A stretch of 64,000 nucleotides of DNA. Origin: Euzebya sp. (GTDB lineage: Bacteria > Actinomycetota > Nitriliruptoria > Euzebyales > Euzebyaceae). Below are positions 1 to 64,000 of this stretch, in pieces. A program made the translations under genes and the position numbers. The notes below the pieces were generated by a model. It saw nothing but the letters and a program-made list of their open reading frames with translations, was not told the origin of the DNA and ran no database searches. Numbering within the stretch: position 1 is the first letter of the stretch; every line of letters starts with the position of its first letter. The stretch is from contig NZ_CAXQBR010000067.1 of the NCBI RefSeq assembly GCF_964222135.1, positions 62,001 to 126,000 on the forward strand. The letters run 5' to 3'.

Positions 1-1
1 G

Positions 2-706
2 GTCACCCGTGGCATCTACATCCCCGACGCGCCGCGAGCCGCTGGCGAGACGACCGCCGCGGGTCTGGGCGTCCCGCGGTTCGACCCCCACATCCACTGG
101 GAGCGGTCCTCCGACAAGGTCGCGCCGCGATCGGTTCGGGGCATGCGGACGTGGCAGTCGATCCGCGAGTCCGCGGTGGAGGTCTTCGGCGAGCGCGGCC
201 TGACCGACGCGACGGTCCTCGACATCGCCACCCACGCCGGCGTCGCCTCGGGGACGGTCTACCGGTACTTCGTCGACAAGGAGGACATCTTCCGCAGCCT
301 GCAGGCCTCGGCGGAGGAGGCGATCATCCGCGACTCCCACCTGCCGATGGAGGACGGTCGCCTGGCCATCAAAGCGCAGTTCCTGGCCTACGTGGCCGCC
401 TACGAACGCCACCTCGGGGTCCTCCGCGCCTGGCAGGAGCTCATGCAGCCCGGTTCGGAGCTCGCCGAGGCCTGGGACGGCATGCGCAGCCGGTTCATCG
501 AGCGGGCAGCTCGGGTGCTGCGCCACGGCCAGCGGGAGGGGCAGGTGGACGACTCGATCGATGCCCACCTGGCCGCTGCGATCTACTCCATCGGCAACGA
601 GGCGGCGGCACGTGCCCTGCTCGTGCTCCGCTTCGAGCCCGCAGGATCGCACGCGCAGCTGGCGGACATGTTGGAGCGGCTCCTCATCGGCGGCTTCCAG
701 CGCTAG
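2..706 (+). CDS. TetR/AcrR family regulator (5' partial)
   Basis: Transcriptional regulator with a TetR-type N-terminal helix-turn-helix: from the internal ATG at 143 the protein reads MRTWQSIRESA, then DIATHAGVASGTVYRYF, the usual HTH followed by the YxYF turn. The rest is a helical ligand domain (to residue 187 counted from 143). The frame stays open for 47 codons upstream of 143, right to the window edge, and the region just before 143 reads like the basic arm that normally precedes the HTH. The true start is therefore probably outside the window, and the protein may be a tandem two-TetR-domain regulator. It lies 70 bp upstream of the acyl-CoA ligase on the same strand, so it may control that gene. 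The family is clear; start and ligand are not. Confidence 0.8.
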   Translation, partial: VTRGIYIPDAPRAAGETTAAGLGVPRFDPHIHWERSSDKVAPRSVRGMRTWQSIRESAVEVFGERGLTDATVLDIATHAGVASGTVYRYFVDKEDIFRSLQASAEEAIIRDSHLPMEDGRLAIKAQFLAYVAAYERHLGVLRAWQELMQPGSELAEAWDGMRSRFIERAARVLRHGQREGQVDDSIDAHLAAAIYSIGNEAAARALLVLRFEPAGSHAQLADMLERLLIGGFQR

Positions 707-776
707 CACCTCCCGGCGCACCAGATCTATAATCCGACGCCATGTTGTGTGCACTGTGGCCGGCCCGGACGTGTCC

Positions 777-2306
777 ATGACCGGCCCGCCCGCACGCCAG
801 GTCCCCGACCTGCTCCTGCACGGCGCCTCGCGCACCCCCCGCCGCCCGTGCATCGTCGCGGGAGCTCGCCGGATCACCTTCGCCGAGGCCGACGAGCGCG
901 CCGATCGGCTTGCGGCAGCCCTCCGCGCCGGCGGCGTGCAGCCCGGCGACCGCGTCGCGCTGCTGGCCTACAACGAGCCGGAGTACGTCGAGATCCGCGT
1001 CGGCGTGCACCGGGCGGGCGCCGTCTTCGTCCCGCTGAGCTACCGCTACGACGATGCCGGGCTCGTGGCCGTGCTCGCCGATGCGACGCCCGCGGCCGTG
1101 ATCCTCGGACGCGGGATGGACCTCCCGTCCAGCGCTCCGGCTGTCCCGCTGGTGTGGCGTCTCGACGACGATGACCAGCAGACCGGCTACGAGGTCGTCC
1201 TGGAGCGCGCCCGTCCGGCCGCGTCTCCGCCGTTCATCGACGCGTCCGCTCCCGGGGCCATCATGTACACGAGCGGCACGACGGGTCGGCCGAAGGGCGC
1301 GGTGCTGAGCCACTGGGCGCTCCACGCGGGCATCGTCGCCATGGCCCACGAGATGGCCGCCCGCAACGACTCGACGTACCTCGCCGCCATGCCCCTGTTC
1401 CACATCGGCTCCCAGGTCGGGTACGCCTTCACGTACGTGGGGGCCACGTCGGTGGTGCTGCCGCGGTTCAAGACCGGTCCGGTGATCGATGCCCTGCGCG
1501 GCCACGGCATCACCCACACCCAGATGGTCCCGACCATGTTGAACATGCTGCTCGAGGAGGGTCAGGTGACGCCCGCTGATGCGGGCAGCCTGCAGCGCAT
1601 CATGTACGGGGCCGCACCGATGCCCCCGGCACTGCTCCGGCGGGCGATGGAGCGGCTCGGCTGCGACTTCCTCAACGTCTACGGCATGACCGAGGCGCTC
1701 GGCATCTCCGCCCTCCGCCCCGAGGAGCACGACCCCCGAGGTCGCCCCGAGCTCCTCCGCTCGGTCGGTCGCGACGGCATCGGGATGCAGACGGCCGTGG
1801 TCGACCCGGACGGTGTGCCCGTACCGCCGGGCACGACGGGAGAGGTGGTCGTCCGCGGGCCCGCGCTGCTCGACCGCTACCACCGGAACGAGGCGGCGAC
1901 CGCTGCCGCGCTGCAGGACGGGTGGCTCCGGACCGGTGACCTGGGTCACCGCGACGACGACGGCTACCTGTACCTCACCGACCGCAAGGACGACATGATC
2001 ATCACCGGCGGGGAGAACGTGCACCCGAGCGAGGTGGAGAACGTCCTGCACGAGCACCCGGACGTGTACGAGGCCGTCGTGGTGGGCGTTCCTGACGATC
2101 GCTGGGGGTCGGCGGTGTGCGCCGTCGTGGTGCCACGCGAGGGCGTGGTCCTCGACGAGGCGTCCCTCATCGACTTCTGCCGTGCCGGGCTCCCCGGCCA
2201 CAAGGTCCCGAAGCAGGTGCGGATCAGCGCCACGCTGCCCCGGACGGCCAGCGGCAAGGTGCTCCGCCGCCAGGTCCTCGCCGACCTGGCCGTCGGTGAC
2301 CGCTGA
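777..2306 (+). CDS. AMP-dependent acyl-CoA synthetase (FadD-like)
   Basis: Adenylate-forming enzyme that activates a carboxylate with ATP and joins it to CoA (509 aa). The P-loop motif YTSGTTGRPKGA starts near residue 164. YGMTE, the TGD motif, the hinge before ITGGENVHPSEVE and the C-terminal PRTASGKVLRR lysine motif all follow in the normal order, so the enzyme looks complete. The ATG at 777 is chosen because the conserved N-terminus begins just after it; the open frame extends far upstream only as a shadow of the TetR gene. GTG at 771 is an alternative. It converges on the Liv transporter genes. The substrate cannot be read from sequence; the setting suggests a fatty, steroid or cyclic acid. 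Confidence 0.88.
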   Translation: MTGPPARQVPDLLLHGASRTPRRPCIVAGARRITFAEADERADRLAAALRAGGVQPGDRVALLAYNEPEYVEIRVGVHRAGAVFVPLSYRYDDAGLVAVLADATPAAVILGRGMDLPSSAPAVPLVWRLDDDDQQTGYEVVLERARPAASPPFIDASAPGAIMYTSGTTGRPKGAVLSHWALHAGIVAMAHEMAARNDSTYLAAMPLFHIGSQVGYAFTYVGATSVVLPRFKTGPVIDALRGHGITHTQMVPTMLNMLLEEGQVTPADAGSLQRIMYGAAPMPPALLRRAMERLGCDFLNVYGMTEALGISALRPEEHDPRGRPELLRSVGRDGIGMQTAVVDPDGVPVPPGTTGEVVVRGPALLDRYHRNEAATAAALQDGWLRTGDLGHRDDDGYLYLTDRKDDMIITGGENVHPSEVENVLHEHPDVYEAVVVGVPDDRWGSAVCAVVVPREGVVLDEASLIDFCRAGLPGHKVPKQVRISATLPRTASGKVLRRQVLADLAVGDR

Positions 2307-2321
2307 GGTGCCGTCGGCGGA

Positions 2322-3028
<707 letters not shown>

Positions 3029-3032
<4 letters not shown>

Positions 3033-4960
3033 GCACCCTCCACCTGGTCGTCCAGCGCCGCGCTCGCCTCGGTGCCGAGGTAGGCGGCGACGACCGCGGG
3101 GTCATCGCGGACCACGTCCGCGTCGCCGTGGGCGATCACCTGCCCGAAGTCGAGCACGGTGATCTCGTCGGCCAGCCGCATCACGAGGTCGACGTGGTGC
3201 TCCACCAGCAGCACGGCCAGGCCGCCCTCCCGGAAGGCGGTGACCGCAGCCTCGAGGTCGGCCATCTCCTCGTGTCCCAGACCGGCGGCGGGCTCGTCCA
3301 TGATGACGACGGTCGGCGCGGACGCGATGACCCGCGCGATCTCGAGCAGCCGCCGTCGACCGGGCGGCAGCACGCTCGCCTCCTGCTCGACGTCGTCCAG
3401 CCCGACGCCGCGGAGGATGGCCACGGCCCGGTCGTAGGCCGCCTGCTCCTCCGCCCGGGCCGCGCGCGTCCGCAGCAGGTACGCGAGGGCGCTGACCGAG
3501 CGGTGCCGGTCCAGCGCGACCATGACGTTCTCGAGGCAGCTCATGTTCTCGAACACGAAGGGGGTCTGGAACGTGCGCGCCAGCCCGCGACGGGCGCGTT
3601 CGTGAGCGGGTCCCTCGGCCGGTTCCCCGCCGAGCGAGACGGTGCCGGCGTCGGTGGGGACGTAGCCGCACAGCAGGTTGAGCGTCGTGGTCTTGCCCGA
3701 GCCGTTCGGACCGATCAGCGCGTGCACCTGGCCAGGGCCGACCCGGAGGTCGACGCCGTCCACCGCCTGGACGCCGCCGATGTTCTTGCGCAGCCCCTCG
3801 GCATGGATGGCGACCGGGCCCGCGGTGGTGGACGTGGCGGGCAGGTGCTCGCCGATCGCGATCCGCGACCCCCCGAGGTCGTCCGCGGCATCGGGGGACA
3901 CCGGCTCGGATCCCGCCTGACCCGCGGCGGACCGCCCCAGCCCGACGCGGTCGCGGAGGAACCGCCACGCGCTCATGAAGCCCTGCGGCACGAGGTGGAC
4001 GGAGATGACCAGGACGATGCCGTACACCAGCAGGCTCATGTCGCCTGCCTGCCCGGTGATGTCCTCGACGGCGAGCGGGATGCGGAACAGCACCACGGCG
4101 CCGAGGATCGGTCCGGCGACCGTCCCGCCGCCGCCGAGCAGGACCATGAGCAGGAAGAGGACGGAGAGGTCGACGCGGAACCCCTCGGGTGAGAGGAACC
4201 CGATGAGGGGTGCGTAGAGGGCACCCGCCAGGCCCGCCAGCGCCGCGGAGACGACGAAGGACCGGACCTTCACCATCCGCACGTCGAGGCCGATGGACTG
4301 CGCGGCGACCGGGTTGTCCGCGGTGGCGCGTCCGGCACGTCCGAGAGGCGACCGCAGCCAGTTGCGGGTGAGGAGGAAGGTCCCCACCACGACGATGACG
4401 AGCAGCCAGTAGTAGGACTCGAGCTCGCCGAACAGGCCGGGGTACTCGATGCCGCGGAGGCCGTCGCCGCCACCGGTGATGGATCGCCACTCGAGCACCA
4501 GGGTCTCAGACACGATGGCGTACCCGACGGTGACCATCGCCAGGGTGAAGAGGCCGAGGCGGATGGCGGGCACGCCGAGGACCAGCCCGACGAGCGCGCT
4601 CGCCGCCGCAGCGGCGGGCAGGGCCAGCCAGAAGGACCAGCCGAGCGCGGTGGTCGTCAGGCCCAACGTGTAGGCCCCGACGAGGAAGAACGCGCTGTGG
4701 CCCAGCGAGATCATCCCCGTCTGGAAGACGAGGTTCAGGCCGAGGACGACGATGACGTAGGTCAGCAGCAGCTCGGCGTTGAAGATCTCGTAGCGGCTCG
4801 AGGCGAACTCGAGCTCCCTGGTGAAGGGCCACACGACGATGCTGGTGAGGCCGCTCATGGCCCGGGCGAAGACGCCGGGACCCAGCAGCAGCAGCACCAG
4901 CACCGCCAGCGCGGGCACGGCTGGACGGCGACGTCGACCCGCAGAGGTCAAGCGCTCCAT
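3029..4960 (-). CDS. LivM permease-LivG ATPase fusion protein
   Basis: A single 643-aa protein joins the second permease and the first ATPase of a Liv importer. Residues about 1-330 are LivM-like, with several hydrophobic membrane segments and the core LGLNLVFQTGMISLGHSAF. Residues about 375-640 are LivG-like, with Walker A GPNGSGKTTT near 415 and Walker B VVIMDEPAAGL. The ABC signature is unusual (LPPGRRRLLEIAR where LivG proteins normally carry a serine-containing LSxGxQ-type motif). The ATG at 4960 is chosen because it overlaps the livH stop by one base (TGATG) and precedes the first membrane segment; the open frame upstream is a shadow inside livH. The same fusion recurs at 19.3 kb. Confidence 0.9.
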
Positions 4961-5847
4961 CAGACGGCCCGGACGTTCTCGGAGCCGAAGAGCCCCGACG
5001 GGCGGATGAACAGGATGAGCAGCAGGGCTGCGAACACGATCGCGTCCCGGTACCCCGCACCCAGGTAGGAGGCGCCGAACACCTCGAGCAGCCCGACGCC
5101 GAAGCCGGCGATGAGGGCACCCTTGATGGACGGGATCCCACCGGCTGCGGCCGCGATGAACCCCTTGAGGCCGAAGATCAGCCCGACGGAGGAGACCGCG
5201 GCGCTGAGCGGCGCTGCCAGGAAGCCGACGAAGGCGGCCAGCCCACCGCCGATGGCGAACGCGAGGACCCCGAGCCGGACGACCGGGATGCCCCGCAGGT
5301 GCGCGGCGTCCGGGTCCTGCTCCACGGCGCCCAGCGCGCGTCCGAGGAGCGAGCGCTCCAGGAACGCGTACAGCAGCGCCCCGACCGCCAGGGCCGTGAC
5401 GATGAGCAGCACGCGGTGGGCGGAGATCACCGCGCCGAACAGTCGGAAGGAGCCCAGGGGGATGACGTCGGGGAACGTCCGCAGCTGCGGTCCCATGGTC
5501 AACGTGAAGCCCGAGCGGATGATGATCCCGACGCCGAGGGTCGAGAGCACCCACCCGAGGCTGCCGAGGCCCTGCCCGGTCTTGGTGGCGCTGCGGACGG
5601 CGATGCGCTCCTCGGCGACGGCCACGACCGCGGCGGCCAGGACGGTCAGGCCGAGGGCGACGAGCACGGGGAGGCCCAAGCTGACGAACAGGAACGCCCC
5701 CAGCATCATCCCACCCATGAAGAACTCGCCGTGCGCGAAGTTGAGCACGCCCGTGGTGGCGAAGATGACGTTGTAGCCCATCGCGATGAGGGCGTAGATC
5801 GCACCGCCGGTCAACCCGACGATCGCGGTCTCGAGGAACCAGCTCAT
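4960..5847 (-). CDS. livH: Branched-chain-type ABC transporter permease, LivH
   Basis: Integral membrane subunit of the Liv importer (295 aa). The N-terminus MSWFLETAIVGLTGGAIYAL and the motif GVLNFAHGEFFMGG are the family's hallmark, and hydrophobic segments run to the end (DAIVFAALLLILFIRPSGLFG). The ATG at 5847 matches the family N-terminus and removes a spurious 69-codon extension that overlaps the upstream gene's tail. It lies 40 bp downstream of the binding-protein gene and overlaps the LivMG fusion by one base, so the transporter subunits are probably cotranslated. Confidence 0.9.
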   Translation of the reverse strand: MSWFLETAIVGLTGGAIYALIAMGYNVIFATTGVLNFAHGEFFMGGMMLGAFLFVSLGLPVLVALGLTVLAAAVVAVAEERIAVRSATKTGQGLGSLGWVLSTLGVGIIIRSGFTLTMGPQLRTFPDVIPLGSFRLFGAVISAHRVLLIVTALAVGALLYAFLERSLLGRALGAVEQDPDAAHLRGIPVVRLGVLAFAIGGGLAAFVGFLAAPLSAAVSSVGLIFGLKGFIAAAAGGIPSIKGALIAGFGVGLLEVFGASYLGAGYRDAIVFAALLLILFIRPSGLFGSENVRAV

Positions 5848-5887
5848 GCTCTGCTCTCTCCCTGGCCCCGCCGCTCGTGGCGGCGCG

Positions 5888-7141
5888 TCACTCCGTCTCG
5901 ACGCGCTCGAGGGTCCCGTCCTCCAGCGTGCCGGCGACGACGAACGCCAGCGCGTCATCGGGGATGAGGTCGTGGTCTCCGGGTTCGGCCTCGTAGTCGG
6001 CCTTGAGGGCGTCGTAGCCGTTGTCGTAGAGCTGCTGGCGCACCGCCTCGGCATCCACGTCGCCCGCCCCCTCGATCGCGTCGGCGAGCATCATCACCAT
6101 GTCGTAGCCACCGGCCGGCCACTGGACGTTCAACGTCAGCGGGTCCTCGCCGCGGAACTCCTTCAACGTCTCGATGAAGGCCTGGACCGCCTCGTCGGAC
6201 GGCTGTGACTCCCCCTCGGAGCGGACGAGGTTGTCGTAGTTCAGCGTCACGTAGACGCCGTCCATCGCCTCCTCGCCGACGCCCTCGATGATCTCAGGGG
6301 TCGCGATGCCCGAGAAGCCGAGCACGGGTGCATCCCAGCCGAGCTCCTGGCGGGCGCTGAGGGCGGAGATGCCCGCCTGGCCGGTGATGACGGAGACGAC
6401 GACCTCTGCACCGGAGTCCCGGACCGCGCGCACCTGCGGGAGCAGGTCGACCGATTGCGGGTCGAAGAACTCGACGGCGGTGATCTCCGCACCGGTCTCC
6501 TCGGCGGTCGCCTGGACCGCGTCGGCGATGGAGGTGCCGAAGGCGTCGTTGGAGGCGAGGATGCCGATGGCGTCGGCACCCAGCTCCTCGGCGAAGGACA
6601 CGAACCCGGGGCCCACCTGCTGCGAGGCGAACTCGTTGCGGAAGACGAAGGGGAACTCCTCGTAGTCGATGGGCGCCAGCGCGCCGACGACGTGCAACGT
6701 GTCCGTCTCCCGCGACACCTCGATGCTCGCGCCCTGCGGTCCGCTGTTCACCGGCCCGACGAGGACGTCGACCTCGTCGCGGTCGATCAGCTCACGGGTG
6801 ACGGTGGCGGCCTGGGTCGGATCGTTCTGGCTGTCCTGGACGACGAGCTCGACGCAGCGGCCGAGGACGCCGTCGCCGGCGTTGATCTCCTCGACGGCGA
6901 TCTCCATCCCCTCCTGCTGCTGCTGGGAGACCTCCGCGACCGCGCCCGTGATGTCCAGGACCGCCCCGATGAGCAGGGGGTCTCCGTCGTCGCACGTCCC
7001 GCCGGAACCCGCGTCGCCGCCCTGCTCGGTGGCGTCGGACGAGACGTCCGCACCACCGTCGTCTCCCCCGCCGTCGTCGCCGCTGCACGCGGCCATCACC
7101 ATCGCCATGGCGAGCACTGCCACCACAAGTCGTCGCGTCAC
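5888..7141 (-). CDS. ABC transporter substrate-binding lipoprotein (Liv type)
   Basis: Secreted binding protein that captures the substrate for the adjacent Liv permeases (417 aa). The N-terminus is a lipoprotein signal: basic TRR, a hydrophobic stretch and the lipobox MAAC with Cys near residue 19, then an acidic Gly/Asp linker. From about residue 55 it follows the periplasmic-binding type I fold (LLIGAVLDITG, then EGMEIAVEEINA and VDVLVGPVNSG). The start is GTG at 7141 with a GGAGG box about 9 bases upstream. It is 45 bp downstream of the acyl-CoA dehydrogenase gene; that gap is AT-rich (7165-7190) and may hold an internal promoter. Ligand unknown. Confidence 0.9.
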   Translation of the reverse strand: MTRRLVVAVLAMAMVMAACSGDDGGGDDGGADVSSDATEQGGDAGSGGTCDDGDPLLIGAVLDITGAVAEVSQQQQEGMEIAVEEINAGDGVLGRCVELVVQDSQNDPTQAATVTRELIDRDEVDVLVGPVNSGPQGASIEVSRETDTLHVVGALAPIDYEEFPFVFRNEFASQQVGPGFVSFAEELGADAIGILASNDAFGTSIADAVQATAEETGAEITAVEFFDPQSVDLLPQVRAVRDSGAEVVVSVITGQAGISALSARQELGWDAPVLGFSGIATPEIIEGVGEEAMDGVYVTLNYDNLVRSEGESQPSDEAVQAFIETLKEFRGEDPLTLNVQWPAGGYDMVMMLADAIEGAGDVDAEAVRQQLYDNGYDALKADYEAEPGDHDLIPDDALAFVVAGTLEDGTLERVETE

Positions 7142-7185
7142 TTCAGGGCCTCCTCGGCTCGAAATACTGGCACCGGATTATCTTC

Positions 7186-8280
7186 TTATCTGGCGGATGC
7201 AGAGGTGTCAATGGGCGGCGCCGGCACCTGGAGGCCCCCAGCGATGCGCGCGAGGTTCACCTCGGCTGTCCCGAACCGCCACCTCCCCGACGTGGCGCGG
7301 CGGAGCTGGCCGTGTGCGTCGTGCTCCCAGGTGAAGCCCATGCCGCCGTGCATCTGCATGCACTCCTCCGCCGCCCGCTGCAGCGCGCGGGTGGCGACCG
7401 CTTGGGCGCCGGCGACCAGCAGGTGGCTGAGCGGATCGCCTCCATCGGCAGCGCGGCAGGCCCATCGGACGGCGCTGCGTGCGGCGTGGATGTCGACGAC
7501 GAGCTCCGCGCAGCGGTGCTGCAGCGCCTGGAACGTCCCGATCGGCCGGCCGAACTGCCGACGCGTGGTCAGGTGGGCGACGGTGAGGTCCAGGCAGCGC
7601 TGGGCGGCTCCGACCATCTCCCCCGCGTCGGCGAGGGCGGCGCGCTGGAACGCCGCGTCGAGCGCCGTGGCGACGTCTCGGGCGGTGTGGAGCGGCGTGG
7701 CCGGGCACCCCTCCAGCGTGACGGTCGCGACCGTCCCGGTGAGGTCGAGGTGCGACCGGGCGACGTGTGCGCCCGATGCGGCAGGGTCCACCCGGACCAG
7801 GCACGTGCCGCCGTCCAGATGCCGAGCCGGGACGATCCACACCTCCGCGATGCCGGCGCCGAGGACGGCGGCACAGCTCCCGGACACGACGAGCTGATCA
7901 CCTCCGGTGGCGAGCCCGAAGACCGGTGTCTCCCAGGCCTGCCCCACGTCGAGCAGCAGCGCCGCCAGCCGGTGTCCCCCGCGCAGCGCGGCCACCTGAT
8001 CCTCATCGGCGCCGGCAGCTGACAGGGCGTGGCCGGCGAGGACCACCGACGCGGTCACGGGCACCGGGTTCGCCGCACGTCCGACCTCCTCGGCGAGCAA
8101 CCCGAGGAAGACCGTGCCGCCCGGCTCGTCGGCGGACACCGCATCGAGGAACCCACCGGCAACGAGCTGAGCCCACGTGCCGGGGTCGAACGTGCGCTCC
8201 CCCGGCGGGTCGGTGCGGACGAGCACCTCGCGGACGACCGAGGCGAACGTCGCCTGCTCCTCATCCAAGGGGATCTGCAT
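7186..8280 (-). CDS. Acyl-CoA dehydrogenase, catalytic-type subunit
   Basis: FAD-dependent alpha,beta-desaturase of CoA thioesters (364 aa, slightly short for the family). The C-terminal domain has RRQFGRPIGTFQALQH and the motif MHGGMGFTWEHD; aligned by eye with GGNGYNTE of medium-chain acyl-CoA dehydrogenase, its Glu sits at the catalytic-base position. The partner gene immediately upstream lacks that Glu but has the GTSEVQR cofactor motif. Such complementary pairs form alpha2beta2 acyl-CoA dehydrogenases in mycobacterial steroid catabolism (known family behaviour). It follows its partner by 9 bp in the same run, so an obligate heteromer is a reasonable inference. Confidence 0.87.
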   Translation of the reverse strand: MQIPLDEEQATFASVVREVLVRTDPPGERTFDPGTWAQLVAGGFLDAVSADEPGGTVFLGLLAEEVGRAANPVPVTASVVLAGHALSAAGADEDQVAALRGGHRLAALLLDVGQAWETPVFGLATGGDQLVVSGSCAAVLGAGIAEVWIVPARHLDGGTCLVRVDPAASGAHVARSHLDLTGTVATVTLEGCPATPLHTARDVATALDAAFQRAALADAGEMVGAAQRCLDLTVAHLTTRRQFGRPIGTFQALQHRCAELVVDIHAARSAVRWACRAADGGDPLSHLLVAGAQAVATRALQRAAEECMQMHGGMGFTWEHDAHGQLRRATSGRWRFGTAEVNLARIAGGLQVPAPPIDTSASAR

Positions 8281-8289
8281 GGTCGCTCC

Positions 8290-9501
8290 TCACCCCCCGC
8301 GACGGTCGCGGGGCAGGCCGAGGACGTGCTCGGCGACGATGCCGCGCTGGACCTCTGAGGTCCCGGAGGCGATGGTCGTGTGGCGGCTGTGCAGGTACGT
8401 GCGGACGTCGTCGACCGCCAGGGGGCTGTCCGGTCCCACCACGTCGAGGCCGAGGGACTCGACGACCTGGGCCAGGTCACTCCAGTACAACCGGAGGACG
8501 GATGACATCGCGCCGGGGCGGCGTCCGGCCGCGAGCTCCGACGCCACGCCCAGGTTGAACTGGCGCAGCAGCCCGCAGCGGACCCAGGCATCAGCGAAGC
8601 GACGCCTGAGGTCGACGGCGTCGAGGCCGGTGAGTCGCCGGTCGCTGATCGCATCGGCGAGGAACGCCCCGATGGTGTTGAGGCGGACCTGCAGGCGGGC
8701 GTGGTCGTGGAGGCCGAGGTCGGATCGCTCGAACTCGAGCATCCGCATCGCCGCCGCCCAGCCCTGGCCCTCCTCGCCCACCAGGTGGTCGCCCGCCACC
8801 GTGGCGCCGTCGAGGAACAGCTCGCCGAACTCGTCCCGCTCCCCGGTGATCTGCACGATGGGCCTGACCTCGACGCCAGGCTGGTGCAGGTCGAGGATCA
8901 CCATCGACAGGCCGCGGTGGCGGGGCTCGTCCGGGTCGGTTCGGCAGAGCAGCGCACAGCGGTCGGCGTAGGCGGCCCACGAGGTCCAGATCTTCTGCCC
9001 GTGCACGACGTACCCGTCGCCGTCCCGCCGCGCCGTCGTCCGCAGGCCGGCGAGGTCGGATCCCGCCTCCGGCTCGGAGAACCCCTGGCACCAGACGTCC
9101 TCGGCGGTGAGCATGCGCGGCAGGTAGCGGCGCTTCAGCTCCTCGCTGCCGTAGACCATGAGCGTCGGGCCGAACAGGATGATCCCCGGTTGGTTCACCG
9201 GCGCAGGCGCCCCGGCACGCGCGAGCTCCTCGTAGTAGACGAACTGCTGGAGGGCGCCGGCCCCCCGCCCGCCGTACTCGGTGGGCCAGGCGATCCCCGC
9301 CCACCCGGCCTCGGCCATGCGCCGCTGCCACGCGCGGCCGATCTCGAAGCGCGCCGCCTCATCGGTCGGCCGAGGCCCTCTCGGCACGTTGCCGGCCAAC
9401 CAGCCGCGCAGCTCGGCGCGGAATGCCTCGACGTCCTCGCCGAGGTCGACGTGCAGGTCCGCCTGCAGCCCGAATGGGTCGGTGGTGTCGACCCTCGTCA
9501 C
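8290..9501 (-). CDS. Acyl-CoA dehydrogenase, partner subunit
   Basis: Second subunit of the probable heteromeric acyl-CoA dehydrogenase (403 aa). It has the flavin-binding segment CQGFSEPEAGSDLA, then GQKIWTSWA, and the C-terminal SGTSEVQRGIVAEHVLG. The GGxGxxxE segment that carries the catalytic Glu in ordinary family members is not visible; the corresponding part reads LGLDVVGPDSPLA. It therefore probably contributes the FAD site while the 7186-8280 product supplies the base. The start overlaps the stop of the enoyl-CoA hydratase gene by 4 bases (ATGA), indicating cotranslation. Confidence 0.87.
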   Translation of the reverse strand: MTRVDTTDPFGLQADLHVDLGEDVEAFRAELRGWLAGNVPRGPRPTDEAARFEIGRAWQRRMAEAGWAGIAWPTEYGGRGAGALQQFVYYEELARAGAPAPVNQPGIILFGPTLMVYGSEELKRRYLPRMLTAEDVWCQGFSEPEAGSDLAGLRTTARRDGDGYVVHGQKIWTSWAAYADRCALLCRTDPDEPRHRGLSMVILDLHQPGVEVRPIVQITGERDEFGELFLDGATVAGDHLVGEEGQGWAAAMRMLEFERSDLGLHDHARLQVRLNTIGAFLADAISDRRLTGLDAVDLRRRFADAWVRCGLLRQFNLGVASELAAGRRPGAMSSVLRLYWSDLAQVVESLGLDVVGPDSPLAVDDVRTYLHSRHTTIASGTSEVQRGIVAEHVLGLPRDRRGG

Positions 9502-10262
9502 CGACGACCTCCGGTCAGCGCCTCGACCGCGGCGACGTTCGCCGGGCTTCCCAGCAGGCCGGCGAAGGTCTGGTCCTCCAGACGCCTGGCGGCCTGGGCG
9601 GCCGGCAGGCGGCTGGCGAGCAGCAGCTCCTTGGTGGCGCGCAGCGACGAGATCGGTTGGGCGGCCAGCGCTGCCGCGAGGTCGAGGGCGTGGTCGAGCA
9701 CGTCGTCGTCATCGACCACGGCCACCCCGAGCCCCGCGGCCACCGCCTCCTCCGCCTGCAGCCAGCGGCCCGTCAGCAGGAGCTCGGTGGCGAGCTGGCG
9801 GCCGAGGAGCGCGGGGAGCGTCACGGTGGCGCCCGCCTCAGGGCACAGCCCCAGGCCGACGAAGGGCGCCTTCAGGCGCGCTGTGCGCCCGAACACGACC
9901 AGGTCGCAGTGGCCCAGCAGGGTGAACCCGATGCCGACCGCTACCCCGCGCACCGCCGCGAGGAGCGGCTTGGGGAAGGACTCCACCGCTTCGATGAACG
10001 GCGGGTACCCGTGCTCTCGCCCGTCGTCCACCGCGGGCGGGGGGTCGGCGGCCTCGGCGAGATCCCACCCCGCGGTGAAGTCCGACCCCGAGCCGGTGAG
10101 CACCACGCAGGACACGTCGTCGCGTGCGCGCGCCTCGGTGAGGGCCGTCGTGATCGCGTCGTAGGCGGCGGTGTGCAGCGCGTTCTTCACCGCAGGCCGG
10201 TCGACGGTGACCAGCCGGACGCCGTCGCGGTCGGTGACCACGACCCCTGGATCGGTGGCCAT
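9498..10262 (-). CDS. Enoyl-CoA hydratase/isomerase (crotonase) family protein
   Basis: Crotonase-fold acyl-CoA enzyme (254 aa). Early markers are VRLVTVDRPAVKNAL and the oxyanion-hole strand GSGSDFTAGWDL; later AAVRGVAVGIGFTLLGHCDLV and GLGLCPEAGATVTLP. By eye, the first catalytic Glu of classical hydratases is replaced (LKAPF) while the second (LATELLL) is kept, so hydration is not certain and an isomerase or C-C hydrolase role is possible. The ATG at 10262 overlaps the CoA-transferase beta stop (TCA on the plus strand) and matches the family N-terminus. The gene sits between the IpdAB-like pair and the acyl-CoA dehydrogenase pair, similar to steroid-degradation clusters that contain echA20-ipdAB. 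Confidence 0.85.
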   Translation of the reverse strand: MATDPGVVVTDRDGVRLVTVDRPAVKNALHTAAYDAITTALTEARARDDVSCVVLTGSGSDFTAGWDLAEAADPPPAVDDGREHGYPPFIEAVESFPKPLLAAVRGVAVGIGFTLLGHCDLVVFGRTARLKAPFVGLGLCPEAGATVTLPALLGRQLATELLLTGRWLQAEEAVAAGLGVAVVDDDDVLDHALDLAAALAAQPISSLRATKELLLASRLPAAQAARRLEDQTFAGLLGSPANVAAVEALTGGRR

Positions 10263-11128
10263 CACGTCGTCTCCCGGCCGGCGACCGCTGCCTCGGCCCG
10301 TGCCCACTCCGCCTCCAGGATCCCCCGGAGGTATGGGAGGCGCTCACGCCCCGCCAGGAAGTCGAACTGGATCGTGCCGAAGGGGTCGATCTCCTCGCGC
10401 AGCAGCCGCAGCTGCTCCGGGGTCGGTTCGACGGTCTGGCGGACGGCGGTGGGGACGCGGACCTCGAACCCCGTCGCGGCGACGACGTCATCGGGCGTCG
10501 CCCCGTCGTGGACGCTCTCGAGGGTGAACGGCGCGCCGTCGTCATCCTTCACGAGCACCGCGATCGGCGTGACGATGATCACTGGCCCGGGTTGCAGGCC
10601 CCGCTGGCTGCGGGCGCCTGCGCTGATCGGGGTCCGCTTGCCGGTGGCGAAGTCGACCTCCCGCGTCAGCGTCCGGGCGTCGTGGCGGCCGAAGTAGGCC
10701 AGCATCTTGCGGTAGTTCTGGATGACCTCGGGGGCCCCCACCCCGCCCGGCAGGCGGACCTTGGGCCGGTCGTAGTCACCGATCACCGACAGGTTGATCG
10801 CCGCGTCCCCGTCGATCTGGGCCGAGGAGACGCACTCGACGTTGCCGCGGTTGGCCAGGTGGATGACGTTGACGGCGGACAGGAACCCCCAGCGGGCGGT
10901 GGCACGCTCGTAGGCGGCGGCCTCGGAGCTCATGAACGACAGCTCCACGGGCGCCATGCCCATGGCGTTGTACCCGACGAGGTACGCATCCGGGGCGTGG
11001 GTGCACTTGGCCAGCATGTAGCTCGCGTACGCCAGCGGCGTGAAGGACCCGAGGACGGTGACGCCCCGCTCCTCCATCTCGGCCGCCAGGCGGCAGACCA
11101 TCAGCTCGGCCACGGTGTACTCGCTCAC
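10262..11128 (-). CDS. CoA-transferase family beta subunit (IpdB-like)
   Basis: Beta subunit of a class I CoA-transferase-fold enzyme (288 aa). It keeps the fold segments GNVECVSSAQIDGDAAINLS and APVELSFMSSEAAAYE. The short SENG/ESG-type motif bearing the catalytic Glu of true class I CoA-transferases is not seen in the expected part. That fits the IpdAB group of mycobacteria, where the pair acts as a hydrolase opening the last steroid ring rather than as a transferase (established for IpdAB; assignment here is inference). The start is ATG 11128, overlapping the alpha-subunit stop by 4 bases. An ordinary CoA-transferase of another acid remains possible. Confidence 0.78.
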   Translation of the reverse strand: MSEYTVAELMVCRLAAEMEERGVTVLGSFTPLAYASYMLAKCTHAPDAYLVGYNAMGMAPVELSFMSSEAAAYERATARWGFLSAVNVIHLANRGNVECVSSAQIDGDAAINLSVIGDYDRPKVRLPGGVGAPEVIQNYRKMLAYFGRHDARTLTREVDFATGKRTPISAGARSQRGLQPGPVIIVTPIAVLVKDDDGAPFTLESVHDGATPDDVVAATGFEVRVPTAVRQTVEPTPEQLRLLREEIDPFGTIQFDFLAGRERLPYLRGILEAEWARAEAAVAGRETT

Positions 11129-12081
11129 GACCGCACCCCCTCGAGCACGCGACCCTGGCGCGCCAGCTCCTCGAGCACGGCCCCGCGCCCGTCCCCCAGC
11201 ACGCGCCTGCGGTAGGCCGCTTCATCCTCGGCGGCCAGCTGCTCGACGTAGCGCTCGAACGCCGGTCCTCCCTCGAGCGCCGCCTCCGCGTACTCCAGCA
11301 TCTGCCAGCCGTCGAGGCCGTAGCGCGGGACGTGCGTCGTCGGGTGCGCCCCGAACGGCGCCTCGATGACCACGTCGACGAGGAACCCGGGGATCTTGGT
11401 GGCGTGCGGGTTGGCCGCGATCACGTCGGTCGGCACCACCTCCTCGCAGGTCACCACCACCACGTCGGCGGCCTTGGCGAGGTCGTCGTCGATCGCGAAG
11501 CTGCCGTCGAACTGGGCGTTGCCGGAGGCGTCGGCACGGGTGGCGTGCACGATGGCGACCTCTGGGCGGAGCGCCTTGACCAGCGTCACGGGCGGGCCGC
11601 CGAAGGGGTCCTCGACCTCGACGTACAGATCCGGGTGCAGGCCGGGGACGGCCGAGCCCGGAGGGCTGCCCAGCCCCGGGTACGGCATGAACGGCAGGTT
11701 CCGCCCGGCGGCGTCGAGCGCGGCCTCCATCGACAGGGCGGTCATCTCGACGATCTCGAGCGATCCGCCCTCGACCCGGCGGCGCAGGTTCGGCGCCAGG
11801 CCGAAGGCCTCCAGGGTGACCATGGAGAATGTCAGCCGCTCGACCACGTCGTCGCCGGCGCCCAGCAGCAGGTCGGTGTCGACCGAGCCGATCAGGCTCA
11901 TGACGTGCAGACCTCGCCGACCGTCGCGGAGCAGCTGGCGCACCGCGGCCATGGGGTGGTTGGCGAACCACGCCCCGCCGAGCGCGACCGTCGCGCCGTC
12001 TCCGACGATGTCGCCGAGCGCTTCGAGTGGACGGACCTTGGATTGCACTGCCGGCCTCCGATCGGGTGGACCTGGCGTCAT
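11125..12081 (-). CDS. CoA-transferase family alpha subunit (IpdA-like)
   Basis: Alpha subunit of the CoA-transferase-fold pair (318 aa). After a short lead the fold begins with LEALGDIVGDGATVALGG and FANHPMAAVRQLL. Later segments include VEMTALSMEAAL and ATRADASGNAQFDGSFAIDDDLAKAADVVVVTCEEVV. The ATG at 12081 is preferred; another in-frame ATG lies at 12093, and the long open frame beyond it is a shadow of the divergent LLM gene. It is the first gene of the minus-strand run ending at livF and shares a 48-bp intergenic region with the divergent oxidoreductase gene, so both promoters must be packed there. Confidence 0.8.
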   Translation of the reverse strand: MTPGPPDRRPAVQSKVRPLEALGDIVGDGATVALGGAWFANHPMAAVRQLLRDGRRGLHVMSLIGSVDTDLLLGAGDDVVERLTFSMVTLEAFGLAPNLRRRVEGGSLEIVEMTALSMEAALDAAGRNLPFMPYPGLGSPPGSAVPGLHPDLYVEVEDPFGGPPVTLVKALRPEVAIVHATRADASGNAQFDGSFAIDDDLAKAADVVVVTCEEVVPTDVIAANPHATKIPGFLVDVVIEAPFGAHPTTHVPRYGLDGWQMLEYAEAALEGGPAFERYVEQLAAEDEAAYRRRVLGDGRGAVLEELARQGRVLEGVRS

Positions 12082-12129
12082 GTTATCGTCCATCGACGAC
12101 CCAGATGTCAACGTCGACCGGGAGATCCC
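12082..12129. promoter_or_regulatory. Divergent promoter region, CoA-transferase alpha / LLM oxidoreductase
   Basis: Only 48 bp separate the divergent starts at 12081 (minus) and 12130 (plus). The plus-strand gene has a GGGAG ribosome-binding box a few bases before its ATG. I see no convincing -10/-35 pair or perfect palindrome here; the two transcripts probably start inside one another's 5' regions and may be co-regulated. Confidence 0.4.
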
Positions 12130-13143
12130 ATGCGACTCGGCTTGAACCTCAGCGCCCTGGACCCGAGCCCGTCGACGCTGCTCAGCCTGGCGCGGCGCGC
12201 GGAGGAGCTGGGCTACGACTCGGTGTGGACGGCAGAGGGCTACGGCACCGACGCGGTCGTCCCGCTGAGCTGGGTGGGCGCCCAGACCGAGCGCATCGGA
12301 CTCGGGACCGCGATCATGCAGATCCCGGCGCGGACGCCGGCGAGCACCGCGATGACGGCCACCGCGCTGGATCTGTACTCCCACGGCCGGTTGCGGCTCG
12401 GCCTCGGCGTCTCGGGACCACAGGTGGTCGAGGGGTGGCACGGCCAGCCGTTCGCCAGGCCGCTCGAGCGAACCCGCGAGTACGTCGAGATCGTGCGGGC
12501 GATCTTGGCTCGTGACGGCCGGGTGTCCTACCGCGGTGCCCACTACCAGCTCCCCTACGGCGGTCAGGACGCGACGGGGCTCGGCGTCCCGTTGAAGCTG
12601 AACGTGCACCCGCGGCGTCCCGACGTGCCGATCTACCTGGCCGCCCTCGGACCGAAGAACGTGGCGTTGGCGCTCGAGATCGCCGATGGGTGGCTTCCCG
12701 TCTTCCTCAGCCCCCAACGGCTCGATGCCCTCACCGACGTGGATGTGCTGCGCGACCGCGTCGACGAGGGGTTCGACCTCGCCGCGACGGTGAACGTCGT
12801 GGTGGGCGACGACCTCGACGCATGCCGCGACGCGGTCCGGCCGCTCCTGGCCCTGTACATCGGCGGCATGGGCGCGAAGGGGCAGAACTACTACAACTCG
12901 CTGGCCTGCCGGTACGGCTACGAAGCAGCGGCGGCGCGCATCCAGGACGCCTACCTCGATGGACGAAAGCACGACGCGGCCGCGGCGGTGCCGGACGCGC
13001 TGGTCGACGAGGTCGCGCTCTGCGGACCACCGGACCGCATCCGCGGGCTGTTGGAGGCGTGGCGGTCATCGCTGGTCACCTCGCTGCTCGTCAGCAGCAC
13101 CGACCTGCGTGCGGTGCAGGTGCTGGCCGAGCTCGAGGCATGA
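12130..13143 (+). CDS. LLM-class (luciferase-like) flavin-dependent oxidoreductase
   Basis: TIM-barrel monooxygenase/oxidoreductase of the bacterial luciferase superfamily (337 aa). Diagnostic pieces are ELGYDSVWTAEGYGTDAV near residues 23-40, TERIGLGTAIMQIPARTPA, and LDLYSHGRLRLGLGVSG. Actinobacterial members commonly use coenzyme F420, though FMN use cannot be excluded. The ATG at 12130 has a GGGAG box. Its stop overlaps the start of the next flavoprotein gene (ATGA), so the two are translationally coupled and may act on the same substrate. It diverges from the CoA-transferase operon. The exact reaction is unknown. Confidence 0.85.
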   Translation: MRLGLNLSALDPSPSTLLSLARRAEELGYDSVWTAEGYGTDAVVPLSWVGAQTERIGLGTAIMQIPARTPASTAMTATALDLYSHGRLRLGLGVSGPQVVEGWHGQPFARPLERTREYVEIVRAILARDGRVSYRGAHYQLPYGGQDATGLGVPLKLNVHPRRPDVPIYLAALGPKNVALALEIADGWLPVFLSPQRLDALTDVDVLRDRVDEGFDLAATVNVVVGDDLDACRDAVRPLLALYIGGMGAKGQNYYNSLACRYGYEAAAARIQDAYLDGRKHDAAAAVPDALVDEVALCGPPDRIRGLLEAWRSSLVTSLLVSSTDLRAVQVLAELEA

Positions 13144-15116
13144 ACGTGGGCGGCGACGCACCGGCGGCGTACCCGTTGGCGCTCAGCCCCATCCGGGTCG
13201 GACCCGTCACGGTGAGGAACCGGATCGTCCGCACCGCCCACGCCACCGGCTCCCTCGCCCGCGAGGGGGACGACGACGCGTTCATCGCCTACCACGCCGC
13301 GCGGGCTGCCGGCGGCGTCGGGTTGACCATCCTGGAGGTCGCGTCGGTGCATCCGTCGAGCCCGGCGTTCCTGCGGGCGTGGCACGACGGCATCGTCGAT
13401 CGGTACCGCCGGCTGGTCGACGCGGTCGCCCCCTCGGGCATGGCGGTCTTCCAGCAGCTGTGGCACGGCGGGCACCAGGTGGCCCCCGGGGGCTGGCGGG
13501 CGCCCTGGTCACCGTCGGCGGTGGCCGGCCCGAAGATCGGCGTCACCGCCCCCCCGATGGACCGCGGGCAGATCCGCGAGCTGGTCGAGGCGTTCGCCGC
13601 CGCCGCGGCCCGCGGGGAAGCCGGCGGCCTCCAGGGGGTCGAGGTCCACGCCGGCCACGGGTACCTGCTGCACCAGTTCCTCTCCCCGCACACCAACCTC
13701 CGCGGTGATGCCTACGGGGGGAGCCCCGATGGGCGGGCACGCATCGTCGTCGAGGTGCTGGAGGCGGTGCGTGACCGCGTCGGCGACCGCATCGCCGTCG
13801 GCGTGCGGCTGAGCGCCGACGACCTGATCCCCGCCGGCCTCGACCCATCGGAGGTCGCCGAGCTGGCGATCAGGCTCGAATCCGCCGGGCTGATCGACTT
13901 CGTGGACCTGTCGGTCGGCGGCTACCTCGCGTACCCGCCGGTGATCGGCGGTGCCCACGAGGCGCCTGGCTACCAGCTCGACCACGTCCGCCCCGTCGCC
14001 GAGGCGGTGCGGACACCCACGATCGTCACCGGCCGGATCACCACGCTGGCGGAGGCGGAGGCGATCCTGGCATCCGGTGTCGCGTCCATGGTGTCGATGG
14101 TGCGGGCCACCATCGCTGATCCGGACCTGGTCGCGAAGTCCGTCGATGGGCGGGCCGACGAGGTCCGCCCCTGCATCGCCTGCAACCAGGGGTGCGTCGG
14201 CGGCCTTGCCGCGGGCCGCATCGGCTGCACCGTCAACCCCGCCGCGGGTCGGGAGCTGCGGGCCGATCGGCCCGGTCGGACGGACCGACCACGACGGGTG
14301 CTGGTCGCCGGCGGCGGGCCGGCGGGGATGGAGGCGGCACGCGTGGCGGCGATGGCCGGCCACCACGTGATCCTCGTCGAGCGCGCCGACCACCTCGGTG
14401 GCCAGCTGGCGTTGGCTCGACGGGGGCCGCTGCGCGACCGCCTCGGCGCGTTCGTCGACTGGCAGGAGCGCGAGGTCAGGCGCCTCGGGGTCGAGGTCCA
14501 CCTGGGCACGTCGGTGGATGATGACGTGGTGGCGCAGGCCGACCCCGACGTCGTGGTCATGGCGACCGGCTCGACGGCGCGCACCGACGGCCGCCAGATC
14601 GCCCGGCCGGGACATGTGCCGCCCGGCATCGGCCAGCCGCACGTCATCACCGGACGTGACGTCATGGCCGGAATCGTGCCGTCTTCGGCTGCCCGGGCGG
14701 TGGTGGTCGACGACATCGGCCACCACGAGGCGGTCAGCGTCGCGGAGGTCCTGCTCGCACGCGGCGTCGCCGTGGAGTGGGTCACCCGGCACACGCACCC
14801 GGCATCGATGTTGGACGATCCGCTGATCGGACAGCCGGCACGGGGTCGCCTCCGTCGCGGTGGCGTCCGCGTGTGGCCGGAGCACCTGCTCGTCGCCGTC
14901 GACCCCGACCGCTGCGCCATCGAGGATCTCCAGAGCGGTGACCGAACCGACATCGCCGCGGACCTGGTCGTGCTGGTGTGCGGGGGGGTGCCCGAGATCC
15001 CGGTGCTGGCCCCGTCCCACGACGAGATCGAGGTCGTGACGGTGGGGGATGCCGCTGCCGTCCGCACCTTGCAGGAGGCCGTCCGCGAGGCGCACGAGGT
15101 CGCCCGCACGATCTAG
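13140..15116 (+). CDS. NADH:flavin oxidoreductase, 2,4-dienoyl-CoA reductase-like
   Basis: Multi-cofactor old-yellow-enzyme-type reductase (658 aa, normal for the family). Residues about 1-370 are the FMN barrel (LSPIRVGPVTVRNRIV; HAGHGYLLHQFLSPHTN). A four-Cys cluster CIACNQGC plus a fourth Cys 11 residues on would hold [4Fe-4S]. An FAD/NAD domain starts with VLVAGGGPAGMEAARVAA. The family includes 2,4-dienoyl-CoA reductase (FadH), trimethylamine dehydrogenase and the bile-acid enzymes BaiCD/BaiH. In this catabolic setting reduction of an unsaturated acyl-CoA or ring ketone is likely (inference). It starts inside the LLM gene's stop. The larger open frame upstream is a shadow. Confidence 0.88.
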   Translation: MNVGGDAPAAYPLALSPIRVGPVTVRNRIVRTAHATGSLAREGDDDAFIAYHAARAAGGVGLTILEVASVHPSSPAFLRAWHDGIVDRYRRLVDAVAPSGMAVFQQLWHGGHQVAPGGWRAPWSPSAVAGPKIGVTAPPMDRGQIRELVEAFAAAAARGEAGGLQGVEVHAGHGYLLHQFLSPHTNLRGDAYGGSPDGRARIVVEVLEAVRDRVGDRIAVGVRLSADDLIPAGLDPSEVAELAIRLESAGLIDFVDLSVGGYLAYPPVIGGAHEAPGYQLDHVRPVAEAVRTPTIVTGRITTLAEAEAILASGVASMVSMVRATIADPDLVAKSVDGRADEVRPCIACNQGCVGGLAAGRIGCTVNPAAGRELRADRPGRTDRPRRVLVAGGGPAGMEAARVAAMAGHHVILVERADHLGGQLALARRGPLRDRLGAFVDWQEREVRRLGVEVHLGTSVDDDVVAQADPDVVVMATGSTARTDGRQIARPGHVPPGIGQPHVITGRDVMAGIVPSSAARAVVVDDIGHHEAVSVAEVLLARGVAVEWVTRHTHPASMLDDPLIGQPARGRLRRGGVRVWPEHLLVAVDPDRCAIEDLQSGDRTDIAADLVVLVCGGVPEIPVLAPSHDEIEVVTVGDAAAVRTLQEAVREAHEVARTI

Positions 15117-15183
15117 CGCGCGCCAGCCGGACGCGCTGGTGAGGTCGGCGACCCGCCTGAGCTGGCGTAGGGCACGTAGGGCC

Positions 15184-15984
15184 TCACGACCGGGTCCACC
15201 TCGGACCCAGCGCCGACGCCTCCACCGTGTGGTCCCGGATCTCCTCGAGCACGCGCCGCTGCGTGGCCTGCACGTGCCGGCGGCTGATCTCCGCCGCGGT
15301 GTCGCGGTCGCCGTCCTCGATGGCCTGGAGGATCTTGGCGTGGGCGTGGAGGACCGCCTCCATCTCCGCATCCGTCGCGTATCGCCCCTCCCCCGCCGTG
15401 CGCGCCGCCCACCGGCGCTCGTGCGCAGACCACAGCGATTCGAGCACCCCGACGACCAGGCTCAGGCTCTGCAACCCGCAGCCCCGCACGATCCCGTCGT
15501 GGAACTGCCGGGCGAGCGGGGTGAACGACGCACCGTCCCCGACCGCGGCCTCGGCCGCCTGCTGGACCTGGCGCAGGTGCGCGACCAGCGTCGCGCGATC
15601 CGCCGACGATGCTGCCTCGGCCGCGCAGAGCGGCTCGACCAGGGCGACGCTGGCCGCGAGGTCGTCGATGCTGGTGCCCCCCGACTGCAGGACCATGGCG
15701 CTCATGAACGCGGCGACGTCCGAGCGTGGCCGTCGGACCACCGCACCGCCGCGGGCACCGCGTCGCACGACGACGAGCCCCTCTGATTCAAGGGTGAACA
15801 GCGCCTCGCGGATCGATGGCTGGCTGACCCCGAAGCGGGCCGCGAGGTCCTCCTGCTTGGGCAGCGAATCGCCGTCGGAGAGCTCGCCGGACAGGATGCT
15901 CGACCGCAGGTCGTTGGCGATCAGCTCCGCGATCCGGGGCTGGCGCAGCGGGAGGCGGTTCGCGGTGCCCGACCGGGAGGTCAT
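15184..15984 (-). CDS. GntR-family (FadR/FCD) transcriptional regulator
   Basis: DNA-binding regulator (266 aa). The winged HTH occupies residues about 15-80, with LPKQEDLAARFGVSQPSIREALFTLESEGLVVVRRG. The FCD effector domain follows, with His residues at the places that usually bind a metal (ARQFHDGIV, AHAKILQAI, RRHVQATQ). Such proteins typically repress catabolic operons and are released by an acid or acyl-CoA. It is the last gene of the minus-strand run that includes the second Liv transporter, CoA ligase and SDR, which are its likely targets. A close paralogue lies at 58919-59722 in the same relative position beside another SDR and CoA ligase. Confidence 0.9.
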   Translation of the reverse strand: MTSRSGTANRLPLRQPRIAELIANDLRSSILSGELSDGDSLPKQEDLAARFGVSQPSIREALFTLESEGLVVVRRGARGGAVVRRPRSDVAAFMSAMVLQSGGTSIDDLAASVALVEPLCAAEAASSADRATLVAHLRQVQQAAEAAVGDGASFTPLARQFHDGIVRGCGLQSLSLVVGVLESLWSAHERRWAARTAGEGRYATDAEMEAVLHAHAKILQAIEDGDRDTAAEISRRHVQATQRRVLEEIRDHTVEASALGPRWTRS

Positions 15985-15991
15985 CGTCGCG

Positions 15992-16906
15992 CTACCGCCC
16001 GGCGCTCGGCTGGGGGCCGTACACGTCGGACAGCGCGTGGAACTGCAGATCGTCCAACGCCGCGCACAGCTCGGCCGGGGTCCACGGCGCGTCCGACGTG
16101 ACCTGCTGGGTGACGGTGAGGGGCTGGAACAGCCCGACCACCCCGCGTTCGACCAGGAAGACCTGGCCGTTGACGTGCCCGGCCTGTGGCAGGCAGAGGG
16201 TCGCGATGGCCACCGCGACCGCCTCCGGTGGCTGCATGGCGGCGCTGAGCTGCGCCGCTCGCGCTCGCTCTTCCTCGCCCTGACCGGCCAGGCTCTCCAC
16301 CGCTGCCTCCGTCATGGGTGTCAGGGTGGCGGCGGGGCTGACCGCGTTGACGGTCACACCGGTGCCGGCGACGTCGCGCGCCAGCGCGTTCGTCAGGCCG
16401 AGGACCCCGCCCTTCCCGACGGCGTAGGGCATGGTCCTGGGCAGCCCGACGATGCCGGCCCGCGACACGAGGTTGACGATGCGGCCCCACCCGCCCGCCA
16501 GCATCGCCTCCAGCGCGTGCCGGGCGCAGAACGCAGCCCCTCGGATGTGGGAGTCCACGACCCGGTCGAAGGTGACCTCGTCGACAGCCGACGGCGGGCC
16601 GGCCCACCCCACCCCGGCGTTGGTCACCAGGACGTCCACGCGTCCGAAGGCGTCCGACGCCGCGGCGATGACGGACTCGGCGCCGCGCCACTCGGCGGCC
16701 GATGCAGTCGCCGCCACCGCCTCGCCGCCGCGCGCACCGATCTCCTCGGCCACCCGCGTCGCGGTGGCGACACCGGACTCGTCGACCCCGATGTCGTTGA
16801 CCACCACGGCGGCGCCGAGGTCGGACAGCGCCAGCGCGGTGGCACGACCGATGCCGCCGCCGGCACCGGTCACGACCGCGACCCGCCCCTGTAGGTCGAG
16901 GGCCAC
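15992..16906 (-). CDS. Short-chain dehydrogenase/reductase
   Basis: Rossmann-fold NAD(P)-dependent oxidoreductase (304 aa). It shows the cofactor motif TGAGGGIGRA (residues about 14-23), VTNAGVG, and the catalytic Ser followed by YAVGK (Tyr-x3-Lys). An extra C-terminal stretch of about 50 residues (from about 255) is longer than the classical 250-aa SDR and is seen in actinobacterial relatives of 3-hydroxyacyl-CoA dehydrogenases. The start is GTG at 16906, directly beside the CoA ligase stop (tca 16907-16909), and the FCD regulator follows after 7 bp. A 3-hydroxyacyl-CoA dehydrogenase role is likely but unproven. Confidence 0.87.
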   Translation of the reverse strand: MALDLQGRVAVVTGAGGGIGRATALALSDLGAAVVVNDIGVDESGVATATRVAEEIGARGGEAVAATASAAEWRGAESVIAAASDAFGRVDVLVTNAGVGWAGPPSAVDEVTFDRVVDSHIRGAAFCARHALEAMLAGGWGRIVNLVSRAGIVGLPRTMPYAVGKGGVLGLTNALARDVAGTGVTVNAVSPAATLTPMTEAAVESLAGQGEEERARAAQLSAAMQPPEAVAVAIATLCLPQAGHVNGQVFLVERGVVGLFQPLTVTQQVTSDAPWTPAELCAALDDLQFHALSDVYGPQPSAGR

Positions 16907-18526
16907 TCAGCGACCCACGACGGTGTCGTCGGTGACCCAGTCGCGCCAGGCCTGTCGCAGGTCGCGCTTGCGGATCTTGCCGGACGGGGTCATCGGCAGC
17001 AGGTCGATGTGGTCGACGACGCGCACCCGTCGCGGCCGCTTGTAGTCGGCGATCTGCTCGGCGATGTAGGCGGCGACCTGGTCGTGGGTGAGCTCTGCGG
17101 ACACGACGACGGCCGCCGGCACCGCCTCCAGCCGGTCGTCGGGGATGTCGAACGCGGCCGCGAAGGCGATCTGCGGGTGGTCCAGGAGGACCTCCTCGAT
17201 CTCCTCGGGGTAGATGTTCATGTTGCCGGAGCGGAACGCGTCCTTGAGCCGCCCGACGATCGTCATCTCCTGCCACTCGTCCCAGGTCGCCAGGTCACCG
17301 GTCCGCAGCCAGCCGGCGTGCGCACCGCCACCCTCGGGCCGGTAGTAGCCCAGCATCACGCTGGGACCCGACACGCAGATCTCGCCGACCTGGCCAGGCC
17401 CCACCGGCCGGTCGGCGTCGAGCTCCATCACCGCGACCGTGTTCCCGTCCCCCGCCCGGCCGATCGTCGTGGCCAGGTCCTCCTCGGTCGCGTCCGGGTC
17501 GGTCCAGGTGTTGACGAACCCGCCCTCGGTCAGGCCGTAGGAGGTCACGAAGACGGCGTTGGGCGCGGCCGACCGCAGCCGGCGGACCAGATCGGCGCTG
17601 CCGCCGGTGCCGCCGAACTGGATGATGCGCAACCCCGACAGGTCCGGGGCGCCGCCCCCGGCGGCGTTGAGCATCAGCTCGTACTGGGTCGGGGCGCCCT
17701 GCAGGTGGGTGACGAACGACTGGGCGGCGGCGAGGAAGTCCGCGGGATCGAATCGGCGCTGCATGTAGGTGGACGAGCCGATCAGGGGGCCGCCGTAGGA
17801 GTTCATCACGCACCCGAAGCCCCAGAACAGCGGGGAGCCGAGGATGCTGCAGTCGTCAGGCCGCAGGCCGATGCGACGGGTCCACATGAACAGCCGCAGG
17901 ATGCAGCCTCGGTGGCTCAGCAGCGCGCCCTTCGGATCACCCGTGGTGCCCGACGTGAAGGACATGATCGCCGGTCCGTGCCCGTCCACGGCGGCTTCCA
18001 TCCGCTCGACCGCCGACCGCAGCCGGGCGGCGTCGCTGACGTCGAGGAAGGACTCGAACGACCGCGCGCCGTCCACGGCGTCGGCATCGGGACCGCAGAG
18101 CACGACCTGGCAGTCGGTCCCGAGCCACGGCAGCCGCCGCCGCATCTCCTCGAGCCCCTCGAGGGTGGAGCGGTCGTACACCTCGGTCCCCCACACCAGC
18201 ACCGAGGGGCGGGCCCGGTCGAGGACCCGCTCGAGCTCTCGTGGTCCGTACCGGGTGTTGAGGGGCACGAAGATCGCTCCGAGCGAGCTGGCGGCGTACT
18301 GGATCACCGGCCAGCGCGCCTGGTTCTCCAGGTAGAGGGCCACCCGGTCGCCGGCTTCGACACCGGCGGCGACCAGGGCGACCTCGACCGCCTGGACCTG
18401 CTCGGCCAGGTCGGCGTAGGTCAGGACCTCGCCGTCGACGCGCATCCAGTCCCGGTCGGCGTGGACGTCGTAGGCGGTGCGGAGCAGCTCCGCGGTGGTG
18501 GTCAGCTCTGGCAGCTGCACGTGCAT
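16907..18526 (-). CDS. AMP-dependent acyl-CoA synthetase
   Basis: Adenylate-forming CoA ligase (539 aa) with the core MSFTSGTTGDPKGALLSHRG, TSYGLTE, LRTGDL, the RLKDAFRSGNMNIYPEEIEE hinge region and MTPSGKIRKR at the C-terminus. The RLKD/GNMN variant replaces the more usual GGEN, but the catalytic Lys near the end (SGKI) is present. The ATG at 18526 starts the family sequence (MHVQLPELTTTAELL); the frame further upstream is a shadow of the LivF gene. It lies 20 bp after livF in the same run, so uptake and CoA activation of the substrate are probably linked. Confidence 0.9.
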   Translation of the reverse strand: MHVQLPELTTTAELLRTAYDVHADRDWMRVDGEVLTYADLAEQVQAVEVALVAAGVEAGDRVALYLENQARWPVIQYAASSLGAIFVPLNTRYGPRELERVLDRARPSVLVWGTEVYDRSTLEGLEEMRRRLPWLGTDCQVVLCGPDADAVDGARSFESFLDVSDAARLRSAVERMEAAVDGHGPAIMSFTSGTTGDPKGALLSHRGCILRLFMWTRRIGLRPDDCSILGSPLFWGFGCVMNSYGGPLIGSSTYMQRRFDPADFLAAAQSFVTHLQGAPTQYELMLNAAGGGAPDLSGLRIIQFGGTGGSADLVRRLRSAAPNAVFVTSYGLTEGGFVNTWTDPDATEEDLATTIGRAGDGNTVAVMELDADRPVGPGQVGEICVSGPSVMLGYYRPEGGGAHAGWLRTGDLATWDEWQEMTIVGRLKDAFRSGNMNIYPEEIEEVLLDHPQIAFAAAFDIPDDRLEAVPAAVVVSAELTHDQVAAYIAEQIADYKRPRRVRVVDHIDLLPMTPSGKIRKRDLRQAWRDWVTDDTVVGR

Positions 18527-18546
18527 CCCTCCATCTGGTCGAACGG

Positions 18547-19350
18547 TCAGCGCGACGTCGCGGGATCGTCCTCGACGGTCGCCGCTGTGTCCGTCGTCGG
18601 CTCGAACCGGTCGCCCAGGTAGACCGCCTCGGCCTTGGCGACCAGGTCGGCGTCGGACCCGGACAGCTCCTCGACGATGCGTCCGTTCGCCATCAGCAGG
18701 ACCCGGTCGGCCAGCTCGGCGGCCAGCTCCAGGCGCTGCTCGACGACGAGGACGGCCAACCCCCCGCGGGTGAGGTCCTCGACCACCTCGCAGACCCGAT
18801 CGATCAGCATCGGGGCCAGCCCGTTGCTGGGCTCGTCGAGCATGATCACGGTCGGCCGCAGCATCAGGCACCGCGCGACGGCGAGGAACTGCTGCTGCCC
18901 GCCGGAGAGCGCCCCGGCGGGTGCGCGCAGCATGGTGCGGAGATCGGGGAAGGCCTCCAGGGCCTCCTCGACGGCCACGCCGGAGCCAGCTGCCACCGCG
19001 GCGACCTCGAGGTTGTGCTCGACGGTCATGTTGGGGAACACGTTGCGGTCCTGGAGGCAGTGCGCCAGGCCGGCACGCACCCGGCCGGCGGGGGCGAGCG
19101 ACGAGATCGTGGTGTCGCCGATGCGGATGCGGGTGTCCGCCGCGCACCGCTCGAAGCCGCTGATGCCGCGCAGCAGGCTGGTCTTCCCGGCACCGTTGGC
19201 GCCGAGGATCATCGTGCAGCTCCCGGGCGGCGCCTCGAACGAGACCCCGCTGACGGCGGTGACCCCGCCGTACTGGACCGACAGGCCCTCCACCGCCAGG
19301 GTCTGGGGCGCCGTGCCGCGCGTCGGGCGGCGCCTGCCGAAGGGCCTCAC
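18547..19350 (-). CDS. livF: Branched-chain-type ABC transporter ATPase, LivF
   Basis: ATPase subunit of the second Liv importer (267 aa). It has Walker A GANGAGKTSLLRGISGF, signature LSGGQQQFLAVARCL and Walker B VIMLDEPSNGLAP. The C-terminus carries about 25 extra residues. The start chosen is GTG 19350, which overlaps the LivMG stop by 4 bases (GTGA); a frame extending to 19446 would overlap the neighbour by 100 bases and is not credible. The CoA ligase follows. Family certain; transported compound unknown. Confidence 0.9.
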   Translation of the reverse strand: MRPFGRRRPTRGTAPQTLAVEGLSVQYGGVTAVSGVSFEAPPGSCTMILGANGAGKTSLLRGISGFERCAADTRIRIGDTTISSLAPAGRVRAGLAHCLQDRNVFPNMTVEHNLEVAAVAAGSGVAVEEALEAFPDLRTMLRAPAGALSGGQQQFLAVARCLMLRPTVIMLDEPSNGLAPMLIDRVCEVVEDLTRGGLAVLVVEQRLELAAELADRVLLMANGRIVEELSGSDADLVAKAEAVYLGDRFEPTTDTAATVEDDPATSR

Positions 19351-21143
19351 GGTCCGGTCTCCACCGCAGGGGTCGCCCGACGACCGCCGAGGAAGACCCG
19401 TTGGACGTCGGCCTGCTGGCTCAGCTCCTCGGGGTTCCCCGCCCACAGGACCGATCCGCGGTCCAGCACGACGACCCGGTCGACGAGGCCGCGGACGAAC
19501 TCGAGGTGGTGCTCGACGAGGACCAGGCCGACGTCGAGGGCCGCGATCGCCCGCACGACCTCTCCCAACCGCTCGATCTCCGCCGGGGACAGGCCGGCGG
19601 CGGGCTCGTCGAGGAGCAGCACGTGGGGGGCACGGGAGACGGCCATGGCGATCTCGAGGAACCGCAGCTGGCCGTGGGAGAGGCTCCGCGCGTCCTTGTC
19701 CGCGACATCGGGGCCGCAGCAGCGCGCGAGGATCCGCTCGCCCAGGTCGGCGAAGAAGTCCTGGCGCGCCGGAGACCCACCGGTCGGCGGGTGCTGGCGT
19801 CCCAGGGCGAGGTGCTCGGCGACGCTGAGCCGACCGAAGGTGTTCGGGGTCTGGAACGTGCGGCCGATGCCGTGTTGGGCGGCCAGGCGGGCATCGGCCC
19901 GCTTCAACCGGTGACCCGACACGATCACCTCCCCCTCCGTGGGGGCGTAGTAGCCGGAGGCGAGGTTCAGCAGGGTGGTCTTGCCCGACCCGTTGGCGCC
20001 GACCAGGCCGACGACCTCCCCCGAGTCGACGGTCACGTCGACGCCGTCGAGCGCCCGGACGCCGCCGAAGCGGATGGCGACCCCCCGCAGCTCGAGCAGC
20101 GGTCCGGTGCGGTCCTCGGTCCCCGACGGGGGGACGTCGGCGTCGAGCACCTCCAGGTGCAGGTCCTCGGTTCCCTCAGAAGCCGATCCCACCTCGGGAC
20201 CGAGGCTCGGCAGGCTGACCTTGGAGACCAACCCGTCGGGCAGCAGGCGGATCATCAGAACGACCAGGGACCCGTACAGGAAGGGCTGGAGGCCTTCGAT
20301 GTGGAGCTCCACCGACAGGTACAGCGGCAGGGCGGTCAGCACGAACCCGCCGAGGACCGGCCCGACCCTGGACCCGGCGCCGCCGAGGATGACCATCAGC
20401 AGGAGGGTGACGGAGACCCAGATGCTGATGCTGCCGGGCGAGACGAACGCGTAGACGTAGACGAACAGCGCACCACCGACCGCGCCGAGCATGTTCGCGA
20501 GGCCCAGCGACAGCATCTTGAGCCGGGTGGCGTCGATGCCGATCGCGACAGCGCCGATCTCCGATTGGCCGACGGCCATGGAGGACAACCCGATGCGGTG
20601 GCGTCTGAACGCCGCGTGGAACCAGTAGGCCAACCCGGTGACGACGAGGATGACGCCGCCGAGATGTAGCTGGGAGAGCGTCCCGCCGCCGTCGAACCAC
20701 CAGTGCGCGGTGACGCCGGCGATTCCGGAGAAGCCCCTCGTCAGGTCGTTCCAGCCGATGGCCAGGTCGCCGACCAGCACCGCGAAGCCCAACGTCATCA
20801 TCGCGAGACCGATCAGGTCGGTGACGCGCAGGGCCGCTAGGCCGAGGAGCAGGCCGCTCGCGAAGCCGATCATGATCGCGAGGACCACACCGAGCCACCA
20901 GGGCCAGCCGTACTCGACGCTGGTGATCGCCGACACGTACGCGCCGAGGGCGAAGGCGCCGGCCTGTCCGATGGACAGCACCCGGGTGAAGCCCACCGGG
21001 ATGTTCAACCCGAGCACGGCGATGACGTTGACGGCGCCCAGCATGATGACCAGCGCGGGGAACGACTGGGGTCCGAGGAGCGCGATGGCCCCCGTGCCCA
21101 GGAGGACGGCTGCGACCACTCCCAGCGACTCGCGTCGGGACAT
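19347..21143 (-). CDS. LivM permease-LivG ATPase fusion protein
   Basis: Second permease-ATPase fusion in the window (598 aa). Residues about 1-310 carry the LivM membrane segments (NVIAVLGLNIPVGFTRVLSIGQAGAF region and LLMVILGGAGSRVGPVLGG). Residues about 345-595 are LivG, with Walker A GANGSGKTTLLNLASGYY near 380, LSHGQLRFLEIAMAV as signature region and LLLDEPAAGLSP as Walker B. Both halves look complete. It starts 4 bp after the livH stop and overlaps livF. Its architecture matches that of the 3029-4960 product, though the two sequences differ substantially. Confidence 0.9.
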   Translation of the reverse strand: MSRRESLGVVAAVLLGTGAIALLGPQSFPALVIMLGAVNVIAVLGLNIPVGFTRVLSIGQAGAFALGAYVSAITSVEYGWPWWLGVVLAIMIGFASGLLLGLAALRVTDLIGLAMMTLGFAVLVGDLAIGWNDLTRGFSGIAGVTAHWWFDGGGTLSQLHLGGVILVVTGLAYWFHAAFRRHRIGLSSMAVGQSEIGAVAIGIDATRLKMLSLGLANMLGAVGGALFVYVYAFVSPGSISIWVSVTLLLMVILGGAGSRVGPVLGGFVLTALPLYLSVELHIEGLQPFLYGSLVVLMIRLLPDGLVSKVSLPSLGPEVGSASEGTEDLHLEVLDADVPPSGTEDRTGPLLELRGVAIRFGGVRALDGVDVTVDSGEVVGLVGANGSGKTTLLNLASGYYAPTEGEVIVSGHRLKRADARLAAQHGIGRTFQTPNTFGRLSVAEHLALGRQHPPTGGSPARQDFFADLGERILARCCGPDVADKDARSLSHGQLRFLEIAMAVSRAPHVLLLDEPAAGLSPAEIERLGEVVRAIAALDVGLVLVEHHLEFVRGLVDRVVVLDRGSVLWAGNPEELSQQADVQRVFLGGRRATPAVETGP

Positions 21144-21147
21144 GGCC

Positions 21148-22026
21148 TCAGACCCTCCGCGCGTGGGCGGGCGGGAACGCGCCGCCCGGCCGGACCAGGT
21201 ACACGGCCAGCAACAGCGCGAAGAGCATCAGGTTGCTCCACGACGGTCCGAGCGCCACCCCGGCCGCGTGGACCGTGAGGCCCACCGCCGTACCACCGAC
21301 CAGTGCGCCGGGCAGGCTCCCCACGCCGCCGAAGGCCAGCGCGACGAACCCGTTGAAGGTCAGCAGGATCCCGATCTCCGGTGACGCCAGGAAGATCGGG
21401 GCGATCAACCAGCCGGTGATGGCGGCCACGACCGCGGACAGCACCGCTGACAGCCGGGACATCGCCGCGACGTCGACCCCGACGCTGCGGGCACCGTCGA
21501 AGTCCTGTCCGACGGCCTCCATCATCTTCCCGACGCGGCTGTGGCGGTAGAGCAGGCCGATCAGCGTGATGAGCACCGGGGCTGCCAGGATCAGCGTCAG
21601 CGTCACCCCGGTGATCCGGAACGGCCCGAGCGTCATCGGCTGGTACCCCAGGTGCCAGGGGAAGTTGGCGGGCACGCCGCCGCTGATGATGTGCGCCACC
21701 TCTTCGATGACGATGCCGACGCCGAACGTGGACAGGATCCACGTCAAGGACGACGCGGTCCGGATGAACGGGCGGATCGCCGCCCACTCCTCCACCAGGA
21801 CCGCGACGATGACGATGACCAGGCTGCCGGCGAAGGCCGCGACGGGAGACCAGCCGAGGCCGACCAGGCCGACCACGGAGACCGGGGCCAGGGACACCAG
21901 GCCGCCGTGGGCGAAGTTGACGACGCCGGTGACGCGTTCCATGACGCTGAACCCGGCCGCGATCAGGGCGTAGGCCATGCCGATCCCGAGGCCGGGGATC
22001 AGGACGTCGTTGACGAAGTTGATCAT
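21148..22026 (-). CDS. livH: Branched-chain-type ABC transporter permease, LivH
   Basis: Membrane permease subunit of the second Liv importer (292 aa). It begins MINFVNDVLIPGLGIGMAYALIAAG and has the family motif GVVNFAHGGLVSLA, then repeated hydrophobic segments ending LLLAVYLVRPGGAFPP. It is flanked by the binding-protein gene (30 bp upstream) and the LivMG fusion (4 bp downstream), forming a standard Liv operon order SBP-H-MG-F. Confidence 0.9.
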   Translation of the reverse strand: MINFVNDVLIPGLGIGMAYALIAAGFSVMERVTGVVNFAHGGLVSLAPVSVVGLVGLGWSPVAAFAGSLVIVIVAVLVEEWAAIRPFIRTASSLTWILSTFGVGIVIEEVAHIISGGVPANFPWHLGYQPMTLGPFRITGVTLTLILAAPVLITLIGLLYRHSRVGKMMEAVGQDFDGARSVGVDVAAMSRLSAVLSAVVAAITGWLIAPIFLASPEIGILLTFNGFVALAFGGVGSLPGALVGGTAVGLTVHAAGVALGPSWSNLMLFALLLAVYLVRPGGAFPPAHARRV

Positions 22027-22056
22027 GTGGCTCCCTGGGTCGCCCGGGCCGATCGG

Positions 22057-23451
22057 TCAGCCGCCGGTCCCCACCGCCACGCACGCACCGGTCTCGCAGC
22101 TGTACTGCGCCGCCATCATCCCGAAGTCCGCGGCGTCCTCCTGACCGAGCCGGTCGTCGGCGCTGTACTCGTACGCGCCGCGGGAGGCGTCGACGGTCAG
22201 CCCGGCGTCCAGCACCTCGCGGATCGCCGCGGGGTCGGTCGAGCCCGCTTGCTCGATTGCCGCGTTGACCACGAGGACCATGTCGAAGGCGGCTGCACCG
22301 ACGAACGAGGCAGTGCCTGCCTGCGCGGCCCCGGTCTCCTCGGCGAAGCGGGTCCAGAACTCGACGGCCAGCCCTTCCGGCTCGTCACCCTCTGCGTCGA
22401 CCAGCATGGTGTTGGGGACCACGCCGGCTGCCAGCCGGTCGAGGTTCTCCTCGCCCAGAGCCTCGAGGACCGGCGCCTCGACCATGCCGAGCGGACCGGC
22501 GACGTGCGGGGTCCAGTCGATCTGCCGCAGGCCGTTGACCAGCTGCACCGCGTCGCCGTAGGCGGCCCAGGTCAGCAGCAGGTCGGTGTCGCCGGCGTCC
22601 TGTCGGAGCTGGCGGAGCTGGGCGGAGAGGTCCGGCGCCCCGGGCTGGAACGACATGGAGACCAGGTCAACGCCCATCTCCTCAGCGGCCGCCTCGGTGG
22701 CCTCGGCCTGCGACTCGCCGTAGCCCGAGAGGGGGTAGGCCAACGCGACGGTCGTCCCCGGGTCGGCTTGGGCGACGAGCCACTCGAGGTGCGGCCGAAC
22801 GGTGACCTGGCCGTACTCGTAGGCGTGGAACATCCAGGGGTACTCACAGTCAGCGCAGGCGTTGTCCCACAGCTCGGGGGTGGCGGCGGTGGTGAAGCCC
22901 AGGACGCCGGCTTCGTTGAGGACCGGCTGCATGGCGAGGGCCGACTCGCTGGTCGACGGCGAGAGGATCGCAACGAGGCTCTCGTCGTTGGTGAGCTCCC
23001 GGGCCTGGGAGACGACCGTCGCGGGATCTTCGGCGCTGTCGCGGACCTCGAGCTCGTAGCTGACGCCGCCTGCAGCCAACCCCTCGGACTCGAGGTAGTC
23101 GATCGCCGCGCGCGCACCGGCTTCGCTGGGCTCGCCGAACACCGTCGCCGTGGGGCCGGTCAGGGCCGCGAGCACGGCGAGCGTCACCGTCTCGCCCGAG
23201 AGGTCGGCCGTGGAGCTGTCGTCAGCGGCGGCGGGCTCTTCGGCACCGGTTTCGGCAGGCGCGTCCTCCGTCCCGTCAGCATCTGGCGCCGCGTCCTCGG
23301 TGGCCGTATCGCCCGCCGCCTCCTCGACTTCTGTCGCTCCGTCCGCGGTCTCCTCATCATCGCCCGAGTCCGACCCCGCACATCCTGTGGCGAGGAGCGT
23401 CACGGCCGCGAGCGCAGCAGCGGCCCGGCGCAGAACACGGTTCGTTCGCAT
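22057..23451 (-). CDS. ABC transporter substrate-binding lipoprotein (Liv type)
   Basis: Extracytoplasmic binding protein of the second Liv importer (464 aa from ATG 23451). The signal peptide MRTNRVLRRAAAALAAVTLL ends in the lipobox ATGC, followed by a long acidic Glu/Asp/Ala linker (to about residue 90) and then a type I periplasmic-binding fold (LAVLAALTGPTATVFGE; ILSPSTSESAL). ATG 23451 is preferred to the in-frame ATG at 23475 because only it has an AGGG box about 7 bases upstream. A TTGACA hexamer and an AATC-N8-GATT inverted repeat lie about 100 bp upstream. Cys pairs (CADC; CETGAC) occur within the domain. Ligand unknown. Confidence 0.88.
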   Translation of the reverse strand: MRTNRVLRRAAAALAAVTLLATGCAGSDSGDDEETADGATEVEEAAGDTATEDAAPDADGTEDAPAETGAEEPAAADDSSTADLSGETVTLAVLAALTGPTATVFGEPSEAGARAAIDYLESEGLAAGGVSYELEVRDSAEDPATVVSQARELTNDESLVAILSPSTSESALAMQPVLNEAGVLGFTTAATPELWDNACADCEYPWMFHAYEYGQVTVRPHLEWLVAQADPGTTVALAYPLSGYGESQAEATEAAAEEMGVDLVSMSFQPGAPDLSAQLRQLRQDAGDTDLLLTWAAYGDAVQLVNGLRQIDWTPHVAGPLGMVEAPVLEALGEENLDRLAAGVVPNTMLVDAEGDEPEGLAVEFWTRFAEETGAAQAGTASFVGAAAFDMVLVVNAAIEQAGSTDPAAIREVLDAGLTVDASRGAYEYSADDRLGQEDAADFGMMAAQYSCETGACVAVGTGG

Positions 23452-23550
23452 GTCATGCCCTGTCTCGTCGTGCATGTCGGATCGACATGGCTCGGCTCAT
23501 CTCTGCAGGGAGACCGCCCGCGCGGGCACCCGCATCTATACAAGCTACGC

Positions 23551-23566
23551 AATCATGATAAAGATT
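23551..23566. promoter_or_regulatory. AATC-N8-GATT inverted repeat, putative operator (copy 3)
   Basis: In a 146-bp gap otherwise without genes, AATC (23551-23554) and GATT (23563-23566) form an inverted repeat with an 8-base AT-rich spacer. It lies between a minus-strand TTGACA (23570-23575) and the binding-protein gene. The same arrangement occurs twice at 29.93-30.01 kb, and the 9-mer GCTGTCAAC that contains the TTGACA complement is identical at both places. A regulator binding site is inferred; the protein is not known. Confidence 0.5.
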
Positions 23567-23569
23567 TGC

Positions 23570-23575
23570 TGTCAA
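23570..23575 (-). promoter_or_regulatory. -35-like TTGACA before the second Liv operon
   Basis: On the minus strand this reads as a perfect TTGACA. The hexamer 17 bases downstream (TTGCGT) is a poor -10, so the promoter would need an activator or uses another spacing. It lies about 120 bp upstream of the ATG at 23451 and next to the inverted repeat at 23551-23566. Confidence 0.35.
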
Positions 23576-23597
23576 CGGCTTTCGCAGAACGTCGCGG

Positions 23598-24404
23598 TCA
23601 GCCGTCGCCCACCGTGTGGAGGGGGTAGACCACGCCGGCGCCGCCGTCGACGCGGAGGTCGACCCCGGTGACGTAGGCCGCCGCGTCCGAGAGCAGGAAC
23701 GCCACCGCCCCCGCGATGTCGTCGACGTCGCCGAGATGGCCCGCGGGGATGCTCGCGCCGATGCGGTCGAGGGTCTCCGCCGGGCTCGATGCGGCGATCC
23801 GGGGGGTGCGGATGGCCCCCGGCGACACCGTGTTGGCGCGGACGCCGTGCGGGGCGTTCTCGAGCGCGAGCGTCCGGGCCAGCGACCGCAAGCCGGCCTT
23901 GCCGGCGCCGTAGGGCCCGTGCAGGGGGGCGGATGTGGCGCCGCTCAGCGACGAGATGAACACCACCGATCCACCGCCGTCGCGCAGGTGCGGCAGCACT
24001 GCGCGGGAGAGGTAGAAGGCGTGGTCGAGGGTCAGCTCCGCTCCTCGACGCCACACCTCGGGCTCGATGCGGTCCAAGGTGCGCCAGAGCTCGTCGGGCC
24101 ACATGCCGATGATGTCGACTAGCCCGTCGAGTCCGCCGAGCTGGTCGGCGGCCTGGTCGACGACCCGCTCGCAGTCCGCCGCTCGGGTCAGGTCCCCCAC
24201 CAGGCCGATCCCCGAGGTCCGGTCGGCGATGGCGCGGGCTCGGTCGGGGTCGACGTCGGCGCAGGCCACGGTGCCGCCGAGCGCGTGGATGGCCGTGGAC
24301 GTCGCCGCGCCCATGCCCTGGCCGGCGCCCGCGACCAGGACGCGTCGCCCGTCCAGGCGGAACCGTGATGCCCAGGTCTGCTCGTCGTGTGGTGTCACCG
24401 CCAC
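23598..24404 (-). CDS. Short-chain dehydrogenase/reductase
   Basis: NAD(P)-dependent SDR (268 aa). The nucleotide-binding motif is slightly altered, AGAGQGMGAATS rather than TGxxxGIG, near residues 25-36. The catalytic site is intact: ISSLSGA with the Ser, then YGAGK. A GxxxGMGxA-type variation is common in SDRs of degradative operons. The start is GTG 24404. It lies 6 bp after the SnoaL-like gene's stop and is the last gene before the operator-containing gap upstream of the second Liv operon, so it probably belongs to the thioesterase/SnoaL transcription unit. Substrate unknown. Confidence 0.86.
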   Translation of the reverse strand: MAVTPHDEQTWASRFRLDGRRVLVAGAGQGMGAATSTAIHALGGTVACADVDPDRARAIADRTSGIGLVGDLTRAADCERVVDQAADQLGGLDGLVDIIGMWPDELWRTLDRIEPEVWRRGAELTLDHAFYLSRAVLPHLRDGGGSVVFISSLSGATSAPLHGPYGAGKAGLRSLARTLALENAPHGVRANTVSPGAIRTPRIAASSPAETLDRIGASIPAGHLGDVDDIAGAVAFLLSDAAAYVTGVDLRVDGGAGVVYPLHTVGDG

Positions 24405-24410
24405 GACGGC

Positions 24411-24800
24411 CTACCGGGGTGCGATCTGGATCTCGCGGCGGGCGAAGACCCACCGGCCGTCGCGGTGGACCAGCTCGTCGGCGTACCGGCCCGCCTGGAC
24501 GATCTGCCACCCTTCGCCCACGGGTGGGGCGACCAGGTACCAGTCGGAGGTGGCGGTCGCGCGGTCGCCGTCGACGTCGATGTGGGTGTTCGCGATCAGG
24601 TGGCGGTCGCGGGGGTGGTCGGCCAGCGCCGCGGTCAGGGCGTCGATGGCCTCGTCCACTCCGTGGCAGGTGCGGCTGGTGAGCACGTACGTGGTGTCAG
24701 CGTCGAAGATGTGCCGCAGGCGGTCGTACTCGCGGTCGTCGACGGCGGTGGCGTAGACGGCCATGGCGTTGCGGATGGATTCCTCGGGGGTGGTGGGCAC
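24411..24800 (-). CDS. SnoaL-like / NTF2-fold protein
   Basis: Small 129-aa protein of the cystatin-like alpha+beta barrel (NTF2/SnoaL) type. Recognisable pieces are an N-terminal helix ESIRNAMAVYATAVDDREYDRL, the strand FDADTTYVL, and a C-terminal pair of strands ending GRWVFARREIQIAPR. Members include steroid delta-isomerases, ring hydroxylase beta subunits and many hypothetical dehydratase-like proteins. Placed between an SDR and a TesB thioesterase it may isomerise or dehydrate a catabolic intermediate (inference). The start is GTG 24800; 25 bp separate it from the thioesterase. Confidence 0.78.
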   Translation of the reverse strand: MPTTPEESIRNAMAVYATAVDDREYDRLRHIFDADTTYVLTSRTCHGVDEAIDALTAALADHPRDRHLIANTHIDVDGDRATATSDWYLVAPPVGEGWQIVQAGRYADELVHRDGRWVFARREIQIAPR

Positions 24801-24825
24801 GTGGGCACCTCTCTGGTCGGTTGGG

Positions 24826-25677
24826 CTACATGACCCCGGACGACGCGCCCCGCGCGGTCACGTGGTCGGGGAAGCGGCGGAGCATTGCGTCCTGTGCGTA
24901 GGAGGCCACCAGCTGGCCGGCCGCGGTGAACAGCTGCCCGCGCCCGTACACCCGGCCCGCGCCCGCCCAGGTGCACTCGGTGGCGATGAGCAGCCAGTCG
25001 GATGCGGCGATGGGCTGGTGGAAGGAGAGGGTGTGGGTGATGACCGCGGTGGACACGACCTCGTGCGCCATCCGCAGCGACAGGCCCTCGTGAGACCGCA
25101 GGGCGGTGGGCAGCAGCAGCGGGTCGGTCAGCCAGGCGGCGAGGGCCTGGTGGCGGACCCGGTCCAGCTCTGCCACGTCGGGCCAGCGGCACCACAGGTC
25201 CAGTCGCATGTCGCCGGTGGCTCCGGTGTCGTCGAGGTCCAGGCCGCCGACGACGCGGACCTCCGCGCCCGGTGCCTCGAACACGTCGGTCGCGGGCGCC
25301 TGCTCAGGCGCGCCCGCCGGCGGCGGGGGCGGGCCGTGGCGCAGGACGTCGTCCTCCTCGGTGTCGAGCAGGACGGTCGCGACGCACACGCGCCGGTCGC
25401 CCTGGCTGACCGTGACGGTGGCGGTGGCCATCGTCCGTCCGACGGCGACCGGGTCGACGCGGAGCTGCAGCGGGTCCTCCGGCGACCCGGGCCGCGGGAA
25501 GGCGGCGTGGACCGACCGGACGGTCTTGCTCGGGTCGACGCCGGCGGCGGCGACGACGACCTGGCCGAGGAGCTGGCCGCCGAAGACCGGCCGCCCCTCC
25601 CCCAGCGCGGCGCTGTGGGCGACGAAGGCGTCCGGCCCGTCCGGGCGCAGCTCCAGGGACTGCAGGGGTGTGGTCAC
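24826..25677 (-). CDS. Acyl-CoA thioesterase II (TesB-like), double hotdog
   Basis: Hydrolyses acyl-CoA to acid and CoA (283 aa). The first hotdog begins with GRPVFGGQLLGQVVVAA and KTVRSVHAAFPRPG. The second ends with the TesB-like SFHQPIAASDWLLIATE, then GRVYGRGQLFTAAGQLVASYAQDAMLR. The start chosen is GTG 25677, preceded by a clear AGGAGAGGG box; the longer open frame upstream is a shadow. A small gene diverges 38 bp away. Within the catabolic run it may salvage CoA from dead-end intermediates. Confidence 0.86.
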   Translation of the reverse strand: MTTPLQSLELRPDGPDAFVAHSAALGEGRPVFGGQLLGQVVVAAAGVDPSKTVRSVHAAFPRPGSPEDPLQLRVDPVAVGRTMATATVTVSQGDRRVCVATVLLDTEEDDVLRHGPPPPPAGAPEQAPATDVFEAPGAEVRVVGGLDLDDTGATGDMRLDLWCRWPDVAELDRVRHQALAAWLTDPLLLPTALRSHEGLSLRMAHEVVSTAVITHTLSFHQPIAASDWLLIATECTWAGAGRVYGRGQLFTAAGQLVASYAQDAMLRRFPDHVTARGASSGVM

Positions 25678-25715
25678 GGCTGCCCTCTCCTGATCGGGGT
25701 TGGTAGGTTGCCGAC

Positions 25716-25943
25716 ATGGCCACCTCTGGACCGAGCGGGACGACGACGCGGACGCTGCTGTACCTGGAGTTCGCCTTGCCCGAGGCGGACCGGGCCCGCC
25801 TGGACGCCCACCTGGCGGCCGGGTCGCGGTCGCTGACCGCGGTGGTCCGCGCGGCGATCGAGGCCGAGCTGGCCGCCGCCACCGACGGTGAGGTGACCTC
25901 GATCGACCCGCGGCACACCTCCGGCGTCGCCCACGGTCACTGA
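25716..25943 (+). CDS. Small protein, possible ribbon-helix-helix fold
   Basis: A 75-aa protein on the plus strand inside an otherwise minus-strand region. After about 12 residues it reads TLLYLEFALPEADRARLDAHL, then SRSLTAVVRAAIEAELA: a beta strand followed by two helices with the small-residue turn, like CopG/RHH DNA-binding proteins. The ATG at 25716 is 38 bp from the divergent thioesterase start, so it could repress that operon, but this rests only on the predicted fold. It ends 7 bases inside the next, convergent gene. I do not recognise a specific family. Confidence 0.5.
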   Translation: MATSGPSGTTTRTLLYLEFALPEADRARLDAHLAAGSRSLTAVVRAAIEAELAAATDGEVTSIDPRHTSGVAHGH

Positions 25944-26602
25944 CCGCACGGCATCCCCCACAGGGCGGCCAGCTCGACGTCGTGGGCGATGACCGCGTCC
26001 AGGTCCCCCGCACGGTCCGGTCCGGCCAGGGCGGCCGCCAGCCGCACCGATGGGCCAGGCGGTCCCGCGGCGCCGACAGCATCTAGCCGCTCGTCGACTG
26101 CCCGTGCGGGATCGGCCGCGACTGCGGTGATCACGCCGAGCTGCTGGGCGACGTCGGCGGTGAGGCCCCGGCCCGTGATGGCCAGATCGACCACGGTCGA
26201 CGGTGGCAGCACCCGGCGGAGCAACCAGCCGGTCCCCGGCGCCGGCGGGGCGGCGCTCGCGTAGGGCACGAGCTCCGCCGCGGGGGCCAGCACGACGACG
26301 TGGGCCAGGATCGCCAGCACCGCAGGCGTGCCGACCAACCGGCCGTCGGCGCACGCGGCGACCAGCGCCGGCGTGCGGGCCAGCGCCCGGATCAGCGGGG
26401 CGACGACGTCGCCCGCGCGGGCGCGCCGGGTCTCGGGGGACGGATCGGCGACGGGGTCGGTCAGGTCGCCCCGCAGGCGCAGGCGAAGGATGGTGTCGGG
26501 GGACCGGCCGGCCCCGGCGACTGCTCGGGTCAGCGCGACGAGCGCCTGGTCGTCGCAGACCTCGCCCGCCACGTCGATCGTGCGCATCGGGAGGTGGGTC
26601 AC
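25937..26602 (-). CDS. Degenerate crotonase-fold protein
   Basis: A 221-aa protein that follows the crotonase layout without its usual sequence markers. TPALVAACADGRLVGTPAVLAILAHVVVLAPAAEL corresponds to the crotonase AAVxGxxxGxGxxLALxxD segment, and GTGWLLRRVLPPSTVVDLAITGRGL to the GGxxRLPR region. The oxyanion-hole and catalytic Glu positions are not evident, so it is probably non-catalytic or performs another reaction. The start is GTG 26602, one base from the stop of the next crotonase gene (26604). Tandem placement suggests divergence from, or partnership with, that neighbour. Confidence 0.65.
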   Translation of the reverse strand: MTHLPMRTIDVAGEVCDDQALVALTRAVAGAGRSPDTILRLRLRGDLTDPVADPSPETRRARAGDVVAPLIRALARTPALVAACADGRLVGTPAVLAILAHVVVLAPAAELVPYASAAPPAPGTGWLLRRVLPPSTVVDLAITGRGLTADVAQQLGVITAVAADPARAVDERLDAVGAAGPPGPSVRLAAALAGPDRAGDLDAVIAHDVELAALWGMPCGQ

Positions 26603-26603
26603 G

Positions 26604-27377
26604 TCAGCGTCCGATGAAGCGCGGTGGCCGCTGCTCGAGGAAGGCCGCGAACCCCTCACGGGCGTCGGCGGTGCCCAGCAGCGCGGTCACCCGGTCGCGG
26701 TCGCGGGCCGTGGCGACCGACAGGGGCACCTCTTCGACGTCAGCCAGGGACGCCAGCACCGACCGCACCGCCAGCGGCGGGCGGGCGGCGACCTCGGCGG
26801 CCAGGGCGACGCCGGCGGCGACGGTCCGCTGCTGGGGGACCACGCGGCTGACCAGCCCGAGATCCCATGCGGTCCAGGCGTCGACGGTCTGGCCGGCGAG
26901 GGCGACCGCGGCAGCGCGCAGCCGTCCGGCGACCCGCCCCCACCGCTGCACCCCGCCGGCGCCGGGCAGGATGCCCAGGCCGACCTCCGGCAGCCCGAAC
27001 ACCGCCCCGTCGGCGGCGACGACCAGGTCGCAGGCGAGCGCGACCTCGCACCCACCGCCCAGCACCGGGCCGGCGACCGCGGCGACCACGGGCACGGGCA
27101 CGTCGTCGAGCGCCTGCCAGAACCGGTCGCCGTCACGGGCGGCCATGGCCGTGGTCGGGTCGGCGGCCAGCTCACCGATGTCGCCGCCGGAGAGGAAGGT
27201 GTCGTCCCCGCCGGTCAGGACGACGGCGCGGATGTCGCGGTCGGCCGCCACGGACTCGAGTGCGGCGGTGGCCTGGACCCGGGCCCGGTGGCTGAGGGCG
27301 TTGCTGGTGGAGGGGTCATCGACGCGGATGACCGCCACCTGGTCGTGGGTGGTGGTGGAGACGCGCAGCGCGGTCAT
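26604..27377 (-). CDS. Enoyl-CoA hydratase/isomerase family protein
   Basis: Crotonase-fold enzyme (257 aa) with VAVIRVDDPSTSNAL, GGDDTFLSGGDIGEL (oxyanion strand), AAVAGPVLGGGCEVALACDLV, and PEVGLGILPGAGGVQRWGRVAG. By eye, the first catalytic Glu (PEVGLG) is present, and the second position (AAAVALAG) is Ala. That pattern is commoner in isomerases and related lyases than in strict hydratases. The ATG at 27377 overlaps the SDR stop by 4 bases. The larger open frame upstream is a shadow of the SDR. Confidence 0.85.
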   Translation of the reverse strand: MTALRVSTTTHDQVAVIRVDDPSTSNALSHRARVQATAALESVAADRDIRAVVLTGGDDTFLSGGDIGELAADPTTAMAARDGDRFWQALDDVPVPVVAAVAGPVLGGGCEVALACDLVVAADGAVFGLPEVGLGILPGAGGVQRWGRVAGRLRAAAVALAGQTVDAWTAWDLGLVSRVVPQQRTVAAGVALAAEVAARPPLAVRSVLASLADVEEVPLSVATARDRDRVTALLGTADAREGFAAFLEQRPPRFIGR

Positions 27378-28090
27378 CCTGCCGCGGCCCCTCCCGCCTC
27401 GACCCGGCGGGTGGCGAAGGGACCCCTGTCGGTCGCGCGCATGGTGATCTGGCGGATCACGACCTCCGGCGGGAGCTCGCACAGCCAGGCGACGACCTCG
27501 GCGACGTGGTCGGGGGTCAGCGCCGCAGCGGCCATCGTCGCGGGGTTGTCGATCATCTCGGTCTCGACCAGGCCGGGGACGACGATGTGGACGCCGATGC
27601 CGTCCCGCTCGACCTCGGCGGCCACGGATTGGGCCAGGGCGTTCACGCCGGCCTTCGACGTCGAGTAGGCCGACATCCCGGCGAGACCCTTCAGGCCGGC
27701 CACCGAGGAGATGTAGACGATCTTCGCGCCGGCCCGCATCTTCGTCAGGGCGGCGCGGGTGACCAGGTAGCTGCTGCGCAGGTTGATCCGCAGCACCTCG
27801 TCGAAGGTGTCGACGGGCTGGTCGCGGACGGTCGTCCCGTCCAGCACGCCGGCGGCGTGGACCAGGACGTCGCAGCGCTCGACGGCGTCGAACAGCCGGG
27901 CCACGTCGGCATCGGTCCCCGCGTCGGCGGGGACGGCGCGGGCGCCGATCTCGTCCGCGGCGGCGTGGAGCGGCTCGGGGCGGCGGGACGTCAGGACCAC
28001 GTCGTAGCCCTGGGCGACCAGCGCGGCGCCGCAGGCCCTTCCGATGCCGCCGCTGCCGCCGGTGACGACGGCGACCCTCTGGGCGCTCAT
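27374..28090 (-). CDS. Short-chain dehydrogenase/reductase
   Basis: SDR of 238 aa with TGGSGGIGRACG (residues 10-21), VLVHAAGVLDG, and the catalytic ISSVAG...YSTSK. It closely resembles the 59723-60424 product (shared VVTGGSGGIGRACG-type start, HAAGTLDG, the same GPFA-type C-terminus), so the two are paralogues in separate cassettes. The ATG at 28090 overlaps the upstream crotonase stop by 4 bases. It sits between two crotonase genes, which suits oxidation of a 3-hydroxyacyl-CoA (inference). Confidence 0.87.
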   Translation of the reverse strand: MSAQRVAVVTGGSGGIGRACGAALVAQGYDVVLTSRRPEPLHAAADEIGARAVPADAGTDADVARLFDAVERCDVLVHAAGVLDGTTVRDQPVDTFDEVLRINLRSSYLVTRAALTKMRAGAKIVYISSVAGLKGLAGMSAYSTSKAGVNALAQSVAAEVERDGIGVHIVVPGLVETEMIDNPATMAAAALTPDHVAEVVAWLCELPPEVVIRQITMRATDRGPFATRRVEAGGAAAG

Positions 28091-28932
28091 TCGTCGCCGG
28101 CGGGCCGGGCGGTCCGGCGGGGTGTGGACACAAGGATGGGCTGGCCGCTGACCACCTGGTTGTGGGCGTGTGACAGCTGGTGCAGCGCGAAGGTCGCGTC
28201 GATGCCGGCGCGCTGGCCCATCGCCTCCTCGCAGCGGTTCACGGCCTGCTTGGCCAGGGCCAGCCCGAAGGCGGGCTGGCCGCCGATCCGCTCGGCCATG
28301 TCCAGTGCCGTGTCCAGCAGCGCATCGCCGGTGACGACGCGGTTGACCATGCCCAGCCGGTGGGCGCGGTCGGCGTCGATGGCCTCGCCGAGGAACAGGA
28401 ACTCCTTCGCCTGCCGCGGTCCCAGCTCCCACGGGTGGCGGAAGAACTCCACGCCGGGGCAGCCCAGGGCGACGACGGGGTCGCTGAAGAAGGCGTCGTC
28501 GGCGGCGACGATCAGGTCACAGGACCAGGCCAGCATCAGCCCGCCGGCGATGCAGCCGCCCCGCACCGCTGCGATGGTCGGCTTGGGCAGGTCGTGCCAG
28601 CGGCGGCACATCCCCAGGTACATCTCCATCTCGTGGGACATCCACCGCTCCGCTCCCTCCTTGTCGGTGTGGTCCCACCACGTGGAGCGCCGGGTGTAGG
28701 GCACGTCGTAGTCGACCCCCGGCGAGCCGAGGTCGTGGCCCGATGAGAAGTGGGGGCCGGCACCGGTGAGCACGGCCACGCGCACGTCGTCGTCCTGGGC
28801 GAAGCGCTGGAAGGCGTCGTCCAGGGCGTAGAGCAGCGCGGAGTTCTGGGCGTTGCGGTACTGCGGACGGTTGAGGGTGATGATCGCGGTGGTGCCGCGG
28901 ACCTCGTAGAGGACCGGTTCCTCGTCAGCCAT
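28087..28932 (-). CDS. Enoyl-CoA hydratase/isomerase family protein
   Basis: Crotonase-fold enzyme of 281 aa. Markers are AIITLNRPQYRNAQN, GAGPHFSSGHDLGSPG (oxyanion strand), AAVRGGCIAGGLMLAWSCDLI, then CPGVEFFRHPWELGPRQAKEFLFLGE. The insertion after GHDLGSPG (about 35 residues, rich in Trp and charged residues) sets it apart from the two other crotonases here. The first catalytic Glu is replaced by Val (DPVVALG); the second (AKEFLFLG) is kept. The start is ATG 28932, 25 bp after the Rieske gene's stop, so it is cotranscribed with that oxygenase. Confidence 0.85.
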   Translation of the reverse strand: MADEEPVLYEVRGTTAIITLNRPQYRNAQNSALLYALDDAFQRFAQDDDVRVAVLTGAGPHFSSGHDLGSPGVDYDVPYTRRSTWWDHTDKEGAERWMSHEMEMYLGMCRRWHDLPKPTIAAVRGGCIAGGLMLAWSCDLIVAADDAFFSDPVVALGCPGVEFFRHPWELGPRQAKEFLFLGEAIDADRAHRLGMVNRVVTGDALLDTALDMAERIGGQPAFGLALAKQAVNRCEEAMGQRAGIDATFALHQLSHAHNQVVSGQPILVSTPRRTARPAGDE

Positions 28933-28957
28933 GGGGGTTCCGTTTCGTCGTGGTCGG

Positions 28958-29914
28958 TCAGGCTCGGGCTTCGGCCACCCCGGGATAGAACTGGTCCGCC
29001 CACCGGCGGAAGTCCATGATCGCCCCCTCCCCCGAGGCCAGGCGGGGCTGGTCGTGGTGGACCTTGTGCTCCCAGATCGGGATGTCCTGGTTGGCCTGGC
29101 GCTGGAACTCCGCCGCCATCTTGCGGGCGCCGTTGGTCAGCTCGCCGTCGACGTGGGGCAGCAGGAAGCTGTAGCGGGCGTCGACGATCCCCGGCTCGAC
29201 CGGGGTGACGGTCCACAGCACGACCCCGTCGACCAGCCCGTGGGGGCGGACGACGTCGAGGCCGAGGCCCCACAGCTCGGACTCGATGGACCCGTCCACC
29301 TCGCCGCGGCCGGTCTGCATCGTGACGCTGGCGTCCGCGCGGAACATCACGCCCTTCTCGACGATCTCGACCGCGCCGAAGCCGGACACGCCGTGGACGT
29401 ACTGGAAGTGGGCGATGTCGACGGTGTTCTCCATGATCTCCACGGGGTGGCTGGAGAACCGGTAGCGCGCCTCCTCCGGCGTGTACCACATCAGGTCGTC
29501 GCGGCTGAGCTCGGGCAGCGAGGGCGGCTCCCACGTCGGTTCCTCATGCCCCGGCGGCCCGTACCAGCACAGGATCGCCGGGCCCAACTCGCGGGTCGCC
29601 CACGGCCGCAGGCGGGCACCGCGGTTGACGTTGTCGCGGTAGGGGACGCGGACGTTCTGGCCGGTGCAGTCGAAGCGCCACTCGTGGAACGGGCACACCA
29701 CCGCGTCACCGTCGACGAACCCGCCGTAGCCGATGTGGGCGCCCAGGTGGGGGCAGTGGGCGTCCATCACCGTGACCCGCCCGCCGTCGCCGCGGTAGGC
29801 GATCAGGTCGACCCCGAAGCTGCGGAGGGGCACGACCTGGCCTGCGGCGACCTCGTCGGCATACGCGACCTGGTACCACCCCACCGGGATGGGCAGCGAC
29901 GACGTGGCAGTCAT
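28958..29914 (-). CDS. Rieske non-haem iron oxygenase (KshA-like)
   Basis: Oxygenase component of a two-component Rieske system (318 aa). The [2Fe-2S] ligands are CPHLGAH (residues about 54-60) and CPFH (about 72-75). The mononuclear iron site follows in ENTVDIAHFQYVHG (about 159-172), giving the D-x2-H-x4-H pattern of the KshA/VanA-type group. Length and layout resemble KshA, which hydroxylates 3-ketosteroids at C9; other substrates (terpenoids, phthalates) are possible. No reductase partner is in the window. The ATG at 29914 has a GAATC-N8-GATTC repeat 20 bp upstream and a TTGACA/GAGAAT promoter overlapping it. Confidence 0.85.
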   Translation of the reverse strand: MTATSSLPIPVGWYQVAYADEVAAGQVVPLRSFGVDLIAYRGDGGRVTVMDAHCPHLGAHIGYGGFVDGDAVVCPFHEWRFDCTGQNVRVPYRDNVNRGARLRPWATRELGPAILCWYGPPGHEEPTWEPPSLPELSRDDLMWYTPEEARYRFSSHPVEIMENTVDIAHFQYVHGVSGFGAVEIVEKGVMFRADASVTMQTGRGEVDGSIESELWGLGLDVVRPHGLVDGVVLWTVTPVEPGIVDARYSFLLPHVDGELTNGARKMAAEFQRQANQDIPIWEHKVHHDQPRLASGEGAIMDFRRWADQFYPGVAEARA

Positions 29915-29933
29915 GGACCGAGCCTTTCCTTTG

Positions 29934-29949
29934 AATCTTAGTGATGATT
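29934..29949. promoter_or_regulatory. AATC-N8-GATT inverted repeat, putative operator (copy 1)
   Basis: AATC (29934-29937) and GATT (29946-29949), extended to perfect 5-base arms GAATC/GATTC. The repeat overlaps the proposed -10 (29947-29952) of the Rieske operon, a position expected for a repressor. It shares 15 of 20 bases with copy 2, including TTTGAATCT. Confidence 0.55.
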
Positions 29950-29975
29950 CTCAGCAGGCGCCGATGCGCTGTCAA
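29947..29975 (-). promoter_or_regulatory. Promoter of the Rieske oxygenase operon
   Basis: On the minus strand TTGACA (29970-29975) is followed after 17 bases by GAGAAT (29947-29952). Spacing and the perfect -35 support a housekeeping-type promoter about 35 bp before the ATG at 29914. The -10 lies inside the inverted repeat at 29934-29949. Confidence 0.5.
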
Positions 29976-29998
29976 CAGACCGGGTGCAGAAAGTTTTG

Positions 29999-30014
29999 AA
30001 TCTATATATTGATT
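29999..30014. promoter_or_regulatory. AATC-N8-GATT inverted repeat, putative operator (copy 2)
   Basis: AATC (29999-30002) and GATT (30011-30014) with the spacer TATATATT... (8 bases). It lies 32-47 bp before the GTG start at 30046 of the divergent acyl-CoA dehydrogenase gene. Copy 1 and copy 2 are 65 bp apart, one proximal to each divergent gene, so one regulator could control both directions. Confidence 0.55.
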
Positions 30015-30045
30015 AAGCTGCCCCGGCACGGCAGGATCCGATCCC

Positions 30046-31143
30046 GTGATCGGTCCAGTCGGGCCGGGGACCCCCGGCGAGCTCACCGTCCGCTTCAACG
30101 ACTACGCGTTGTCCGAGGAGCAGGAGGCCCTGGGGGCGATGGTCACCCAGCTGCTCGGACAGGTGGTGACCCCCGATGTGGTGCGGGCGTGCGAGCCCGA
30201 GGGGTTCGACCCGTCGGTGTGGGCGTCGCTGGCCGACGCGGGGATCGTCGGGTTGTCACTGCCCGACGTGATCGGGGGGCAGGGGGCGGGAATCGTCGAG
30301 CTCGTCGTCGCCGCCGAGCAGCTCGGTCGGGTCCTGGCACCGGCACCGGTCGTCGAGCACGCGGTGGCGGCACGGGCGCTCCTCCGCACGGGCGCCGCCG
30401 GCGACATGGCCGCCGCGCTGGCCGACGGGTCCACGATCGTGTCGCTGGCGCCGCTGTCGGCCCGACGTCGCGGGCCGCAGCTCGTGCCGGGCGGGTCGGT
30501 GGCCACGACCGTGCTGGCCCTGGACGGCGACGTGCTGTGGACCTGGACCCGCGACGGCCCGCCGCCGCAGGTGGCCAACCAGGCGGCCGCCCCCCTGGCG
30601 GGGTGGGACCCCGACGATCCCGCCGGGCGCGCCGCGCAGGTGGCCGACGGAGACGCCGCCCGGGCGGCCTGGACCCTCGCCGTGGCGGAGTGGCGCGTCG
30701 GCGTCGCCGCGCTGCTGGTGGGCCTGGCCGACGGTGCGGCACGGCTGGCCCGGACCTACGCCGTCGAGCGGGAGGCGTTCGGCCGGTCGATCGCTCGGTT
30801 CCAGGCCGTCAGCCACGCCCTGGTCGACCAGCACCTGGCGATCGAGCCGGCCCGCAACCTGGCGCGCAAGGCTGCCTGGTTCCTCGACCACGAGCGCGAC
30901 GCACGGCCAGAGCTGCCTGCCATGGCCCACCTGACGGCGACGCGCTGCGCCCGCGAGGTCACCGCCAGTGCGGTGCACGTGCACGGGGGTGTGGGGATCA
31001 CCCTGGAGGCCGACGTCAGCCTGCACTACCGCCGCGCCGCCGCGGTGGCGCAGGTCGGCGGCAGCTCGGTCGAGGTCCTGCGTGACGTCGCGGCCGACCT
31101 GAGACCCCGTTTCCAGCACGCCCACGAGGTGGCCGCCCGATGA
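30046..31143 (+). CDS. Acyl-CoA dehydrogenase, catalytic-type subunit
   Basis: Flavin-dependent acyl-CoA dehydrogenase subunit (365 aa). The N-terminal helical part begins FNDYALSEEQEALGAM; the C-terminal part has REAFGRSIARFQAVSHALVD and the motif HVHGGVGITLEADVSLHYRRA, whose Glu matches the catalytic-base position by eye. The FAD-binding SEP/GSD segment is poorly conserved and should be supplied by the partner gene that starts inside its stop (ATGA at 31140). This repeats the catalytic-plus-partner layout at 7.2-9.5 kb. The start is GTG 30046; no strong ribosome-binding site is seen. It diverges from the Rieske gene with an operator-like repeat before it. Confidence 0.86.
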   Translation: MIGPVGPGTPGELTVRFNDYALSEEQEALGAMVTQLLGQVVTPDVVRACEPEGFDPSVWASLADAGIVGLSLPDVIGGQGAGIVELVVAAEQLGRVLAPAPVVEHAVAARALLRTGAAGDMAAALADGSTIVSLAPLSARRRGPQLVPGGSVATTVLALDGDVLWTWTRDGPPPQVANQAAAPLAGWDPDDPAGRAAQVADGDAARAAWTLAVAEWRVGVAALLVGLADGAARLARTYAVEREAFGRSIARFQAVSHALVDQHLAIEPARNLARKAAWFLDHERDARPELPAMAHLTATRCAREVTASAVHVHGGVGITLEADVSLHYRRAAAVAQVGGSSVEVLRDVAADLRPRFQHAHEVAAR

Positions 31144-32315
31144 ACTTCGCGACCGTGCAGCTGACCGGGGCCCAGCAGGCGTTCATCGACGACGTCCGCG
31201 CGGTGCTGGAGGCCCACTGGTCCCCCGACCCCACGGCGATCGCCATGGACCACGAGCGCATGCCCGAGGGTCTGCGCCGTGCGATAGCGGACCGCGGCTG
31301 GCTGCGCCCGACCGCGCCGGTGGCCGAGGGTGGCGGTGGCCTGGACCCGCTGGAGGCCCGGCTGCTCGAGCTGCTGCTCGACGCCTACCTGGTGCCCACC
31401 GGCGGGGACACGCTGATCGTGTCGGTGGTGCCGGCGATCCAGGCGTTCGGGTCGGACGAGCTGACGCGCACAGTGCTGCCCCAGCTGGCCAGCGGGCATG
31501 CGACGGTGTGCCTCGGCTACTCAGAGCCCGACTGCGGGTCGGACATGGGGGCGGTGCGGACCCGGGCGGTGCAGCGGCCGGACGGGGATTGGGTCATCGA
31601 CGGCGCGAAGATGTGGACGTCGTTCGGACATGAGTCCGACTACGTGTTCCTGCTGACGCGAACCGGGGCGCCGGAGGACCGCAAGCGTGGATTGACCATG
31701 TTCCTGGTGCCGATGGACAGCCCCGGCGTCGAGTGGCGGCCGGTCCAGGGCATGGCGAGGGTCCGCACCAACATCGTCTTCTTCTCCAACGTCGTGGTCC
31801 CGGACACCCACCGGCTGGGTGAGGTCGGCGGCGGCTGGGAGGTCCTGTCCGCGCCGCTGGCCGCCGAGCACGGCCGCGATGGACAGGCCGACCCGTATGC
31901 GGACATCAACGGCGTCATGGGCACGATGTTCAGCCGCACCCTCGAGCGGCTCGTGGAGCACACCGCGGTGTGGGCGATGACACCCGCAGGTCCCGACGGG
32001 TCCAGGCCGATCGACGACGAGCACCTCGAGCTGGCCCTGGCCGACGCGCTGCTGGACGTCGAGCTGTGCCGGGGCGCGCCGGGCGAGATGGGCAAGCCGC
32101 TGTCGGCTGAGGCCCTGCTGCGCCACGCCGACGCGCTGGCGGACCTGACCGCCCCGTTCGGGGTGCTGGACCACGGCGCCGTCGGCGCGGCCGCAGCCGG
32201 CGTGGTCAGCGAGGCCCGCCTGCACGCACCGGCGACCAAGATCTACGGCGGCACGTCGGAGATCTACCGCAACAACATCGCCGCTGGCGAGCTCGGCCTT
32301 CCACGCCCGTACTGA
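31140..32315 (+). CDS. Acyl-CoA dehydrogenase, partner subunit
   Basis: Partner subunit of the second probable heteromeric acyl-CoA dehydrogenase (391 aa). It contains the flavin segment CLGYSEPDCGSDMGAV, then DGAKMWTSFG, and near the C-terminus IYGGTSEIYRNNIAAGELGLP. No GGxGxxxE catalytic segment is visible; the equivalent region reads LDHGAVGAAAAG. It overlaps its partner by 4 bases. Known mycobacterial alpha2beta2 enzymes of cholesterol side-chain breakdown have this division of labour; the substrate here is not known. Confidence 0.86.
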   Translation: MNFATVQLTGAQQAFIDDVRAVLEAHWSPDPTAIAMDHERMPEGLRRAIADRGWLRPTAPVAEGGGGLDPLEARLLELLLDAYLVPTGGDTLIVSVVPAIQAFGSDELTRTVLPQLASGHATVCLGYSEPDCGSDMGAVRTRAVQRPDGDWVIDGAKMWTSFGHESDYVFLLTRTGAPEDRKRGLTMFLVPMDSPGVEWRPVQGMARVRTNIVFFSNVVVPDTHRLGEVGGGWEVLSAPLAAEHGRDGQADPYADINGVMGTMFSRTLERLVEHTAVWAMTPAGPDGSRPIDDEHLELALADALLDVELCRGAPGEMGKPLSAEALLRHADALADLTAPFGVLDHGAVGAAAAGVVSEARLHAPATKIYGGTSEIYRNNIAAGELGLPRPY

Positions 32316-32398
32316 CCGGCCCGGCCAGGTGGGCCGGTACAGCACGTCCAGTCATCGATGTGCCGGAATCGTCACAGCCGCATCTACCTGTGGGGTGC

Positions 32399-32410
32399 GA
32401 CAACATTGTC
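32399..32410. promoter_or_regulatory. hipB operator-like palindrome 1 (GACAACATTGTC)
   Basis: Inverted repeat GACAA-CA-TTGTC, 62 bp before the hipB GTG. A second palindrome of the same GACA-N4-TGTC form lies 38 bp downstream. Paired palindromes upstream of a HipB-type repressor are usual for toxin-antitoxin autoregulation. Confidence 0.5.
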
Positions 32411-32436
32411 ACGCCACGGACGGGGCAGTAGCGTGG

Positions 32437-32448
32437 GACAGTACTGTC
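32437..32448. promoter_or_regulatory. hipB operator-like palindrome 2 (GACAGTACTGTC)
   Basis: A perfect 12-base palindrome ending 11 bases before the GAGGAGG ribosome-binding box of hipB. With the palindrome at 32399-32410 it defines the consensus GACA-N4-TGTC, the likely HipB binding site. Confidence 0.55.
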
Positions 32449-32471
32449 ACCCAGACACGAGGAGGTCGCCG

Positions 32472-32696
32472 GTGGAGCGGACGTTCACGATCCGGACCGG
32501 CCAGGACCTGGGCGCGGCGTTGGCGGAGATCCGTCGTGATGCCGGTCTCACCCAGCAGGAGTTCGCCGAGCGGGTCGGCGTGTCCCGCTCCTACCTGTCG
32601 AAGGTCGAGACGGGGAGGACCACCCGCCTCATCGAGCACCTGTTCACCGCGCTGCGGCGTGCGGGCGCCACGGTGACGGTCACCTGGACGTCGTGA
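32472..32696 (+). CDS. hipB: HipB-like antitoxin, XRE-family HTH protein
   Basis: Small DNA-binding antitoxin (74 aa). The helix-turn-helix reads IRRDAGLTQQEFAERVGVSRSYLSKVETGR (residues about 17-46), followed by a C-terminal beta strand GATVTVTW as in HipB. The GTG at 32472 is chosen over the upstream ATG at 32358 because it has a GAGGAGG box 6 bases before it and gives the normal HipB length. It overlaps the start of hipA by 4 bases (GTGA at 32693-32696). Two palindromes lie upstream. Confidence 0.8.
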   Translation: MERTFTIRTGQDLGAALAEIRRDAGLTQQEFAERVGVSRSYLSKVETGRTTRLIEHLFTALRRAGATVTVTWTS

Positions 32697-33992
32697 CCCC
32701 ACGGCCCGCCGCACTGGAGGTCGCCATCGACGGGCAGGTCGTCGCCGACCTCACCGAAGGTCGCGGGCCGCAGGTCAACCTCCGGTACCGCGCCGACACC
32801 GTGGCGGCCGACGGCAACCAACCGTGGCTGTCCTGCTCGCTTCCCGTCCGCAGCCGTCCGCACGATGCCCGGCTGTTCCTCGCCGGCCTGCTGCCCGAGG
32901 GCCGCCACCTGGAATCCGTCGCCGCCAGAGCCGGAGTGCTCACGACCGACGTGTTCGGCCTGCTGGCCCGCTTACGGGCGGGACGTCGCCGGCGCCCTGG
33001 TGATCGGTGACACCACAGCTGACCGCAACCCCCACACCGTCCCCTACGACGATGTGGCCCTGGCAGAGAGCGTCGGCCGCGTGGCAGAGGAGTCCTTCGA
33101 CCTCGCTGACGACTCCGAGCTGTCCCTGGCCGGGCTGCAGAACAAGCTGCTGCTGGTGGAGACCCCCGACGGGTGGGCGCGGCCGGCCGAGGGGTACGCC
33201 TCCACCCACACCCTCAAGGTCGAGGATCGTCGCTTCGACGGCCTGGCCGCAGCCGAGGCGGCATGCCTGTCCCTCGGCCGCGCCGTGGGGGTCACCACCG
33301 TCCACGCAGAGGCCACGACGATCGGCGGCATCCCCGTCGTCATCGTCGAGCGCTTCGACCGCGCCTTGGGCGAGGGCGGGGAGGTCCGGCGCATCCACCA
33401 GGAGGACGCCTGCCAGGCCCTCGGCGTCGATCCCGAACGCATGCACGTCGACGCGGGGGGCAGGCCCAGGCGGATGGGCAAGTACCAGGTCGGCGGCGGC
33501 CCGTCGTTCGCCGACATCGCGCAGCTGCTCGACCGCTTCGCCGCCGATGCGGTCGAGGAGCACTGTCGCCTGCTGGCGCTGGCCACGTTCACCGTCGCCA
33601 TCGGAAACGGCGACGCGCACGGCAAGAACGTCGGACTGCTGCACCCGACGCCGGACCGCATCGAGTTGGCACCGGCTTACGACACCGTCCCGACGGCGCT
33701 CTGGCCCACCCTCGCGGATCGAGCAGCGATGTTCGTCAACGGCCGATCCCTGCTGTCGGAGGTCACCGGAGAGGACCTGGTCATCGAGGGTGCGGTCAAG
33801 TGGGGCATCTTGCGCATCGACGAAGCCGAGGAGATCGTCGGCACGGCCCTCGATGCCCTGGAGGCCGCCGTGACCGACCCTGCTCGTGATCTCGGCAAGC
33901 ACCCGGTCATCGAGCGGCTCCGGGGCTACGTCAGGTCGCGTGTCGACCAACTGCGGTCGTCGATGTGGGGCGGACTGTCGCACCGGCCCTGA
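32693..33992 (+). pseudogene. hipA: HipA-like Ser/Thr kinase toxin, frameshifted
   Basis: Toxin kinase of the HipBA module, interrupted by a single-base frameshift. The frame from GTG 32693 gives the N-terminal domain (LEVAIDGQVVADLTEGRG; LFLAGLLPEGRHLESVA) up to VFGLLAR and then ends at 33010. The following frame gives GRDVAGALVIGD, SLAGLQNKLLL, the catalytic loop IGNGDAHGKNVGLL and LAPAYDTVPT, to 33992. Deleting one T of the TT at 32972-32973 restores FGLLARYGRDVAGAL, exactly the family consensus, and would give 432 aa, the normal HipA length. Everything else looks intact, so the lesion is recent, phase-variable, or a sequence error. Confidence 0.8.
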
Positions 33993-34059
33993 GCCCGTCC
34001 ACCCTCTTGTTACCCTCCGTCGACGACTCAGCCATAGGCAACCGGAAGTGGGGGAACTG

Positions 34060-36279
34060 ATGCGGGTAACGGTCATCCTGGCAGCGATCTTGTTCGTCGG
34101 CGGGTTGTTGCCGGCAGCCGCTGCGCCCGAACTGAGTTCCGCGCACCGGACTCGTCCAGACGTCGACAACGCCCCGCTGCCCGACGAGCCTGGCCTCGAC
34201 TCGTTCCAGGGGGGTGGTCCGATCTGTCGAACTGACGCCTCTGGCGACGTCGAGGACCGAGAGACCGGAATCACCGGCTCTGACCCACAGACCGCGGACC
34301 TCACTCGGTGGTGCGTCGACTACGGCGATGACGGCGTGGCGTTCGCCCTCACGACGGCGACTCCCATCGCAGCGGGGTTCGCGCAGGCCGACGGCACGCA
34401 TGCGTTGGCCCTGGACACCGATGCCGACGACTACGACCTCAACGTCCACACCGATGCCGGCACGACATTCGGGACCGTCTTCGAGCGCAAGAACTCCACG
34501 GTCGCCTGCCACGTGGACGCGGAGGTCGTAGAGGGGTACATCGAAGCACTCGTTCCCGCCGAGTGCATCGGGACACCCCAGCGGGTTGACGTCGGCGCCT
34601 TCGTGTTCAAGCGCGAGGACGGTCGCTGGATGTACGACGAGGATCCAGCCCGTCCGGGACTGCTGGCCGTGGCGCGGCACTCCGGTCCCACACTGGGTCG
34701 GAACGGCACCCCAGTCGGGAGCAGCGGTGAACCCACGGCTCCGCCGCCAACGTCGCCTTCGGATCCCCCGATCGTCGCGACGGATGGCAACCCCGCCACG
34801 ACTGATCGGCTGAACGTCGGTACGCCGGTGGCCGGGGCCGTGACGATCAGCCAGGCGCGCTTCGGGCACCAGGGAGCAGCGCGCGTCGTTCTGGCCACCT
34901 CCGCTGGCTTCGCGGACGCCTTGGCCGCCTCGCCGCTGCTCGACGACGCCCCTCTACTCCTGACCCCCGGCGATCGGCTGCCAGCCGAGGTGGAGGCGGA
35001 GATCAGTCGTGTGCTGCCAGCAGGAGGTGAGGTACTCGTCCTGGGCGGTGAGGCCGCGATCACTCCCGCCGTGGAGCAGGTGGTGAGCGCGCGGGGGTTC
35101 ACCACACAGAGGGTCCAAGGACCGGACCGGATCGCGACGTCCATCGCGGTCGCCGAGTTCGTCGCCGGACGGACCGGCGCGGGATCCAGGGTGGCGATCG
35201 CACGCGCGTACGGCGACGGCACAGCGGGGTGGGCGGATTCCGTGACGGGCGGGGGCTGGACGGCGCAGTCCGGCACTCCGCTGGTCATCACGGGTTCGAC
35301 GGGCCTGGACCCCCGGGTCTCGGCTCTCCTGGCCAACCTCGGAACCCAGGAGACGGTGGTCTTCGGCGGCACGGCAGCCATCGGTGATGACGTCATGGCC
35401 GGCCTGCCCAACCCTCGCCGGATCGCTGGGCCCGAGCGAGCGTCCACCGCAGCGGCCATCGCCAGCCAGCTGTGGGGCAACTCGACCGGATACATCGTCC
35501 TGAACGGCTACCGCGACGACGGCTGGGCCTACGGGCTGGCCGGTGCTGGCCTGGCTTCCGACCTGCAGATGCCACTCCTCGTCGCCGACACGGGTTCCGT
35601 ACCCAACGCGACGCTGGCCAAGGTCGGGGTCGGCTGCGAGACGGGACCACCGGGACTCGAGACGTTGCTCCTCGGTGACGCGTCTGTGCTGTCGTCCCAG
35701 GTGACGGCCCTGATCGACGCGCAGGATGGCGGGAGCTGTCCCACACCCCCCATCACCATCCGAGCCGACGGGCTGGGGGTCGTCGACCTGGGCGCCTCGG
35801 CCCAGGACACGGTGGCCGTCCTCACCGACGCCCTGGGGGAACCGACGTACGTCTCACCGGAGTACTTCCCGTTCTGTGAACCCGGGGCCGTCGGACGCGG
35901 TCGCGCCTACGAGTGGGGCAACTTGACGCTGTTCCTGATCGATCCGGACGAGGACATGTTCGGGAACCCAGGGACCGGCCGCCAGGTCTTCTGGGGCGGG
36001 TACTACGGCGGGTTCGACTACGATCCCGGAACCGACACGTTCACCCCACGCCCCGATCCCCACGGCTTCATGACCGAGCGCGGCATCGGCCTCGGGTCCA
36101 CCGGTGCAGAGATCCAGGCCGCCTACGGCGCTCAGGCCGAGTTCCACCCCGGCTACGACGACGGGTACCCACCCCCGATCTGGGACTTCGGTGACGGCCT
36201 GTACGCCTTCGCCGACACCAACGATCCCCAAACCAACCGGATTGAGTCCTTCAACTTCGGAGGCGGGTGCGGCGAGTGA
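34060..36279 (+). CDS. Secreted CWB2-repeat cell-surface protein
   Basis: Surface protein of 739 aa. A signal peptide (MRVTVILAAILFVGG, cleavage near AAAAPEL) is followed by an N-terminal beta-rich module (about 45-205) with paired Cys and VPAECIGTPQRVDVG. A Pro-rich linker (APPPTSPSDPP) leads to three cell-wall-binding type 2 repeats (about 245-560; VLVLGGEAAITPAVEQ, VVFGGTAAIGDDV). A C-terminal domain (about 565-739) carries GLGVVDLGASAQDTVAVL and GIGLGSTGAEIQAAYG. CWB2 repeats bind anionic wall polymers in other bacteria. The ATG at 34060 has a GGGGGAA box. It overlaps the next gene by 4 bases. Confidence 0.85.
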   Translation: MRVTVILAAILFVGGLLPAAAAPELSSAHRTRPDVDNAPLPDEPGLDSFQGGGPICRTDASGDVEDRETGITGSDPQTADLTRWCVDYGDDGVAFALTTATPIAAGFAQADGTHALALDTDADDYDLNVHTDAGTTFGTVFERKNSTVACHVDAEVVEGYIEALVPAECIGTPQRVDVGAFVFKREDGRWMYDEDPARPGLLAVARHSGPTLGRNGTPVGSSGEPTAPPPTSPSDPPIVATDGNPATTDRLNVGTPVAGAVTISQARFGHQGAARVVLATSAGFADALAASPLLDDAPLLLTPGDRLPAEVEAEISRVLPAGGEVLVLGGEAAITPAVEQVVSARGFTTQRVQGPDRIATSIAVAEFVAGRTGAGSRVAIARAYGDGTAGWADSVTGGGWTAQSGTPLVITGSTGLDPRVSALLANLGTQETVVFGGTAAIGDDVMAGLPNPRRIAGPERASTAAAIASQLWGNSTGYIVLNGYRDDGWAYGLAGAGLASDLQMPLLVADTGSVPNATLAKVGVGCETGPPGLETLLLGDASVLSSQVTALIDAQDGGSCPTPPITIRADGLGVVDLGASAQDTVAVLTDALGEPTYVSPEYFPFCEPGAVGRGRAYEWGNLTLFLIDPDEDMFGNPGTGRQVFWGGYYGGFDYDPGTDTFTPRPDPHGFMTERGIGLGSTGAEIQAAYGAQAEFHPGYDDGYPPPIWDFGDGLYAFADTNDPQTNRIESFNFGGGCGE

Positions 36280-36821
36280 CTTCGGGATCGCGTCCCGCTG
36301 GAGCATCCCGCAAGACCGTGCGGACCGTGGTCGTGGTCCTCCTCGTCGCCCTCGGCGCGGGACTGGTCAGTGTCGCCCTGGCGTGGCGCACACAGTCCGA
36401 GAGGGTCACGGACGTCCGTGGCGAACTGGCCGGGATGCAGGCAGAGCTCGCAGAAGTCAGGGACGCACTGGACCGGACCTCTGAGGAGCGGGACGACCTC
36501 ACGGACGCGCTCGACAGCGTCGAAGCCGAGTTTGACGATGTGAACGCCGACCGCGCCGCTGCCGCGGCGGCGGCGGCCGCCGCCGAGGAGCGAGTCAACT
36601 CCCTCGCGAGCGAGCTCGAGACCGTCCGGGCAGAGCTAGCAGACGTCACCGCCGCCCTCGAGGATGCCGAGCAGCAGTTGGCCATACGTGCGGCCGCCCC
36701 ACCTCCGCAGACGTGGACGCTGTGTGACAACAGCGGCTACAACTGCCGCGAGGTCACCGAGGACCCCAGGTGGCGTCCGGACGTGATCTGCGAGGAAGGC
36801 GCCTGCTTCGAACTCTACTGA
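36276..36821 (+). CDS. Single-pass membrane coiled-coil protein with Cys-rich tail
   Basis: A 181-aa protein of unknown family. A basic N-terminus precedes one membrane segment (VVVVLLVALGAGLVSVALAW, about residues 17-38). A long coiled coil follows (about 43-140; repeated ELAGMQAELAEVRDAL-type heptads and an all-Ala stretch), then a Pro linker and a 35-residue tail with four Cys (CDNSGYNC and CEEGAC). It should sit with the coiled coil outside the cell. The GTG at 36276 overlaps the stop of the CWB2 gene (GTGA), so the two are coupled and may interact. GTG 36267 is an alternative start. The gene ends 10 bp from a convergent CWB2 gene. Confidence 0.7.
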   Translation: MTSGSRPAGASRKTVRTVVVVLLVALGAGLVSVALAWRTQSERVTDVRGELAGMQAELAEVRDALDRTSEERDDLTDALDSVEAEFDDVNADRAAAAAAAAAAEERVNSLASELETVRAELADVTAALEDAEQQLAIRAAAPPPQTWTLCDNSGYNCREVTEDPRWRPDVICEEGACFELY

Positions 36822-36830
36822 ACTCGAGGA

Positions 36831-38570
36831 TCACGGCCCTGGCGCGAACGTCCCTGTCCCGCCAGGGCAGCCCGACGTGCCGTACGGGCTCAGGTCCGCC
36901 GTCGATCCGCTGCGCGATCCGGTCAGCCTTGCGACGCCGCCCTCGATCCGGAAGTGGCTCTCGGCCCAGCCGTACGGGCTGCCCGTCCCGTCGTCGTACG
37001 AGGTGAGGATGACGTTCGGGGACGAGATCCGGTAGCCCGATCCGAACCGGACCCCACCGCCCCACGACCAGGTGAGCTCGACGCCGCTTTCGACGACGGG
37101 CCGGATCGCGCCATCCCGGACGTCGGCGATGAACCCGATGATCGTGTTCGCCCCCACGCTGGTGGTCACGAAGATCTCGACCGCTGGGTCGGTGTCGACG
37201 CTGGCGATGCACTCCGTCGCATATCCGCTGCGCGCTGTCCCGTCCTCATCGGGCCAGGGAACCCAGGCAGCGGTCGTGTACGGCGCCAACGTCCCCAACG
37301 CCGTCGAGAACCCCGCCACCGTCACCGACTCTCCCGTCCCGTCGTGGTACATGATCACCGGGTCGAGTCGGTCAGCACTGAGCCCGTCACCGTCCAGGTC
37401 GGTCTTGAAGACGGTGACGCACGTCGCGTCGGCAGGGATCAGCGGGCTCTCGGGACGGGGCGCGCAGGAGTCGTAGGCGAACTGGCGATGATCCGCCAGC
37501 GCCCGGGCCTGCTCCATCCGGACCGCATCCGGATCCGGTGGCGACGGAGGGGGCGGCGGTGGCGGTGGAGGGGTCAGCGGTTTCCCGCCCGCTGTCACGA
37601 TCGCCTCGTCCAGCACCTCGTCCGAGACCGCCGCCGCCCCGCCGAGCACCGTGAACGCGCTGACCGGGTACCGCCGGATCGCGGTCGTCAGGACGGGATC
37701 GAGGTCGTCACCCAGCAGGAGGAGCGGTGCCCGCTCGGCCGCGGCGTGGACACCACCGGTCAGCGCGTCGGGGAAGGTCCCGGCGGATGCGAGCGTGAAG
37801 GCCGTGGTCTGCCCGGTTCGACCGGCGACCAGATCCGCGAGATCCGACGCCACCTGGGAGGGGTTCGCGGACGGCGACGACCCGTCGAAGGCGATGCCGG
37901 CGTCCTGCACGGCCCGGTGGGCAGCCCGGCCGGCGACGTACAGCCGGCTGTCGGGAAGTCTTGCCTCCAGGAACGCCGCGGTCCCGTCGGGCAGCTCCTC
38001 GCCGGCGGTCAGCACGGCCACCCCTCCGATGCTCCCCGCAGCGGCCGCCGCCGGAAGGGCCATGCGGTAGTCATCGCCGTCGACCAGCAGGACGTCGTCC
38101 ACGTCCGCGCCCATCGCGTCGGCGAACGCGACTGCGGTGTCGTACCGGGTGGCCCCGGCGATCCGCTCGATGGTGCCGACGCCCGACGTCTGCAGCTGGG
38201 TGACCACGTCGTCGGTGATGACGGCGGTTCCTCCCGCGAGGACGACCCGACCGCCGGGGACGAGCACCCTTCGGAGCTCTTGCATGGTCGGGTCCGGCAC
38301 CGCCGACTGACCGGTGAGGAGGACGACTCCGCCTCGGTCGCTGGCATAGGTCGTGGCAGCGAACGCGTCCGCCGGATCGTCGGCCCTGGCGAGGACGACC
38401 ACGGCCGCCGTCCCGTCGGCGGGGTGCACCGCCTGCGACACCTCGACGGCGGTCTCGAGCCGGGTGGGACCAGCGATCCGGTGCACGGCGATGTCCCGAG
38501 CCGATGCGGACGCGATGGGGAGGAGCGACAGGACCATGCACGCACCCGCCAGCCCCGCCAGCCGGCGCAC
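36831..38570 (-). CDS. Secreted CWB2-repeat cell-surface protein
   Basis: Surface protein of about 579 aa. The signal peptide VRRLAGLAGACMVLSLLPIASASA is followed at once by three CWB2 repeats (about 30-345; VVLAGGTAVITDDVVTQL, FTVLGGAAAVSDEVL). A run of Pro residues separates a C-terminal domain (about 370-579) with several Cys and Trp and no family I recognise. GTG 38570 is chosen because it follows the stop of the BY-kinase gene; GTG 38582 (overlapping it) and ATG 38537 are alternatives. It lacks the N-terminal module of the other two CWB2 proteins. It is downstream of and probably cotranscribed with the Wzz/BY-kinase gene. Confidence 0.82.
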   Translation of the reverse strand: MRRLAGLAGACMVLSLLPIASASARDIAVHRIAGPTRLETAVEVSQAVHPADGTAAVVVLARADDPADAFAATTYASDRGGVVLLTGQSAVPDPTMQELRRVLVPGGRVVLAGGTAVITDDVVTQLQTSGVGTIERIAGATRYDTAVAFADAMGADVDDVLLVDGDDYRMALPAAAAAGSIGGVAVLTAGEELPDGTAAFLEARLPDSRLYVAGRAAHRAVQDAGIAFDGSSPSANPSQVASDLADLVAGRTGQTTAFTLASAGTFPDALTGGVHAAAERAPLLLLGDDLDPVLTTAIRRYPVSAFTVLGGAAAVSDEVLDEAIVTAGGKPLTPPPPPPPPPSPPDPDAVRMEQARALADHRQFAYDSCAPRPESPLIPADATCVTVFKTDLDGDGLSADRLDPVIMYHDGTGESVTVAGFSTALGTLAPYTTAAWVPWPDEDGTARSGYATECIASVDTDPAVEIFVTTSVGANTIIGFIADVRDGAIRPVVESGVELTWSWGGGVRFGSGYRISSPNVILTSYDDGTGSPYGWAESHFRIEGGVARLTGSRSGSTADLSPYGTSGCPGGTGTFAPGP

Positions 38571-38574
38571 GCGC

Positions 38575-40248
38575 CTACGCACGCGCGTTCCGATTCCGGC
38601 CCGGAGCCTCCTCGCGAGCCGCCCCGCCCGCCGTCGCCCGGCTGGCGCGGGCCTGCTCCTCCTCGGTGAAGTCGAGGTGGCGGTACCCGTAGCCGTAGTA
38701 GTCGTACCCGTAGGACCGGTCCGCGCGGGCCTTGGTGAACACGTAGCCCAGCACCGGGGTGCCGATGCGGTCCAGCCGCTCGCGCAGCTGGGTGAGGTGC
38801 TGGATCGACGTCCCCCGCGCCACGACCAGCACGATCCCGTCACAGCTGCTCGCGATCGCCGCGGTGTCGCTGGCCAGCAACATCGGCGGGGTGTCGTAGA
38901 TCACCAGGTCCGCGGCCTCGGACAGGTCCGCCGCGACCCGCCGGAACTCCGGGGTCCGGAAGAACGCGGCGGTGTCGTCCCCCAGCGGGACCGCGGGGAT
39001 CATCGGCACGGCCTTGCGGTCCTCCAGGTGCATGATCGTGATGACGTCCTCGAGCGTGTCGCCCTGCACCAGGTCCGCCAGCCCCCCGCGCGGCTCGACC
39101 TCGAACAACCTGGTCAACCCCCGCACCCGCGTGTCGGCATCCAACAACAGCACCTCCCGGCCGTCCTGGGCCGCGGCGATCGCGAGGTTCGCCGCGGTCA
39201 AGGTCTTGCCGTCCGTCGGCCCTGCCGAGGTGATCAGGATCGCCCTGCCGTCGATCTCCTCGAGCTGGTGGGCGATCGCCGACACGAGGAACTGGTACGC
39301 CTCGCTGATCCCCGACGTGGGGCTGGCCACCGTCGGCAGGGCCGTGTCCGTCCGGGTCTCCTCATACGACGGCACCACCCCCAGCAACGGCGCGCGCAGC
39401 ACCTCAGCGGGATCGTTCCGCCCATCCACCGTCGCGGTCTCGTCCGCCCGCCACCACGCCCACCCCGCCGCGGCCAGCGCGCCCAGCACCGTCGCCAGCA
39501 CCGCGTTGCGGTACGGCTGCGGGGCGGCGGGAGCCCCGGGGATCTCCGCCTCCTCCACCAGGTCCACACCGGCCCCGAACAGGCTGGCGTCCACCGCGAT
39601 CTGGTCGATGCGGTTGTTGATGCTGACCAGCTGGTCCACTGCCGCATCACGCTGCGCCGCCGCGGCCGTGTCGCCCGGATCCGCCGCGACCGCCTCCTCC
39701 GCCGCCGCGATCGTCTCCTCCAGCTGCACCCGCTGGCCGCGCAGCTCGGTCAGCGACGCCTCGGTCCGGTCCGCCACCTGCTGGCGCACCACCGTCTGGT
39801 ACGCCTCGGCGACCGCGTTGGCCAGGTCCGCCGCCCCGGCCCCCGTCCCGTCCGACGCGGTGATCGTCAGCAGGTCCAGGTCGACGGAGGGGCGGACGTC
39901 CACCCGATCGGCCACCTGCTCGGGGGTGAACCGGCCCCCGACCAGCGCCGACGCCTCGGCCATCACCGGACCGGACCGGGCCAGCTCCGCCTGGTTGCGG
40001 ACGTATCGGGAGGGGTCCAGGAAGTTCACGCCGGTGTCCTCGAACACCCCGGAGTTGCGCGGGTCCGCCAGCAGCAGCTCCGCGGTGGCCTGGTAGCTCG
40101 AGGGCTGCAGCGCCGACAACCCGAACCCCAACAGCCCGGCGATGACCGCTGACAGCAGGATGCTCCACCGCGCCGCCCACAGCGCGGGCAGCACCGGCGG
40201 GCCGGTGTCGAACATCGGCTCCGCCGTCGCGGTGGCGGGCTGGCTCAT
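38575..40248 (-). CDS. Wzz-like/BY-kinase fusion, polysaccharide co-polymerase tyrosine kinase
   Basis: Exopolysaccharide chain-length and export regulator (557 aa). A Wzz-type region spans the N-terminus: a membrane segment near 27-48, a periplasmic coiled part, and a second segment near 248-268. The tyrosine-kinase domain follows, with Walker A SAGPTDGKTLTAANLA near 340-352, Walker A' LLLDADTR and Walker B VIYDTPP. A cluster of six Tyr (SYGYDYYGYGYR, about 510-521) is the autophosphorylation tail. Wzz and kinase in one chain is usual for Actinobacteria and Proteobacteria. It is flanked by DUF4012 upstream and a CWB2 protein downstream, with the polysaccharide island 5 kb away. Confidence 0.88.
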   Translation of the reverse strand: MSQPATATAEPMFDTGPPVLPALWAARWSILLSAVIAGLLGFGLSALQPSSYQATAELLLADPRNSGVFEDTGVNFLDPSRYVRNQAELARSGPVMAEASALVGGRFTPEQVADRVDVRPSVDLDLLTITASDGTGAGAADLANAVAEAYQTVVRQQVADRTEASLTELRGQRVQLEETIAAAEEAVAADPGDTAAAAQRDAAVDQLVSINNRIDQIAVDASLFGAGVDLVEEAEIPGAPAAPQPYRNAVLATVLGALAAAGWAWWRADETATVDGRNDPAEVLRAPLLGVVPSYEETRTDTALPTVASPTSGISEAYQFLVSAIAHQLEEIDGRAILITSAGPTDGKTLTAANLAIAAAQDGREVLLLDADTRVRGLTRLFEVEPRGGLADLVQGDTLEDVITIMHLEDRKAVPMIPAVPLGDDTAAFFRTPEFRRVAADLSEAADLVIYDTPPMLLASDTAAIASSCDGIVLVVARGTSIQHLTQLRERLDRIGTPVLGYVFTKARADRSYGYDYYGYGYRHLDFTEEEQARASRATAGGAAREEAPGRNRNARA

Positions 40249-40264
40249 GTGAGGGGTCCGATCG

Positions 40265-42211
40265 TCATCGCTGCACCGAGAGCGTCAGCTCGTGGCTGAG
40301 CTCGCGCACGTCCGTGCCCTCGATGATGGCGCGTCCGCCGTCGATGCGGACATCGCCATCCTGCTCGGGCTGGTCGAACGCCCACCCGGGGGGAGGGGTG
40401 AGGGTCACGTCCACGTCCGTCCCCAGGATCGACGGCGCGGTCCAGAACGTCGGGGTGACGACCCCGCCGGTCCCCGACCTCCCCCACGCCCGGGGGATGT
40501 CGACGACGAACCGGACGGTGACCTCCTCCCCCGGCTCGAGGACCGGGGAGGTGACGATCGTGACGTGGCCCGCCTCGCGGTGGACGCTGTAGCCGTAGTC
40601 GCCGGCGTCGGACCAGCTGACCTGCAACGGCTCGCACTCGCCGCAGGCCAGGCTGACCTGGGGGCGGGATGTCCCCGGCGGCAGATCGATGTGATCCGCC
40701 GGCCCGGTGATGTAGCGGGGGAGGGAGGGGTCCTCCGGCGTGCCGTTGGACAGCGCCACCGTGACGATCGCGGAGGCTGTTCCGTCGGGGTCCAGGGTGA
40801 CGTCCCAGTCGACGGTGCGGTCCAGCCACACGTCGGCCTTGCCAGCCGTGGTGTTGACCAGGCTGAGCGCCGCGACTGTCCCCTCCGGCTCGGGCAGCCC
40901 CCCCCCGGCGCCGACGGCCTCGATGACCGCCTGCACCTCGGGGTCGGCGGCGTGGATCAGCAGGTGGCCGCCGCTGACGGCCTCGGCCAGCGCGTCGATC
41001 CGGGCGCGGCCGGGCACGTCGCCGGAGAGGAACTCGTCCAGGACGACCTGGGCGGACTCGCCCAGCACCTCCTTGCGCTCACCGCCGAACCCGAGCGCGA
41101 TCGGTGCCTCGGTGGTGATGAACGGCACGACCGTGTCGGCGGTCAGCGTCCCCACGTCGGGGTCGGGTGAGGTGACCGGTCCGGTGGTGCGCAGCATCGC
41201 CTCCAGGGCGAACGGGTCGACCAGGATGACCCCGTCCAGGCGCTGGCCCTCCGCCGCCTGGTACATCGCCTGGATGGCGTCGGCCACGGTCGGGAGGTCC
41301 GCGGAGAGGTTGACGTTCAGCCACGTGCCGTTGCCGGCGATGCGCTCGCCGTACCGCTCGAGGAACGTCGCCGTGGGGGCCGTGTCCTCGTCCAGCACGT
41401 CCTGCGGCAGCTCCTGGGTCGGGGTGAACGGGCTGATGGTCACCTCGCCGGCCTCGGCGATCAGGATCGCGTAGGCCCCGATGAACCCGCCGGTGCCGCG
41501 GAGCTCGGCGGGGTTGTGCGCCCCCAGGAAGTACCGACGTGGCTGCTCGTCGCCGAAGAGGGTCGGGAGGGCCCCGGCCAGCGCGGCGCCGTTCTGCACG
41601 ATCGGGTTGATCTGGGTCAGCTCGTCGAGCAGCCGGGTCCGTGCGGCGTCGACCCGTGCCACGCGCGTGCGCGCCGGCGCGTGCTCGACCAGGTCGCGGG
41701 CCAGCTCGAGGCGGGCGGCGGCGTCGACGACCGGGTCCTGCAGGGTCTGGACCGCGTCGAGCCACCCCGCCTCCCCTCCCCCGCCGAGGGTCAGCGCATC
41801 GAGGCCGCCGGGGATGTCGCGCAGGGACGCGGTGATCTGGCGTCCGGCGCCGGCGATCAGGTCGGCGGCCTCGGTGGTGGCGACGACGGAGTCGACGGTC
41901 GGGCCGATGACCGGCAGGAAGCCGACCAGGCGCACGAGGGGCGACCGGACCCGGCCGACCGCAGCACCCGCCGCGTCCTCGGCCTGGGCGAACGCGTCGT
42001 CGGCCGCAGCGATGTCACCGGCACCGACCGCGTCGACGGCGACCTGCAGCCGGTCGCGGACCACCTGCAGCCGGTCCTCGGCGTCGAGGAACGTCAGGGC
42101 TGCCGTAGCGGCGACGCCCGCCAGGACCATGACGACCAGCCCCACCCCGATCCCGATCCGGACGCCACGCGGCCACCCTCGAGCGGTCCTGCCCACCACT
42201 CCCCCTCGCAC
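40265..42211 (-). CDS. DUF4012 domain membrane-anchored protein
   Basis: A 648-aa protein with one N-terminal membrane segment (IGIGVGLVVMVLAGVAATAAL, about 19-39) and a large outside part. The DUF4012 hallmark NPAELRGTGGFIGAYAIL lies near residues 233-250, preceded by YFLGAH. DUF4012 proteins have no proven function but are often found beside actinobacterial surface-polysaccharide genes. The C-terminal third is beta-rich (VTVRFVVDIP, ELSHELTLSVQR). The GTG at 42211 is the earliest start; a later GTG (VVGR...) is possible. It lies 16 bp upstream of the Wzz/BY-kinase, indicating an operon. A strong hairpin separates it from the next upstream gene. Confidence 0.82.
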   Translation of the reverse strand: MRGGVVGRTARGWPRGVRIGIGVGLVVMVLAGVAATAALTFLDAEDRLQVVRDRLQVAVDAVGAGDIAAADDAFAQAEDAAGAAVGRVRSPLVRLVGFLPVIGPTVDSVVATTEAADLIAGAGRQITASLRDIPGGLDALTLGGGGEAGWLDAVQTLQDPVVDAAARLELARDLVEHAPARTRVARVDAARTRLLDELTQINPIVQNGAALAGALPTLFGDEQPRRYFLGAHNPAELRGTGGFIGAYAILIAEAGEVTISPFTPTQELPQDVLDEDTAPTATFLERYGERIAGNGTWLNVNLSADLPTVADAIQAMYQAAEGQRLDGVILVDPFALEAMLRTTGPVTSPDPDVGTLTADTVVPFITTEAPIALGFGGERKEVLGESAQVVLDEFLSGDVPGRARIDALAEAVSGGHLLIHAADPEVQAVIEAVGAGGGLPEPEGTVAALSLVNTTAGKADVWLDRTVDWDVTLDPDGTASAIVTVALSNGTPEDPSLPRYITGPADHIDLPPGTSRPQVSLACGECEPLQVSWSDAGDYGYSVHREAGHVTIVTSPVLEPGEEVTVRFVVDIPRAWGRSGTGGVVTPTFWTAPSILGTDVDVTLTPPPGWAFDQPEQDGDVRIDGGRAIIEGTDVRELSHELTLSVQR

Positions 42212-42232
42212 CAGATCAGCCCCGACGTGCGA

Positions 42233-42259
42233 CAGGCCCCGGCGGTTGGCCGGGGCCTG
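42233..42259 (-). terminator. Strong GC hairpin terminator
   Basis: A perfect 11-bp stem (CAGGCCCCGGC / GCCGGGGCCTG) with a 5-base loop lies 18 bp after the stop of the secreted protein gene at 42278 and before the DUF4012 start. There is no U-run, as is common for terminators in high-GC Actinobacteria. It should end the upstream minus-strand transcript. Confidence 0.65.
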
Positions 42260-42277
42260 CGATGACGTGGTCCGGGA

Positions 42278-42934
42278 TCAGCGGCGCAGCCGGGCGACGA
42301 GCGACGGGGCGTTGAACCCGACGGCCAGCACGAGCGCGGCGACGATCGCGATCAGGGCGATGGGCGTCGACCCCTGGGCCTGGGTGGACTCGGTCGTCGT
42401 GGCGGGGACGAAGTTGGCGGTGGGCACGACGTCGTAGCTGAACGTCTGCTCCTTGGCCTGACCCGACAGGTCGGTGCCGCGGACGGTGACGGTGTAGTCG
42501 CCGGCGACCTCGGCCGGCACCACGACCTGGGCGGTGAAGGTGCCGTCCTCGGCGACCGTCACCTGCTGGGTCTGGGCGAAGGGTGCGGCAGCGGCGGAAG
42601 GGCTGCTCGCGGAGGAGGCGGACGAGGATGCAGCCGTCTCCTCGTCGTCCTGGGTCCCGTCCCCGAGCTCCGCCTCGACGTCGTCGGGGTTCCCCTCGCC
42701 GGAGCAGCCCTCGCCGTCGAACTCGCGGTCGATGAAGATCTCAGTCCCGGGGCCCCAGTCGTCACCGCGAACGAGGATCGTGCTGCACGGCGTGGTGGTC
42801 TCCACGTCCCCGACCTCGGCGGGGGGGACGACGGTGTCATCAGGGACCGGCGGGTACGGCCCTTGGGCCGCTGCCGGCAACGCCGTCAGCACGAGCAGTG
42901 CGGCGACCGCTGCCAAGATCATCGTTCGCTTCAT
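42278..42934 (-). CDS. Secreted, C-terminally membrane-anchored protein
   Basis: A 218-aa surface protein of unknown function. It has a signal peptide (MKRTMILAAVAALLVLTALPAAAQG), an acidic Ser/Ala-rich middle (about 85-115), an Ig-like beta segment (VTVAEDGTFTAQVVVPAEVAGDYTVTVRG) and a C-terminal membrane segment ending in RLRR. The C-terminus resembles a sorting signal, but no LPxTG-type motif is present (nearest FVPATT). ATG 42934 has a GGGGAGGA box; the in-frame ATG at 42970 has none. It is followed by a strong hairpin and diverges from the Cys-containing gene at 43081. Confidence 0.75.
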   Translation of the reverse strand: MKRTMILAAVAALLVLTALPAAAQGPYPPVPDDTVVPPAEVGDVETTTPCSTILVRGDDWGPGTEIFIDREFDGEGCSGEGNPDDVEAELGDGTQDDEETAASSSASSASSPSAAAAPFAQTQQVTVAEDGTFTAQVVVPAEVAGDYTVTVRGTDLSGQAKEQTFSYDVVPTANFVPATTTESTQAQGSTPIALIAIVAALVLAVGFNAPSLVARLRR

Positions 42935-43080
42935 CGGTCGGGTCCTCCCCTGGGTGGACGGTGACGACATGACGCCGACCGCCTACATAGACTGCCATCC
43001 TGAATCCTCGGCGTGAACATGTCTACCACGAAGTTCCACGCTGGGTTGTTAAAGGGACGTGTCGACAGGGGAACCCCACG

Positions 43081-43617
43081 ATGAGCGAAGCCTTGGTCTG
43101 TGACGTCTGCGGAAGCCTGCAGCGTCGCGTCGATGCGGGCCGCGAGGGGTGGCTCGAGGTCCGCCCGTTGGCTGACCTCGCGGAGGTCGTCCCCGACGCC
43201 CATCCCCTGCACCACGGCCGGCATCTGTGCTCGACGATGTGCCTGTCGGATTTCGCGCGCGCAGTCGAGCACGGCCGGCTCCTCGAGATGACGTCCGGCC
43301 CGAGGGGCGTCGCCGAACTCGCACGGGCATCGATCGTAGATCCCGCACCGCCGGAGCCGGGACGGGCACCACGAGCCGGGAGAGACGACGGGGCACCGGA
43401 CGTTCCCCAGACGTCTGACGAGGCGCAGGACGGACGCCGGCGTCCGCGCCGCCGCCGTCGGAAGGCGGCCGCGACACAGGGAGACGGGCCCTCGCGCGCC
43501 CTCACGGGCGTCCGCGTGTCACAGATCGTGAGCAGCCGACTCCGGACTGGGGATGGGCAGGACGTCGACCTGCACCGGATCGCCTCGCAACCGGCCCGCG
43601 CCCGCCGCCTTCGGTAA
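43081..43617 (+). CDS. Hypothetical protein with two Cys pairs (possible zinc-binding)
   Basis: A 178-aa protein of no recognised family. The N-terminal 65 residues contain CDVCG and, after HPLHHGRH, CSTMC, a spacing that could hold one zinc ion as in treble-clef domains. The rest is low complexity: Pro/Arg/Asp-rich, a very basic run (RRRPRRRRRKAAA) and an Arg-rich end, suggesting nucleic-acid or polymer binding. The ATG at 43081 has a GGGGAA box. It lies between the divergent secreted protein and the third CWB2 gene. Possible but unproven as a real gene because of its composition. Confidence 0.6.
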   Translation: MSEALVCDVCGSLQRRVDAGREGWLEVRPLADLAEVVPDAHPLHHGRHLCSTMCLSDFARAVEHGRLLEMTSGPRGVAELARASIVDPAPPEPGRAPRAGRDDGAPDVPQTSDEAQDGRRRPRRRRRKAAATQGDGPSRALTGVRVSQIVSSRLRTGDGQDVDLHRIASQPARARRLR

Positions 43618-43650
43618 CGATCGCGTTTCTGAAACAGCTTCGCCTTCCGC

Positions 43651-43670
43651 TACCCCGGGATGATGGGGTA
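43651..43670 (+). terminator. Hairpin TACCCC-N8-GGGGTA
   Basis: A 6-bp stem with an 8-base loop, 34 bp after the stop at 43617 and 86 bp before the CWB2 start. It may end the upstream transcript or form part of the 5' leader of the CWB2 mRNA. The stem is short, so confidence is low. Confidence 0.3.
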
Positions 43671-43755
43671 ACGTCTGCTCCGCCGTGTGCCCGTGCTTCG
43701 ACTCAGTGGCGGGAGATCACAGGCATCGCAGCTCCGAGATGTGGGGGAGACCCAG

Positions 43756-45318
43756 ATGCAAACGCGACGCACCCGTCTGATCATGCTGGCGACGTTGGCC
43801 GTGGCGATGCTCGGCATCACCGTGCCCGCTGGCAGCGCCGAACCGTCCACCGCCGAGGTCATGCTGGCCGCCGGTGCGGGGCAGGACTTCTCGCCAGCCG
43901 TCACCGCCGGCGGCTTCGCTGCCGAGAACTGCTGGGACGACCCCACCGACGACGTCATCAACCTCGAGGACGAGAACGCGTCCATCGACGAGGACCGCGG
44001 CGACATCGTGGAGCACTGCGCGAACTACGCCGGCGACAGCCTGATGCTGTCGGCTGAGGTCGCTGAGCCGACGGACCCCGAGACGGATGTCAACTGGGAG
44101 TCCTCGCAGCTCGGGTGGTTCATCGACGCGAACGGCGACGACAGCGGGGAGTTCTTCGCCAAGCTGTACACCGACGCGGACACCGGCGAGGTCGTCGCCG
44201 GGGTGGAGGACCGCCTGGAGGGCGAGCCCGCCGAGGACATCGAGTGCGACGTCGACTGGGACTACGCCGACGGCGTCCTGTCCGTGACGCTCGCCGCCGA
44301 CTGCATCGGCTCCGAGCAGTCCGTCGCGGTCAGCCCCGGGCTGATCTACGACCAGCGTGTCGAGGACCTCAACGGCGTCGCGACCTTCGACAGCGCCCCC
44401 AACGGCGGCGGCTTCGAAGGTGAGCTCGATGCCGGCGGCCTGCCCGAGGGCATCACCCGTCTGGGCGGGGACGAGCGCATCGAGACCTCGGTCCTGATCA
44501 GCCAGCAGGCCTACCCGAACGGGGCGGACGCCGTCGTCCTGGCCCGCCAGGACGTCTTCGCAGACGCGGTGACCGGCACCCCGCTGGCCATCGAGCTGGA
44601 CGCCCCGATCCTGCTGACGACCACCGACGCCCTGAGCCCGGCAGCGGACACCGAGATCGACCGGCTGCTCGACACCGGTGACCCCGTCTACCTGCTGGGC
44701 GGCACCGCGGCGATCTCCGAAGAGGTCGAGAGCGAGCTGACCACCCTGGGCTACGACGTCATCCGGTACGGCGGGTCGAACCGCTTCGAGACCGCGGTCG
44801 TCATCGCCGAGGAGGGGTTGAACAGCCCGACGGAAGTGCTGGCCGCTGACGGCGGCAGCTTCCAGGACGCCCTGGTTGCCGGCCCCGCGGCCGCGACGGT
44901 CGATGGCGCGGTCCTGCTGACCGACGGCGAGACCGTCCCGCCCGCGACCGCTGACTACCTGGCCACCGAGGGGGTCGACGTGACCGCCATCGGCGAGACG
45001 GCGGCCGCAGCCCTGCCGGAGGCGGACTCCGTCGCTGGGGCCGACGCCGTCAACACCTCGGTGCTGGTCGCAGAGACGTACTTCCCCGACGCCACCGCTG
45101 TCGGCCTCGCCCGCGTCGACGAGTTCGCCGACGCCCTGACCGGCGGCGCCCTCATCGGTCAGGTACCCGGCCCGGTGCTGTTCGTCGAGACCGACAGCCT
45201 GCCGATGGTGGTCGAGGAGTACCTGACCGACCAGGACATCACGTCCGTCGCGATCTTCGGTGGCACCACGGCGGTGTCCCAGGAGGTTGAGGACGCGATC
45301 GAGGACGCCATCAGCTAG
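43756..45318 (+). CDS. Secreted CWB2-repeat cell-surface protein
   Basis: Surface protein of 520 aa. The signal peptide (MQTRRTRLIMLATLAVAMLGITVPAGSA) precedes an acidic N-terminal module (about 30-215; ENCWDDPTDDVINL, WFIDANGDDSGEF, LAADCIGSEQSVAVS) that resembles the one in the 34060-36279 product. Three CWB2 repeats fill the rest (LLGGTAAISEEVESEL, IFGGTTAVSQEVEDAI). The protein is very acidic. ATG 43756 has a GGGGGAG box; the frame upstream to 43687 has no such site. It ends before a good terminator and the lower-GC polysaccharide island. Confidence 0.85.
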   Translation: MQTRRTRLIMLATLAVAMLGITVPAGSAEPSTAEVMLAAGAGQDFSPAVTAGGFAAENCWDDPTDDVINLEDENASIDEDRGDIVEHCANYAGDSLMLSAEVAEPTDPETDVNWESSQLGWFIDANGDDSGEFFAKLYTDADTGEVVAGVEDRLEGEPAEDIECDVDWDYADGVLSVTLAADCIGSEQSVAVSPGLIYDQRVEDLNGVATFDSAPNGGGFEGELDAGGLPEGITRLGGDERIETSVLISQQAYPNGADAVVLARQDVFADAVTGTPLAIELDAPILLTTTDALSPAADTEIDRLLDTGDPVYLLGGTAAISEEVESELTTLGYDVIRYGGSNRFETAVVIAEEGLNSPTEVLAADGGSFQDALVAGPAAATVDGAVLLTDGETVPPATADYLATEGVDVTAIGETAAAALPEADSVAGADAVNTSVLVAETYFPDATAVGLARVDEFADALTGGALIGQVPGPVLFVETDSLPMVVEEYLTDQDITSVAIFGGTTAVSQEVEDAIEDAIS

Positions 45319-45335
45319 CGCAAGGCGCGAGGCGG

Positions 45336-45363
45336 AGGGCGGCTCGTCAGGGCCGCCCTTTCC
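45336..45363 (+). terminator. Rho-independent-type terminator after CWB2 gene
   Basis: An 8-bp stem AGGGCGGC/GCCGCCCT with an 8-base loop, followed by TTTCCT, 18 bp after the CWB2 stop. It is the best terminator in the window and separates the surface block from the glycosyltransferase gene. Confidence 0.65.
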
Positions 45364-45390
45364 TCGGTCTGGAAGGGGGAACGCTCGCTC

Positions 45391-46608
45391 GTGAGAGCTC
45401 GCAGACTGCTCATTGTCAGTCCGACGTTCTGGCCCGAGCCGGTTGGCACACCCAAGTACGCCTTCGACGCTGCTCAGTGGTTTCGTGACAACGGCTGGCG
45501 AGTTGCGGTCGTCACCGCACAGCCCTTCTACCCGCAGTTCGAGCTATACGAGGGCTGGGGGCCGTCCCGCCGTAGGGACGAGGTGGCCGGGATCCAGATC
45601 CTCCGCATGCCAACGGTTGTCCCAAGAGGCGGGCAACCCGGCTGGCGTGCCGCGTCGGAGATCAACTTCGCGTTCCAGACCGCATGGCGCGGTCTTCAAC
45701 GCACAGTCCCTCGGCCGGATGCGATCCTGACCTTCTCACCCGGAACTCCTTTGGTCGTGCCAGCCGCCCGACTCTGGAACACTCAGGTAGCCACCACATG
45801 CATCGTCCATGACATCCAGTCGGGGCTTGCCAGCACCACCGGCATGGCACCGGAACCCGTGGCAAGGATCATGCAAGACCTTGAGCGCACGGCCCTATCG
45901 GCTGCGGATCGAATCTTGGTCCTATCCGAACGCATGAAGGAGGAGCTCAAGCGGATCGGCGTTGTCCAACCTATCGAAGTTGTACCCATCTGGGCAGACA
46001 TACCAATAGCTACTGACGTTTCGGCTCCGACCGATCCGCATGGCATGTTCACGGTTGGCTACAGCGGGAATTTCGGCCGCAAGCAGGGCATCCCACTACT
46101 TATCGACGTAGCGACCGAACTGGCTGAACGGAACGCGCCGGTCACCATGGCCCTCCGTGGACACGGAGCCCTTCGCGAAGCTGCCGAACGAACTGTGGCC
46201 GCCCGTGGTCTCACCAATATCAAGCTTGAGGAGTTCGTGCCCGCCGATGAGCTCGTGGAGTCCCTTCGAACGGTGGACCTCCATCTAGTTCCACAAGTAT
46301 CCGGTACGGGCACATTCGCAATGCCGTCGAAGGTGGTCAATATTCTCGCGTCCGGACGCCCGATGTTGGCCATCTGCGACGAAGGGGATCCGCTCCAGAC
46401 CTTGATCAAAGACGGCATTGGCTTCTGGGCGCCTATCCATCCTACTGCAGTTGCCAAGCAGATCCTAGACCTGTCCCGCAATCGCGGTTTGGCAGCGCGA
46501 GTCGCCGGCCATGGCTTGGATTACGCGAGAGCACATCACGACCGCACAGCGCTTCTATCCATTGTGGAGCAGAGTCTGCTACGGGCGACACCTCACCCAA
46601 TTCCGTAG
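45391..46608 (+). CDS. Glycosyltransferase family 4 (WcaI-like)
   Basis: GT-B glycosyltransferase (405 aa). The N-terminal domain opens LLIVSPTFWPEPVGTPKYAFDAAQWF, typical of the WcaI/colanic-acid type. The C-terminal nucleotide-sugar domain has FTVGYSGNFGRKQGIPLLIDVA and TGTFAMPSKVVNILASGRPML. The usual E-x7-E pair is not clear. The start is GTG 45391 with a GGAAGGGGGA box. It is the first gene of the lower-GC island and the only one on the plus strand there. Sugar donor and acceptor are unknown; it probably builds the exopolysaccharide repeat unit. Confidence 0.85.
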   Translation: MRARRLLIVSPTFWPEPVGTPKYAFDAAQWFRDNGWRVAVVTAQPFYPQFELYEGWGPSRRRDEVAGIQILRMPTVVPRGGQPGWRAASEINFAFQTAWRGLQRTVPRPDAILTFSPGTPLVVPAARLWNTQVATTCIVHDIQSGLASTTGMAPEPVARIMQDLERTALSAADRILVLSERMKEELKRIGVVQPIEVVPIWADIPIATDVSAPTDPHGMFTVGYSGNFGRKQGIPLLIDVATELAERNAPVTMALRGHGALREAAERTVAARGLTNIKLEEFVPADELVESLRTVDLHLVPQVSGTGTFAMPSKVVNILASGRPMLAICDEGDPLQTLIKDGIGFWAPIHPTAVAKQILDLSRNRGLAARVAGHGLDYARAHHDRTALLSIVEQSLLRATPHPIP

Positions 46609-46781
46609 CTCGCTTCGCTGAACCAATCCCACACGTCCGAGGTAGCCGTCGCCGGTGTTGCCGGCCCCGACGCCGTTCCCCGAGGTGAACGGCCAGCGCC
46701 CAATCGGTCAGGCACGCCTAGAGTACTGCAACGTCAGCCGCAAGCTATTGGCACAACCGTCTAGCCACGGTCCCGGCCCAC

Positions 46782-46796
46782 AAGACGCGACGTCTT
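46782..46796. terminator. Short symmetrical hairpin between convergent genes
   Basis: AAGACG-CGA-CGTCTT in the 296-bp gap between convergent genes (46609-46904). The gap holds no open frame with family resemblance that I can recognise. The hairpin could act as a bidirectional terminator, but the 3-base loop and 6-bp stem are weak evidence. Confidence 0.3.
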
Positions 46797-46904
46797 CGCG
46801 GGACAAGCGGGCGTAGGGGACGCGAACAGCCACATCCGTTCGTGCCGAGGACCCGGCCAACGTGCCGACATCAACGGCCGCTGGGCAGTCCCCGTGAGCA
46901 ACGA

Positions 46905-48116
46905 CTAGCCCTGTTTGACCATGTGTCTCCCTCGGATTCGTTGCAGGGGCCCCAGACGCGACCCGCGGCCCAATGCCAACACAGTCACGTACATTCCAAA
47001 CGGATACGGGTTGAGGTTAATGAATCGATCGTTAAGGAAGACCAGAGGCAGGCATGCGAGTAAACACAGACTGGCCTTGCGGTCCCGATACCATATATTT
47101 GCAAATGCTCTTACCAGCGGTACCCAAATGAGCAGAGAAAGTGCACCGTGCCGCGCAAGGCCATACAGCACGGCATTGTGTACGCCGGACACATCCCCTT
47201 CCGCTCGAAAGTCGATCCCTGACCCGATGAGCGGGGTCTCCAGAAATGCCTCCCAGGCCGATCCCCACGGTTCTACCCTTCCAGTGAATCCACTGCCGAT
47301 CCCTCGGTTCTCGTCCGACACTCTCAAGACGTCCTCACGCACGAACCGTGCCCCAGTTGATCCATGAGTCCAAAGGGACATCACCATTAGCATCAGTAGG
47401 CTCACGGCGGCGAACCGCGCGCCACGGGACCAGCGCAAGCGCCTGAACTCGTAAACGGCCCACACCAGGACGAGCAAGAGTATGCACGCCAACGCAGCCC
47501 TAGCCTGAAGAAGAAGCACACTGATCGTAAGCGGTATCACCACAACTGTGAACGAACGCGGCCTCAGTGAAAGGCTAGCTAGCAGCACCGCTGCCGACGC
47601 AATCTCCCCACCGAGGTTTGGATGAGTGTTCCCAACATAGAGAACGCGTCCAAAATGATCATCAACGCCCCCTGAAACGGCGAGGAAGACGTGTACGACC
47701 GCAACGGCATACGGAATTGAGACAAACCCGACCGCATACTGCGTAAAGTCGTCTCGGGCAACCAGCAATAGAGTAAGGCATACCGACGCAGCAACCGCGC
47801 CGTATACAAGGTAGCCCCGGAAGTCAAAGCCTCCCGTCCCCACGTTCATGATAAACGAGACTGCAGCCAGCACACCGATACCGGTCAAGAAAAGACCTTG
47901 ATCACGCCCAATGGCAAATCTTGTCGGCCGCTCGCGTAGAAGGAGGCCCGCCTTCAATATTAGCCCGAGTACTTGTAGAGGCAGCGCAGTGCCAAGGAGT
48001 AGATATCCGGCTGCCCCCACGCTATCCGCCAAACCTACTATGCGAGGAAGCAGCACCCGTTCGCCACCGAAGAGTGGCAGCCTTCGAACTCCTTCACCGC
48101 GCTGTCCGCCATTCAA
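46905..48116 (-). CDS. O-antigen ligase/polymerase-like membrane protein (Wzy type)
   Basis: Polytopic protein of about 403 aa with ten or more hydrophobic segments (for example GAAGYLLLGTALPLQVLGLIL; AALACILLLVLVWAV). Between late segments it has the Wzy_C-type external loop with RVEPWGSAWEAFLETPLIGSGIDF and VHNAVLYGLARHGAL. Such proteins polymerise or ligate lipid-linked repeat units outside the membrane. The open frame begins with TTG 48116; a GTG further in (before LLPRIVG) is an alternative. GC content is lower than in the flanking blocks. It is the polymerase candidate for the flippase at 52.4 kb. Confidence 0.75.
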   Translation of the reverse strand: MNGGQRGEGVRRLPLFGGERVLLPRIVGLADSVGAAGYLLLGTALPLQVLGLILKAGLLLRERPTRFAIGRDQGLFLTGIGVLAAVSFIMNVGTGGFDFRGYLVYGAVAASVCLTLLLVARDDFTQYAVGFVSIPYAVAVVHVFLAVSGGVDDHFGRVLYVGNTHPNLGGEIASAAVLLASLSLRPRSFTVVVIPLTISVLLLQARAALACILLLVLVWAVYEFRRLRWSRGARFAAVSLLMLMVMSLWTHGSTGARFVREDVLRVSDENRGIGSGFTGRVEPWGSAWEAFLETPLIGSGIDFRAEGDVSGVHNAVLYGLARHGALSLLIWVPLVRAFANIWYRDRKASLCLLACLPLVFLNDRFINLNPYPFGMYVTVLALGRGSRLGPLQRIRGRHMVKQG

Positions 48117-48236
48117 AGGTCAGATCCCCGATCTAAGCGCGTACCCGAACCAGACGAGCAACTGGCACGATTCCTAGGCTCGAACACACGCGCATACGCA
48201 CGCTGTTGACGCCGCAGTTCACAGTCTAACCGATGG

Positions 48237-49340
48237 CTACGCGATTGCTGATTCAAAGTCTGCCAAGTACATTCCTGCGACCTTCTCAACGGTGAAGCCC
48301 TCCGCCGTCCTTCGAGCCGCCATTCCCATCTGTTCGATCCTACCCTCTTGGTCTAGTGCCGTGCTCAGTGCCTGCGCCAAGCCGTGCAAGCCACTCGCAC
48401 GGTCCCAGACCATGCCGTTCCGCCCCGGAAGAACGAAGTCTAGGAAGCACCTCAGGTCGCTAACCAATGCGGGTACGCCCAGTGACATCGCTTCGAGTAC
48501 CGCAAGCCCGAACGTCTCGCCGCGCTCAGCCAATGACGGATAAGCAAATATTCGCACTCCCGATATGTAACGGTTGAGCTCCTCGCGGTCCACGATGAGA
48601 CCACGGAAGTCGACGGACCCACGCATACGCACCGCCACACGCTTCAAGTCCTCGAAGTAGGCACGTCCGCCGCCGCCGGCCGCAGTGTCTGTCGGTCCGG
48701 CAAGACGGACATTGATAGGTCTACCCAAGATCCCTTCGGCCGTGACAACAGCACGCAACAACTCCAAGACGCCCTTCTCAGGATGAATTCGCCCAGCGAA
48801 GCAAATATCGTCGACGGGATTTTCTGATGTCGACCGAAGTTCCGGCAGGCGCACTGGATTGGGAATCACCACAACTTTTGTGGACGGTACTCCCTGCTGA
48901 ACCAGAGCCTCCGCTACGGGTGAGGAAACAGCCTGTAGTCTGTCTGCGCTACGATACAAGCGATGCTGCTGCTTCGGGAACCTCGCCACATGGACGTATA
49001 GTACGGCGCGAGTGTTTCGTAGGATGACCGGGGACCAAAAACTGTGGGTGACGATGACATCGGCGTCGGATATCGCGGCCGCCACCCTAGTTGAGTATGT
49101 CAGGTCCCGGATGAGACGAACCAAGCCATTGTGTGTTTGGGAGAACCCCCCGACACGTACGTGCTCTACTCCGCCCACAACCGCATGATCCGGCAGGCCG
49201 GGGTATCTCTTGGATACGTGCCAAACGTCATGACCGTTAGCGGCGAATTCATTCGCTAGGTCAAACCAGACCTTTTCCACGGCTCCACCGAGTAGAGGCG
49301 GGATGGGCAAGAACGGACCTTGCACAATACCAATCCTCAT
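48237..49340 (-). CDS. Glycosyltransferase family 4
   Basis: GT-B glycosyltransferase (367 aa). The acceptor domain begins MRIGIVQGPFLPIPPLLGGAVEKVWFDLA. The donor domain has ICFAGRIHPEKGVLELLRA and the E-x7-E motif in ERGETFGLAVLEAMSLGVPAL. All domains are present. The start overlaps the stop of the FkbM methyltransferase gene by 4 bases (ATGA), and the same coupling continues upstream through two more glycosyltransferases, so it is the last gene of a tight minus-strand operon that begins at about 54.5 kb. Confidence 0.88.
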   Translation of the reverse strand: MRIGIVQGPFLPIPPLLGGAVEKVWFDLANEFAANGHDVWHVSKRYPGLPDHAVVGGVEHVRVGGFSQTHNGLVRLIRDLTYSTRVAAAISDADVIVTHSFWSPVILRNTRAVLYVHVARFPKQQHRLYRSADRLQAVSSPVAEALVQQGVPSTKVVVIPNPVRLPELRSTSENPVDDICFAGRIHPEKGVLELLRAVVTAEGILGRPINVRLAGPTDTAAGGGGRAYFEDLKRVAVRMRGSVDFRGLIVDREELNRYISGVRIFAYPSLAERGETFGLAVLEAMSLGVPALVSDLRCFLDFVLPGRNGMVWDRASGLHGLAQALSTALDQEGRIEQMGMAARRTAEGFTVEKVAGMYLADFESAIA

Positions 49341-50086
49341 GCGCCCAGCGGATCCTCATCAGTGCTTGGTAGCCGCTCAAAGAGGACGTCGAGTTGGATC
49401 AGTTGGCCATCCCTGCGCCTCATCTCTTGGAAAATATCTACAACACGGAAGTCGCGGTCATCCATAAATGCTATGACCTCTGCCAACAGCGGCGCGCCCT
49501 CATTATATTGAATCAAGGACACTTCAAGCATTGCAAAGCGGGCACTGGACAGGACGGCCTCTGCACCACGCAGGACCTCGAGTTCGTAGCCTTGCACATC
49601 AACCTTGATGAAGTCAGGCGCCCCCCAGTGCGAAGGAAGATCGGCGACAATCGAATCCAAGGTCCTAACCTTGGCAGTCGTCACAGTGCGCGACACATCG
49701 GACAGCTCGCCGAGCACCGAACTCCCCGTCTCCATCTCATAGAAGTTGACCGACTGCCCATCCTTCGGCCCAGCAACGGCGATCGCCAACTGAACATCGC
49801 CGTGGCCGCTCTCCACCAAAGATCTCAATGCTCCAGCCTTCGACTCCTGTGCCTCAACCATAAGGACGCGGGCCCCAGGAAAGACCAGACGCACCAGACT
49901 TGTCCATTCGCCCTCGAAAGCGCCAACATCGATAATCGTGCGCAAACAACACGCCCGATTGCGCAACATGACCAAGGAGGCAGCATGGCTGGGAAAGAGA
50001 AATCGGCTTAGAACCTTCCAGGCGATCCACCGTGCGAACGGAGGAATCTGAATGGACAGCCGAGCCAAGAGACCGCGCATGCTCAC
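49337..50086 (-). CDS. FkbM family methyltransferase
   Basis: SAM-dependent methyltransferase (249 aa). The SAM-binding motif is TIIDVGAFEGEWTSL (residues about 49-63). The FkbM signature LDSIVADL, then PDFIKVDVQGYELEVLRGA, follows, with YNEGAPLLAEVIAFM and FRVVDIFQEMRRRDGQLIQLDVLF at the end. In polysaccharide clusters these enzymes usually O-methylate a sugar. The start is GTG 50086, overlapping the upstream glycosyltransferase stop; ATG 50080 is an alternative. Confidence 0.88.
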   Translation of the reverse strand: MSMRGLLARLSIQIPPFARWIAWKVLSRFLFPSHAASLVMLRNRACCLRTIIDVGAFEGEWTSLVRLVFPGARVLMVEAQESKAGALRSLVESGHGDVQLAIAVAGPKDGQSVNFYEMETGSSVLGELSDVSRTVTTAKVRTLDSIVADLPSHWGAPDFIKVDVQGYELEVLRGAEAVLSSARFAMLEVSLIQYNEGAPLLAEVIAFMDDRDFRVVDIFQEMRRRDGQLIQLDVLFERLPSTDEDPLGA

Positions 50087-51219
50087 CGCTCACCCTCCGG
50101 CTGAATGATGTCTCTACTGACGATTCCTGAGTACCAAGCCTCAAGGTCGCTGCCGGCCTTGGCCCACGTCAACTGACGCGCTGCGGCCACGCCATTTCGC
50201 CTCATGTCGCTCAGCATGCCAGGTCGTTCCAAAAGGTTGAGTAGCGCCTTTCCAAGGGCTTCGGCACTTCCTTCTGTCACGACCCCTGACTGTGTGCCCG
50301 ATAGAATCGATGCGGCACCAACCTCCGGAGTGACGATGGGCACAGCCCCATAAGCCATAGCCTCGACAACCGCAATGCCAAAGCTCTCGTCCAAGGAAGG
50401 CAACACAAAGACGCTCGCTCTCCGTAACAATTGTTGCTTTGCCTCCCCACGTACAAGACCAATCAGCTTGACATCGTCCTTCAGCCCACGATCATTAATC
50501 CTCTTCTGTAGAAGTGAGTGGCGAATATCCTCCTCAGGTCCGGCGATGATCGCCTGGGCTACTAGTCCGGCCTGTTTGGTCCACGCCAGCGCATCTACGA
50601 CGAGCCATGGTTGCTTCTTCGTTGCAAGGCGGCCGAGAAACAGAACGAGGTTCTTCCGGGGCTTATCGGCACTTACTTCATCAGTTGCTGTCTCCACTCC
50701 GGGGGGTATGATCGACCAGTTCCGAAAATGGCGTACTCTCAAAGCGTCGTCGCGCTCATGTTCGGACATGAAGTGCACGCCGCTGGCACCGTCAATGACT
50801 CGATTCTCTATGAGAGCCTCATACATGCGCTTCTTCACAGCTCGCTGTTCGTAATGGTACTTATCAAAGGCTCCGTGAGGCGACACAACGTACGGCGTCG
50901 AAGAGCGGCGCAAGTAGGCTGCGAGGCTCTGCGGCAGGTACAGCGCATGCGCGTGGACAAGATCCGCCCGCTCGGCCTCCCTGAGCGACTCCCTCCACCA
51001 TGAGTAGGATATCGGTGCAGGACCGGCATACTGGGCCGCATAGGTAGAGAGTCGGACACCATCCGGATCATTCGCCTCAATGGTCTCGCCACGTCGCCGC
51101 ATAGCCAGTACATGCACTTCATGCCCTCGAAGAGCTACCGACTCGGCCATCTTTTGGACGGCGTAACTCGGGCCGCCTGCTTCGGGCCGGAGCGAATCGA
51201 TCAGATGGAGCACTCTCAT
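50083..51219 (-). CDS. Glycosyltransferase family 4
   Basis: GT-B glycosyltransferase (378 aa). It begins MRVLHLIDSLRPEAGGPSYAVQKMAES, with the glycine-rich donor-side turn. SPHGAFDKYHYEQRAVKKRMYE is the segment seen in many capsule transferases. The donor domain has LVLFLGRLATKKQPWLVVDAL and the E-x7-E motif DESFGIAVVEAMAYGAVPIVT. It overlaps both neighbours by 4 bases. Sugar specificity cannot be read. Confidence 0.88.
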   Translation of the reverse strand: MRVLHLIDSLRPEAGGPSYAVQKMAESVALRGHEVHVLAMRRRGETIEANDPDGVRLSTYAAQYAGPAPISYSWWRESLREAERADLVHAHALYLPQSLAAYLRRSSTPYVVSPHGAFDKYHYEQRAVKKRMYEALIENRVIDGASGVHFMSEHERDDALRVRHFRNWSIIPPGVETATDEVSADKPRKNLVLFLGRLATKKQPWLVVDALAWTKQAGLVAQAIIAGPEEDIRHSLLQKRINDRGLKDDVKLIGLVRGEAKQQLLRRASVFVLPSLDESFGIAVVEAMAYGAVPIVTPEVGAASILSGTQSGVVTEGSAEALGKALLNLLERPGMLSDMRRNGVAAARQLTWAKAGSDLEAWYSGIVSRDIIQPEGER

Positions 51220-52391
51220 GCCATACTCCCCTCCATCACCAATAGTTCCCCGACGACTGAAGAGAGAGCCTCGGCAATAGCAGACGCCGAGTACGAGTCC
51301 ACAACCATCTTGGTGCGATCTCTATAGTCCGACTTGGGTCCCTGACGCCTCATTGAGTCCATAGCCTGTACGAGCGACTCGACACTATCTGAGGCAAACA
51401 CGTACCCTGTCTTGCCCATCACAAGGTCCGGCGCGCAGCCAACGCGGTCGCTAACGATTACGGGAAGACCGGAGGCGAGTGCCTCGTTGACTACAAGGCC
51501 CCACGTCTCTTGATACCTCGAGGGCAGCACCAGACAGTCGCACCTGCCAAGCAAGGCTGCCAATTGCCGTTGAGCAAGGAAGTCGAAGAAGTCTACGTCT
51601 AAATCCTCTTGTTCGGCATATCGTTGGAGGTCCCCCTTCATGGCGCCGGAACCGACGATGGCGAGCATGGCTGTATCGCGATCTGGCATTGCCCGGAACG
51701 CTCGCAGCAAAAGGTCGGGGGCCTTCTTATCGATGAGCTTGCCAACGAAGACAAAGGTGAACTTGCGTCTAGCAACCATGTCCAGTTCTTCGTCAGGCTC
51801 TGGGTCGGTGTCGAACGATGCATTGTCCACCCCATGGGGAACGTAGCGGAGGCGGTGCGGTTTCACTCCATGGTTCAGAAAGAAGGCCCGGTTGTGCCAG
51901 CCTATGTATCCAATCCGCGTTGCCAGACTCAGAATTGGCGGATAGAGGACCTTACGCAATCCACTCCTTAGGCGACTCCGCTCGCCAAGGTCATACGACA
52001 CGGATCTGAGCAGAGTAGGTATGCCAGTCAATCGGCAGGTCAGTAGTGCCGCCACTTCGGGCAATCCCGCGAAGCCGTGCACGTAAACGGCCTTCGGTCT
52101 CAAGCGGACGATGGCCCGTATGACGGCAAGCGCTCGGCGCAATTGCTCTGCGCTGAGTTGGCTCTCGCTCTTCTCATCGCGCGTGGTGGGAAGGGCCAAG
52201 CTGTTCCCAAACCCTATTTTGCGGATTCCGAAATCAACCTTCTTGCCGAATTCCCAATCGTACCCCGATGCCCCTCGCGCTTGCCTCAGAAAGAGCACAT
52301 GTATTTCCCGCGTTTCTGCCAGGCGCTCAAACACTGGCATTTGGTAGTGAATGGGATATGGGGTGATAATTAGAAGTTCCAGCGGCATCAT
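51216..52391 (-). CDS. Glycosyltransferase family 4
   Basis: GT-B glycosyltransferase (391 aa). The start is ATG 52391, which overlaps the flippase stop by 4 bases and begins MMPLELLIITPYPIHYQMPVFERL, normal for this family. Donor-domain motifs are FVGKLIDKKAPDLLLRAF and the E-x7-E in QETWGLVVNEALASGLPVIVSD. The open frame that continues upstream to 52724 is a shadow within the flippase gene. It is the fifth gene from the island's end in a four-gene coupled series. Confidence 0.87.
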   Translation of the reverse strand: MMPLELLIITPYPIHYQMPVFERLAETREIHVLFLRQARGASGYDWEFGKKVDFGIRKIGFGNSLALPTTRDEKSESQLSAEQLRRALAVIRAIVRLRPKAVYVHGFAGLPEVAALLTCRLTGIPTLLRSVSYDLGERSRLRSGLRKVLYPPILSLATRIGYIGWHNRAFFLNHGVKPHRLRYVPHGVDNASFDTDPEPDEELDMVARRKFTFVFVGKLIDKKAPDLLLRAFRAMPDRDTAMLAIVGSGAMKGDLQRYAEQEDLDVDFFDFLAQRQLAALLGRCDCLVLPSRYQETWGLVVNEALASGLPVIVSDRVGCAPDLVMGKTGYVFASDSVESLVQAMDSMRRQGPKSDYRDRTKMVVDSYSASAIAEALSSVVGELLVMEGSMA

Positions 52392-53620
52392 GCTTGGCCA
52401 CCTTTCTCCGAACGGGCGGAAGACCTCGCGCTGTATAGCCACAGGAGGGTCGTGGCGGCTGATGCCAACGCTAGGAGCAACGCAGTCGCCTCGCCGGTTC
52501 CCAAGACGAGACCCAGCATGAGCGCCAGTCCGTTCAGGGCGGCAGACAGCCACCGGACGGCAGCGATTCGTCGCGCGAGCTGACCGGCGCGAAGGTACAG
52601 CAGGCCGGCCGCACCAAGTGCATTGCTGATGGTGATTGCTGCGACGGCTGGCAAGAATGCGCGTGCGGCACTCCAGCTTGCCCCAAGCAAGTCGGGTGCA
52701 AGGGATAGCGGGTCCACTATCCAAAAGGCGCTCGCTAGAACCGCCGCTGACGTCATCAGGACCGAGATGGTAATTAGAACATTACGGATGTCCTGGCCCA
52801 GCGCGAAACGCTTTGACGCCCAAGGCACGAAGACCGCACCGGCTGTGGCATAGATGATAGATATAGGACCTAGAAGTAGCTGAGATCCCCTGAAGCCAGC
52901 CACAGTGGCCGCACTAAATCCTACTCCTAGAACCAGGGCGACACCGGGCCCCGATACGATGGAGCCCATGAACTCTATTGTGTAGGGCAGCGCAAGATGG
53001 CGGGTATCAGTCAACCACTGCACAAGCTCGCTTGGCCTTCCGAGCACTGGTCGAACCCATATCAAGGATGCAGCGAAGGCAACCGACGCAGCCAGTCCCC
53101 AAGCGACGAGAGGCTTTGACGGTCCCACGCCGTCAGCTATGAGGAGGATGCCCAGTCCGAGCCCTAGGAGCCAGGTTCCGTCGAGGGCTGCAACTAGGCG
53201 CGGGTTGCCGCTCCCGAATGCGAACTGCCGGACTAGCTCAAGCCCTAGAAGGCCTGGTATCCAAGGGGTGAGTTGCCATGTAGCCTCTGCCAAGGGGCTA
53301 GGTGCTATCTGGCTGAATACTGCGCAGAGTAGCCCCCCAGTCACTCCGACGAGAATAGACAAGAGTCCCGCGACCGGAGCGGCTTTCGAACCCCTAGAAC
53401 CATCGGTCAGTAGCGCTTCGCCTAGAGCAGCTCGGACTAGCCCCTGTGCAATTGTGTAAACAGCCAGCGAGAGACCAAAAAGTCCGAACTCAGTAGGGGA
53501 GAGGACGTTGGCCGCGTAGACACCTGCTAAGAAGTTGGTCCCGCTCGACAGCAGTTGACTAGCGCCGGCCCAACCGACACGCCTGACTCCAGTCCGGCGC
53601 TTCTCTAGATTCGGGAGCAT
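52388..53620 (-). CDS. Polysaccharide flippase (Wzx-like, MATE/MVF fold)
   Basis: Integral membrane protein of 410 aa with about 12 hydrophobic segments and few charged loops. The N-terminal part reads GVRRVGWAGASQLLSSGTNFLAGVYAANVLSPTEFGLFGLSLAVYT, the usual opening of oligosaccharide flippases (polysaccharide biosynthesis protein family). It would move the lipid-linked repeat unit across the membrane for the Wzy-type polymerase encoded at 46905-48116. The gene is 11 bp downstream of the family 2 glycosyltransferase and overlaps the next one. Confidence 0.82.
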   Translation of the reverse strand: MLPNLEKRRTGVRRVGWAGASQLLSSGTNFLAGVYAANVLSPTEFGLFGLSLAVYTIAQGLVRAALGEALLTDGSRGSKAAPVAGLLSILVGVTGGLLCAVFSQIAPSPLAEATWQLTPWIPGLLGLELVRQFAFGSGNPRLVAALDGTWLLGLGLGILLIADGVGPSKPLVAWGLAASVAFAASLIWVRPVLGRPSELVQWLTDTRHLALPYTIEFMGSIVSGPGVALVLGVGFSAATVAGFRGSQLLLGPISIIYATAGAVFVPWASKRFALGQDIRNVLITISVLMTSAAVLASAFWIVDPLSLAPDLLGASWSAARAFLPAVAAITISNALGAAGLLYLRAGQLARRIAAVRWLSAALNGLALMLGLVLGTGEATALLLALASAATTLLWLYSARSSARSEKGGQA

Positions 53621-53631
53621 GGGTCTTCTTA

Positions 53632-54522
53632 CTACATGGAATGAGCACTGTCAGACTGGGATTCAAGAGGCGCGGCAATTCCAGTCCTTTGCGGAGACTG
53701 ATCGCGGCGGGGCGCTGCCCAATCCGGGAAGGCGACTGCTAGATCGATCATATAGTCATACAGTGCAATGATCGTAGCGTAGTGGAATCCTACCCTTCCC
53801 TCCCGCCATCCTTGTTTGATGATTAGGAGCCAGAACCAACGAATTACGGGCCTGCAGCGAAGCCGAAACCAGATGTTGCGCTTCAGCCACTGTCTGCGGC
53901 CAAACCAACTCGTTAGGGGGAGTCCGACCCGTGACGTATTTGTCGCCAACTGCGTGGCCTCTAACACTGCATAGCGAGCGTGCTTCTCGATGTATTCGGT
54001 CATTGTGTCGCTGGGCGCGTGCATGAGGTCCCCGGTCAGCATAACGGGCGGCCCATCGGTCAACAGATGCTCGTGAACTCTGCGATCGTCGAAGCGTCCG
54101 TGGTGCGCTCGTACCAGACGAATTTGTACATCGGGGTACCACGTCCCGTACTTCATTACTCGCCCAAGAAACACGAGCCTGCGAGGCATGCCGCATGCAG
54201 GAGCATCAACGGGTCGACCGCCATCCACGATCGAGCGGATTTCATCTTGAAGGTGGCTGCTTAGCCATTCGTCGGCATCAAGGAAGAGGATCCAGTCGGC
54301 CTCGTCAACCACGACGTCTAGTGCCCAATTTTTTTGCGCCGCGTATCCCTCCCAAGGGTGGATTAGGACTTGAGCCCCCTTGGATCGTGCGATTTCAACT
54401 GTGGCGTCCGTGCTACCGGAATCAACAACAGTGACACTACCTAGTGCCGCGACCGAGTCGAGGCACCTTCCAATCACATCAGCCTCATTGAGGGTTGTCA
54501 CGATCGTCATTAGTCGGGGCAA
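53632..54522 (-). CDS. Glycosyltransferase family 2 (WaaE/KdtX-like)
   Basis: GT-A glycosyltransferase (296 aa). It shows TIVTTLNEADVIGRCLDSV, VTVVDSGSTDATVEIA, LIHPWEGYAAQKNWALD and the metal-binding DxD in LFLDADEWLS, the set typical of the WaaE/KdtX group. The C-terminal part ends in hydrophobic and basic residues near the membrane. The start is TTG 54522, preceded by a GGAG box; the ATG at 54510 has no such box. It is the first gene of the minus-strand polysaccharide operon. The 264 bp upstream (54523-54786) hold no gene I recognise and should contain the operon's promoter. Confidence 0.86.
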   Translation of the reverse strand: MPRLMTIVTTLNEADVIGRCLDSVAALGSVTVVDSGSTDATVEIARSKGAQVLIHPWEGYAAQKNWALDVVVDEADWILFLDADEWLSSHLQDEIRSIVDGGRPVDAPACGMPRRLVFLGRVMKYGTWYPDVQIRLVRAHHGRFDDRRVHEHLLTDGPPVMLTGDLMHAPSDTMTEYIEKHARYAVLEATQLATNTSRVGLPLTSWFGRRQWLKRNIWFRLRCRPVIRWFWLLIIKQGWREGRVGFHYATIIALYDYMIDLAVAFPDWAAPRRDQSPQRTGIAAPLESQSDSAHSM

Positions 54523-54786
54523 TTTGGGGCTCCGTTCTTAGCTTAAGCGCTTTCGACCGAGCTGGTTCTTGGGTACTAACTCAGGTGGTGCTTGGCAACG
54601 AAGGAATGCCGGGGCCGATATGGGACGCCTAGTCGATCTGCGCCTCATGCTCTGGGCTGCGGATGAACTGATGGGGCGTCCTCACCATTTTCTGGCTACC
54701 ATCCTTGGTTGCTCCTTGCTCGCTCTGCAACGTGGCCTCGAGGCTGGGCCTCGCAACGTCTGGACTTCTGGACGCGCATCACTCGC

Positions 54787-55842
54787 TCAGTCGCCCGGGC
54801 GGCCGGTCTGCCACTCGATGGTGCCGAGGCCGGCGTCGACCAGCGCCTTCTCCCGCTTGGCCAGCTCCATGTCCGCGGCCACCATCATCTCGACCAGCTC
54901 GTCGAAGCTCGTCCGCGGCGTCCACCCCAGCACCGCACGAGCCTTCGACGCGTCCCCCAGCAGCTGGTCGACCTCCGCCGGCCGCAGGTACCGCGCATCG
55001 GTCCCCACGTACCGCTCCCAGTCCAGGTCGAGCAGCGCGAACGTCGCCTCGGCGAACTCCCGCACGCTGTGCATCTCCCCCGTCGCCACCACGTAGTCAC
55101 CCGGTTCGTCCTGCTGGACCATCAACCACATCGCCTCGACGTAGTCCCCCGCGAACCCCCAGTCCCGCCTGGCGTCCAAGTTCCCCAGGTACACCTTCTC
55201 CTGGAGCCCCAGCTTGATCCGCGTCGCCGCCCGCGTGATCTTCCGCGTCACGAACGTCTCACCCCGCCGCGGCGACTCGTGGTTGAACAAGATCCCGTTC
55301 GACGCATGCATCCCGTAGGACTCGCGGTGGTTCACCGACTGCCAGAACCCGTACACCTTCGCACACCCGTACGGCGACCGCGGGTGGAACGGCGTCGCCT
55401 CGGTCTGGGGCACCTCGACCACCTTGCCGTACATCTCCGAGCTCGACGCCTGGTAGTACCGCGGGCACTCCTCCCCCAGCTGCCGACACGCCTCCAACAG
55501 CTTCAACGTCCCCAGCGCATCGGCATCCACGGTGTACACCGGGTTCTCGAAGGACACCCCCACATGGGACTGCGCCCCCAGGTTGTAGACCTCGTGCGGC
55601 CGCACCTCCCACAACAACCGCGACAACGAGTTCGCGTCCGTCAGATCCCCGTAGTGCAGGAACATCCGGGCATCCTCCAGGTGCGGATCCAGGTACAGGT
55701 GATCGATCCGCTCGGTCCCGAACGTCGACCCCCGCCGCACCAACCCGTGCACCTCATAGCCCTTCTCCAACAAGAGCTCGGTCAGGTACGACCCGTCCTG
55801 CCCCGTGATCCCCGTGATGAACGCGCGCTTCCGGTCAGCCAC
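54787..55842 (-). CDS. gmd: GDP-mannose 4,6-dehydratase
   Basis: Converts GDP-mannose to GDP-4-keto-6-deoxymannose, the precursor of fucose, rhamnose and perosamine units (351 aa). The NADP motif is [10 protein letters not shown] (residues 10-19), the active site SSSEMYG (Ser/Glu) and YGCAK (Tyr-x3-Lys), followed by the Gmd hallmark [14 protein letters not shown] and [19 protein letters not shown]. The sequence is closely typical of Gmd. The start is GTG 55842. Unlike the island genes beside it, its GC and codon use are high, as in the chromosome. No GDP-fucose synthase (fcl) or rmd partner is in the window. Confidence 0.95.
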
Positions 55843-55962
55843 GCCTGACTTCCCTCCCCTGCCTCGGTTTCAGGCACGGCGAAGGATGGTAACGCGAGAC
55901 CGTTTCGGATGCGTAACCGGTTCAGGCGCGCTGACTGCCCGTAGTGCGGGATCCCCGACCCG

Positions 55963-56343
55963 TCACGATCCCGATGGCGGGATCTTGCAGGCGGCCACCA
56001 GGTCCAGGACGCCGTCCAGTCGGCGCCGGCCCTCGTCGTCCTCGAGGTAGGCGTGCCCCGCCTCGCCCTCGGGCAGCACCACGCGACGGGGCGCGCCGAC
56101 CGCGAGGTCGTCCACGCTGATCGTCAAGTCGTACGCGGCGTCCGCCGACTCCTCCCCCGGCGCGGCGCACGTCACTTCCACCTCGGCCGCTGCGAGCGCG
56201 CGGCTGAGCGCGTCTGCGAACAGGCCGGGTGGCAGGCAGATCAGCACTCGGGGGGCGTGGGCGGTCCTCACCGGGTCTGACTCAAGCGCCTCATCCGCCC
56301 GCGGCGCATCCTCAACATTGGGTGATCGTTCGGAAGCGGTCAT
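55963..56343 (-). CDS. Hypothetical protein, possibly a degenerate receiver domain
   Basis: A 126-aa protein of unknown function. After about 30 polar residues it reads PRVLICLPPGLFADALSRALAAAEVEV, which resembles the first strand and helix of a response-regulator receiver, then DLTISVDDLAVGAPRRVVLPEGEAGHAYLED. The acidic pair and phospho-Asp of a working receiver are not evident. It is divergently arranged with the sensor kinase gene at 56401, which supports a signalling role only by position. The start is ATG 56343 or GTG 56346; a GAGG box lies just upstream. Confidence 0.55.
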   Translation of the reverse strand: MTASERSPNVEDAPRADEALESDPVRTAHAPRVLICLPPGLFADALSRALAAAEVEVTCAAPGEESADAAYDLTISVDDLAVGAPRRVVLPEGEAGHAYLEDDEGRRRLDGVLDLVAACKIPPSGS

Positions 56344-56400
56344 CACCTATCCTCAGGTCCCCCCCAGGGAAGCCGTGGTCCCCCGGGCCGCATTCGAGCC

Positions 56401-57868
56401 TTGAGCCTCTCACGCCCACACCCGCGTCGCCAGAGCTATCGCGGACCTGACCGGCGTGGCGTCGTCGCCACACCGCACGCCACCGCGCCCGGGACCGATC
56501 GGCCGGCGAGCGTCATGGCGCTGGCCGGGCTGACCGCGACCGCGCTGGCGGCGGTGGTGCTCGCCGACCTGGCCGACCTCGACGTGCAGCGCTGGTCCAC
56601 GGGCGCGGCCGTCGCCGCCGGCCTGGCCGGCGCGGTCGCGGTGCTCGCGCTGCTGCGCTGGCGGACCCTCGGCGACGCATCATCGGCACTGGTCGGCATC
56701 GCCTTCGGCGGCCTGGTCCTCGCCGTCGTCCCGCCCGGCGCGGCAGGCGGATCCGGGGCCACCGAGGTCGGGCTGGACGTGACGCGCCTCGCGGTGCTCG
56801 TCGCCGTCATCGTCCTGTGCGCCGTCGCCGGCCGGACCGCGCAGGTCGACACGGGCCTGCGGATCGGCTGGTGGCTCGGGGCGACGGCGCTCGGGGTGGC
56901 GGTCCTGGCGCTCGCCGGGTCGCTGGTGATCGGCGACGACCCCCTGTCCACGACCGCCGTAGCGGTGACCCACGCCGTCGTCGCCGTCGGCCTGGTCGCC
57001 ACGGCCGTCCACGTCCGGTCGCGGCTGATCCGGCGGACGGCCAGTGCCGGCTGGCTGGCGCCCACCCTGGTCGGCCTGGCGGTCGCCGAGGCTTTCCGGG
57101 TCATCGCGGTCCTGACCGCCCCGGTCTGGCTGCTCGGCGCCCAGGTGGCCGTCATCGGCGCCCTGCTGTTCGCGGTCCTCGGCGGGGCGCGGGACCTCGA
57201 CGCGGCCTACCGCGAGCAGCGGGCCCGGCTGTTCGGCAGCGTCGTGGACCGCGGGGTGGACCGCGCCCGCCGAGCCGCCGACGACCTGCTCGCGGCCGGC
57301 CGGCGCCACGACGCCAAGAGCAGCATCACCGCGATCGACGGCGCCACCACCGTCCTCGGCCGGTACGCCCACGACCTGGACCCCGCCCAGCGGACCCGGC
57401 TCCACGACGCCGTCGCCGACCAGATCGGCCGGCTGCAGCGCCTGCTCGACGTCACCGACGACGCCGGCGCGGACCTGCCCCTCGCCGCGACCCTCGACGG
57501 CCTGCTCCGCGAGCCGCGGCTCCGCGGCGTCACCGTCGCAGTGGACATCCCGCCCGACCTGGTCGTCCACGGCCGGATCGCCGACACCGTGGCGGTCGTC
57601 CACACCCTCGTCGACCGCTGCGCCACCCCCGACGGCACAGGCGAGCCCGGGGAGGTCACCGCGACCGCCCGGGTCGTGGACGGCCACGTGCACCTGCGCA
57701 TCGAGGCGGCGCGTGCCCCCTCCTCCCCCGGCGGTGCGCCCGACCACGGCCTCGACGTCGTCATCGGCACCCAGCTGATGGCCGGCCAGGGCGGACGGCT
57801 CGTCGTGCTCGACCCGGGCGCGCTACGAGGTGGTCATGCCCGCCGTCCGCCGGGACGGGACGGCGTGA
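56401..57868 (+). pseudogene. Membrane sensor histidine kinase, frameshifted near its C-terminus
   Basis: A sensor kinase with about eight N-terminal membrane segments (residues about 38-265). The dimerisation helix GRRHDAKSSITAIDGATTVLGRY carries the probable phospho-His (near 303), and a short ATPase-like domain follows. The usual N-box Asn is not seen (TLVDRCA), so catalysis may be weak. Near 57818-57823 the frame shifts: reading one frame over gives YEVVMPAVRRDGTA and a stop at 57866-57868 that overlaps the regulator's GTG (GTGA), the arrangement expected of an intact pair. As written, the kinase reads through into the regulator. The start is TTG 56401 or ATG 56515. Confidence 0.7.
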
Positions 57869-58391
57869 GCACCCCTCCCCCTCCCCGCCTGCTCATCGTC
57901 GAGGACCACGACCTGCTGGCCCAGAGCGTCGCGCTCGCGGTGACCGCGGAGGGGATGATCGGGGCCGAGTGCTCGACGCAGCGCGCACCTGGCAGCCGGA
58001 CCTGGTGCTGCTCGACATGGACCTCGGCTCGGGCGTCAGCCGGGGGGCGGTGTTCGTGCCGGCGATCCGCGAGCTCGGCGCCGCCGTGCTGGTCGTCACC
58101 GGCATCGACGACGTCGACGTGATCGCCGAGGCCCTCGAGTCGGGCGCGGTCGGGTTCGTCCGCAAGCACCAGCCCTTCGACGACCTGCTCGGCGCGATCC
58201 GCCGCGCCACGGACGGCGAGGACGTCAACCACCCCGACGTGCGCGCGGCCGTGCTGGGCGACGCCCGGCGGGTCCGGTCGGCGCAGGCCGCGGTGCTCGC
58301 GGACCTCCGCCGGCTGACCGCGCACGAGCAGGCGGTGCTGGCCGCGCTGATGGGGGATCACGGTCCACAACCAGGTCCGGACGATTCCTGA
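57865..58391 (+). pseudogene. LuxR-type response regulator remnant with internal deletions
   Basis: Starts at GTG 57865 with RLLIVEDHDLLAQSVALAVTAEGM, a proper receiver N-terminus with the acidic pair ED. After about 57968 the sequence continues only in another frame: VLDAARTWQPDLVLLDMDLG (phospho-Asp), VLVVTGIDDVD and GFVRKHQPFDDLL (conserved Lys). About eight residues between AEGM and VLDAA are missing, so the frame change is a deletion of roughly 20-30 bases. The output domain begins LTAHEQAVLAALM and is cut short; VHNQVRTI, a LuxR recognition-helix-like piece, appears in a different frame at about 58368-58391. At least two lesions make this non-functional as written. Confidence 0.65.
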
Positions 58392-58918
58392 TGGGAGAGT
58401 CACTTCCAGCGATGTTGCGGATGGCACGTCACCCGTTGTTATGCACCCTGAGCCGGCGTCACCTTTGAAAGGACGCCAGCAGCGCGGGCCTGACGGACAG
58501 GGTGCGCGTCGTGGCGAGCAGAGGGGTCCGGACGGGTGCCCTCGCAGCCACCGTCGGCGTCATGGTCGCCCTGCTGACGAGAGTCCCTCGCCGGGACGTC
58601 CGCCTACTCCAGGCGCCGACCACGAGCACTATGGACCTGCGCGTACGCACCTGACCGCGTCGACCCGCGTACCAGCGACCACCCTGGCGGACCTTGGTCC
58701 AGCTGCGGCGGCCCTTCGCCCAGTCGGCGGCAACGGTCTCTAGGCTCCTGGCGCCGTGGACCGCGGAGCAGGCGGGGTTGGAGACCACCGCTGTCGCGGT
58801 CGCCTCCACGATCGCGCGGGCCATCGAGTTCAAGCGAACGTCCCCTTGCGGGCCGTCTCGGCCTCCCGGACGATGTTCGGCGCGCCACCGCAGTGCCGAC
58901 CGGCCGGTCGTCAGACCA
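58392..58918. other. 527-bp stretch without a convincing gene
   Basis: This gap follows the damaged response regulator. Its first 50 bases could be the frameshifted tail of that gene. A 50-codon open frame at 58502-58654 on the plus strand (GTG start) reads like a signal peptide (GALAATVGVMVALL) and then stops, as if a secreted-protein gene had been cut. A 124-codon minus-strand frame (58459-58833) and a 100-codon plus-strand frame have no recognisable features. I find no RNA gene, repeat or insertion-sequence end here. Confidence 0.4.
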
Positions 58919-59722
58919 TCACGTCTGGCGCCGGAACTCCTCCACCGCCCGGGCCGACACCGCGTCGATCAGCCGGCCGCCGCCCAGGTCGGCCAGCACC
59001 ACGGCGTGGGAGGCCTCCAGGTGCTTGCGGGCCGTCCGCTCCGCCGCCGCCCCCTCCCCCGCCAGGATCTCCCGCGCGATGCGGCGGTGGGTGCGGAAGA
59101 CCGCGACCTGGCTGTCGGTGTCGGGGTAGCGGCCTTCCAGCGACGCCTGGTCCGCCCAGGTCTCCTGCTGGGCTGTCCACACCGACACCAGGCTCCGGAC
59201 CACCAGCCTGATCGCGGGGTTCAGGACATGATCGACCACGATGCCGTGGAACCCCCGGGCCAGGCTGGTGAACTCCACCCCGTCGCCGATCGCCTCCTCC
59301 GTCGCCGTCAGGTTCGCCTCCAACGACTCGCCCAGCGCCTCCCGGTCCGGCCGCTCCGCGCACAGCGCGGCGCACGGTGGTTCGAGCATCCGCAGCGCGT
59401 CGGACAGGTCGTCCAGCGTCGTCCGCTCCCCCTGCAGCGTCACCGCCGTCATGTAGGCCGCCGAGGCGCCAGAGGGCCGGTGGATCTCCGCCCCGCCGAC
59501 CTTGCCGCGCCGGACCGTGACCAGCCCCTCGGCCTCGAGGATCCGCAGCGCCTCCCGCAGCGACGGGCCCGACACGCCGAACATGTCCATCAGGTCGTCC
59601 TGCTTGGGCAGCGAGTCGCCGTCGAAGCCGCCGGTCAGGATCTGCTCGCGCAAATCCGCGGCGACGATCTCGGCCAACCTGATCCCCCTGGCGCGCGACG
59701 GGGGACGTCCGACTCCGCTCAC
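58919..59722 (-). CDS. GntR-family (FadR/FCD) transcriptional regulator
   Basis: Regulator of 267 aa, paralogous to the 15184-15984 product. The winged HTH has LPKQDDLMDMFGVSGPSLREALRILEAEGLVTVRRG (residues about 35-70). The FCD domain keeps the probable metal-ligand His (ARGFHGIVV, THRRIAREI, RKHLEASH). It is the last gene of a minus-strand run containing an SDR, a CoA ligase, another SDR and a third Liv system, in the same order as its paralogue's run; these are its likely targets. The start is GTG 59722, directly beside the SDR stop. Confidence 0.9.
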   Translation of the reverse strand: MSGVGRPPSRARGIRLAEIVAADLREQILTGGFDGDSLPKQDDLMDMFGVSGPSLREALRILEAEGLVTVRRGKVGGAEIHRPSGASAAYMTAVTLQGERTTLDDLSDALRMLEPPCAALCAERPDREALGESLEANLTATEEAIGDGVEFTSLARGFHGIVVDHVLNPAIRLVVRSLVSVWTAQQETWADQASLEGRYPDTDSQVAVFRTHRRIAREILAGEGAAAERTARKHLEASHAVVLADLGGGRLIDAVSARAVEEFRRQT

Positions 59723-60424
59723 TCAGACCTCCCCCACCCCAGCCGACCCGCCCGTCAGGTCCGGCGCGAACGGGCCGGTCTTGGCCATGCGCATCTCGAT
59801 GAGGGGCACCGCCACGCCCGGACGCAGGCCGACGAGGAACGCGACGGCGTCCGCCACGTCGTCCGGCACCAGCGAGTGCCACCTGTGGCGCAGCATCGGG
59901 GTGTCGACCGGCCCGGGGGCGATGACGTGCACACCGATGCCGTGCTCCTCGAGCTCCGCCTCGCCGACCGCCGCGAAGGCGTTCAGACCCGCCTTGAACG
60001 CCGAGTACGCCGACAGACCCTTCATCGGCCGCAGCCCCGCGGTCGATCCCATGAGGATCTGCCGGCCGCCGGGCGCCATCCGCGCCGCGGTGTGCTTGGA
60101 CAGCATGTACGTCGACCGCAGCAACGTCCGGTAGACGTCGTCGAAGACGTCGGTGGGCTGCTGGGCGATGTCGCTGCCGTCCAGCGTGCCGGCGGCGTGG
60201 ACCAACACCGACCAGCTCGGCCGAACGCCGCACAGCCGGAGGACGTCGTCCTCGTCGGTGACGTCGGCGACCACTCCCTCGACGTTCAACTCCTCAGCGA
60301 TCTGCGCGAGCCGGTCCTGTCGCCGGGCGGCGAGGACGACATCGTAGCCAAGCTCGGCCAGCCGCCGGCCGCAGGCTCGACCGATGCCGCCGCTCCCGCC
60401 GGTGATGAGCGCGGTGCGGGTCAT
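59723..60424 (-). CDS. Short-chain dehydrogenase/reductase
   Basis: SDR of 233 aa with TGGSGGIGRACG (residues 8-19), VLVHAAGTLDG, catalytic MGSTAG and YSAFK. The glycine-rich and HAAG segments are nearly the same as in the 27374-28090 SDR, and the C-terminus (RMAKTGPFAPDLTGG) is also alike, so these are paralogues. The start overlaps the CoA ligase stop by 4 bases. Oxidation of a hydroxyacyl-CoA or hydroxy-ring intermediate is likely (inference). Confidence 0.88.
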   Translation of the reverse strand: MTRTALITGGSGGIGRACGRRLAELGYDVVLAARRQDRLAQIAEELNVEGVVADVTDEDDVLRLCGVRPSWSVLVHAAGTLDGSDIAQQPTDVFDDVYRTLLRSTYMLSKHTAARMAPGGRQILMGSTAGLRPMKGLSAYSAFKAGLNAFAAVGEAELEEHGIGVHVIAPGPVDTPMLRHRWHSLVPDDVADAVAFLVGLRPGVAVPLIEMRMAKTGPFAPDLTGGSAGVGEV

Positions 60425-62019
60425 GGGCGTCTCCCAGTGGTCAGGTCGTCGACGATCTGGTTGCGTCGCAGCTTGCCCGACGCGGTGCGGGGCAGGTCGG
60501 TCGCCACCACGACGGTGGTCGGCAGCTTCTGGCGGGCCAGCCCCAGGTCCTCGAGGAAGCCGGCCAGCGGGGGGTGAAGCGCCCCCGCATCCGCGACGTC
60601 GGCGACCACCACCGCGGCGACCCCCTCACCCAGTCGATCGTCGGGCACCCCGACCACGGCGACATCGCTGACCTGGGGGTGGCGCAGGATCGCCTCCTCG
60701 ATGTCGCGGACGCTGAACTTCTCACCGCCCCGGTTGATGATCTCCTTGATCCGCCCGGTGATCGACACGAACCCGTCGGCTGAGACCACGCCGACGTCGC
60801 CGGTGTAGAACCAGCCGTCGGCGTCGATGGCCTCGACGTCCATCGCGGGGTCCAGGTAGCCGACCATCCGCTCGGGCCCGCGGATCCGCAGCTCACCCTC
60901 GCTGCCCGGTGGCAGCGGCTGGCGTTGCGCGTCGACGGCCTCCGCCTGCACCCCGATGGCGACCTGCCCGTCGGTGTGGGCGCGGTGCCACAGGTCGACG
61001 GTGTCGTTGGCGCGCGTGGCGGTCGGCAGCTCGGTCATGCCCCACAACCGGTGGGCGGCGATGCCCAGCCCGTCGGCGTCCTCGATCAGCTGTGGGGGGA
61101 CCGACGCGCCGCCGGAGGTGAACTGCCGCAACGTCGTGGGCCTCGTCCCCCGCCGGGTGTAGGCGTCGACGATCCCCTGCAGGAAGGGGGTGGCGCCCGC
61201 GGCGTAGGTGACGCCCTCGGACTCGATCAGCTCGATCGCGGCGTCGCGGTCCCAGCGGTCCTGCAGCACCGCGGTCGCCCCGGTCATCGCCGGCACCAGG
61301 AACCCCTGCAGCAACCCGGTGATGTGGGTGAGGGGGGAGGCCATGAACATCGCGTCGCGCCACGTCAGCGCCCAGTCCGTCGCCATGGCCCGGCACTCGT
61401 GCAGCAGCGTGGCGCTGGTGTGCACCGCCCCCTTGGGCGCCGAGGTGGTGCCTGAGGTGAACAGCACCAGGCACGGCGCATCGCCGGGCCGGCTGGTCAC
61501 GTCGATGTCGGGCGCGTCACCGCCGGCGGCGGCGGTCGTGAGGGGCTGCCAGCCGTCCCTCCCCTCCCCCGCCACGATGCGTCCACGCAGCCGCAGGTCG
61601 GTGGTCGCGAGCACCTCGTCGAACTCGGCGGTGTAGTCACGTCCGCGGTAGTCCGACGGGACGACGACCGCGGCAGGCCGCACCTGGGTCAGCACCGCGG
61701 TCAGCTCGTGCGCCCGGTAGATCGGCACGACCGGGTTGCTGGTCGCGCCGACGTGCCAGATGGCGCTGGCCACCGCGACCGCGTCGACGGAGTTCCCGAG
61801 CGTCCACGACACGGTGTCGCCGGGGCCGATGCCGAGGGCGGTCAGCTGCGCGGCGATCTGCCGGGACCGGACGGCCAGCGCGGCGAAGGTGATCCGCTCG
61901 TCGGCCAGCACCAGCGCGTCGCGGTCCGGCCACCACTCCGCCGCCAGCGGCAGCAGCCAGCCGATCCACTGGTCGGTGTGGTACCCCATCGCCCGCCACG
62001 TCAGCGCGTCGTGTCCCAT
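60421..62019 (-). CDS. AMP-dependent acyl-CoA synthetase
   Basis: CoA ligase of 532 aa. Core motifs are LVLFTSGTTSAPKGAVHTSATL, LWGMTELP, GWFYTGDVG, the hinge GRIKEIINRGGEKFSVRDIEE and PRTASGKLRRNQIV, all in the normal order with the catalytic Lys present. It resembles the cyclohexanecarboxylate/long-chain ligase branch. The ATG at 62019 has a strong GAGGAGGGA box. It is 10 bp downstream of an SDR and coupled to the next SDR. It is the third CoA ligase in the window paired with a Liv transporter. Confidence 0.9.
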   Translation of the reverse strand: MGHDALTWRAMGYHTDQWIGWLLPLAAEWWPDRDALVLADERITFAALAVRSRQIAAQLTALGIGPGDTVSWTLGNSVDAVAVASAIWHVGATSNPVVPIYRAHELTAVLTQVRPAAVVVPSDYRGRDYTAEFDEVLATTDLRLRGRIVAGEGRDGWQPLTTAAAGGDAPDIDVTSRPGDAPCLVLFTSGTTSAPKGAVHTSATLLHECRAMATDWALTWRDAMFMASPLTHITGLLQGFLVPAMTGATAVLQDRWDRDAAIELIESEGVTYAAGATPFLQGIVDAYTRRGTRPTTLRQFTSGGASVPPQLIEDADGLGIAAHRLWGMTELPTATRANDTVDLWHRAHTDGQVAIGVQAEAVDAQRQPLPPGSEGELRIRGPERMVGYLDPAMDVEAIDADGWFYTGDVGVVSADGFVSITGRIKEIINRGGEKFSVRDIEEAILRHPQVSDVAVVGVPDDRLGEGVAAVVVADVADAGALHPPLAGFLEDLGLARQKLPTTVVVATDLPRTASGKLRRNQIVDDLTTGRRP

Positions 62020-62029
62020 CGGTCCCTCC

Positions 62030-62872
62030 TCAGCGGTCGTCGTCGGTCGACAGGCCGGCGAGGGCCGCGGCCACCTCCGCAGCCTCCCACGCCGGCCGGG
62101 TCACCCCCGGCCCGTCGAAGGCAGGTGGCGACAGGGTCGACAGGGTCCGCCCGTCGAAGCGGACCACCTGCCCGGTGATCGGTGCGGTGGCGTCGGACAG
62201 CAGCGCGACGACCAGGGGGGCGACGTCCTCGGGACGGTGGGAGGGGTCGACGCGGCCGCGGCCCGAGGGTGACGCCTCCACCATCGGGGTGCGGGCCAGC
62301 GGCGAGATCGCGTTGACCCGGATCCCGGTGCCACCGGTGTCGGTGGCCCAGGCCCACGTGGCGGAGAGGACCGCGCCCTTCGAGGCGGCGTAGAGGCTCA
62401 TCGCGGGCATGCCGAGGGCCGCGCCGGAGGTGACGGTCACGATCGATCCGCCGCGGCCCTGGCTGACCATGTGGCTGATCGCACGGGTGCCGCAGGCCAG
62501 GACGCCGACGACGTTGGTGGCGGTGCACGCCTCGACCTGCTCGGGGGTGATCTCCCAGGGCGGGCCCTCGGGGAAGATCCCGGCGTTGGCGACCAACCCG
62601 TCGACGGCGCCGAGCTCGGCGGCGCAGCGGTCGACGACCGCCGCGGCCGACTCGGCGGTGGCGACCGACCCGACAGCGGCCATGGCGGTGCCGCCCGCGT
62701 CGGTGATCGTGCCGACGACCTCCTCGACGGCGTCGCCGTCGATGTCGTTGACGACGACGGCCGCGCCGGCGGCGGCGCACGCCAGGGCGTAGGCGGCGCC
62801 CAGCCCGCGACCGGCGCCGGTGACGACGACGGCCTTGCCGTCCAGCCGGGTCTCATCCGTCGGCTGGCTCAT
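62030..62872 (-). CDS. Short-chain dehydrogenase/reductase
   Basis: SDR of 280 aa. Cofactor motif TGAGRGLGAAYA (residues about 18-29), VANAGIF, catalytic VTSGAAL with YAASK. A C-terminal extension after the usual 245 residues (PPAFDGPGVTRPAWEAAEVAAAL) recalls the extension of the 15992-16906 SDR and marks the 3-hydroxyacyl-CoA dehydrogenase-like group. The start overlaps the LivF stop by 4 bases, tying the enzyme to the transporter genes. Confidence 0.87.
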   Translation of the reverse strand: MSQPTDETRLDGKAVVVTGAGRGLGAAYALACAAAGAAVVVNDIDGDAVEEVVGTITDAGGTAMAAVGSVATAESAAAVVDRCAAELGAVDGLVANAGIFPEGPPWEITPEQVEACTATNVVGVLACGTRAISHMVSQGRGGSIVTVTSGAALGMPAMSLYAASKGAVLSATWAWATDTGGTGIRVNAISPLARTPMVEASPSGRGRVDPSHRPEDVAPLVVALLSDATAPITGQVVRFDGRTLSTLSPPAFDGPGVTRPAWEAAEVAAALAGLSTDDDR

Positions 62873-63588
62873 GTGGTCTGTCCCAGGTAGCGGCGGTGGA
62901 CGATGTCGCCGAAGTCGGCGGCGGTCGGGTCGGCGGTCTCGGCGACCGTGCCGCTGACCAGGATGTGGGCGACCGAGGCGACGCGCTGGACGACCTCCAG
63001 GCGCTGCTCGACCAGCAGCACGGCGGTGCCGGCGGCCAGGACCTGCTCGATCCCCTCGGAGATGCGGGCCACCAGGCGGGGGGCAAGGCCGACGGTCGGC
63101 TCGTCGAGCAGCAGGACGCGGGGACGGGCCATCAGCGCGCGGGCGAAGGCGAGGAACTGCTGCTGGCCGCCGCTGAGGGCGCTGGCGGGGGTGTCGAACA
63201 TCTCCTCGAGCTCACCGAACACGTCGAGGGCGCGGCGCAGGTCGGCGTCGCCGCCGCGGCGGCCAGCGGTGGCGACGTGGGCGAGGGTCAGGTTCTCGCG
63301 GACGCTCAGCCGCGGGAAGACGTGGCGGTTCTCGAGCACGTGGCCCAGGCCGGCGCGGACGCGGGTCTCGGCGGGCAGGTCGTGCAGCGGCGTGCCGTCC
63401 AGGGTGATCGCCGCCCCGCGGTCGACGGCTTCGAGGCCGCTCAGGCCGCGCAGCAGGGACGTCTTGCCGGCGCCGTTGGGGCCGACGACGGCGACGCACG
63501 TCGCGTCGGGCACGTCGAGCCGGTCGACCGTGACCGCGTGGACGCCGCCGTAGCGGACGGTCACGTCCCGGCAGGTCAGCTCGGCCAT
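62869..63588 (-). CDS. livF: Branched-chain-type ABC transporter ATPase, LivF
   Basis: ATPase subunit of the third Liv importer (239 aa). Walker A GPNGAGKTSLLRGLSGL near residue 34, signature LSGGQQQFLAFARAL and Walker B VLLLDEPTVGLAP. ATG 63588 is chosen (MAELTCRDVTVRYGG) because it has a GAGGGGAG box; the in-frame ATG at 63633 would overlap the upstream gene's end. The LivG gene lies 25 bp upstream. Confidence 0.9.
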   Translation of the reverse strand: MAELTCRDVTVRYGGVHAVTVDRLDVPDATCVAVVGPNGAGKTSLLRGLSGLEAVDRGAAITLDGTPLHDLPAETRVRAGLGHVLENRHVFPRLSVRENLTLAHVATAGRRGGDADLRRALDVFGELEEMFDTPASALSGGQQQFLAFARALMARPRVLLLDEPTVGLAPRLVARISEGIEQVLAAGTAVLLVEQRLEVVQRVASVAHILVSGTVAETADPTAADFGDIVHRRYLGQTT

Positions 63589-63613
63589 GTCGCTCCCCTC
63601 GTGTCGGGCTGGG

Positions 63614-64000
63614 TCATGCCAGGTACGCCTCACGGACCTCGGGGCTGTCCTGCAGCTCGGCCGGCGGGCCGCTCCACAGGATCGCGCCCAGGTTCATGAC
63701 CGCGACGGTGTCACAGACGTCGTGGACCAGCTCCAGGTGGTGCTCGACGAGCACGACCGGGACGCCCTCGGCGGCGACGCGGGTGATCAGCTGGCCGAGC
63801 AGGGCCATGTCCTCTGCGGACAGCCCGGCGGCGGGTTCGTCGAGGAGCAGGAGCCGGGGCGCGCGCAGGACGGCCATGCCGACCTCGAGGAACCGCCTGG
63901 TGCCGTGGGCGAGGGTGCGGACGGTGGCGCGGCGCTGGTCGAGCAGGCCGGTGTCGCGGAGGAAGGTCATGGCCAGCCCCTCGAACCGCTCCCGGTGCGC
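63614..64000 (-). CDS. Branched-chain-type ABC transporter ATPase, LivG C-terminal part (5' partial)
   Basis: C-terminal 128 residues of a Liv ATPase, cut by the right edge of the window; the frame is open to base 64000. Seen are TLAHGTRRFLEVGMAVLRAPRLLLLDEPAAGLSAEDM (signature region and Walker B), LVEHHLELVHDVCDTVAVMNLG and the typical end SPEVREAYLA. It may be a separate LivG or, like the two other copies in this window, the C-terminal half of a LivM-LivG fusion. The missing part lies beyond the window. Confidence 0.88.
   Translation of the reverse strand, partial: AHRERFEGLAMTFLRDTGLLDQRRATVRTLAHGTRRFLEVGMAVLRAPRLLLLDEPAAGLSAEDMALLGQLITRVAAEGVPVVLVEHHLELVHDVCDTVAVMNLGAILWSGPPAELQDSPEVREAYLA

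Follow-up and report, generated by a model that had tools for sequence, protein, structure and literature searches.

The window, by which we mean the whole 64,000-nucleotide stretch of Euzebya sp. DNA that was analysed, carries a steroid-like catabolic gene block between 15.2 and 32.3 kb. Judging from gene order and spacing, the block apparently consists of three transcription units, with one copy of an AATC-N8-GATT palindrome at each promoter. The Liv-uptake operon is read from the minus strand (23475 down to 15184). The first gene after palindrome copy 3 codes for a Liv periplasmic binding protein (22057-23475) and is followed by genes for a Liv permease (21148-22026), a Liv permease-ATPase fusion (19347-21143), an ABC ATPase (18547-19446, start uncertain), an AMP-binding acyl-CoA ligase (16907-18550, start approximate), an SDR dehydrogenase (15992-16906) and, at the very end, an FCD-domain GntR regulator, P0001 (15184-15984). 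The second unit, also on the minus strand (29914 down to 23598), opens after copy 1 with a Rieske oxygenase gene whose product has a KshA-type C-terminal domain (28958-29914). Genes for an enoyl-CoA hydratase, an SDR protein and a second enoyl-CoA hydratase (26604-28932), an acyl-CoA thioesterase (24826-26082, start uncertain), a SnoaL-like protein (24411-24800) and an SDR dehydrogenase (23598-24404) complete this operon. The third unit lies on the plus strand after copy 2 and contains two acyl-CoA dehydrogenase genes (30046-31143 and 31140-32315). They are directly followed by a HipB/HipA-like gene pair (32358-33992), and the palindromes GACAACATTGTC (32399) and GACAGTACTGTC (32437) are found upstream of the HipB-like gene.

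The half of the cluster on the other side of the block, between 10262 and 15116, lacks the motif. It contains a CoA-transferase gene beside genes for an OYE/FadH-type reductase and a divergent F420-dependent LLM oxidoreductase, the latter scoring above the cut-off of TIGR03559. A second FCD regulator, P0002 (58919-59722, minus strand), aligns with P0001 at 41% identity and is encoded at the end of a parallel Liv operon that shares the synteny of the first. This operon occupies positions 58919-63970 and extends into positions 126001-145999 of contig C67. Its genes code, in order, for a Liv binding protein, a permease, the product of an open reading frame at the place of the permease/ATPase fusion, an ATPase, an SDR protein, a ligase, another SDR protein and the FCD regulator. 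Glycosyltransferase and polymerase genes between 44000 and 56000 have a reduced GC content of 58-64%, and this region looks like an acquired surface-polysaccharide island.

Position and distribution of the palindromes

Copy 1, AATCTTAGTGATGATT (29934-29949, plus strand), precedes the Rieske operon and can be extended to an 18-bp palindrome, GAATC-N8-GATTC (29933-29950). Copy 2, AATCTATATATTGATT (29999-30014, plus strand), is located before the acyl-CoA dehydrogenase pair and contains TATATT in its spacer. Both were found by pattern matching. Copy 3, found by pattern matching and oriented by alignment, reads AATCTTTATCATGATT on the minus strand (23551-23566) and lies 76 bp before the open reading frame of the Liv binding protein. 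The original prediction had given these positions and the 8-bp spacers exactly, and our recount agrees that copies 1 and 2 share 15 of 20 bases. Its placement of copy 3 also holds, and this copy aligns better in the reverse orientation: read on the minus strand, copy 3 matches each of the other two at 13 of 16 positions, compared to 11 of 16 the other way round. With copy 3 so turned, the three sequences yield the longer consensus AATCTTWRTSATGATT.

The window contains exactly three matches to AATC-N8-GATT, where 0.16 are expected by chance, and none of 100 shuffled windows reached three matches. When the spacer of AATC-Nk-GATT was varied from 0 to 20 nucleotides, three matches were obtained at k = 8 and a single one over all other spacers together. 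A one-mismatch scan of the window was at chance level apart from the three exact sites. The genome-wide scan called for in the original prediction was carried out by pattern searches over the 5.06 Mb genome and retrieved four exact matches. Three of them are the window sites at the promoters of the block, and the fourth (contig C85:7832) lies within the final codons of an open reading frame; the reversed control pattern had no occurrences in the same 5.06 Mb. The more demanding pattern AATCW-N6-WGATT is matched perfectly at exactly three places in the whole genome, which are the window sites. The site is thus restricted to the three promoters of one catabolic block and is found essentially nowhere else in the genome.

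It had also been proposed that a 9-mer, GCTGTCAAC, which contributes TTGACA on the minus strand, is a shared element beside copies 1 and 3. The 9-mer is indeed present at both places. Since it lies 18 bp beyond copy 1 and 1 bp beyond copy 3, it was ruled out as a part of the common site. Beside copy 1, it provides the -35 box of a promoter-like sequence, TTGACA-N17-GAGAAT (29947-29975, minus strand), located 33 bp from the start codon of the Rieske gene. This assignment to the Rieske operon is by consensus match alone (10 of 12 positions); such a pair occurs about zero times in shuffled sequences. The second, -10-like hexamer is overlapped by copy 1. At copies 2 and 3, no recognisable promoter pair was found. 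The placement of sites over core promoters suggests repression.

The FCD regulator and its homologues

P0001 combines an N-terminal GntR winged helix (PF00392, E 3.1e-17, residues 20-77) with a C-terminal FCD effector domain (PF07729, E 2.1e-16, residues 113-239). No close relative of the Rieske protein was found in the scanned genomes: used as a probe, it found no relative on the contigs of this genome, and its matches in 101 related genomes were distant (37-38% identical). The sites were compared through homologues of the FCD regulator. In the order to which the window belongs, the sampled genomes contain few such homologues, but they are common in a Mycobacterium-like genus (46-50% identity). 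A scan of GTDB genomes with the FCD alignment yielded 80 homologous loci.

The original prediction had proposed comparing upstream regions in related genomes, and in this comparison the 8-spaced palindrome recurs before homologous regulators. Nine of the 80 loci contain AATC-Nk-GATT with k = 8 in the 200 bp before the FCD gene, and no locus contains it there with any of the 16 other spacers; the looser WATC/GATW form is present in 12 loci at k = 8 versus three over the 16 other spacers together. Mycolicibacterium (GCAATCCTTATAAGGATTGC), Actinocorallia (GTAATCCTTATAAGGATTTC) and Rhodococcus (TCAATCCTCACAAGGATAGC) provide examples. A matrix built solely from the three window sites scored at least 17 bits in 41 of 80 loci, whereas 200 column-permuted matrices reached this score in 8 loci on average and in 39 at most; at a threshold of 19 bits, 7 of 200 permuted matrices equalled it. 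The first 19 FCD homologues had no exact AATC-N8-GATT within 20 kb, and weaker forms were seen through the matrix only.

The nine exact loci are not all independent because many belong to one clade, although their genera, and the window itself, are widely separated. The exact palindromes are found mostly in a sister clade that holds P0002, a placement that is weak and comes from a quick tree, and homologues in P0001's own branch have mostly imperfect, asymmetric versions of the site. Mycobacterial homologues have weak versions upstream of the FCD gene and, at a distance of a few kilobases, also before acyl-CoA dehydrogenase or P450 genes. Other sites in the homologue loci precede genes for acyl-CoA dehydrogenases, enoyl-CoA hydratases, CoA-transferases, AMP-ligases and SDR proteins. 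A long palindrome, GCTATCTTGTACAAGATAGC, is carried by three mycobacterial FCD homologue loci, L054, L055 and L159, and in the first two it is directly upstream of the regulator gene. It has ATC-N8-GAT in common with the window sites and a canonical-looking GTAC at its centre; possibly, it is an intermediate form of the operator.

The DNA-reading residues were mapped by sequence alignment to PdhR and NanR and by the FadR numbering. Glu45 of P0001 and an Asp of P0002 occupy position 28 of the helix-turn-helix. The 80 homologues have Glu (53), Asp (22) or Ala (5) there, i.e., Glu or Asp in 75 of 80, and most other aligned FCD proteins of this genome have Arg or Gln. In the FadR subfamily, this position is usually Arg and goes with the G of the common operator TKGT-N2/3-ACMA, which has its GT and AC near the centre; Asp at the same position has been linked with a G/C pair, probably through contact with the C (PMC4494728). 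Arg at position 28 is typical, not universal, and does not define the subfamily, and P0001 lacks it. Likewise, the proposed operators are without central GT/AC boxes, a typical, non-defining feature with known exceptions. The half-site ATC(C/T), with a C at about the corresponding distance, would be consistent with an Asp-C contact. Proteins that are 60-70% identical can bind different motifs (PMC4494728), and the closest homologues of P0001 are only ~50% identical to it.

It seems fairly probable that P0001 represents a branch of actinobacterial FCD/GntR regulators that is widespread, has not been described before and is recognised by Glu or Asp at position 28, where the G of the canonical operator is read. 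Such regulators would use a different class of operators, ATC-N8-GAT palindromes, to control acyl-CoA catabolic blocks, with each regulator beside its own block. We found no earlier description of an AATC-N8-GATT operator in the open-licence literature. If such a branch exists, the operator would serve as a search key for assigning genes to the many FCD-controlled catabolic blocks of mycobacteria and other actinobacteria that are still uncharacterised, this block for a steroid-like substrate included. It would also be an instance in which the replacement of a single residue (Arg by Glu/Asp) accompanies a change of the operator.

Candidate readers of the sites

We consider it very likely that P0001, the FCD/GntR regulator encoded at 15184-15984, has its operators in the three palindromes and acts as an autoregulated, pathway-specific repressor. 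A P0001 dimer would read the two AATC half-sites, which lie on either side of the 8-bp centre, and, bound at core promoters, would block the Rieske operon, the acyl-CoA dehydrogenase pair and the Liv-uptake operon. Since the latter contains the P0001 gene, the regulator would also control its own synthesis. The putative effector, an intermediate of the pathway and most probably a CoA thioester from the operon's own ligase, would bind to the FCD domain and cause the release of P0001. The evidence is comparative throughout: the sites, their restriction to promoters and the homologues' promoters are read from sequence, and from these we infer that P0001 binds the sites, that it represses and does not activate, and what kind of effector releases it. 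The predicted control of ring hydroxylation, desaturation and uptake by one regulator is supported by the finding that exactly the three promoters of the block, and essentially nothing else in the genome, carry the site.

The original prediction had named the FCD proteins at both 15.2 and 58.9 kb as candidates. The former agrees with our results, as its gene sits in one of the three site-bearing units, closing the Liv operon behind copy 3, and its homologues have the same palindrome. It is unlikely that P0002 reads the sites, alone or together with P0001 in a cross-regulation of the two Liv operons. P0002 belongs to the same subfamily, has the Glu/Asp signature and groups with the homologues that have exact AATC-N8-GATT sites; its gene, however, lies outside all three site-bearing units, and a different, ATCTTTATAAA-type variant is found at its own operon and at the acyl-CoA dehydrogenase pair next to it. 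These operator-like sites are just outside the window, at window-equivalent positions 67714, directly upstream of the P0002 Liv operon, and 68549, between an enoyl-CoA hydratase gene and the acyl-CoA dehydrogenase pair. P0002 is a less likely reader of the three palindromes because the parallel Liv operon has these related sites of its own, in corresponding positions. When 144 kb of the contig was searched with a matrix made without P0002 sites, only the three window sites and the two places at 67714 and 68549 exceeded 15 bits. The sequence ATCTTTATAAAGAT, with up to three mismatches, occurs at five places in the genome, four of them in the two regulons. The regulons of the two paralogues thus seem to match, with operators that differ slightly between them.

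Reading by another local regulator, either the TetR protein (143-706) or the HipB-like protein (32358-32696), is quite improbable. Both are encoded within 30 kb, and the operator of HipB, TATCC-N8-GGATA, also has an 8-bp spacer; a 4-bp half-site with such a spacer fits some other helix-turn-helix families too. The TetR protein, which had been suggested for binding assays, was rejected as a reader since the motif does not recur beside its homologues: 13 loci (12 homologues and the window's own) hold a single WATC-N8-GATW match, which is GC-rich and chance-like. The HipB-like protein was rejected as well, as upstream of 32358 there are other palindromes and no AATC-N8-GATT. Chance palindromes are barely credible and were already disfavoured. 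Promoters are AT-rich in this 70% GC genome, so that AT-rich words concentrate there; yet only the 8-bp spacer recurs in the window, the genome's other promoters have no match, and the same spacing is seen upstream of homologous regulators.

Comparison with known regulators

Pathway-specific repressors of mycobacterial steroid and acyl-CoA gene blocks include KstR and KstR2. These are TetR-family proteins with different operators, whereas the reader proposed here, P0001, is an FCD/GntR protein. FadR, PdhR and LldR of the FadR/FCD subfamily share with P0001 a PF00392 winged helix, a PF07729 FCD domain, operon linkage and, as proposed for P0001, a palindromic operator and probable autoregulation. 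In contrast to their canonical TKGT-N2/3-ACMA (PMC4494728), the constant bases here are the outer AATC and GATT, 8 bp apart, and Glu or Asp replaces Arg at position 28. NanR and BioR are members of the subfamily that depart from the TKGT/ACMA rule (PMC4494728). They provide a precedent, but neither the direct repeats of NanR (TGGTATAW) nor the BioR site (TTATMKATAA) is an AATC-N8-GATT palindrome. AlkR of Pseudomonas aeruginosa (GntR/VanR, FCD) is a repressor of a catabolic oxygenase that binds over the -10 region and is released by acyl-CoA (PMC12042122). It resembles the proposed system in being an FCD protein, in the link to a catabolic oxygenase and in the site over the -10 region, with the repressor role being proposed for P0001, and it differs in its operator, ATTGTCAGACAAT, and in the class of substrate.

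Follow-up and report, generated by a model that had tools for sequence, protein, structure and literature searches.

Frame architecture of the pair

The forward strand of the window (the whole stretch of 64,000 nucleotides that was analysed, bases 62001–126000 of the 150-kb contig C67 of a 5.06-Mb draft assembly in 111 contigs, 97% complete) carries a sensor kinase and an adjoining response regulator, both on the same strand and both interrupted by changes of frame. The kinase (56401–57817, frame 1; its TTG start is the choice of the ORF tool) comprises a membrane sensor region, a DHp region and a degenerate ATPase region. At lesion 1 (57818–57868) its C-terminal end passes into frame 2, where the native terminus ARYEVVMPAVRRDGTA is read from 57818 to a stop at 57866–57868, and the GTG start of the regulator at 57865 overlaps this stop as GTGA. 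The N-terminal receiver piece of the regulator (57865–57966) is in frame 1; it ends at lesion 2 (57957–57971, located by the codon-model scan and by tblastn), a frame change with some 8–9 residues lost, and the C-terminal part of the receiver, the linker and the start of the HTH continue in the other frame (57969–58352; PF00072 at E 2.4e-8, and tblastn). Lesion 3 follows, with about 15 residues missing, and then an HTH remnant in frame 1, GITVHNQVRTI (58354–58386), after which a stretch that the codon model reads as non-coding in all six frames (58387–58933, assigned to neither strand) replaces the 3' end of the gene. The frame changes, at about 57818 in the kinase end, 57960 in the receiver and 58352 in the LuxR HTH, are confined to the last 0.7 kb of the pair, and the 1.3 kb upstream is free of them. 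Frame 1 stays open from 56401 to 58122 (573 codons) and spans kinase and regulator, which bears out the fusion at 57818–57823 described in the initial annotation; the GTGA overlap that it had seen in the alternative frame is likewise there.

Fifteen regulators from 14 relative genomes served as tblastn queries against 57600–59000; they were picked for a full-length single open frame, so that their intactness is a matter of selection. Excluded were the regulator of locus L041 (one in-frame stop) and loci with no regulator match, with a match cut at the locus end or with a copy of a regulator already used. Each of the 15 aligns to the window in two separate frames, the first part of the receiver lying in one frame that ends at 57951–57993 and the remainder in a second that ends at 58349–58388. 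Nine alignment columns are absent from the window regulator at lesion 2 and 15 at lesion 3, and the final 29 columns are empty beyond ITVHNQVRTI (to about 58386), in agreement with the earlier description of a receiver broken near 57968 with about eight residues lost and of a LuxR HTH truncated near 58350. The PF00072 match in a single frame covers positions 38–110 only, the receiver being incomplete in any one frame, and its Asp and Lys are retained. The LuxR/GerE HTH is reduced to its start and the 11-residue remnant; tblastn found no complete HTH in any frame of 57600–59000, and PF00196 was matched in both of the relatives' regulators tested. As in a pseudogene, the pair is homologous to intact genes and its full product is not encodable. 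At L041:6569–7213, in an Acidimicrobiia bacterium MAG, the regulator beside the kinase has its in-frame stop between receiver and HTH and, being otherwise whole, appears to be another broken or misassembled member.

Outside the lesions the sequence is well kept, as had been noted before: six pieces of the pair (two of them, of 34 and 78 codons, shorter than the reference chunks) have codon scores between the 32nd and 90th percentile of a reference of 874 chunks from the own genome, each 125 codons long, and their third-position GC is 0.94–0.99, compared with a GC of 0.71 in 163 short intergenic stretches. The codon model is negative in all six frames over 58351–58933. The frames were therefore kept until recently, with non-coding sequence replacing the end of the regulator, and the frame lesions look young, normal codon usage being a sign of recency and not proof of decay. 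Four ORFs tested after 58386 gave no Pfam match, and no Rfam family was found in the window at gathering level. A repeated element after 58386 was considered and rejected, the own genome containing, besides the stretch itself, two weak matches of 28 and 33 bases (among the best 40 of 200 candidates).

The ATP-binding region of the kinase

A set of 17 relatives supplied the reference, and a column counted as conserved if at least 90% of them agreed in it. Of such columns the window kinase keeps 9 of 11 in the membrane region, 14 of 22 in the DHp region and 10 of 26 in the ATPase region, where the 16 losses include one column with an X that the analyst placed at lesion 1; treated in the same way by leave-one-out, the 17 relatives keep 9–11 of 11–13, 20–22 of 22–24 and 24–26 of 26–29, respectively. 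Four more distant controls (L016, L018, L019 and L020) keep 24, 23, 25 and 15 of the 26 ATPase columns and 21, 18, 17 and 13 of the 22 DHp columns. The DHp loss of the window kinase thus lies within the range of the controls and is not distinctive, whereas its ATPase loss lies outside it. The control that keeps 25 ATPase columns, L019, is matched to the window kinase in distance (median identity to the set 0.277, against 0.274), and L020, at a median identity of 0.248, has the N-box Asn and the G1 and G2 glycines despite its low ATPase count.

Of the ATP-binding motifs of the window kinase, the N-box lacks its N and A, G1 its D and two G residues, and G2 two glycines, and the F-box is gone together with the residues around it. 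The F-box and its surroundings fall in a 17-column in-frame gap of the alignment (57715–57732, forward strand), and the flanking G1 and G2 are substituted. The conserved phospho-acceptor histidine (H303, codon at 57307–57309, forward strand) is kept, aligned with the invariant His; of the features of a histidine kinase, the H-box His is present and the ATP-binding boxes are not. No Pfam family was matched by the window kinase at E≤1, and HATPase_c was matched by the kinases of all four relatives tested (E 4e-18 to 6.5e-21). Among the 21 aligned kinases of relatives, none lacks the whole ATPase core.

Two relatives, L042 (Nitriliruptorales bacterium Dino_bin30) and L040 (Nitriliruptorales bacterium Ww637), illustrate the ordinary state of the pair. 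They share with the window the YRGxDRR N-terminus of the kinase, the membrane sensor region, an H-box with its His kept, a regulator that is encoded on the strand of the kinase and has a receiver and a LuxR HTH, and a small antisense ORF close by; unlike the window, they still have the ATP-binding boxes (N, G1, F, G2) and a regulator in one frame. In a five-sequence alignment the window kinase is 28–31% identical to its relatives.

Distribution and gene neighbourhood

The kinase was found in at least 22 of the 61 genomes searched, its own included, with the top matches 32–35% identical, and a search with the kinase alignment gave eight distant loci, all of them in MAGs (labelled Nitriliruptorales, 2; Nitriliruptoria, 2; Euzebyaceae, 2; Acidimicrobiia, 1; Actinomycetota, 1). 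No match to it was found in any of the three same-genus genomes at E≤0.001 (best 26 of 33, 26 and 39 candidates), and with all candidates scored there was still no kinase in any of the three at E≤1e-15; among the matches listed for the 61 genomes at E≤0.001 there is no closer orthologue by which the decay could be dated. Euzebya-related MAGs, including Dino_bin24 and Dino_bin30, are described in PMC8067395, a study to which nothing ties the window, and the openings of the abstracts surveyed in a literature search contain nothing on this pair.

In 7 of the 22 kinase genomes (G005, G009, G010, G016, G030, G032 and G034) no more than about 10 kb separates the kinase from a TadE pilus gene, and in L040 the regulator is followed by TadE, Tad and RcpC genes; the neighbours tested in L045 are instead thiolase, LmeA-like and flotillin genes. 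A TadE gene is present in 28 of the 61 genomes; among the 22 that have the kinase the number is 13, against about 10 expected by chance, so that linkage, and not co-occurrence, speaks for a link to the pilus. The sole TadE match of the own genome is on another contig (C37), and the window pair adjoins genes for a GDP-mannose dehydratase and a glycosyltransferase; the pair may have become dispensable because it was separated from TadE.

Beside the kinase lies a small, divergently transcribed ORF of 127 aa (55963–56346, reverse strand) with weak similarity to the antisense ORF of some relatives. Such small ORFs, whose product belongs to no Pfam family, accompany kinase and regulator at L042:5748–6068, L040:6570–6899 and L039:4787–5134, and that of the window is 30–32% identical to them in alignment, with E values of 2e-5 and 0.099 in single comparisons. 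It has no Pfam match; its structure model (mean pLDDT 73) has no PDB match at E≤0.001 and matches receiver domains only partially, over about 50 columns (E 0.11–0.29).

The GDP-mannose 4,6-dehydratase gene (54787–55842, reverse strand) has a second copy, 94% identical, elsewhere in its genome on contig C108, where the surroundings look by eye like sugar-nucleotide and glycosyltransferase genes. The glycosyltransferase/polysaccharide region of the window (45311–54789) is of atypical composition and is read as non-coding by the own-genome codon model; it was perhaps acquired horizontally.

Probable pseudogenisation and competing readings

The pair is most probably an ordinary pseudogenised two-component system, a reading to which we give a probability of roughly 0.8. 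Its ATPase motifs have disappeared through many separate substitutions together with the in-frame gap of 17 columns, which assembly error leaves unexplained, and this favours decay. The ancestor would have been a membrane histidine kinase with an adjacent LuxR/NarL-type regulator, joined by the GTGA overlap. The ATP-binding core of the kinase would have gone first, through substitutions in the N-box, G1 and G2 and the disappearance of the F-box; with no phosphotransfer left, the regulator would have come under relaxed selection. Small deletions would then have interrupted the kinase end, the receiver and the HTH, while the regulator would have lost its C-terminus at a junction near 58386. We infer this order of events, and likewise that the lesions are real in the organism and that no working product is left. 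The pair shares with two-component pseudogenes in general its frame lesions, its truncation, the missing catalytic motifs and the failure to find the gene in sister species; it would differ from them in that the catalytic loss of the kinase apparently precedes the frame lesions. The pair, otherwise ordinary, may thus be an example from a little-studied actinobacterial class, probably Nitriliruptoria, of how a regulatory pair decays, with kinase catalysis lost first and the frames of the regulator later. Against decay we counted the clustering of the lesions in the last 0.7 kb, which is equally expected from a local assembly fault, the reduced counts of L020 in both the ATPase and the DHp region, and the failure of the frame-switch detector, described below, on three of the four known switches of the window.

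A local assembly fault, in which the regulator would be intact in the organism, the errors would lie in a GC-rich stretch and only the ATPase loss of the kinase would be real, is unlikely. It agrees with three frame changes and a truncation packed into 0.6 kb, with the undamaged codon usage of the pieces and with a draft genome of 111 contigs. The initial annotation had left the choice between real decay and an assembly fault open; the ATPase substitutions now favour decay, and the frame lesions taken by themselves would be indistinguishable, by sequence alone, from such a fault. However, the loss of the ATP-binding motifs through substitutions does not fit it, and the stretch after 58386 is non-coding, which is more than a shifted frame. 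There are no exact direct repeats of at least 11 bases within 57600–58600, so that simple repeat collapse is unlikely, and losses of some 25 and 45 bases are not known as typical consensus errors, which we also counted against a fault. A repeat-driven cause was rejected more generally, the four inverted 11-base pairs in 57600–58600 being ordinary (as many occur in 30.5% of 442 own-genome 1-kb windows).

Nor are frame switches common in the sampled assembly, another point against a fault: a scan by codon model, covering the window together with 20 own-genome stretches (464 kb in all), flagged five intragenic switches, one of them at 57969, at a simulated sensitivity of about 60% (90 of 150 one-base mid-gene deletions flagged, with some frame switch seen in 147 of the 150). 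The detector flagged one of the four known window switches and missed those at 57818, at 58352 and in hipA, the codon-model rule being prone to overlook short tails and stretches whose composition is atypical. Should the five flags be real, switches would occur roughly once per 50–60 kb of judgeable genes, and three switches in 0.6 kb therefore point to a local event, either a single decaying locus or a single faulty stretch of the assembly.

It is distinctly unlikely that the kinase was for a period under selection as an ATP-free pseudokinase and may still act, perhaps together with the small divergent protein, only the regulator being dead, as might be read from an ATPase core that is gone beside a membrane sensor region and a codon usage that are kept. 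Very improbable, too, is a functional remodelling into a working pseudokinase (a sensor or scaffold without ATP) with a fused kinase–receiver fragment as its product: the long open frame with normal codon usage and the retained phospho-acceptor His and receiver Asp and Lys would suit it, but the fusion frame follows the receiver for only 35 codons and then continues out of frame to 58122, no frame of 57600–59000 holds a complete HTH, and a kinase without its whole ATPase core has no counterpart among the 21 aligned relatives. Automatic annotation could call the 573-codon frame a kinase–receiver fusion, which would be wrong. Programmed frameshifting to join the frames, for which the overlap of open frames near 57818 might speak, is hardly conceivable and was rejected, since it would take three shifts, residues are missing at two of these, and the C-terminus is absent.

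The further frameshift reported by the initial annotation in hipA is visible by eye. In this hipA homologue (32693–33992) the frame changes at about 32970, between open frames at 32693–33010 and 32865–33992, and HipA_C is matched at 33120–33848 without a stop; by eye, a small HTH-like ORF precedes the gene. A second hipA-like gene of the same genome (G000:C26:82765–83464) also lies in two frames (HipA_C positions 1–135 and 138–212). Elsewhere in this genome, on G000:C10, two flagged switches (L051:3242 and L051:5910) lie within 2.7 kb, and that stretch is possibly another decayed locus.
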